DNA of 23,939 nt from a virus. Under the pieces are notes generated by a model. That model saw only the letters and a list, made by a program, of their open reading frames with translations, had not been told where the DNA came from and did not search any database. A program made the translations under genes and the position numbers. Shown here in pieces: positions 1 through 23,939 of the stretch (positions are counted from its first letter, which is position 1; every line of letters starts with the position of its first letter). The stretch lies in the IMG/VR virus record IMGVR_UViG_3300046780_000512, positions 1 to 23,939 of that record. One strand, 5' to 3'.

Positions 1-127
1 CTGCCGAGACGATCACGTATGCCGTCAGCTCACCCTCACGATGCTCGACCGACGGCGTGACCTTGTAGAGCTTCGCGTCTGCCGTCCATCCTTCGATGTT
101 CTTGACGAATGTCGCCTTCTTGGCCAC
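1..127 (-). CDS. Small phage protein, N-terminus only (runs off left edge)
   Basis: A minus-strand frame from GTG at 127 down to base 1 is open for 42 codons with no stop. It begins MAKKATFVKNIEGW and continues with alternating charged and hydrophobic residues (TADAKLYKVTP, then an ELTAYVIVSA stretch). This reads like a compact beta-rich protein, unlike the Arg/Ser-rich translation of the competing frame over the same bases. From memory, short phage and mobile-element proteins of the type 'ATFVK..W.GDA.LY' exist, but none has a function I can name. A GTG at 130 is also in frame. The gene upstream (start at 348) reads straight into this region, and one base at 127 may explain both the GTG start and the missing upstream stop. 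The C-terminus lies outside the window. Confidence 0.6.
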   Translation of the reverse strand, partial: MAKKATFVKNIEGWTADAKLYKVTPSVEHREGELTAYVIVSA

Positions 128-348
128 CACTTCACCCCCACGATCACGCCATCCCTGACGGTCGCCTCGGCGTACCATCGGTGCGGCTGCGGATAGTGCG
201 GGCCCTCGAGCGTGACGCGGTGCTCGCCTGCCTGCACCTTCGCGGTATTGCCGAACATGTCGTTCGGCTGGTAGACGCCGACGCGCCTGCCGGCTGTCAC
301 GGCGTCCTTGAGTGCTTTCTTTGTCGTAAAATTTACGTCCGTATACAT
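25..348 (-). CDS. Small phage protein, probably extended by a lost stop codon
   Basis: ATG at 348 is preceded by AAGGAGG at ideal spacing. The first 73 residues look like a genuine small protein (MYTDVNFTTKKALKDAV, then VGVYQPNDMFG, GPHYPQPHRWYAE and DGVIVGVK). After VGVK the translation changes abruptly to tryptophan and a run rich in Arg and Ser, typical of reading another gene out of frame. Exactly there the next gene starts in a different frame. If the codon at 129-127 (TGG) were TGA, this protein would end at residue 73 and overlap an ATG start in a normal TGATG arrangement. I therefore think the natural product ends near 127 and the tail to 25 is a recent read-through or a sequencing error. 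Function unknown. Confidence 0.6.
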   Translation of the reverse strand: MYTDVNFTTKKALKDAVTAGRRVGVYQPNDMFGNTAKVQAGEHRVTLEGPHYPQPHRWYAEATVRDGVIVGVKWWPRRRHSSRTSKDGRQTRSSTRSRRRSSIVRVS

Positions 349-360
349 GCTGCCTCCTTG

Positions 361-504
361 TTATCTGTTTTCGTGATGCCACAGCGTTTCGGCCACCGCC
401 AAGATGCGAAAGATGATCCCCGCCCCCACGACGGCCGCGCCGAGCATGGCGAGGAACGTGATCCAGTGCTGCAGGTCCGCGAGGGTCGGGATGAGGGGTG
501 CCAT
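361..504 (-). CDS. 47-residue single-pass membrane protein
   Basis: ATG at 504 is preceded by GGGAGG and overlaps the TAA stop of the gene before it (TAATG), so the two are probably translationally coupled. The product is 47 aa. Residues about 14-37 form one continuous hydrophobic helix (WITFLAMLGAAVVGAGIIF), followed by a short tail ending in HHENR. The size and shape would suit a small holin-like or other accessory membrane protein. One transmembrane segment is not enough to assign that role, and no endolysin is visible in the window. It lies in a four-gene minus-strand operon of small proteins. Confidence 0.6.
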   Translation of the reverse strand: MAPLIPTLADLQHWITFLAMLGAAVVGAGIIFRILAVAETLWHHENR

Positions 505-725
505 TATGCTGCCTCCCGCAACATTTCTTTGAGAACCTGAACTAGGTCGTGGCGCTCGGCGGGCGTAGCCATCTCGACGAGGTGCGTGAACTCTTCCATC
601 AACGCGAGCCGCGCCTTTGCTGCCCGAACGGTCGTGTCTGGCAGCTTGCCAAGTGCGTGGAGTCCATCTGCGATTCGTTTCAGCTGTATGGTGTTGATCA
701 TGCTGACAGTGTAGATCAAGGCCAC
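504..725 (-). CDS. 73-residue helical protein, first gene of the minus-strand operon
   Basis: The frame begins at GTG 725, with an in-frame ATG at 701 (MINTIQLKRIADGLHALG) as the alternative. Neither has a clear Shine-Dalgarno sequence, so the start is uncertain and the transcript could be nearly leaderless. The product is rich in helix-forming residues (AAKARLALMEEFTHLVEM, then RHDLVQVLKEMLREAA) with no cysteine pairs or membrane segment. It is the first gene after the divergent control region and ends in TAA overlapping the next ATG. A palindrome at 727-742 lies directly upstream, so expression may be controlled there. I do not recognise a family. Confidence 0.5.
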   Translation of the reverse strand: MALIYTVSMINTIQLKRIADGLHALGKLPDTTVRAAKARLALMEEFTHLVEMATPAERHDLVQVLKEMLREAA

Positions 726-726
726 C

Positions 727-742
727 TAGTTGTAAACAACTA
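727..742. promoter_or_regulatory. Palindromic operator-like site between divergent genes
   Basis: TAGTTGT and ACAACTA are perfect 7-base inverted arms separated by AA. The site lies in the A+T-rich gap between the minus-strand operon (start 725 or 701) and the plus-strand replication genes (from 823). A further TAGTTGT half-site occurs at 849-855. On the plus strand, TTGTAA (730-735) and TATTTT (752-757), 16 bases apart, resemble a weak sigma-70 promoter overlapping the palindrome. I infer a repressor-binding site; no repressor gene is visible here. Otherwise I see nothing in 743-822. Confidence 0.4.
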
Positions 743-822
743 TTTTTAACCTATTTTAATGGCTATTCTTCCAGGCTTCTGCTCACCTCCGACATCCGCG
801 AAATCCTTAAGCATTTCACCTA

Positions 823-1026
823 GTGTACAAAAATTACCTACAGGTATATAGTTGTCCCTTCTTGCCCCTCCCCGACAATACTGCCGCGCTGGCACTTGCC
901 GTCTTACGCCTCACCTGCCTCCGGTGTCATTGGGAGTGGACTCGCCGCAAGCCTGTGCTGCCAACCATCTGCCCAAAGTGCAAGTCGAAGCTCTGGGACG
1001 TGCCACGTAAAGAAAAGGTCGCATGA
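823..1026 (+). CDS. Small zinc-ribbon protein upstream of the replication gene
   Basis: The frame opens with GTG at 823 (no good ribosome-binding site, so the start is uncertain) and ends TGA at 1026. This overlaps the ATG of the next gene as ATGA, implying coupled translation. The product is about 67 aa. Two cysteine pairs, CLRC near residue 31 and CPKC near residue 51, are separated by a basic and aromatic loop (HWEWTRRKP). This is the layout of a small zinc ribbon that binds nucleic acid or protein. The first 25 residues look poorly constrained, so the true start may be further in. Its position suggests a replication accessory or regulator, but that is inferred from context only. Confidence 0.55.
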   Translation: MYKNYLQVYSCPFLPLPDNTAALALAVLRLTCLRCHWEWTRRKPVLPTICPKCKSKLWDVPRKEKVA

Positions 1027-3095
1027 CATCACGCGGCATCGTCGAGTCCTACTTCGCCAAGCGCTTCCAGGTCGTCTTCTGGCCGGCCGTCGGCGACCAG
1101 AAAGGTCCGAAGGAGAAGGACTGGCCACGTCGACCGGCGACGCTAGAGCAGTTCACGGACGGCGACCGCGTCGGCATCCTGACGGGCATTGAAATCTCCG
1201 CTGGCAAGTTCCTCCACGACGTCGACATCGACTGGGCCCCAGGCTACCAGATTGCCGCCGCCTTCCTGCCGAAGACCGAGTTCATCTACGGTCGCGCCTC
1301 GAAGCGTGTCAGCCACTGCTTCTATACCCTCCCCGAAGCCCTCGCCTGCATCCAGTACAAGGATCCCATCGACGGCGCGATGCTGATGGAGGTGCGCGGC
1401 GTGAAGGCCGACGGGTCGATCGGCTTCCAGTCGATGGCGCCGCCATCGATCTGGTCGAAAGGTGACAAGCGCGAGCCGCTCGAGTTCCGCGCTGAGGGCA
1501 TCCCCGCGCACTTCGAGGGCGTGAAGCACTTCCTCCAGCGCGTGACGCTCGGTGCCGTCGGCATGCTGCTCGCCAAGCGCCTCGGTCACAACGGATTCGG
1601 CCACGAGGTTCGGCTGGCGTGGGCCGGCTTCCTGCTCCGCGCCTCGATCCCGCCCGAAGACCTTGTCGCCATGGGCGAGGTCATCTCCACCCACTGCAAC
1701 AACCGCGAGGTCGTTGACGTCAGGCAGGTGGTCGAATCGACGGCCGCCGCCCTCGCCGCCGGCACGAAGAAGGTCAAGGGTGGGCCGGCGTTCGCGAAGC
1801 TGCTGGGCGACAAGCGCATCATCGAGCAGATCAACGCCTGGCTCGGCCGCGACTCCGACTTCATCCGTACGCCCGACGGGCTCATCGTCAAGGACAACCA
1901 GCTGAACGTCCGCCGCGCCGTCGCGCTGATCGGCATCGAGCTCAGCTACCAGGAGTTCGCCGAGCGCATGCTCGTCTCGGAAGATGGCAGGCCGCCGCGT
2001 CCGCTCGACGACCGCACGCTCAACAACGTCTGGCTTCGCATCGACCGCGAGCATCACTTCCGGCCGTCGTTCACCTTCTACGAGAAGGTCATCACCGATG
2101 CGGCCTATGACAACGGCTTCCACCCGGTCCGCGACTACCTATCTTCGCTTACCTGGGATGGCGAGCCGCGCATCAACACGTGGCTGTCTCAGTATGGCGG
2201 CGCCGAAGAGCAGACCGAAGGCTCCGAGACGCAGACCTATCTTGAGGCCATCAGCAGCATCGTCCTGATCGCCGCCGTCCGGCGCGCATTCCACCCAGGT
2301 TGCAAGTATGACGAGATGCTCGTCCTCGAGAGCCAGCAGGGCTTCAACAAGTCGGGCGCGCTCAGGGCGCTCTGTCCTCAGGATGAGTGGTTCTCAGACG
2401 ACCTACCGCTGAACGTCGACGCCAAGGAGATCATCGAGCGCACGCTCGGCAAGTGGATCATCGAGGCGTCAGACCTGGTCGGCGGCAGGAAGGCCGACCG
2501 CGACCACCTCAAGTCGATGCTCAGCCGCCAGATCGACGGCCCGGCACGCATGGCCTACGCGCACATCCCGGTCGAGCGGCCGCGGCAGTTCATCATCATC
2601 GGCACGACGAACAATAACGAGTACCTTGCAGACGCGACAGGCGCGCGCCGGTTCTGGCCGATCAAGGTCGGACGCTTCGACGTCGAGGGGCTCATCAAGG
2701 ACCGCGATCAGCTATGGGCCGAGGCCGTGCACCGTGAGGCCGCAGGTGAGTCCATACGACTGGCCGAGGGGCTGTGGAGTGCGGCCGGCGCGCATCAGGA
2801 GCAGCGACGATCGGTCGACGCGTGGGAGGAGATCATCCAGGACGTGCTGGAACAGCTCGTGCCGGCCTCGAACGGAGCCGTCCGGATCGCGACGAGCAAG
2901 GTCTGGGACGCGCTCGGCATCGAGGCAGCCAGGCGAGACCTACTAGGTGCGAAACGCATCGCGGAGATCTTGCAACGCTTCGGATTCGAGCGGACGAGAA
3001 TCATGGTCGACGGGAAGACGCAGGTCGGCTATTCGAGGTCGACACCCCTCTCCGATTACAAATCTGTAATCAGTAACACGCCAGACCTAATGTAA
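1023..3095 (+). CDS. PrimPol-VapE replication protein (primase-polymerase fused to SF3-like ATPase)
   Basis: The 690-aa product has two recognisable parts. Residues about 1-200 resemble a bifunctional primase/polymerase domain: acidic metal-binding residues in HDVDIDW (D66, D68, D70) and a downstream SKRVSHCFY segment with H98. Residues about 360-600 match the virulence-associated protein E (VapE) ATPase: a P-loop-like LVLESQQGFNKSG near 434-446, a Walker B-like KWIIEASDL, and a sensor/arginine-finger region GTTNNNEYLADATGARRFWP near 527-544. The P-loop is degenerate, with Asn before the Lys-Ser. The last 90 residues look like a winged-helix DNA-binding tail. By family knowledge such fusions prime and unwind phage or satellite DNA. 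It is coupled by ATGA to the zinc-ribbon gene, and a repeat-rich region follows its stop. Confidence 0.85.
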   Translation: MTSRGIVESYFAKRFQVVFWPAVGDQKGPKEKDWPRRPATLEQFTDGDRVGILTGIEISAGKFLHDVDIDWAPGYQIAAAFLPKTEFIYGRASKRVSHCFYTLPEALACIQYKDPIDGAMLMEVRGVKADGSIGFQSMAPPSIWSKGDKREPLEFRAEGIPAHFEGVKHFLQRVTLGAVGMLLAKRLGHNGFGHEVRLAWAGFLLRASIPPEDLVAMGEVISTHCNNREVVDVRQVVESTAAALAAGTKKVKGGPAFAKLLGDKRIIEQINAWLGRDSDFIRTPDGLIVKDNQLNVRRAVALIGIELSYQEFAERMLVSEDGRPPRPLDDRTLNNVWLRIDREHHFRPSFTFYEKVITDAAYDNGFHPVRDYLSSLTWDGEPRINTWLSQYGGAEEQTEGSETQTYLEAISSIVLIAAVRRAFHPGCKYDEMLVLESQQGFNKSGALRALCPQDEWFSDDLPLNVDAKEIIERTLGKWIIEASDLVGGRKADRDHLKSMLSRQIDGPARMAYAHIPVERPRQFIIIGTTNNNEYLADATGARRFWPIKVGRFDVEGLIKDRDQLWAEAVHREAAGESIRLAEGLWSAAGAHQEQRRSVDAWEEIIQDVLEQLVPASNGAVRIATSKVWDALGIEAARRDLLGAKRIAEILQRFGFERTRIMVDGKTQVGYSRSTPLSDYKSVISNTPDLM

Positions 3096-3284
3096 TAGAG
3101 GTAATTAGGGTAATATTCCGGGCAATATTACTGGATTACCGATAGTTACACCTTCCCCCAGAGTTTATTTCTGCGTCTTCGGACTTCCCTACTTGTTTTA
3201 TCTTTTATAGATAGGGTAATAAGTGTAATAGAGGTTAACTCAGAGAGGAACAGTAGCACTTAACTGACTACGCTCTATTACCCT
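3055..3284. repeat. Cluster of GTAAT/ATTAC repeats (candidate iterons)
   Basis: The pentamer GTAAT or its complement occurs ten times in about 230 bases: GTAAT at 3066, 3092, 3101, 3110, 3216 and 3225, and ATTAC at 3055, 3127, 3135 and 3277. Longer units recur: TGTAATAGAGGT at 3091 and 3224, and AGGGTAAT at 3107 and 3213, both matched by one inverted stretch at 3273-3284. Fewer than one copy of the pentamer would be expected by chance. The cluster lies in the 3096-3346 non-coding A+T-rich gap downstream of the replication gene and upstream of the packaging operon. That position suits a replication origin or a control region. I see no convincing promoter or terminator in the rest of the gap. 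Confidence 0.5.
3110..3131. repeat. Perfect inverted repeat in the repeat-rich gap
   Basis: GTAATATT (3110-3117) and AATATTAC (3124-3131) are exact inverted arms around the loop CCGGGC. The hairpin begins 15 bases after the stop of the VapE gene and is built from the repeat units of the surrounding cluster. No T-run follows, so it is not a standard Rho-independent terminator. A protein-binding site or origin structure is more likely. Confidence 0.5.
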
Positions 3285-3358
3285 TGTTACAGTATCCAAA
3301 AGTTTTAACAAGATTCCTATAGACACCTTGGCTTTTCTATGTTTAGGTGGAAAAGACA

Positions 3359-3694
3359 ATGGCTCGACTTCAAACTCTTGCCGACTTTCTCGGGACGGAA
3401 CCGTCTCCCCTCGAAGAGGAAATTGACGTCACGACGCTGACTGTCAAGGAGTTCTGCCGCGGTGTCCTGACGTCACGCGAGTATCGTCAGTCGATTCTCG
3501 ACCGTGTCACGCGCGGTACGCTTCCGCCGGCGATCGAGTGCCGCATGTACGACTATGCGTACGGTAAGCCCGTCGAGCACGTTGAACACACCGGCGAGCA
3601 CGGCCAGCCGATCGAAGTCATCACGCGCGTCGTACGTGTCATCGTCGATCCGGAGCTGGACGACTATGTCCCCGAAACCACAGTGATGCATTGA
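3359..3694 (+). CDS. Probable terminase small subunit
   Basis: I chose ATG at 3359 because AGGTGG lies eight bases upstream; GTG at 3347 is an in-frame alternative adding four residues. The product is 111 aa. Its centre (VKEFCRGVLTSREYRQSILDRV, then GTLPPAIECRMYDYAYGKP) has the helical 'LPPA.E...Y.YAYGKP' pattern I associate with small phage proteins preceding large terminases. By function such proteins bind the packaging site on concatemeric DNA and hand it to the large subunit. The stop overlaps the large-terminase ATG as TGATG. Assignment rests mainly on position and this pattern, with no clearly visible helix-turn-helix. Confidence 0.6.
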   Translation: MARLQTLADFLGTEPSPLEEEIDVTTLTVKEFCRGVLTSREYRQSILDRVTRGTLPPAIECRMYDYAYGKPVEHVEHTGEHGQPIEVITRVVRVIVDPELDDYVPETTVMH

Positions 3695-4914
3695 TGCCGG
3701 CTGTTGCTGTAAAAGAGGTCGAGCTACGGGTCCAGACCCCTCGTGCGTTCCTACCTCTGCTATCTCCGAACAAGCGCTATCGTGGCGCATGGGGCGGTCG
3801 TGGCGGCGCGAAGAGCTGGTTCTTCGCCGAGCTGCTTATCGAGGAGTTCATCGAAGATCCGACGCTACGCGCCGTCTGCGTGCGTGAGTTCCAGAAGTCG
3901 CTGAAGTTCTCCTCTAAGCAGCTTATCGAAGACACGATCGAGCGCCTCGGCGTCGGTCGCCTCTTCCGCATCCTCAGCACGCACATCGAGACGCTCAAGG
4001 GTGGCGTCATCCTGTTCCAGGGTATGGCGACGCACACGGAAGAATCTGTCAAGTCATTAGAGGGATTCAAGATTGCGTGGTTGGAAGAGGCGCAGCGCAT
4101 CTCGAAGCGCTCGCTCAACCTGCTGCGTCCGACGCTGTTCAGGGTCCCCGGCTCAGAGATCTGGGCCTCGTGGAACCCGAACTCACCGAAGGATCCGATC
4201 GACGAGCTGCTCCGTGGTGCCGACGTGCCGGAGGATGCGGCCGTCGCGAAGGTGAACTGGAGCGACAACCCGTGGTTTCCTGAGGCGCTGCGCAAGGAGC
4301 TTGAGTGGGATCGCGCTCGCGACCCTGACAAGTATGCGCACGTGTGGCAGGGCGCGTACGCGACGCGGTCCGAGGCGCGCGTCTTCAAGAACTGGCGCAT
4401 CGACGAGTTCGACTCACCTGATGATGCGACATACTACTATGGCGCAGACTGGGGCTTTTCTGTTGACCCGTCGACACTGATCCGCTGCCGCATCGACGGA
4501 CGGAAGATGTTCATCGATCACGAGGCGTATCGTATCGGCGTGGAGATTGACCACCTGCCGGCGCTGTTCGATCAGGTGCCCGGCGCACGGGAGTGGCCGA
4601 TCCGTGCAGACTCGGCGAGACCGGAGACGATCTCCTATCTGCAGCGCAACGGGTTTCCGAAGATGCGTTCTGCGACGAAGGGGCCGAACAGCGTCAAGGA
4701 GGGCGTCATCTTCCTGCAGAACTATGACATCGTCGTCCATCCGCGCTGTATCCACACGATCGACGAGCTGACTGACTATTCGTACGTCGTCGACAGGCTG
4801 ACGGGCCGCGTCACGCCGCTGCTCGCGGACAAGAAGAACCACATCATAGATCCGCTGCGCTACGCGACCGAAGAGGTCCGGCAGCCGGCGGTAGACGACT
4901 GGTTGGTCGTATGA
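3694..4914 (+). CDS. terL: Terminase large subunit (TerL), packaging ATPase-nuclease
   Basis: The 406-aa protein has the complete two-domain terminase layout. The N-terminal ATPase has Walker A GGRGGAKS (residues 34-41) and Walker B IAWLEEAQ (about 126-133). The C-terminal RNase H-like nuclease supplies acidic residues in GADWGFSVDPS (D252), RADSARPE (D306) and HIIDPLRYA (D386). It should drive ATP-powered DNA translocation into the prohead and cut the concatemer. ATG 3694 is preferred over TTG 3691 because it overlaps the upstream stop as TGATG. Its end overlaps the next ATG as ATGA. Length and motif spacing are normal for the family, and nothing key is missing. Confidence 0.93.
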   Translation: MPAVAVKEVELRVQTPRAFLPLLSPNKRYRGAWGGRGGAKSWFFAELLIEEFIEDPTLRAVCVREFQKSLKFSSKQLIEDTIERLGVGRLFRILSTHIETLKGGVILFQGMATHTEESVKSLEGFKIAWLEEAQRISKRSLNLLRPTLFRVPGSEIWASWNPNSPKDPIDELLRGADVPEDAAVAKVNWSDNPWFPEALRKELEWDRARDPDKYAHVWQGAYATRSEARVFKNWRIDEFDSPDDATYYYGADWGFSVDPSTLIRCRIDGRKMFIDHEAYRIGVEIDHLPALFDQVPGAREWPIRADSARPETISYLQRNGFPKMRSATKGPNSVKEGVIFLQNYDIVVHPRCIHTIDELTDYSYVVDRLTGRVTPLLADKKNHIIDPLRYATEEVRQPAVDDWLVV

Positions 4915-5144
4915 ACAAGGTCGAAGAGGCTTATACACTCGCCAGGCGCAGCGTGGAAGCTGTCGGCAATCTAGTTGACCTGGAGAAGCGGCGCATCGGT
5001 GCCCTGTCGATCGTGCTCATCGAAAAGGACGGACAGTACTTCAGCGGCTTCTGCACGAACATCGAGATCGCGTCACTAGTACCGCTCGTGCGTTCGTGGC
5101 TGGCGAACCGTGAAGAGGAGCTGCTTGGAGTGGTGGTGAACTGA
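4911..5144 (+). CDS. 77-residue protein between terminase and portal
   Basis: The gene is locked between neighbours by an ATGA overlap at its start and TGATG at its end, so it is almost certainly translated. The N-terminal half is helical and charged (KVEEAYTLARRSVEAVGNLVDLEKRR). The second half alternates hydrophobic residues as in a small beta sheet (ALSIVLIEKDGQYFSGFC, then IASLVPLVRSWL). There is no membrane segment or signal peptide. Position suggests a packaging or portal accessory protein. I do not recognise the family. Confidence 0.65.
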   Translation: MNKVEEAYTLARRSVEAVGNLVDLEKRRIGALSIVLIEKDGQYFSGFCTNIEIASLVPLVRSWLANREEELLGVVVN

Positions 5145-7165
5145 TGGCCGCCAAACCCGAAGGCGTCCTCAAGTCCCTCACCTCGGTCCTCCTCGAGCGC
5201 TATCGCTTCTTCCGCCAGGCGGGCGTCAGCTTTGGCGGCGCACGCGACCTCTACGCGGTGCTCGGCTACCAGCGCATCCTCCAGTATCTCGACTACCGCC
5301 TGCGGTATCAGCGCGGTGGCATCGCGAAGCGCATCGTCGAGGCCTATCCGAAGGCCACGTGGCGCGGCGGCGTGGAGCTGTACGAGGACGAGGACGCCGC
5401 GAAGGATACGGCGTTCGAGGAGGCGTGGAAGTCGATCCAGGATCGCCTGAACGTCTGGTCACGCCTGCAGGCCGCCGACATCCTGGCCGGCCTGAGCACG
5501 TTCTCCGTCCTCCTCATCGGCGCGCCTGGCGAGCTTGAGACCGAGCTGCCGCGCGGCACGTCGCCGGACAGGCTGCTCTACCTCCAGCCCTACTCAGGCG
5601 GCGGCGGTCCGCCCACGTCCAACACGCTGCTCATGCAGAACCACACGCAGGGCCTGGACTCGGACTGCTCGATCAAGAACTTCGACGTCGATCCCAAGAG
5701 CGTCCGCTTCGGTGAGCCGCTGACCTACCTGCTTCGCCGCACGGATATCAACCTACCGGGGCAGATGCGCGAGATCCATTGGTCGCGCGTCATCCACGTG
5801 GCCGAGGGCTGCCTCGACGACAACGTCTACGGCATGCCGACGCTGGAGAACGTGTGGAACCTGCTTGATGATCTGGACAAGGTCACCGGCGGCGGCGCTG
5901 AGGCGTTCTGGCTGCGCGCGAATCAGGGCTTGCACCTGGACGTCGACAAGGATATGGGGCTGCCTGGTTCCACGAGCGCTGGGCTGAGCGCCGACGAGCG
6001 GAAGGTGCTGCACGAGAAGGCCGAGGAGATCCAGCACCAGCTGCAGCGCGTCCTGGTCACGCGCGGCGTGACCGCCACGCAGCTCGGCTCGGACGTTGCC
6101 AACCTCGGACCGAACGCTGACGCGATCCTGAAGCAGATCGGCGGCAGCAAGGGCATCCCGACACGCATCCTGACGGGTTCGGAGATGGGGCAGCTGGCCA
6201 GCGGTCAGGACGCCGACAACTGGCGCACGCAGGTCCAGGACCGACGGACGAGCTATGCGGGGCCGATGATCGTGCGGCGGCTCGTCGACAGGCTCGTCGA
6301 GTACGGCTACCTGCCGAAGCCGAAGCAGTACGACATTGCGTGGCCTGTCGAAGAGGATATGTCGGAGCTGGACAAGGCGACGCTCGCGCTCACGCTGACG
6401 AATGTCAATAAGAACTACGGCAGCGACGTGTTCGACGCCGACTTCATCCGCGAGAAGGCGTACAAGCTCGAGCCGCTCGAGGAGCTGCCGCAGTGGGAGT
6501 TCATGTCGGAGCTGGACAAGGCGACGCTCGCCACGAAGCTGGCGATGGTCAACAAGGAGATGGGCATCACCGTCTACACGGACGACGAGATCCGCGACAT
6601 GTCGTTCGGCAAGGCGCCGCTCACAGACGCGGAGAAGGTGCCGATCGGGGCGCCCGAGCGCATCAGCGTGACGCAGCCGCCGGAGCTGGGGGCGGACGGA
6701 CAGCCTATACCACAGCCCGCGCTGCCGAACACGCCGGAGATCAAGGCGGCGCTTAGGGCGCTGGAAGAGGCGATCGAGGCGGACGATGCGGAAGCCATCC
6801 TGAAGATACTTGGTGACGTGCCCGGACATGAGTTCCACGGGAATCAGTGGACCGAAGGCGGCGCGACGGGCATGATCTTTAAGGAGTACGCTACGACAGG
6901 TTATGGACCTGGCGAGCGTGGGGCTGAGAAGGCTCGTGCCGCCGCGCAGGAAGCGCACAAGGCACTGACGAAGGCTGGCTTCGTGAAGGCGGCACCGACG
7001 GAGCATAAGCATATCGCCGGCGAGAAGATGGGCAGGTCGCAGGCGTATTATTCCAGCTCGAAGAAGTCGACGACCGAGTATGCGCATCCCGACGGGCGAA
7101 AGGCATCGTTGCAGGCCACGTACGAAAAGACTAGCAACAGCAGCGTTCGTGTGAAACATTCATGA
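5144..7165 (+). CDS. Portal protein (DUF1073/gp6-like) with fused C-terminal module
   Basis: The 673-aa product follows TerL and a small gene. Residues about 20-440 read as a DUF1073-type portal: RILQYLDYRLRYQRGGIAKR near the start, a beta-rich middle, HWSRVIHVAEG, and the helical ILTGSEMGQLASGQDADNW region. It should form the dodecameric ring through which DNA enters and leaves the head. Two features are odd. Residues 406-453 and 454 onward are an imperfect tandem duplication beginning MSELDKATLA. At residues 557-570 comes GDVPGHEFHGNQWT, after which an unrelated basic domain of about 103 aa is appended (571-673; HKALTKAGF near the middle, YAHPDGRKASL near the end). That layout loosely recalls a HicA/dsRBD-like fold, a weak impression only. 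The stop overlaps the next ATG (ATGA). Confidence 0.85.
   Translation: MAAKPEGVLKSLTSVLLERYRFFRQAGVSFGGARDLYAVLGYQRILQYLDYRLRYQRGGIAKRIVEAYPKATWRGGVELYEDEDAAKDTAFEEAWKSIQDRLNVWSRLQAADILAGLSTFSVLLIGAPGELETELPRGTSPDRLLYLQPYSGGGGPPTSNTLLMQNHTQGLDSDCSIKNFDVDPKSVRFGEPLTYLLRRTDINLPGQMREIHWSRVIHVAEGCLDDNVYGMPTLENVWNLLDDLDKVTGGGAEAFWLRANQGLHLDVDKDMGLPGSTSAGLSADERKVLHEKAEEIQHQLQRVLVTRGVTATQLGSDVANLGPNADAILKQIGGSKGIPTRILTGSEMGQLASGQDADNWRTQVQDRRTSYAGPMIVRRLVDRLVEYGYLPKPKQYDIAWPVEEDMSELDKATLALTLTNVNKNYGSDVFDADFIREKAYKLEPLEELPQWEFMSELDKATLATKLAMVNKEMGITVYTDDEIRDMSFGKAPLTDAEKVPIGAPERISVTQPPELGADGQPIPQPALPNTPEIKAALRALEEAIEADDAEAILKILGDVPGHEFHGNQWTEGGATGMIFKEYATTGYGPGERGAEKARAAAQEAHKALTKAGFVKAAPTEHKHIAGEKMGRSQAYYSSSKKSTTEYAHPDGRKASLQATYEKTSNSSVRVKHS
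6359..6531 (+). repeat. In-frame tandem duplication in the portal gene
   Basis: An exact 29-base match occurs at 6359-6387 and 6503-6531, offset by 144 bases (48 codons). Around it the protein copies share MSELDKATLA, then VNK, then an (A/T)DxIR(E/D) segment. The conserved DNA stretch suggests a fairly recent duplication or selection on this segment. Confidence 0.7.
6812..6853 (+). repeat. Junction motif copy in portal (GDVPGHEFHGNQWT)
   Basis: Residues 557-570 of the portal. The motif is followed by EGG and a 103-residue appended module. The codons for His-Gly-Asn-Gln are CAC GGG AAT CAG, sharing the GGGAATCA core with all other copies. Confidence 0.85.
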
Positions 7166-9786
7166 CCCCTCAACTCGCCGCCCAGCTGCTCCTCACCGCG
7201 CACCGCAACGTGCGGATGCGGCAGCTCGGCGATCTGCCAGGGCATGAGTTTCACGGGAATCAGTGGACGGCGAAGGTGGGTGATCTGAATGATTTCCCGC
7301 ATCTAGCTGCCTTGCGAAAAATTGCTAATGACCCCCGCATTGCGGAGATCGAGGGTGGTGGGTTAGATAGTGGAAGAGTATTCTTGCATGCTTCTTTAGG
7401 GTGGCTTTTCGGGGAGCAGCGTTCAAAGTCTGTCGGAAGCCGTGAAGAAATTAAACAGGCCATGAAGCTATTGCGTCATGAGGTGCCGAAGACGCTCGGA
7501 GATCTGCCCGGCCACGAGTTTCATGGGAATCAGTGGACAGCGTATCACGGAACGACAGCTGAGAACGCAGCGAAAATTTTGAAAGAAGGGCTCAAGCCAG
7601 ACAAACAGGGGGACATCTGGACGACGACGGATCTAATTGAAGCGAGAACCTACGCGCGTGCCGCAGGTAATAATTCCGTGATCTTAAAGATCAATGTACC
7701 TGCGCATGATACGACGAAGTATGACGAACGTAAAGGTGGCAAAACGCTTCGCGTATATAAGGAACCACTCAAAGCTGAATACGTGTCGATGCATTCCGCG
7801 CATGTCAGCGGCGGGCCTTTTGGAGAATGGAAGACACTCTCCGCCATCCCCGTCTCCTCCCGCGACCTCACCCCGCTCCACAAGGCCGCCGACGCGCACT
7901 ACGCGTCCATCATGCTCGCGGTGAGCGCGGCGTTCATGAGGGGGAAGAAGGCGCTGAGGGCGAGCTTGCGAGGAGCGGAGTTCAATCCTGATGAACCGCG
8001 TGATGAGAAGGGGCAATGGACGAGCGGCGGCGTTCAACCAGAAGAAAAGGCGATCGCTGAGCGTCTTGGGCTGCCGACGACCTATAGCGGTACGGACAGC
8101 ATGACGTCTCTTAGCGGTCGTTTGAATCCGGAGTCAGCTCGTGCCTACTTTGCGGGTAAGGCAGTTGATAACCCGATTCCGAAGAACAAGACGCTGACGA
8201 TGGAGCAAGCTCAGAGGTTGCCCATCATGATGAGCGGCGAGACGAAAGAGGTTAGTATCGCGCCACTCAGGTCAACGCAAGACTACATCCAACCGAGTGC
8301 TGTTGAAAAGTATAAGAACGGCGAAGGGATGACCTCGCGTCCTGTCGTCGCCACGATCCACGGCGAAGAAGTGCTGTTGAACGGCAATCATAACGTGTTG
8401 GCGGCGCAACTACGAGGCCAGGACACGATCAAAGTTCAGCACCTTGGCGACTTCTCCAAGCATGCCGACTATATCAAGAAGGTCGACGCGCAAGGCGGCG
8501 GATTTACGTCGTTATCTGCTTCTCCGAACATCTCCGCAGCGGTCTCCGCCATCCGCGCCTCGCTCGTCCACGACCTGCCGCCGGCGCTGGAGAAGGCGTA
8601 TGTGGCGGGTGGGGGAACGGTTGGCGGGTTGAAGGCTGCCGGCGACGTCGAAGGGCATCCGTTTCATGGGAATCAGTGGACGGAAGGCGGCGGTACGACG
8701 CGCGAAGAGAAGATCGCTCGCATCAAGGAGATCAACACGCAGCTGAAGCCCATCCTCTCTTCAACTGGCGGCAACCTGACGGCAAAGCAGGCGCTGCAAG
8801 TAGAGAAGATGACTGGCGAGATTCAAGGGCACTCGTTTGACATTGCGAAGCCTATCACGCCTGAGAAGGTTGCTGAGAACATCGCAAAAGCTGGCGGCAC
8901 AGCAGCGCAGAATACGATGAAGCCGGAGACGATCGCGGTGGCGCAGCACGACCTCCTGCAGAACAAGGACGTCTACTCGGCTATCACGAAGTCTGCGACG
9001 GGTTCTTGGTTCAATCGCGATACACCCATCGACGACATCATGAACGGCAAGAACCCGAAGGTGAGCGCAGACCAGTTCCGTGCGACGTTCGAGAAGACGC
9101 GCGAGACGCTGCGAGCACAGTATGGCGACAAGGTGCCAGCATATCGGGCCACAACCAATCAGAGGTCCAAGGCGACGCAGAACTGGGCGACGACTCGAGA
9201 GTTTGCTGCCAACTTCGGCAAGAATATCGTGGAGCGTAGCATTCCGATCAGTTCTATCATCGGAGCGAACGTTGGCTTGCGTGGCACATATCACGAGTTG
9301 ATCGTTGATGCGCGAGAGATTAGGGGCGCTGCTACTAAATTCAAGATGCAGTTCGACGCCAAGAACTCTAACGCCGCCACCTGGGCCCTGACGCACGCCA
9401 CGCAGATCGCCGACGACATCAGCCAGACCTCGAAGGACAACATCGCGCTGGCCGTCGCGCGGGCGCAGGAAGAGGGCGACCTCGGCGAGCAGTACGACGA
9501 GATCCTGGACGCCGTGGGCGACGAGGCGCGGGCCTCCCTGATCGCGCGCACCGAGTCCATGACCGCCGTCAACGAGGGGCAGCGCGATGCCTGGGACCAG
9601 GCGCTCGAGAAGGGCTTGCTGACGGAAGACAACCGCGTCGTCTGGATCGCCACGTCGGATGCCTGCCCGGAGTGCGAGGAGCTGGACGGCGAGGAGCGGA
9701 CGCTGGACGGCGAGTATCCTGGGGACGGTGGAGACGGTCCTCCTCTCCACCCAAATTGCAGGTGCACGGAAGGGATCGTAGGATGA
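7162..9786 (+). CDS. Head morphogenesis protein (Mu F/SPP1 gp7-like) with several inserted effector-like modules
   Basis: The 874-aa protein is more than twice the usual family length. The Mu F-like core appears in pieces: residues about 237-272, about 453-493, and about 728-874 with CPECEELDG and the terminal HPNCRC (H863). Between them lie extra modules. Residues 37-112 are an unrecognised domain after motif copy 23-36. Residues 127-235, after copy 113-126, resemble an ADP-ribosyltransferase (AYHGTT with H129, Y164, then EPLKAEYV). Residues 288-450, after PRDEKGQWT (279-287), are ParB-like (PVVATIHGEEVLLNGNHN, 394-411). Residues 508-725, after copy 494-507, resemble an R-S-E ADP-ribosyltransferase (YRAT R662, NWATT 674-678, HELIV E712). 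The core normally links portal and capsid. The modules may be cargo; that is inference. The start overlaps the portal stop. Confidence 0.85.
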   Translation: MTPQLAAQLLLTAHRNVRMRQLGDLPGHEFHGNQWTAKVGDLNDFPHLAALRKIANDPRIAEIEGGGLDSGRVFLHASLGWLFGEQRSKSVGSREEIKQAMKLLRHEVPKTLGDLPGHEFHGNQWTAYHGTTAENAAKILKEGLKPDKQGDIWTTTDLIEARTYARAAGNNSVILKINVPAHDTTKYDERKGGKTLRVYKEPLKAEYVSMHSAHVSGGPFGEWKTLSAIPVSSRDLTPLHKAADAHYASIMLAVSAAFMRGKKALRASLRGAEFNPDEPRDEKGQWTSGGVQPEEKAIAERLGLPTTYSGTDSMTSLSGRLNPESARAYFAGKAVDNPIPKNKTLTMEQAQRLPIMMSGETKEVSIAPLRSTQDYIQPSAVEKYKNGEGMTSRPVVATIHGEEVLLNGNHNVLAAQLRGQDTIKVQHLGDFSKHADYIKKVDAQGGGFTSLSASPNISAAVSAIRASLVHDLPPALEKAYVAGGGTVGGLKAAGDVEGHPFHGNQWTEGGGTTREEKIARIKEINTQLKPILSSTGGNLTAKQALQVEKMTGEIQGHSFDIAKPITPEKVAENIAKAGGTAAQNTMKPETIAVAQHDLLQNKDVYSAITKSATGSWFNRDTPIDDIMNGKNPKVSADQFRATFEKTRETLRAQYGDKVPAYRATTNQRSKATQNWATTREFAANFGKNIVERSIPISSIIGANVGLRGTYHELIVDAREIRGAATKFKMQFDAKNSNAATWALTHATQIADDISQTSKDNIALAVARAQEEGDLGEQYDEILDAVGDEARASLIARTESMTAVNEGQRDAWDQALEKGLLTEDNRVVWIATSDACPECEELDGEERTLDGEYPGDGGDGPPLHPNCRCTEGIVG
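7228..7269 (+). repeat. Junction motif copy 1 in head protein (GDLPGHEFHGNQWT)
   Basis: Residues 23-36, immediately after a 22-residue N-terminal leader. It introduces the first extra module. Contains the GGGAATCA core. Confidence 0.85.
7498..7539 (+). repeat. Junction motif copy 2 in head protein (GDLPGHEFHGNQWT)
   Basis: Residues 113-126. The protein sequence is identical to copy 1, but several codons differ synonymously. It ends the first module and introduces the first ADP-ribosyltransferase-like domain with no linker. Confidence 0.85.
7981..8031 (+). repeat. Second-type junction motif (PRDEKGQWTSGG)
   Basis: Residues 274-290 of the head protein, beginning FNPDEPRDEKG. It introduces the ParB-like module. 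It ends GQWTxGG like the other motif type (GNQWTEGG), and its DNA GGGCAATGGACG resembles the other copies with the AAT codon missing. Confidence 0.65.
8641..8682 (+). repeat. Junction motif copy 3 in head protein (GDVEGHPFHGNQWT)
   Basis: Residues 494-507, followed by EGGG and the second ADP-ribosyltransferase-like module. It differs from the others at V, E and P but keeps GH-FHGNQWT and the GGGAATCA codon core. Confidence 0.85.
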
Positions 9787-9816
9787 TAATGACCTTCACG
9801 AGCGGGGTGCTCAACG

Positions 9817-10167
9817 GTGCCACGGCCTCATGAACCTCACGAGTCGGACTACGTCGTACGGTACAGCGGTCCTGAACGTCGGAACGGCATTGGCAATGGC
9901 GACTGGACGTCGCTCAAGGCGTGGGCGAACGCGATCGGGATCATCGGCATCCCAGGCGCCATCGCTATCTATCTCGTCTACATCGGCGCGACGGAGATGC
10001 CAAAGTTGGTAGTCAACAGTTCACAGGCGATCGTCGAGATTCAGAAGACGCGCGACACGCTCCGTGACCATATCGTGCAGACGGACATCCTCATTCGTGC
10101 CATCGAGCGGACGTGCGTTGGCGTCGCAAAGGACTCCGATGCTAGAGCGAGATGCCTTGATAAGTAG
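9817..10167 (+). CDS. Small membrane-anchored protein with coiled-coil tail
   Basis: The frame starts at GTG 9817 and gives 116 aa. A short polar N-terminus containing GPERR leads to one hydrophobic helix at about 37-57 (NAIGIIGIPGAIAIYLVYIGA). A helical tail follows (AIVEIQKTRDTLRDHIVQTDILIRAIERTC), ending in a charged segment. No start-proximal ribosome-binding site is strong. The last 29 bases overlap the next gene in another frame. It is the first of a run of six tiny genes between two head genes. A membrane role in lysis or DNA ejection is possible, but no family is recognised. Confidence 0.6.
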   Translation: MPRPHEPHESDYVVRYSGPERRNGIGNGDWTSLKAWANAIGIIGIPGAIAIYLVYIGATEMPKLVVNSSQAIVEIQKTRDTLRDHIVQTDILIRAIERTCVGVAKDSDARARCLDK

Positions 10168-10513
10168 TACCTGGAAGGGGTGGATCTGGCGCGTCGGGGT
10201 GGCGCTGGTCCTGTGCTTGTGGGCCATCGTCGGGCTGGAGGCCGCGTTCAGCATCCGCGTCATCTATACGAACGCCGCGCAGATCGCGGAGGTCAACAGC
10301 GAGATCGTCGAGATGCAGAAGATTCACAGCTCGAAGATGAGCGAGATGTCTATGCGTCTCGACATGCTCGAGAAGGTCCTGTTCGGCGACGTGCTGTCGA
10401 AGATCGCCGCGCAGCCGAAGGGCATCGAGACGTGGCAGCAGAATCGGGACAGGGAGATGCGCGAGCGGATCAGCAAGCTGGAACTCTGGCGTCTGCATCA
10501 GGACGCGCGATGA
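10139..10513 (+). CDS. Small membrane protein with coiled coil
   Basis: ATG at 10139 is preceded by AAAGGA at good spacing, so I prefer it to the longer frame that opens upstream. The product is 124 aa: a basic, tryptophan-rich N-terminus (TWKGWIWRVG), one membrane helix at about 17-37, and a long helical tail with heptad-like spacing (IAEVNSEIVEMQKIHSSKM, then MRLDMLEKVLFG). The topology parallels the preceding protein (one membrane helix, then a coiled coil), so the two could act together in the envelope. They are not obviously homologous in sequence. Function unknown. Confidence 0.65.
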   Translation: MLERDALISSTWKGWIWRVGVALVLCLWAIVGLEAAFSIRVIYTNAAQIAEVNSEIVEMQKIHSSKMSEMSMRLDMLEKVLFGDVLSKIAAQPKGIETWQQNRDREMRERISKLELWRLHQDAR

Positions 10514-10514
10514 C

Positions 10515-10700
10515 ATGTCTCTCGATCGCGGACAGGGCGACAAGAAAAAGTTTCCGGCCAAGGACCTTGAGCGGCTCTACAAGAAGGGTATCGAGCAGCA
10601 GAAGATTCGAGGCGATCAGTTGAACGCGATTATCGGCGGGAAGGTCTACGACCCGGACGCCTGGTACGACGTCACCGAGAAGGGTGTCGAGAAGTTGTGA
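10515..10700 (+). CDS. 61-residue basic protein
   Basis: Starts at ATG 10515, one base after the upstream stop. The product is highly charged and basic near the start (MSLDRGQGDKKKFPAKDLE), helical in the middle (RLYKKGIEQQKIRGDQ), and ends with a DPDAWYDVTEKGVEKL tail. No cysteine pair or membrane segment. Its stop overlaps a GTG start (GTGA). Unrecognised, but compact packing supports a real gene. Confidence 0.55.
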   Translation: MSLDRGQGDKKKFPAKDLERLYKKGIEQQKIRGDQLNAIIGGKVYDPDAWYDVTEKGVEKL

Positions 10701-10849
10701 CATGGGCATACCTGGCCGTGGCGTTCGTGGCAGGATATTGTGCAGGGCTGAGCAGGGCACGGCGGCTCATTCGTCAGTTGACAGAAGACTTGAAACGTAG
10801 CGCAACGAACTTACAGGGCGCGGTTGACGCGCAGAAGGATACCAGATGA
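10697..10849 (+). CDS. 50-residue membrane peptide
   Basis: The gene starts with GTG overlapping the previous stop (GTGA) and ends TGA overlapping the next ATG (ATGA). The product has a short hydrophobic N-terminus (MTWAYLAVAFVAGYCAG), then a basic, helical tail with SRARRLIRQLTEDLKR. It is either a tiny single-pass membrane protein or a secreted or lipid-associated peptide; a cysteine sits at residue 15. Overlaps on both sides are the main reason to call it real. Function unknown. Confidence 0.55.
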   Translation: MTWAYLAVAFVAGYCAGLSRARRLIRQLTEDLKRSATNLQGAVDAQKDTR

Positions 10850-11067
10850 TTCTCGATGATCTCAAGGTGCAGGTGACGGCGACGACGGATGTGGAAGCCT
10901 CTGCCGTGGTGGCGCTCAACGGTGTAGCAGCTCGCATTCAAGCGGCCGTGGACGCGGCGATCGCGGGCGGCGCGACGGCGGAGCAACTGGCTCCGGTGCA
11001 GGCCGAGGTCGACGCACTGAAGGCATCGTCAGACGCGCTGGCGGCTGCGGTCGTGGCGAATACGTAG
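10846..11067 (+). CDS. 73-residue coiled-coil protein
   Basis: ATG at 10846 overlaps the upstream stop. The sequence is dominated by Ala, Val, Asp and Glu in helical repeats (ALNGVAARIQAAVDAAI, then LAPVQAEVDALKASSDALAAA). It is an acidic amphipathic coiled coil without cysteine. Many phages carry such small structural or scaffold-associated coiled coils near head genes. The specific role is not visible. Confidence 0.6.
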   Translation: MILDDLKVQVTATTDVEASAVVALNGVAARIQAAVDAAIAGGATAEQLAPVQAEVDALKASSDALAAAVVANT

Positions 11068-11074
11068 ATGAGTC

Positions 11075-11260
11075 ATGGGCCGGAGGCAGCGCTATTCGAC
11101 TCCGGATCAGGATGCCTTCATCTATACGCTGCAGGTAGAACTGGTGGCGCTTGAAGACGCTCTTACCATATTGGAGCGCAGAATCATGCTACTACGAGAC
11201 CGAGTGCAAGAGGAACTGGCCAAGAGGTGGGGCAAGGAATGCCCCGTGAAGAAGGCTTGA
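11075..11260 (+). CDS. 61-residue coiled-coil protein
   Basis: Starts ATG 11075, shortly after the previous stop, and ends two bases before the next gene. After a basic start (MGRRQRY) most of the protein is one predicted helix (AFIYTLQVELVALEDALTI, then LERRIMLLRDRVQEELAKR). There is only weak upstream ribosome-binding sequence. Likely a dimerising structural accessory protein; family not recognised. Confidence 0.5.
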   Translation: MGRRQRYSTPDQDAFIYTLQVELVALEDALTILERRIMLLRDRVQEELAKRWGKECPVKKA

Positions 11261-11261
11261 T

Positions 11262-13511
11262 ATGCCAAATCGTCCTGAGCATACCGACAAGATGAAGGCC
11301 TGCGTGGCGAAGCTTCAGGACACGCATGATGATTCGTCTGCCTACGCCATCTGCACGGCGTCGTTGCAGAAGGCTGGCGAGCCGGTCTTCGTGGGGGCTG
11401 CGGCCGGTGGTGCGGAGGAGATGAGGCTGCTGGGCGATGTTCCTGGACATGAGTTCCATGGGAATCAATACACTGGTGAAGGCGGGGCTGCAGCACGTCA
11501 AGAACGCATCAAAGAAATTGACAAGCAGATCACAAAGATAGCCGTGGGTCCCAATACGCCCCGCGCAATCAAAGAACGCATGCAGAAGATCGCCCCTTTG
11601 GTTCAAGAGCAAGAACTGCATAAAAATGTTCTTGACCCTACGCGGCCACAAGCCATCTTAGCTTCCTCAAAATTGACAAAGCGCTCGGATGGCGGATATG
11701 ACGTACAGCATGAAGGCGCGAAGATTGGAGCGCTGGAGCCGGTAAGTTTCACTGGATTCAAGGCCGTTAACAGTGCGCAGCAGATGACCAGCCGCGAGGG
11801 GTTCAAGGCGCTATACGGCGACAAGATCGTCAACTCGCAAGGTACTCGTAAGGAAGGGCACGAAGCGATCGCGAGAGCGCACTCAGACGTATTGAGAACC
11901 CGACTTACTGGCGCTGAAGGTTATGTATTTGACGACGTCGACATAACTTCTCTGCGTACGCTCCACCTCGTCGGCGCCACGGGCGTCGTGCGCACGGAGA
12001 TGTTCGAGGGCCGAGAGCACCTCGTCGTGCCGCTCATTGCGCTGATGGAGGGCGTCATCCACGCCATGAATGCCGAGACGCCGGAGTTCGTGCCGCTGGC
12101 CACGCTGCAGAAGGCTGCGGCGACGTGGAACGGTCGCCCTGTTACTCTCGGTCACCCATCGCGTGGCGGGGTTCAGTGCTCGGCCAACGACCCCGGCATC
12201 CGTGAGTCGCATGGCATCGGCACGATCTTCAACTCGCGCGTCGTGGGCACGAAGCTGCTACAAGAGGCGTGGATCGACAAGGCGAAGGCGAAGAGGCTTG
12301 ACCCGGCGATGCTCGCGCGCCTCGTGACAGGCGAACGCGAGGAGGTCAGCGTCGGGGCGTTCGTCATCACGGACGGCACGATGGGCAGCTACAGGGGCAA
12401 GCCGTATCGCGCGCAGTGGCTGGAGACGATCGGCGATCACCTCGCGTTCCTCCCCGGAGGGCGCGGCGCCTGCTCCGTGGAGATGGGATGCGGGACGCAC
12501 CGGGCCGCGATGCGGATGTTAGGAGGATCGATGGAACTGCTGGGATCGATGCCGGACAAGGCGCAGGTCGAGATCAACAAGCCTGGTCATCCTGCGCACG
12601 GCAAGAAGGGCAAGATCACGTCGTCGAAGGGCGACATGCATACTGTCGGCGATTATGGCACGTTCAAGCAGTCGGAGTTGAAGGCTGCAGCGGATGGCGA
12701 GGAGGCCGCCGAGCTTGTCGGCTACAACCTGCTGCGCACGCACCTCGACACGATGGGCAAGGCGTGGGACGAAGCCTCCGGCATCGTGAACGAGCTGGTC
12801 GCCGACGAGACCGAGAACCCAACCGAGACGGCTGCGGAGGAAGATGCCGAAGAGGAGGTCGAGTCGGCACGGCTTGACTCTGTCATGTCTCTGATGTCTG
12901 TCATCATGGCGATCGCGTCGCAGGCCATGTCGTGCTGTGCGGTCATGAATGCGCCGGAGGCGACAGACGTCATGCCGCGCTACGGGGCGATGCCGATGAT
13001 GCCCTGCCCGACATGCGACGGCACTGGTCAGGTGAAAGATGGCAAGCAGTCGGACTGCCCAACGTGCGACGGCACGGGCGAGGTCGCCAAGTTCAAGGCG
13101 GCAGCTGGTTCACGGCATAACAAGAACGACCAGCAGATGGTTCAGGCAATTCACGATCAAGCTCAGGCGCTGGGTGCGCAGTGCGACCGGGCGAACTACA
13201 AGATGCTCCGCGACATCTCGCAGAAACAACGCGAAAGACTTCCGGATGCAGATTTCGCTGGCAAGGGCACGTCCTTTCCCATCAAGAAGCCGGAGGACGT
13301 GTCGGCGGCAGCGAGTTCAATCGGTCGGGCGGGCGCGGGCAACTATTCGACGGACGAGTTGAAGGCGAACATCATCAGGATTGCCTACCGGAAGGGTGCA
13401 TCGTTCGTCGCGCAGCTCCCGGAGGCATGGAAGAAGAAAGCGGATCACAAAGCAGCAGCAAACGATCCAAACCGATTCTACATCGAGTCGGTTCTCAAGG
13501 GTGTACGATGA
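11262..13511 (+). CDS. DUF2213-type head maturation protein (putative protease) with inserted module and zinc-finger pair
   Basis: The 749-aa product is a mosaic. Residues 7-38 form a small cysteine-bearing domain (HTDKMKACVAKLQ, then SSAYAICTASL). The junction motif GDVPGHEFHGNQYT is at 58-71, followed by an unrecognised A+T-richer insert of about 145 aa. From about 216 a DUF2213-like domain follows, with candidate catalytic residues in TLGHP (H298) and EEVSVGAF (S363) and the family-like GDHLAFLPGGRGACSVEMGCG around 392. A small KOW/SH3-like segment lies near 436-476 (KPGHPAHGKKGKI). Two DnaJ-like CPTCDGTG units occur around 583-607, with a conserved-looking C-terminal domain beyond 640. 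Family context suggests prohead protease function. The C-terminus overlaps the next ATG. Confidence 0.75.
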   Translation: MPNRPEHTDKMKACVAKLQDTHDDSSAYAICTASLQKAGEPVFVGAAAGGAEEMRLLGDVPGHEFHGNQYTGEGGAAARQERIKEIDKQITKIAVGPNTPRAIKERMQKIAPLVQEQELHKNVLDPTRPQAILASSKLTKRSDGGYDVQHEGAKIGALEPVSFTGFKAVNSAQQMTSREGFKALYGDKIVNSQGTRKEGHEAIARAHSDVLRTRLTGAEGYVFDDVDITSLRTLHLVGATGVVRTEMFEGREHLVVPLIALMEGVIHAMNAETPEFVPLATLQKAAATWNGRPVTLGHPSRGGVQCSANDPGIRESHGIGTIFNSRVVGTKLLQEAWIDKAKAKRLDPAMLARLVTGEREEVSVGAFVITDGTMGSYRGKPYRAQWLETIGDHLAFLPGGRGACSVEMGCGTHRAAMRMLGGSMELLGSMPDKAQVEINKPGHPAHGKKGKITSSKGDMHTVGDYGTFKQSELKAAADGEEAAELVGYNLLRTHLDTMGKAWDEASGIVNELVADETENPTETAAEEDAEEEVESARLDSVMSLMSVIMAIASQAMSCCAVMNAPEATDVMPRYGAMPMMPCPTCDGTGQVKDGKQSDCPTCDGTGEVAKFKAAAGSRHNKNDQQMVQAIHDQAQALGAQCDRANYKMLRDISQKQRERLPDADFAGKGTSFPIKKPEDVSAAASSIGRAGAGNYSTDELKANIIRIAYRKGASFVAQLPEAWKKKADHKAAANDPNRFYIESVLKGVR
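11433..11474 (+). repeat. Junction motif copy in DUF2213 protein (GDVPGHEFHGNQYT)
   Basis: Residues 58-71. It is the only copy with Tyr in place of Trp, and its codons differ most (AAT CAA TAC ACT), yet CATGGGAATCA is retained. It introduces an unrelated module before the main domain. Confidence 0.8.
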
Positions 13512-14113
13512 GTTGCGGATGTCCGACGGCGACATGTCGCTGTCATACAGGAGAGGTTATGGAGAATACGACACGCGAGGAATTGATTGCAGCGCTCGTC
13601 ACGGATCGGTACAGCGGGTACAAGGACGGCGACGAGACGATGCTCCAGACAGCATCGGACGCGCGTCTGGGCGAGTTCAGGGCGTCGGCGGAGGCCAACC
13701 GGACGGCGGTGAACCGCATCAGCTCGCTGGAGACAGAGCAGCGCAACCTGCAGGCTCGCTTGAAGGTTGCTGAGGATCGCGTCAAGGCGTCCGAGCAGCC
13801 CCTGACGGAGGCCGAGTTCCTCCAGCGCGCGCCGGAGTCGTTCAAGCGCGTGCTTGAGGGACACAAGGCCGAAGAGGACCAGACGCGCGACGCGCTCGTG
13901 TCGATGCTGAAGGATCTCGGCGCCAACAGCGAGGCCGAGCTGAAGACGAAGAGCATCGCCGAGCTGCAGACGCTAGCCAAGTACGCCCGCGTTCAGGTTC
14001 CTGATTTCAGCGGCAAGGGCGTGCCGGTCCTGCGCGACGCGGAACGCACGAGCTACGCGGCACCCGATCCTTACGCGGCCGGCCTCAAGTCGCTGCGCGA
14101 GCAGACTCACTAA
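13508..14113 (+). CDS. Probable scaffolding protein (acidic coiled coil)
   Basis: Starts at ATG 13508 by ATGA overlap; ATG 13559 with GGAGAGG just upstream is a strong alternative and would remove the cysteine-rich leader CGCPTATCRC. The product is 201 aa, or 184 from the later start. It is mainly acidic coiled coil (RISSLETEQRNLQARLKVAE, then ASEQPLTEAEFLQRAPESF), with a C-terminal tail rich in small and polar residues (SYAAPDPYAAGLKSLREQ). Its place between the maturation protein and the decoration/capsid pair and its composition fit a scaffolding protein that is lost during head maturation. The cysteine-rich leader could bind zinc, if translated. Confidence 0.6.
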   Translation: MSCGCPTATCRCHTGEVMENTTREELIAALVTDRYSGYKDGDETMLQTASDARLGEFRASAEANRTAVNRISSLETEQRNLQARLKVAEDRVKASEQPLTEAEFLQRAPESFKRVLEGHKAEEDQTRDALVSMLKDLGANSEAELKTKSIAELQTLAKYARVQVPDFSGKGVPVLRDAERTSYAAPDPYAAGLKSLREQTH

Positions 14114-14119
14114 GATTTC

Positions 14120-14135
14120 GGCGGCTGAAGTCGCC
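14120..14135 (+). promoter_or_regulatory. Hairpin abutting the decoration-gene ribosome-binding site
   Basis: GGCGGCT and AGTCGCC pair with one G-U wobble around GA. The hairpin begins seven bases after the scaffold-gene stop and ends directly before AAGGAG (14136-14141), eight bases from ATG 14150. No T-run follows, so it is not a terminator. I infer an mRNA-stabilising or processing element. Confidence 0.45.
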
Positions 14136-14149
14136 AAGGAGATAGAGAG

Positions 14150-14584
14150 ATGTCAATCACGAGAACGAATCCGAACACGATCTTTCTGGGAGGCTCGCGT
14201 ACCGAGGTCGGCGACCTGGCCGCGGCAACATCCATCACGCCCGGCATGCTTGTCGAGCGCGATGATGTCGGCAGCGTCATTCGCTGGAAGCTCGCCACGG
14301 CTGACATTGCGGGACCGCCCGCGGTGGCGACCGAGCAGGCGTCCGTCAACAAGGGTGTCGACGACGTCTACGCGACGGGTGACCTGATGGAAGTCTCCAT
14401 CGGGCACAAGGGCGCTGCGTTCTGGATGCTGATCGCATCAGGACAGAACATCGCTGCAGGCGACCTGCTCGGCTCTGCTGGTAACGGCACGCTGAAGTCA
14501 GGTGCGACCGTTGCGCGCTTCTCGGCACTCGAAACCAAGGCCACCGTCACCGTGACGACGCGCATCCGCGTCGAGGCACTGTAG
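14150..14584 (+). CDS. Head decoration protein
   Basis: A strong AAGGAG precedes ATG 14150. The 144-aa product is beta-rich and shows the capsid-decoration pattern of a G/A-rich middle (HKGAAFWMLIASGQNIAAGD), followed by LLGSAGNGTLK and a strand-rich C-terminus (TVTVTTRIRVEAL). It lies directly before the major capsid gene, where decoration or head-stabilising proteins normally sit. It should bind the outside of the mature capsid at threefold or quasi-threefold sites. No cysteine or membrane segment. The ribosome-binding site and upstream hairpin suggest high expression. Confidence 0.7.
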   Translation: MSITRTNPNTIFLGGSRTEVGDLAAATSITPGMLVERDDVGSVIRWKLATADIAGPPAVATEQASVNKGVDDVYATGDLMEVSIGHKGAAFWMLIASGQNIAAGDLLGSAGNGTLKSGATVARFSALETKATVTVTTRIRVEAL

Positions 14585-14592
14585 TCAGCTTA

Positions 14593-14606
14593 GGGCTCCA
14601 GAGCCC
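14593..14606 (+). promoter_or_regulatory. Hairpin abutting the capsid-gene ribosome-binding site
   Basis: GGGCTC and GAGCCC are perfect inverted arms around CA. The hairpin lies in the short gap between decoration and capsid genes, just upstream of AAGGAGAG. It mirrors the hairpin before the decoration gene and lacks a T-run. Confidence 0.5.
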
Positions 14607-14622
14607 GACAAGGAGAGATGAG

Positions 14623-15729
14623 ATGGAACAGGAAATGAGATTCACGGCGGCAGCGGCAAACAGCCCGCTGGCCAGCGTCATCATGAACGCGTTGAAGGGT
14701 AGCGGCGGGTGGTCGATCGACGCGATGCGCCAGCCGGGCATCGACCTGCTCAACGCGGCAGAGTACGAGAACGGCTACCGGTTCCGTGCGGCAGGTCCTC
14801 TGCAGGACAAGGCGCAGGTCGTCATCGACAAGGCGGTCGTCGAGGTCGGACTGCAGCGCCTGACGATCGCGGCCGACATCATGGCGGCGGGGCTCACCTA
14901 CACGCTGTCGGATCCGCTCAGCATCGCGCAGCTGGAGTGGAACTCGATGAGCAAGTCGGGAGCTGCACAGCGCACGATGTCACCATCGGCGAGGGGTGAG
15001 AACTCGATGCCCATCATCACGGTGAATCGCCTGCCGATCTACCTGACGACGGACAAGTTCGAGATCGACATCCGGACGCTCAAGACGTCGCAGCGGATCG
15101 GCACGCCGCTCGATACGTCGATGGTCAAGCAGAAGGTGCGGTCGGTGAACGAGGCACTCGAGGACGCGATCATCAACGGCGCCACGACGCTGGACGGCCA
15201 GGCGCTTGCCGTCTCCGGCTACTCGGCGCCCGGCCTCCTGAACGAGTCGCATGTCAACACGCAGAACCTGACGGCTGCTGCGTGGACGACGACACCGAAC
15301 GGCCTGACGATCCTGACCGAAGTGCAGGCGATGATCACGAAGCTGCAGGCCGACAAGAAGTTCGGTCCATATCGGCTGTATGTCGGCACGCAGATCTCGA
15401 ACGTGCTTGACACCGACTACAGCACGGCGACCAACACGGTGACGACGATCCGTGAGCGCCTGCTGATGCTCGACTCGCTGCAGGCGATCCGCACGGCGGA
15501 CCTCCTGACATCGGGCAACGGCGCGACGCCGTCCATCGGCAACAAGGTCATCCTGCTGCAGATGACGTCGGACGTGGTCGACATGGTCGTCGGACAGCCG
15601 CCGACGGTCATTCCGTGGACGTCGCTTGACGGGTTCACGATTCACAACCTGATCATGGCGATCATGATCCCGCGCGTGAAGAGTGACTATGAGGGCAACT
15701 CCGGCGTGTGCGTCGGGACGACGGCGTAG
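14623..15729 (+). CDS. Major capsid protein (probable HK97 fold)
   Basis: The 368-aa protein has a strong AAGGAGAG ribosome-binding site and follows maturation, scaffold and decoration genes in standard head-operon order. Helix-rich N-terminal residues (SPLASVIMNAL) are followed by a mixed alpha/beta region. A probable spine-helix segment contains KVRSVNEALEDAIINGATT. The C-terminus has VVDMVVGQPPTVIPW and a final FTIHNLIMAIMIPRVKSD segment typical of HK97-like or encapsulin-like capsids (DUF2184-like). It should be the main shell protein. There is no long N-terminal delta domain, consistent with the separate scaffold-like gene. Confidence 0.8.
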   Translation: MEQEMRFTAAAANSPLASVIMNALKGSGGWSIDAMRQPGIDLLNAAEYENGYRFRAAGPLQDKAQVVIDKAVVEVGLQRLTIAADIMAAGLTYTLSDPLSIAQLEWNSMSKSGAAQRTMSPSARGENSMPIITVNRLPIYLTTDKFEIDIRTLKTSQRIGTPLDTSMVKQKVRSVNEALEDAIINGATTLDGQALAVSGYSAPGLLNESHVNTQNLTAAAWTTTPNGLTILTEVQAMITKLQADKKFGPYRLYVGTQISNVLDTDYSTATNTVTTIRERLLMLDSLQAIRTADLLTSGNGATPSIGNKVILLQMTSDVVDMVVGQPPTVIPWTSLDGFTIHNLIMAIMIPRVKSDYEGNSGVCVGTTA

Positions 15730-15758
15730 TTAAACCGATTCGACGGAGGCGGATTCAT

Positions 15759-15980
15759 ATGGACACACCAACTGAGAAGCCATCCCTGGATCTCCTCCGT
15801 CGAGTATTTGTACCAATTGAGCGACGCACGGTGAAAGGCACGCTCGTCTTCAAGACGCAGGATGGCGACATGTACGCGCGGCTGGCGGACGGCTCGATTC
15901 GACGGACGCACCCGAAGGTTAATGGCAAAGACGCGCGTCGAGCGCGCCAGCAAGCTCGGATGCTTCAAAGAGCATCATGA
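15759..15980 (+). CDS. 73-residue basic protein after the capsid gene
   Basis: I prefer ATG 15759, with CGGAGGCGG upstream, over an earlier in-frame start inside the capsid gene that would add an arginine-rich extension. The product begins MDTPTEKPSLDLLRRVF, has a short beta-like centre (GTLVFKTQDGDMYARLADG), and ends strongly basic (NGKDARRARQQARMLQRAS). Its stop overlaps the next ATG. The basic tail may bind DNA or the capsid interior. Function not recognised. Confidence 0.6.
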   Translation: MDTPTEKPSLDLLRRVFVPIERRTVKGTLVFKTQDGDMYARLADGSIRRTHPKVNGKDARRARQQARMLQRAS

Positions 15981-16129
15981 TGAAAATTCGCGCAGCGATT
16001 GTTATGCTGGCACTCCTCTCCGCAGCGGTCGTGAGGTACCGATGACGCAGCGTGACGCTGTTTGCCGCTGCGCGGCACGTAGTCGACAACGAGACGTCGC
16101 TCACGACCGCCGTCGCGTCCGGCGTCTGA
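15977..16129 (+). pseudogene. Signal-peptide-like small gene split by in-frame TGA
   Basis: ATG 15977 overlaps the preceding stop and opens a frame whose first residues look like a signal or membrane peptide (MMKIRAAIVMLALLSAAVV). The frame stops at TGA 16043-16045. Continuing in the same frame it reads RSVTLFAAARHVVDNETS and ends at TGA 16127-16129. The second half looks more protein-like than the competing arginine-rich frame. It may be one 48-codon secreted protein broken by a single TGA, or a genuine 22-residue peptide followed by noise. The remaining gap, 16130-16215, shows only the next gene's AGGAGG site. Confidence 0.35.
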
Positions 16130-16215
16130 GAATAGCGCTCGCATGACTGGACGTAGCGCGGAGGGAAGCGATCGCGGTCCGCGCCGTTGCCGGAACTTAT
16201 CAGGAGGTCGGTAGC

Positions 16216-16536
16216 ATGAATACGAATCCGCAGGCCATCGCGTTCGCGAATGGCCGCATCCGCCCCGCCGCAGATCGTCTCGCCCAAGCCTATTACATGG
16301 CGAAGGCGCTGGTAGCGGATTGGAACGCGCAGAACGTGGCGGCGGTGATCATCCCTGGCGATACGGTCAACATCATCAGTGATGGCTCAGCCACGGACGG
16401 GCGGAAACCCATTACCAACGACAACGCCTACGCGATCATCCTGCAGGCCCAAGCCTTGATCACGTTGTATGAGGCGAGCGGTGGAGCGCCCCTGACCTCC
16501 ATCCTGCTCGTTGCGCCGAATCCTGCCGTGAAATAG
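16216..16536 (+). CDS. 106-residue phage structural-type protein
   Basis: ATG 16216 is preceded by AGGAGG. The sequence has a helical first part (RPAADRLAQAYYMAKALVADW), a beta-rich centre with GDTVNIISDGS, and a helical segment (NAYAIILQAQALITLYEAS), ending APNPAVK. No cysteine or signal peptide. Its position between head and surface or tail genes fits a head-completion or neck protein, but I do not recognise a family. Confidence 0.6.
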   Translation: MNTNPQAIAFANGRIRPAADRLAQAYYMAKALVADWNAQNVAAVIIPGDTVNIISDGSATDGRKPITNDNAYAIILQAQALITLYEASGGAPLTSILLVAPNPAVK

Positions 16537-16539
16537 CCG

Positions 16540-17901
16540 ATGGCCGTTCCAACCATTCTGGTCAACTCCTCTACGGGCAGCGACTCCGCTGCCAGTGGCG
16601 CTGGGCCAGCGACGGCCAAGACCGGGAGTGCGGGTGTCTCGACAGGCACGACGGTGGTCCTTGACGGGTCTCCCGACTTGTCTGGTGTCGCCACCGACGG
16701 GAGCCATGTCCTGTTCTTCAACGACACCACGAGTGGAAATCGGAACTTTGCCGCCATCACAGGGAAAGCCAATAGCGGCACACCGACCGCCCAAGTGACC
16801 GTCGCGCTGGCTTTCGCTGTGACCACGAAGGCATGGGCTATCGGCGGGAAGCGGGCCAGCGTCTATGGGTCACTGCGGCTGGTAGATAACAACGGGACTG
16901 ACGCGGACGCGCAGGCGGGCTGGACCGTGCAGATGGAATCGGGCCACACCGAAACCTTCGGCGGGCGGCTGGATGTCCGTGTCTCCGGCACGACGGTCGG
17001 CGCGTTTACGCTGCAGGGCGATCCCGCCGCTAGCGTGACGCCCGTGATCACGACGCCGAATGACATCGTGCCGCGGCAAAACTTCCAAGCCTACAAATAC
17101 TTCAGCATCGTCGGCAGTGGTGGTCCCGCGAACGGCTTCATCGAGCTGGCTGGGTATATTCGGTATGAATCGCTGACGTTTTCTAGCTTTTCAGGGGGCA
17201 TTAGCCTTGACCTGAGCGGCGGTGGAAACGATCAGGTGATCAACTGCACCTTCACCGCGAATGCCCACGCCATCAGCGTGTCGCAGGATACGCAGATCAT
17301 CGGGAACTACTGCGTCAGTCAAACGGGATCCGCGATCAAGTGCAATACCCAGCCGCTGACGGGATTGCTGATCTATGACAATTTGATTACTGGCGCTGGG
17401 GCGGAAGGCATTCAACTCGATCAGTCCCGTTCGGATCTATACGCCGGTGTCCACATCATTGCCAACACCATCGACAGTTGCACGGCGGATGGCATCAAGT
17501 ATGTCTCGACGGCGAACGGGGCAGGCAACAGCGAAGGAGCGCTCTGCGTCATCAACAACATTCTCAGCAACAATGGAGGCTATGGCCTCAATGTGGACTC
17601 GACGCTGGCGGCGGCAAACTCCAGAGGGATTGTGGTCCGCAGTAATGATACCTACAACAATTCCTCTGGGGCCTATAGTCCGACGGGTCTCGGGGTGGGG
17701 GATCCGGCGACGAATCCGGCGTATGTCGGGAGCGGCAACTACACCCCCACGGCGAGTGCCCTGAAGGGGGCCGCGATCCCACTCTCCTTGAACGGGGCGA
17801 CGAACTACCAGTGGATCGGCGCGATTCAGGCGCTCGCCCTGATCCTAGCAATACTCGGAGTCACGATTCAAGAACCGGTCATCGGCAGCAATACCTTCTA
17901 A
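16540..17901 (+). CDS. Right-handed beta-helix surface protein (tailspike-like or head fibre)
   Basis: The 453-aa product starts three bases after the previous stop, without a clear ribosome-binding site. Residues about 180-380 show the repeated short strands and Asn/Gly turns of a parallel beta-helix: INCTFTANAHAISVSQ, then TQIIGNYCVSQ, LLIYDNLITGAGAEGIQL, HIIANTIDSCTADGIKYV and LCVINNILSNNGGYGLNV. This fold is common in phage tailspikes and polysaccharide-binding or -cleaving enzymes. The N-terminal 150 residues are Gly/Ser/Thr-rich and may form an attachment domain. The C-terminus ends with a hydrophobic stretch (IQALALILAILGV). I cannot identify catalytic acids, so enzymatic activity is unproven. 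Confidence 0.7.
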   Translation: MAVPTILVNSSTGSDSAASGAGPATAKTGSAGVSTGTTVVLDGSPDLSGVATDGSHVLFFNDTTSGNRNFAAITGKANSGTPTAQVTVALAFAVTTKAWAIGGKRASVYGSLRLVDNNGTDADAQAGWTVQMESGHTETFGGRLDVRVSGTTVGAFTLQGDPAASVTPVITTPNDIVPRQNFQAYKYFSIVGSGGPANGFIELAGYIRYESLTFSSFSGGISLDLSGGGNDQVINCTFTANAHAISVSQDTQIIGNYCVSQTGSAIKCNTQPLTGLLIYDNLITGAGAEGIQLDQSRSDLYAGVHIIANTIDSCTADGIKYVSTANGAGNSEGALCVINNILSNNGGYGLNVDSTLAAANSRGIVVRSNDTYNNSSGAYSPTGLGVGDPATNPAYVGSGNYTPTASALKGAAIPLSLNGATNYQWIGAIQALALILAILGVTIQEPVIGSNTF

Positions 17902-17911
17902 AGGAGATAGC

Positions 17912-18541
17912 ATGAGTTTCAAACAGGGCGAGAAGATTCACACGCACGATGGCAAGGTCCACCGTGTCGGAAAGGGCGGCAAGCTGCCGAAGATGCGCGT
18001 GCCCGGAGAGCGGCACGCGATTCGGGGCTTCATCCGAGGGGCGCTGGTCGATTGCCTCTCCGGCGAGGAGCAGGTCGGCGACTGGCACGAGAACGTCATC
18101 ACGACATACGGCTTCGGCATCGTGGTTCGCAACTATGCGGGCCTCGCGTCGTCGGCCTCGTCGGTCGCCGCCACCGTCACATCAGACATGGGCTTTGCCA
18201 GGTTCTGGGGCCTGGGCTACCAGACGGAGGCGCAATCCAGCAACTTCAGCACGATGTCGAAGATCGACTCGACGGAGTGGCCGCTTGCCTCGACAGGTGG
18301 CGTCAGCCGCGCGACGGTCTCGGTCGGTTCGCAGCTGCTGAGCGGCACGTACTCGCTCTCGCAGAGCTTCCAGTACGCGAGCAGCCAGATCAGCCACGCT
18401 CAGACCGTGAACTGCATCGCGCAGTACCACCACTCGTCGGTCGGCTCGGGCACGGCGCACTCGCTGGCGACGTTCGCGTCGAGCACGAAAGGGACGACGC
18501 AGGCGCTCAACGTGACGTACAACTGGGTATTTTCAACTTAG
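17912..18541 (+). CDS. Structural protein, probably tail or surface
   Basis: AAAGGAGA precedes ATG 17912. The 209-aa product starts with a basic, His-rich segment (KIHTHDGKVHRVGKGGKLP). Its long Ser/Thr/Gly-rich, strand-forming region (LASSASSVAATVTSD, then ATVSVGSQLLSGTYSLSQSF) ends NVTYNWVFST, a typical structural C-terminus. It resembles phage virion proteins of unknown role rather than enzymes. No catalytic motif or membrane segment. Its position after the beta-helix protein suggests a partner or adaptor in a surface structure. Name uncertain. Confidence 0.6.
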   Translation: MSFKQGEKIHTHDGKVHRVGKGGKLPKMRVPGERHAIRGFIRGALVDCLSGEEQVGDWHENVITTYGFGIVVRNYAGLASSASSVAATVTSDMGFARFWGLGYQTEAQSSNFSTMSKIDSTEWPLASTGGVSRATVSVGSQLLSGTYSLSQSFQYASSQISHAQTVNCIAQYHHSSVGSGTAHSLATFASSTKGTTQALNVTYNWVFST

Positions 18542-18596
18542 TAGGGATGCGCCTAGTAGGGAGGCCGAACGGCGCAACCTTCTTTTAAGGATGGTC

Positions 18597-18824
18597 ATGG
18601 CGAAGCAGAAGCAGACAGGACCAGATCCGAAGTTCACCGTTCCTATCGGCACCGAGGGCGCCCCTCTGGAGATCATCTACGGGCATAACACGGCGGTCAA
18701 GAAGGTGCTGATGCAGTTCAATTTGCTCACCAGCAGTTTGATTTTGACGCCAGAGGATGCCCGCGACGTGGCGCGCAAATTGCTCCATTATGCCGACATG
18801 GCCGACGGAAAGAAGGCCATGTGA
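18597..18824 (+). CDS. Small 75-residue protein before the modification cassette
   Basis: ATG 18597 has AAGGA just upstream; ATG 18591 is too close to that site. The product has a mostly beta N-terminus (KFTVPIGTEGAPLEIIYGHN) and a helical C-terminus (PEDARDVARKLLHYADM). The stop overlaps a GTG start (GTGA), so it is coupled to the methyltransferase-like gene. The 55-base gap before it contains a weak inverted repeat but no convincing terminator. Not recognised. Confidence 0.6.
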   Translation: MAKQKQTGPDPKFTVPIGTEGAPLEIIYGHNTAVKKVLMQFNLLTSSLILTPEDARDVARKLLHYADMADGKKAM

Positions 18825-19321
18825 CGCCCAAACTGCGCAAGAAGATCGAGGCCAAGAAGGGGATCCTGCTTGACATCTCCTTCGGCGGGGCTACTCAACC
18901 TCGTAGTATCACCCTCGGTCCGAAGGGCGACATCCGTCAGCCTCCAACCGATACATTTCAACTACGTTCCGCGTGCGTTCATACGGCGATCGTGACGCAC
19001 GTCCTGGAGTTCATTGAACCGCAGAAATACTTTGCGTGGTGGAATAATTTGCACCGCGTGATGTTGAAGGATGGCATCGTCTACATCAGCGGACCCTACG
19101 GCGGCGACGAGAGTCAGGGCTGGCTCTCAGACCCGACGCATCGGATTCGGATCGTCGAGCAGAGCTTCGCGTGGCTCGACCCGCAGACACCGTTCTACGC
19201 GCTGCACGAAGCAAGGGGGCGCAAGACGCCGCTGCCGTGGAAGACGTTGACAGTTGCGCGCGTACCCGGCGCGCATGGCACGGTGACGTACAACGTGACG
19301 ATGCAGGCGGTGAAGAAATGA
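18821..19321 (+). CDS. SAM-methyltransferase-like protein with degenerate cofactor motif
   Basis: The 166-aa protein begins GTG overlapping the upstream stop. It has the class I methyltransferase-like order: an initial LLDISFGG segment (around residue 16-23), then THVLEFIEPQKYFAWWNNLHR and a MLKDGIVYISGPYGG segment, followed by DPTHRIRIVEQSF. The first segment lacks the usual GxGxG glycine loop (ISFGG instead), so cofactor binding may be lost or altered. It could be an inactive or highly diverged member. Adjacent genes suggest work in a carbohydrate or small-molecule modification cluster; substrate unknown. Confidence 0.55.
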   Translation: MTPKLRKKIEAKKGILLDISFGGATQPRSITLGPKGDIRQPPTDTFQLRSACVHTAIVTHVLEFIEPQKYFAWWNNLHRVMLKDGIVYISGPYGGDESQGWLSDPTHRIRIVEQSFAWLDPQTPFYALHEARGRKTPLPWKTLTVARVPGAHGTVTYNVTMQAVKK

Positions 19322-19653
19322 GCGACAAATCTATTCGCGCTGTCGCAATCGACGATCCGATCTGCCCGATGTGCCGGACACCGACACTCGGCGTTGATGA
19401 GGGCATTGGTCGCTCGGCATATGAATCCGATGTAAGCGAAGAAGGTGAAGATGAGATGCTCATCACGACTACGATGTGGTGGAAGACGCGCTGCCACACG
19501 TGCAAGACGTCCGTTGAGCGGCATTTACTTGGCGTGGTCGGTTGCCAAGAGGGAGGCTTTGAGCCTAACGTGTCCGAGGAAGTTGAACCGACACCTCACG
19601 GTCTCATCATCAAGGAACTGCGCGAGCTGAAGGAAAGTTTGGCGGTGAAGTGA
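19318..19653 (+). CDS. 111-residue zinc-ribbon protein in the modification cassette
   Basis: ATG 19318 overlaps the previous stop (ATGA), giving 111 aa; the frame opens earlier but this start is better supported. Two CxxC pairs, C16-C19 (CPMC) and C59-C62 (CHTC), separated by about 40 residues rich in acidic residues, would coordinate one zinc ion. A helical C-terminus follows (GLIIKELRELKESLAVK). The arrangement suits a small adaptor or nucleic-acid-binding protein. Its stop overlaps the next ATG as TGATG. Confidence 0.6.
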   Translation: MSDKSIRAVAIDDPICPMCRTPTLGVDEGIGRSAYESDVSEEGEDEMLITTTMWWKTRCHTCKTSVERHLLGVVGCQEGGFEPNVSEEVEPTPHGLIIKELRELKESLAVK

Positions 19654-21014
19654 TGGACATCCGCACAATCACCGAACTCTCCAAGCTACTCGGCTCTCGA
19701 CGCCCGAAGAGCGTCTACGAGATTGGCAGCCTGAACATCAACGGCAGCGTCCGGACCCTCTTCCGCGACGCGAAGGAGTATCACGGCATCGACATCGTCG
19801 AAGGCCGGGATGTCGATACAGTCGGCTACGGCTCGACATATGAACCTCCGTTTCGCCCCGACTGCGTCGTATGCTGTGAGGTCTTCGAGCATACGCCTGA
19901 CACTGAGGCGATTGTCAATCAGATGGCGAAGCTCGTCGTCCCTGGTGGCATCGTCCTGATCTCCTGTGCCGGGACACAGCGTCCGCCGCACAGCGCGGTA
20001 GATGGAAAGGATCTGCCGGATGACGAGTACTACGCTGGCATCGACCATCTGGTGCTGACCGAATGGCTGAAGGCAGCAGGCCTCGTCAACCTCCGGCTGA
20101 TCATCGGCTGTCTGCCGGATACGACAGACCCGGATACCCAGGGCGTGCACGACATCTACATGATCGGGCAGAAGCCGATTGGCGCTTTGGCCAATCCGTA
20201 CGACCCCGTCACGATGGGATCGTCGGCCGCGAATGCACCGCCGGCAGACATCGCCACGCCGAAGCAGCTGACGGTCGTCGAGCAAGGCAAGACGACTCTC
20301 GAAGAGCTCGCGCAGTCCGTGCTCGATACGCGGGAGAAGTACGGCGAGGTTCTCCAGGCTTACCACGAAGTCTGGTACAACGCGCCGCATACGTGGAGCT
20401 ACACGCAGTTCCTGAATATCGGGGTCATGAAGTCGCCTAACGACATGTGGATCTATCAGGACATCATGGTGAACCACAAACCGCAGACGGTCATCGAGAC
20501 CGGGACGTATCAGGGAGGTTCGGCGCTGTGGCTTGCCTCGCTTGCCGACCTGATGGGGATCGACACGAAGATCTTCACCATCGACATCAAGGACTTCCGG
20601 CGCTGTGCGCATCCACGCATCACGTTCATCCGCGGCGACTCGACAGATCCAGGATTGGCGGCGGACTTGGCCAAGCAGGTTGAAGGATCGCTGCTGGTGA
20701 TCCTCGACGCGGATCATTCTGCCGAGCACGTGCGAAAGGAGCTCGAGCTGTACGCGCCGCTCTGCAAGGTCGGCGACTGGCTCGTCGTCGAAGATACGAA
20801 CATCGCGTGGCCTGGCGAGCAGGGCGACCGCGGTGCAGCAGGAGGGCTGGCCGACTACCTCGCGCAGCATCCTGGCGAGTGGCAGCAGGACATCTTGTCC
20901 GAGCGGTTCCTGTTGACGATGAATCCCGGCGGGTGGATGCGCCGCGTCGGCGTGTACAGGGAGTTTTACTACGAAGGCGAACTACAGAAGCAGCAGCTGG
21001 AGAGTGTGAAGTGA
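19653..21014 (+). CDS. Fused methyltransferase and CmcI/rhamnosyl O-methyltransferase-like protein
   Basis: The 453-aa product has two enzyme-like halves. Residues about 18-175 resemble a class I SAM methyltransferase (VYEIGS at 21-26, then CCEVFEHTPD near 74, and LVVPGGIVLISCAG). Residues about 260-440 resemble the CmcI/cephalosporin-hydroxylase family, also seen in sugar O-methyltransferases: PNDMWIYQDIMV, then VIETGTYQGGSALW (around 280), LDADHSAEHV (around 351) and VVEDTNI. A flexible Ala/Pro linker joins them. It may methylate a sugar or peptide product, perhaps together with the following glycosyltransferase-like gene. ATG 19653 overlaps the upstream stop; substrate not visible. Confidence 0.75.
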   Translation: MDIRTITELSKLLGSRRPKSVYEIGSLNINGSVRTLFRDAKEYHGIDIVEGRDVDTVGYGSTYEPPFRPDCVVCCEVFEHTPDTEAIVNQMAKLVVPGGIVLISCAGTQRPPHSAVDGKDLPDDEYYAGIDHLVLTEWLKAAGLVNLRLIIGCLPDTTDPDTQGVHDIYMIGQKPIGALANPYDPVTMGSSAANAPPADIATPKQLTVVEQGKTTLEELAQSVLDTREKYGEVLQAYHEVWYNAPHTWSYTQFLNIGVMKSPNDMWIYQDIMVNHKPQTVIETGTYQGGSALWLASLADLMGIDTKIFTIDIKDFRRCAHPRITFIRGDSTDPGLAADLAKQVEGSLLVILDADHSAEHVRKELELYAPLCKVGDWLVVEDTNIAWPGEQGDRGAAGGLADYLAQHPGEWQQDILSERFLLTMNPGGWMRRVGVYREFYYEGELQKQQLESVK

Positions 21015-21970
21015 AGTGGACAAAAGAAGCGGCCATCGCTCATCGAGAGCGCGTAGACGAACGCGCCAACCGCAAGGCTGACGTCGAGAAGCGAGATTGG
21101 GCGGAACACAAGCACGCGCGAAAGCTGAAACGAACGAAGTCCATGCTCGGCGAAGTCTCGAAGGGCATCTTCGTCAACCCGGTCAACCCGAAGACTGCCG
21201 AGAATCAGGTCCAGGTCCTCCTCGGTACGCCGACACTCGGAACGGTGCGCATCGAATGGCACAACATGATGAAGGGCATGGTCAGCCCGCCGAACTGGTC
21301 GCTGATCACCAGCACGCCGACAGGCTATACGGTGCCAGACGCGCAGAACATGCTGGTCGACACGATGCTGCGTGGCAACCTGCGGGCCTTGCTGCTCATC
21401 GAGGATGATACCTGTCCACCTCCGCACGCCATCCTGACATTCGACCGCTGGTTCTGGAAGATGGAGCGTCGACTGGCGCCGCCGGTCGTCAGCGGCCTGT
21501 ATCACATCAAGGGTAGCGCGGAGGTGCGGAATGGCAAGAAGGGCGGAGTCGAACTGCTTGGTCCTGAACCACTTGCATACAGGGGGAGTGGGCAGCGTGC
21601 CTATCGTGACTGGAAGATGGGCGATGTCATCTGGGTGTCCGGCGTGCCGACTGGTGCACTCCTTCTCCATCGCTCGATCCTTGAGGCATGGGCGAAAGAG
21701 CCGGACGTCGAAGAGTACGCTGTGCCGGGCTACCCGCACGTCATGAAGCGCATCTTTCAGCAGCCGTCGCACGTCTGGGTAGATCCCGAGACGAAGGGCG
21801 TGCATGTTGCAAGTGGCACCTCGGACTTGTGGTGGTCGGAGCAGACGATCAAGAGGGGCCTGCTCGAGAAGGCTGGCTGGAAGAAGTACGCGAAGAAGGA
21901 GTTCCCATACATCATCGATACGGGCATGCACTTCAAGCACATCGATCGTGCGACGGGGATGATGTACTGA
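21011..21970 (+). CDS. Glycosyltransferase-like protein (GT-A type)
   Basis: GTG 21011 overlaps the upstream stop. The 319-aa product has a basic N-terminal helix (ERANRKADVEKRDWAEHKH), then a GT-A-like domain: LLGTPTLGTVRIEWHNMM, an interior segment NWSLITSTPTGY, and the acidic metal-binding-like IEDDTCPPPHA (E131-D132-D133). Downstream are GVPTGALLLHRSIL and HFKHID near the end. By family analogy it would transfer a sugar from a nucleotide donor, with D132/D133 as a DxD-like motif. Whether it modifies virion, DNA or host glycan is unknown. Its stop overlaps the next ATG as TGATG. Confidence 0.65.
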   Translation: MKWTKEAAIAHRERVDERANRKADVEKRDWAEHKHARKLKRTKSMLGEVSKGIFVNPVNPKTAENQVQVLLGTPTLGTVRIEWHNMMKGMVSPPNWSLITSTPTGYTVPDAQNMLVDTMLRGNLRALLLIEDDTCPPPHAILTFDRWFWKMERRLAPPVVSGLYHIKGSAEVRNGKKGGVELLGPEPLAYRGSGQRAYRDWKMGDVIWVSGVPTGALLLHRSILEAWAKEPDVEEYAVPGYPHVMKRIFQQPSHVWVDPETKGVHVASGTSDLWWSEQTIKRGLLEKAGWKKYAKKEFPYIIDTGMHFKHIDRATGMMY

Positions 21971-22260
21971 TGGTCACGACAGTTGCATGCCCTGTCTGTA
22001 CCAAACCACGCGAGGAAGATTCGCCATGTTGGTGGTGTGAGGATGGCCTTTCGAAGACGAAGCACTCGTGGAGTTGGAAGGGTTGTGGCGTGTGCCACGG
22101 ATCTTGCCATGGCGGACATTGCGGAAATGGATGTGAGGCATTCGGTGGATGCCGGAAAACTAGATGCATCTGCAGTCTGATCGGTCCATGTCGCCCGTGG
22201 TGGAAGCCGAGATGGCTAGGTAACTGGATGTTTGGAAGGCGAATTCGGAATGTCTACTGA
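21970..22260 (+). CDS. Cysteine-rich 96-residue protein
   Basis: ATG 21970 overlaps the stop of the glycosyltransferase-like gene. The product has 13 cysteines in 96 residues. It begins CPVC and CWWC (a probable zinc-binding unit), then has a dense stretch with CGVCHGSCHGGHC, CEAFGGC and CRPWW, and ends in a basic, tryptophan-rich tail (WWKPRWLGNWMFGRRIR). Possible roles are multi-zinc or metal binding, or a disulfide-rich peptide. There is no signal sequence, so an intracellular metal-binding role is slightly preferred. I know no family match. The last 11 bases overlap the next gene. Confidence 0.6.
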   Translation: MVTTVACPVCTKPREEDSPCWWCEDGLSKTKHSWSWKGCGVCHGSCHGGHCGNGCEAFGGCRKTRCICSLIGPCRPWWKPRWLGNWMFGRRIRNVY

Positions 22261-22510
22261 CAACATCGGCATCGCTGACCTTGTCTTCGTCGAGATGCAA
22301 GAATGCGCACCACTCGATACCGTTATTGAAGAACAGGTGCATTCAGTAGACGCCGTGCACCCAAGCAACGTGCTCGCCGGCACGACGCACCGTGACTGTG
22401 GTGGAATCGTGCGCTGGGAATATGAGTCGGACAAGCCTGTCGAGTTCGGGCAGGCGCGGTGTAAGAAGTGCGGACAGGTGGTGACCGTGCGAGGCGCGCT
22501 AGTTGGCTGA
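22250..22510 (+). CDS. 86-residue zinc-ribbon-like protein
   Basis: ATG 22250 lies inside the end of the preceding gene; TTG 22232 is an alternative. GGAAGG upstream offers a ribosome-binding site. The N-terminal half is acidic (IGIADLVFVEMQECAPLD). The C-terminal half looks like a one-sided zinc ribbon: HRDCGGIVRWEYE, then CKKCGQVVTV. A third cysteine occurs near the N-terminus. The stop overlaps the start of the large repeat protein by 8 bases. A small regulatory or assembly zinc protein is possible; no family is recognised. Confidence 0.6.
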   Translation: MSTDNIGIADLVFVEMQECAPLDTVIEEQVHSVDAVHPSNVLAGTTHRDCGGIVRWEYESDKPVEFGQARCKKCGQVVTVRGALVG

Positions 22511-23939
22511 TCTCTCAGTAGTCGTCGTCGCCGCGACGCTGGCCCTCTCGGAGACTGTCTCCCCGAGCGGCCTTGGCAGTCGCACCCGGTTCTACTTCCC
22601 GAACAGTGGGACCGCGGCCGTTTCGCCGTCCGCAGGGACAGGCTGGAACGACACGACGCAATTCGATCGAGTCGCCCTCGCTCGCTCGCACAAGAACGAA
22701 ACGGCGGTTACGAAGACTGAGATCTTCAACGGGTCAGTCCCGGCGAAGGTGCTCATGCGGCAGTTCGTCTCCGAGCCTATCTCTGCGCAGGTCATTTCCG
22801 GCTCAGTCAAAGGCCAGCTGCAAGGGCTTACGAGTCAGGTCGCGAAGCTGGGCAACGTAGCCGTTGCCATCCGCATCGTCAAGAACGACGGGACGGATTA
22901 TAACCCCGTCAAAGACCTGATTCAGACGCCAGCAGCCGGCGATCTGGTCGCCGCTCCTCCGCAGTTTAGCACGACGCTCACGAACCGCTCCCTGAACAAC
23001 ATCAGCGAGCAGGTCGGCATCGGTCTGACTCCGCAGACGGCAGTTGCTGGAGACCGGATTGTCATTGAGCTGGGCGTGCTGGACACGGTTGCCAACGCGT
23101 CGAGAACGCTCGGACTCTCGTTCGGCGGGACGACGATCACCGACCTCGCCGAGGACAACACCACCACCACCGTCAACTATCCGTGGATCGAGTTCAATAC
23201 TCCGATCCTGATGGATCCGATTGAGCTGCTCAAGCTCTCGGAAACCGTCACGGCAAAGAGGTATGGCGATGCCACGCCTGCGAATGAAGTCCTCCGACTC
23301 TCGGATACGGTCACCGTCACGCGCGATCTTGAGACGGGAGGGTTCGACGAGACCCTGCGGTTATCGGACGTAGTTTCGTCAGCGCTACAGCTGGCCGTCT
23401 CAGTCGGGTCAGAAACCTTACGCATAACTGATACCTCAACTCCTGCGATAGAACTATCGACGTCCCTGACGGAGACGTTCCACCTTGGTGATGGTGGTGC
23501 GGTCAACCAACAAGGTATCGTCCGACTTGAAGGCGTCCTTCGCGTCATAGATGGTCCGCCCGTCGCGGAGCTAGGCTTCTTCGTCGGTCCGGAGGTTCTT
23601 GTCCTCTCGGATACGGTCGCTGCCGCGTTAACGAGCGGCGCTAGTGATCTTAATGCCTCCGGATTTGATGAGACGCTCAAGCTCTCCGAAAGCGTTCAGA
23701 CAACACTCGATCCGCTGCAGGCAAGCCCCTCAGAGATCATTCACGTTTCGGATTCCGTCCAGACGCTGCTAAATCCGCTGCAGGCGTCGCAGACGGAAAC
23801 GCTGAAGCTGACGGATACCGTTCAGGCGCAGCTTGATACGCTACTCGTATCGCTCTCCGAGACGCTCAAACTTTCTGATGCAGTTTTTGCGTCGACCGAC
23901 GCACTGAGCGCGTTACTTCAGGAGACGCTGAAGCTCTCA
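22503..23939 (+). CDS. Large repeat-bearing structural protein (tail or fibre), C-terminus beyond window
   Basis: The frame begins at TTG 22503, directly after an in-frame TAG and with GAGG upstream, and stays open for 479 codons to the last base. The N-terminus (ADLSVVVVAATLALSETVSP) and residues up to about 235 resemble a virion-domain fold (RTRFYFPNSGTAAVSPSAG, then GIGLTPQTAVAGDRIVIELG). From residue 241 to the edge it is a tandem 21-residue repeat with the pattern E-x-L-x-L-S-(D/E)-(T/S)-V, seen twelve times. Repetitive beta-like units suggest a long fibre or adhesin. There is no stop in the window, so length and attachment domain are unknown. Start codon uncertain. Confidence 0.75.
   Translation, partial: MADLSVVVVAATLALSETVSPSGLGSRTRFYFPNSGTAAVSPSAGTGWNDTTQFDRVALARSHKNETAVTKTEIFNGSVPAKVLMRQFVSEPISAQVISGSVKGQLQGLTSQVAKLGNVAVAIRIVKNDGTDYNPVKDLIQTPAAGDLVAAPPQFSTTLTNRSLNNISEQVGIGLTPQTAVAGDRIVIELGVLDTVANASRTLGLSFGGTTITDLAEDNTTTTVNYPWIEFNTPILMDPIELLKLSETVTAKRYGDATPANEVLRLSDTVTVTRDLETGGFDETLRLSDVVSSALQLAVSVGSETLRITDTSTPAIELSTSLTETFHLGDGGAVNQQGIVRLEGVLRVIDGPPVAELGFFVGPEVLVLSDTVAAALTSGASDLNASGFDETLKLSESVQTTLDPLQASPSEIIHVSDSVQTLLNPLQASQTETLKLTDTVQAQLDTLLVSLSETLKLSDAVFASTDALSALLQETLKLS
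23223..23939 (+). repeat. Tandem 63-bp (21-residue) protein repeats
   Basis: Unit starts (Glu codon) occur at 23223, 23286, 23349, 23412, 23472, 23529, 23592, 23670, 23733, 23796, 23859 and 23922. Eight of eleven spacings are exactly 63 bases; the others are 57, 60 and 78. The unit is ETLKLSDTV-like followed by a variable linker. The array runs past the right edge. Confidence 0.85.

What the first reader, a model, noticed from the sequence alone, without database searches (positions are those of the whole stretch)
6812..11474. A shared 14-residue junction motif marks foreign modules in three different head proteins
GD(L/V)xGHxFHGNQ(W/Y)T occurs once in the portal, three times in the Mu F/gp7-like protein and once in the DUF2213 protein, each time directly before an extra domain that does not belong to the host protein's core. 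A second motif (PRDEKGQWT) marks one more. The three proteins are unrelated but all reach the capsid interior. I infer a common recognition site for processing by the head maturation protease, or a packaging tag, so that attached domains become capsid cargo. I know no assigned function for this motif.
Basis: partly seen in the sequence, partly recalled or inferred. Interest (0 to 1): 0.92.

Follow-up and report, generated by a model that had tools for sequence, protein, structure and literature searches.

The report
Portable tag on phage head-protein modules
A short, almost unvarying peptide marks plug-in protein modules, some of them resembling toxins or enzymes, on the inner head proteins of many uncultured bacterial viruses, and it probably works as an address label for cargo carried in the virus head and released into the host cell.

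Summary
In detail: five copies of GD(L/V)xGHxFHGNQ(W/Y)T and one PRDEKGQWT lie where stated. It is part of a 21-residue element, [VIL]xKG[DE]xxGHxF[HR]GNQ[YW]TxGxG, common in uncultured phage contigs and rarely seen in bacterial genomes or cultured phages. It sits between domains of portal, MuF and head-protease proteins, up to eight times in one ORF, and as an N-terminal leader on small standalone proteins. Close relatives of the window's phage gain, lose or swap [tag + domain] units that start at the tag's GD. DNA encodings vary freely, internal copies are as intact as N-terminal ones, and an unrelated tag type can replace it in place. Cargo includes ADP-ribosyltransferase, Zeta, PBECR, GNAT, NUDIX and Acb1 domains. 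The window's DUF2213 protein is itself a T4 gp21-like head protease by predicted fold. Best reading: a portable head-cargo tag that works like T4/P1 capsid-targeting sequences. Protease cleavage is possible but less likely: the same tag occurs with four protease families and near protein ends. Packaging is inferred, not shown. No held paper contains the motif strings searched.

The parts
5144..6811 (+). portal protein core (Phage_portal_3), aa 1-556
   Evidence: PF06381 E=2.7e-19; PHROG portal; relatives L262 and L118 end here
6812..6853 (+). tag 1, GDVPGHEFHGNQWT, on the portal
   Evidence: module starts at GD
6854..7162 (+). portal cargo domain (aa 571-673), absent in L262/L118; a relative lies behind another boundary motif in L350
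7162..9783 (+). MuF-type minor head protein with four module boundaries, 874 aa
   Evidence: PF04233 at aa 760-869, E=4.3e-12
7228..7269 (+). tag 2, GDLPGHEFHGNQWT
7498..7539 (+). tag 3, GDLPGHEFHGNQWT, before a KptA/ART-like domain
   Evidence: PTS_2-RNA weak, E=0.001, below cut-off
7540..7836 (+). slot-2 cargo (ART/KptA-like), replaced by other cargo in L118 while the 3' flank stays 94-100% identical
7996..8022 (+). second boundary motif PRDEKGQWT (type III)
8641..8682 (+). tag 4, GDVEGHPFHGNQWT
9322..9783 (+). MuF core (aa 721-874), 96% identical in L262
11262..13508 (+). DUF2213 protein, probable head maturation protease, 749 aa
   Evidence: PF09979 E=5.4e-8; PHROG head maturation protease E=6e-6; core model matches T4 gp21
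11433..11474 (+). tag 5, GDVPGHEFHGNQYT
   Evidence: insertion starts at GD
11475..11951 (+). DUF2213 N-terminal cargo module (aa 72-230), absent in L262 and L054
11946..12560 (+). assemblin-type protease core, invariant H70, S135, D164/H165 of the modelled stretch
   Evidence: alignment A2 of 10 sequences; model pLDDT 77.7; only PDB entry matched at E<=0.001 is 5jbl, T4 gp21

Best explanation
The motif is a portable capsid-cargo tag. Shown by sequence: a peptide of about 21 residues, kept at the amino-acid level and disordered in the one model made, stands before exchangeable protein modules, and the unit gained and lost is [tag + module]. Modules are either fused to proteins that line the head interior (portal, MuF protein, head protease) or are small separate proteins with the tag in an N-terminal leader. 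Inferred: the tag docks each module to a partner inside the procapsid, as the T4 and P1 capsid-targeting sequences do, so that it is packaged and then enters the host with the DNA, where the enzymes and toxins act. The docking partner, and whether the tag is later cut, are not known.
For: Gain/loss of tag + domain in close relatives at the portal and two DUF2213 sites. Carriers among 225 ORFs scanned: MuF 11, Portal_Mu 7, Phage_portal_3 at least 4, and protease families; HK97-type prohead proteases carrying the tag in L008 and L292. 110 of 253 closed ORFs have one tag, N-terminal. Residues 1-27 (leader and most of the tag) disordered before a well-folded GNAT cargo in L015. Conserved residues that the search did not demand: G 93% at -4, D/E 98% at -3. 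153 distinct DNA encodings among 253 H-form copies. 90 of 116 tags within 25 kb downstream of the portal on its strand, 33.4 expected. Cargo: ART, Zeta, PBECR, NUDIX, Acb1, HipA-like, DarA_N. The one cultured carrier found, Xanthomonas phage Rb1 gp56, is annotated 'internal head protein', lies near a gene annotated as defense against restriction A, and matches a DarB-like PHROG.
Against: No virion proteomics or targeting assay; packaging is inferred from context. Tags on portal and MuF fusions should not need a targeting signal, yet are intact; internal copies score as high as N-terminal ones (52.0 vs 53.3), which fits a per-module function better than whole-protein targeting. Some tag clusters lie far from the portal (26 of 116; G008 has 2 of 8 in the zone, G007 6 of 13). 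Several cargo families (topoisomerase IB, CDO_I, ChaB, pentapeptide repeats) are not obvious effectors. No shared partner gene was found. Rb1's label is as deposited, and its tag match is weak in statistics (E 0.8; 1e-3 with a query modelled on its relatives).
Confidence: 0.55

Rival explanations
1. The tag is a processing site: the head maturation protease (or another protease) cuts at each tag, releasing modules from portal, MuF, protease and polyprotein carriers inside the head.
For: Eight tags in one ORF fragment (L253, 2371 aa); 348 strict copies against 11 intermediate ones in the same ORFs and none in shuffles, so internal copies seem to matter. The window's DUF2213 looks like a T4 gp21-type protease, and head proteases carry the tag. 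T4 propeptides both target and are cut (PMC9026906, passages).
Against: The same tag occurs in contigs with DUF2213 (5 of 42), S78_2 (14 of 47 over cut-off) or Mu-like_Pro (6 of 47 over cut-off; no record over cut-off for both S78_2 and Mu-like_Pro), and in L008 with S78; such different proteases should differ in specificity. Tags at residue 5, or in one ORF 13 residues before the C terminus, would release little. The core is 8-9 near-invariant residues, while known sites are AxE (PMC10052503, passages) or LxE (recalled). No tag in the window's major capsid protein or scaffold candidate (six-frame search).
Confidence: 0.25
2. The tag is only a junction linker or recombination joint that lets phages shuffle domains, with no binding function.
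For: It sits at module borders, is Gly-rich on its C-terminal side, and heads and cargo reassort: 1378 pairs similar in head but not cargo, 500 the reverse, 94 similar in both.
Against: DNA encodings vary freely, so it is not a DNA joint; a linker need not keep GHxF[HR]GNQ[YW]; it also occurs at protein starts; another tag type replaces it in place before cargo 87-94% identical.
Confidence: 0.12
3. The tag acts after injection: a host factor (chaperone, protease or membrane component) recognises it so that each unfolded module is refolded, released or placed in the host cell.
For: Independent of virion type: the same tag occurs with several portal and protease families, and internal copies are intact.
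Against: Hosts may be diverse (a Xanthomonas phage; WhiB-like genes, named by eye, in 9 of 134 groups of loci); no host partner is suggested by any search.
Confidence: 0.08

Closest known systems
T4 capsid targeting sequence (IPI, IPII, IPIII, Alt)
   Same: Short N-terminal leader on diverse, poorly conserved internal head proteins; sends unrelated proteins into the head; T4 internal proteins include the ADP-ribosyltransferase Alt (PMC9026906, passages).
   Different: About 10 residues, at the N terminus, cut by gp21; here about 21 residues with a near-invariant core, also internal and repeated, and fused to portal, MuF and protease; cutting not shown. The two sequences were not compared in a call.
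Phage P1 Dar system, DarB targeting sequence
   Same: First 30 residues of DarB bring a reporter into the P1 head (PMC9024508, section 3.3). The one cultured tag carrier lies near a DarA-like gene and matches a DarB-like PHROG; one tag ORF matches DarA_N.
   Different: The P1 paper reports no consensus among Dar N-termini; no P1 record was among the hits.
MuF polymorphic toxins and polyvalent proteins
   Same: MuF and portal proteins fused to ART, PBECR, 2H and other effector domains predicted to be packaged and injected (PMC5512222 and PMC3482391, passages; PMC5576092, abstract).
   Different: No shared boundary tag is described in the passages read ('linker' occurs 0 times in PMC5512222); here one tag links portal, MuF and protease fusions and standalone cargo.
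T4 gp21 / assemblin-type head proteases
   Same: DUF2213 core model: 5jbl is the only PDB entry matched at E<=0.001 (best E 1.2e-5, prob 1.00); conserved His/Ser/Asp-His.
   Different: 15% identity; DUF2213 is a separate Pfam family; activity untested.

Membership tests
Capsid targeting sequence (T4/P1 type) | short leader at the N terminus of diverse cargo proteins | tested here: met
   110 of 253 closed ORFs have a single N-terminal tag; 137 of 352 copies within 45 aa of the start
Capsid targeting sequence (T4/P1 type) | sends a foreign protein into the head | not testable with these tools
   needs a packaging assay
Capsid targeting sequence (T4/P1 type) | at the protein end, not repeated inside a chain | tested here: not met
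   212 of 352 copies are internal; eight copies in one ORF of L253
Head-protease cleavage site | site differs with the phage's own protease family | tested here: not met
   same tag in contigs with DUF2213, S78, S78_2 and Mu-like_Pro
Head-protease cleavage site | cleavage in mature virions | not testable with these tools
   no virion mass spectra at hand
Polyvalent proteins / MuF toxins | effector or conflict domains fused to MuF or portal proteins in the packaging module | tested here: met
   MuF 11 matches, three portal families 12 listed matches, and ART, Zeta, PBECR, NUDIX, Acb1 among 225 tag ORFs; window MuF and portal
Polyvalent proteins / MuF toxins | packaged and injected | not testable with these tools
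   predicted only
Assemblin-type head protease (for DUF2213) | assemblin fold | tested here: met
   predicted model; T4 gp21 is the only entry matched at E<=0.001
Assemblin-type head protease (for DUF2213) | catalytic His-Ser-(His/Asp/Glu) | tested here: inconclusive
   H70, S135, D164/H165 invariant in 10 of 10 aligned sequences; geometry not measured

The most novel reading that the evidence does not exclude
Phages share a small set of interchangeable head-cargo tags (GHxF[HR]GNQ[YW]; GGPGSGNFGHAGRPGxxGGS; [HP]RDExG[RQ][WF]T and hybrids) that work as a common loading code across unrelated portal and protease families, so that effector modules can be exchanged freely between distant phages and plugged in at any head protein or as standalone proteins.
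Probability: 0.4. Interest if true: 0.9.

Novelty: new variant of a known kind. Interest (0 to 1): 0.78.

Why it matters
Finding which proteins a phage carries in its head is hard; a sequence tag would let them be listed from genomes alone. Behind the tag lie 230 cargo clusters among 422 modules, 160 of them singletons: a large pool of candidate anti-defence and host-takeover proteins in uncultured phages. If the tag is a portable loading signal, it would also help explain how such modules spread between unrelated phages, and it would be a simple handle for protein delivery by phage particles.

Tried and rejected
Search for the motif in print: no paper of the held library contains FHGNQ, GHEFHGNQW, FRGNQY, FRGNQW, GHPFRGN, GHEFHGN, GSGNFGH, FGHAGRPG, PRDEKGQ or PRDEKGRF; most subscription papers and preprints are not held. 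Searches for 'capsid targeting sequence' with effector, DUF2213 and a mixed query showed nothing on the motif (listings only). No PDB chain matches the tag peptide. No plasmid match with the FRGNQ-form peptide.

Genome hits as evidence of prophages: rejected. The FRGNQ form was not scanned there.

DNA-level recombination joint: rejected by free codon variation. Amphipathic leader helix: a modest signal, z 3.9 for N-terminal leaders and 3.4 for internal upstream stretches; I do not build on it. A companion gene shared by all tag phages: clustering of non-tag ORFs gave at most 14 of 134 groups, no universal partner; many loci are fragments. PADLOC gave no hit for the three window proteins. A PHROG scan of ten ORFs from L282 and L325 (two of them tag ORFs) found one head morphogenesis protein and one thymidylate synthase, nothing for the other eight. 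My first reading could not tell whether the four protease families were in different phages; settled that S78_2 and Mu-like_Pro are in different records.

Full report
OBSERVATION. The window is a 23,939-base IMG/VR virus record. Scripted search of its genes finds the motif five times and PRDEKGQWT once, at the stated places, and nowhere else in six frames. The three carriers are a portal (PF06381, E=2.7e-19), a MuF-type protein (PF04233, E=4.3e-12) and a DUF2213 protein (PF09979, E=5.4e-8).

HOW COMMON. 222 of 232 matches, in 109 of 119 loci, have the tag context (G or K then D or E at -4/-3, and W, Y, F or H after the Q); the same scan of GTDB genomes, also capped, gave 118 stretches, of which 1 of 120 matches has that context. 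In 42 records searched whole, 42 match, up to 21 copies in one 67.6-kb contig, and the backward pattern matches 0 of 42. In 242 sequences (window included) there are 422 distinct contexts: 234 FHGNQ, 180 FRGNQ, 8 other. Loci from overlapping or related contigs are included. In 50,697 cultured phages, tblastn with tag peptides found one convincing carrier, Xanthomonas phage Rb1; BLAST is not very sensitive to such short queries. Plasmids: none, with one peptide.

WHAT THE ELEMENT IS. Aligned on the core over non-redundant ORFs (up to 362 copies), residues that the search did not demand are conserved: G 93% at -4, D or E 98% at -3, K 62% at -5, V/I/L 72% at -7, then T 49% at +9 and G 56% at +11; conservation fades beyond -7 and about +15. 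So it is a short linear element of about 21 residues. The core GH-FHGNQ is written in 153 different ways among 253 copies: selection is on the peptide.

WHERE IT SITS. After removing exact duplicates, 324 ORFs carry it; in 253 closed ORFs with 352 copies, 137 copies are within 45 residues of the start, 212 internal, 3 near the C terminus (two of these three are a variant form). 110 closed ORFs have a single N-terminal copy; six ORFs in L282 and L325 begin MGD[KR].GH. One ORF fragment of 2371 aa has eight. A PSSM scan of the tag ORFs finds 348 strict copies and 11 intermediate ones, none in shuffled sequence; internal copies score as high as N-terminal ones, 52.0 (n=234) vs 53.3 (n=114). Several of the 11 are the hybrid type below. 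Decayed copies are therefore rare in these ORFs, which were fetched because they hold at least one intact copy nearby.

NATURAL EXPERIMENTS. Portals of L262 and L118, 97-98% identical to the window's over aa 1-556, stop two residues after the place where the window's portal continues with GDVPGHEFHGNQWT and a 103-residue domain; L054 has that module too. In DUF2213, aa 58-230 of the window, again starting at GD, are replaced by a few residues in L262 and L054 (flanking segments 81-98% identical), while L054 has a different tag + domain (about 93 aa) elsewhere in the same protein. In the MuF protein, the window and L118 keep the 3' flank (94-100%) but differ in the slot-2 cargo. A domain like the window's portal cargo (43% over 77 aa) stands behind a different boundary motif (GCNQHTGPGC) in a DUF2213-like protein, L350.

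OTHER TAG TYPES. The same phages use GGPGSGNFGHAGRPGxxGGS (type II), [HP]RDExG[RQ][WF]T (type III) and hybrids such as KGGPGSGxxxGHxFxGNQYTGG. In L258/L261 versus L338, type II is replaced by type I in place: upstream sequence alike by eye, cargo 94% and 87% identical. Type III versus type I before homologous cargo: L086 and L313, 61% over 241 aa. This suggests that the tags share a function.

CARGO AND CARRIERS. Pfam scans covered 225 of 245 non-redundant tag ORFs (those up to 1,100 aa) in two halves, each listing only its top 25 of 37 or 36 families; one protein may match several families. Carriers: MuF 11, Portal_Mu 7, Phage_portal_3 at least 4, Phage_portal 1, DUF2213 4, Peptidase_S78 1, Peptidase_S78_2 2, Mu-like_Pro 1. 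Cargo: ADPrib_exo_Tox 7, ART-PolyVal 5, PI3/PI4-kinase-like 5, NUDIX 4, Zeta toxin 3, PBECR 3, PTS_2-RNA 2, 2'-5' RNA ligase 2, Acb1 1, HipA-like 1, DarA_N 1; also topoisomerase IB, CDO_I, ChaB and pentapeptide repeats. Members without any match were not counted, but the matches listed leave many. In L008 and L292 the carrier is an HK97-type prohead protease by PHROG profile, upstream of the major capsid gene; in L008 it also passes the S78 cut-off, in L292 Pfam found nothing. 422 modules fall into 230 cargo clusters, 160 of one member; similar leaders with unrelated cargo 1378 pairs, the reverse 500, both similar 94 (related contigs inflate these).

PROTEASE FAMILIES. Among 47 tag records, S78_2 is over its cut-off in 14 and Mu-like_Pro in 6, with no record in both sets; DUF2213 is in 5 of another set of 42. 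Five of those records, or close kin of the window, account for the DUF2213 group. The tag is the same in these groups.

GENOME PLACE. In 14 records with a located portal (12 by Portal_Mu; two by kinship with the window's portal), 116 tags: 113 on the portal's strand, 90 within 25 kb downstream, 33.4 expected under uniform placement (tags within a genome are not independent). I left out five of the 17 records with a Portal_Mu match over cut-off: (H form only), G031 has 9 of 9 and G024 5 of 5 in the zone, G007 6 of 13, G008 2 of 8; G033 positions were not listed.

STRUCTURE. The window's DUF2213 core, modelled with nine relatives (pLDDT 77.7), matches T4 gp21, the capsid assembly protease, as the only PDB entry at E<=0.001 (best 1.2e-5), with invariant H70, S135 and D164/H165. 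So the third carrier is probably the head maturation protease. A standalone tagged protein (L015, 219 aa) models with residues 1-27 disordered and the rest well folded; the fold is GNAT acetyltransferase (Pfam weak).

CULTURED LINK. Rb1 gp56 (1221 aa) holds LDGDFSGHPFRGNQH, is annotated 'internal head protein' and lies near a gene annotated as defense against restriction A; its N-terminal part matches, among others, a DarB-like PHROG. In P1, Dar proteins are packaged, and 30 residues of DarB suffice to bring a reporter into the head (PMC9024508, section 3.3). Annotations are the depositors'.

MECHANISM. Shown: a conserved peptide, module-level gain and loss, carriers that face the head interior (established knowledge for portal, MuF and head protease), effector-like cargo. 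Inferred: loading into the head and delivery. I favour docking, as for T4 and P1 targeting sequences, over cutting, because the same tag goes with four protease families and occurs near protein ends. Against that, intact internal copies suggest that each module needs its own tag, which a cutting site would explain more simply. A combined role, as in T4 where residues 4 and 7 target and 8 and 10 are for processing (PMC9026906, passages), is open.

VERDICT. Observation confirmed; interpretation partly supported; new variant of a known kind (capsid-targeting sequence plus polyvalent effector fusions), with an unusual feature: one peptide shared by fused and standalone cargo across many phages.

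Noticed in passing
window 11946-12560: DUF2213 core has a T4 gp21-like (assemblin) predicted fold, so DUF2213 is probably a head maturation protease family.
   Followed up: yes
L350 4539-6608, aa 51-61: Another boundary motif, GCNQHTGPGC, precedes a domain related to the window's portal cargo.
   Followed up: partly
L003 19-1539, tag at 913-936: The tag lies inside the stretch matched by the Mu-like_Pro profile (811-1383), as if a module had been inserted into the protease itself.
   Followed up: no
L302 3976-4368 and L305 2351-2809: WhiB-like and Dps-like genes (named by eye) occur in 9 of 134 groups of loci each, hinting at actinobacterial hosts for some.
   Followed up: no
G026 880-3157, G064 90-98 kb, G018 22-33 kb, G006 15-33 kb: Second tag clusters far from the portal.
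   Followed up: no
window 11262-11432: DUF2213 N terminus carries a short segment SSAYAICTASLQ before the module site, kept in L262, L054 and L068.
   Followed up: no
window 19650-21011: Two methyltransferase-like parts in one protein (Methyltransf_23 and RMNT_CmcI).
   Followed up: no
window 22503-23939: Protein repeats ETLKLSDTV-like units every 20-35 aa or so (by eye), not seen as DNA tandem repeats.
   Followed up: no
L253 / L015 / L045 and others: A domain FYxAGGxI..., GNAT by fold in L015, heads the largest cargo cluster, 29 modules by single linkage (some members look unrelated), in fused and standalone forms.
   Followed up: partly
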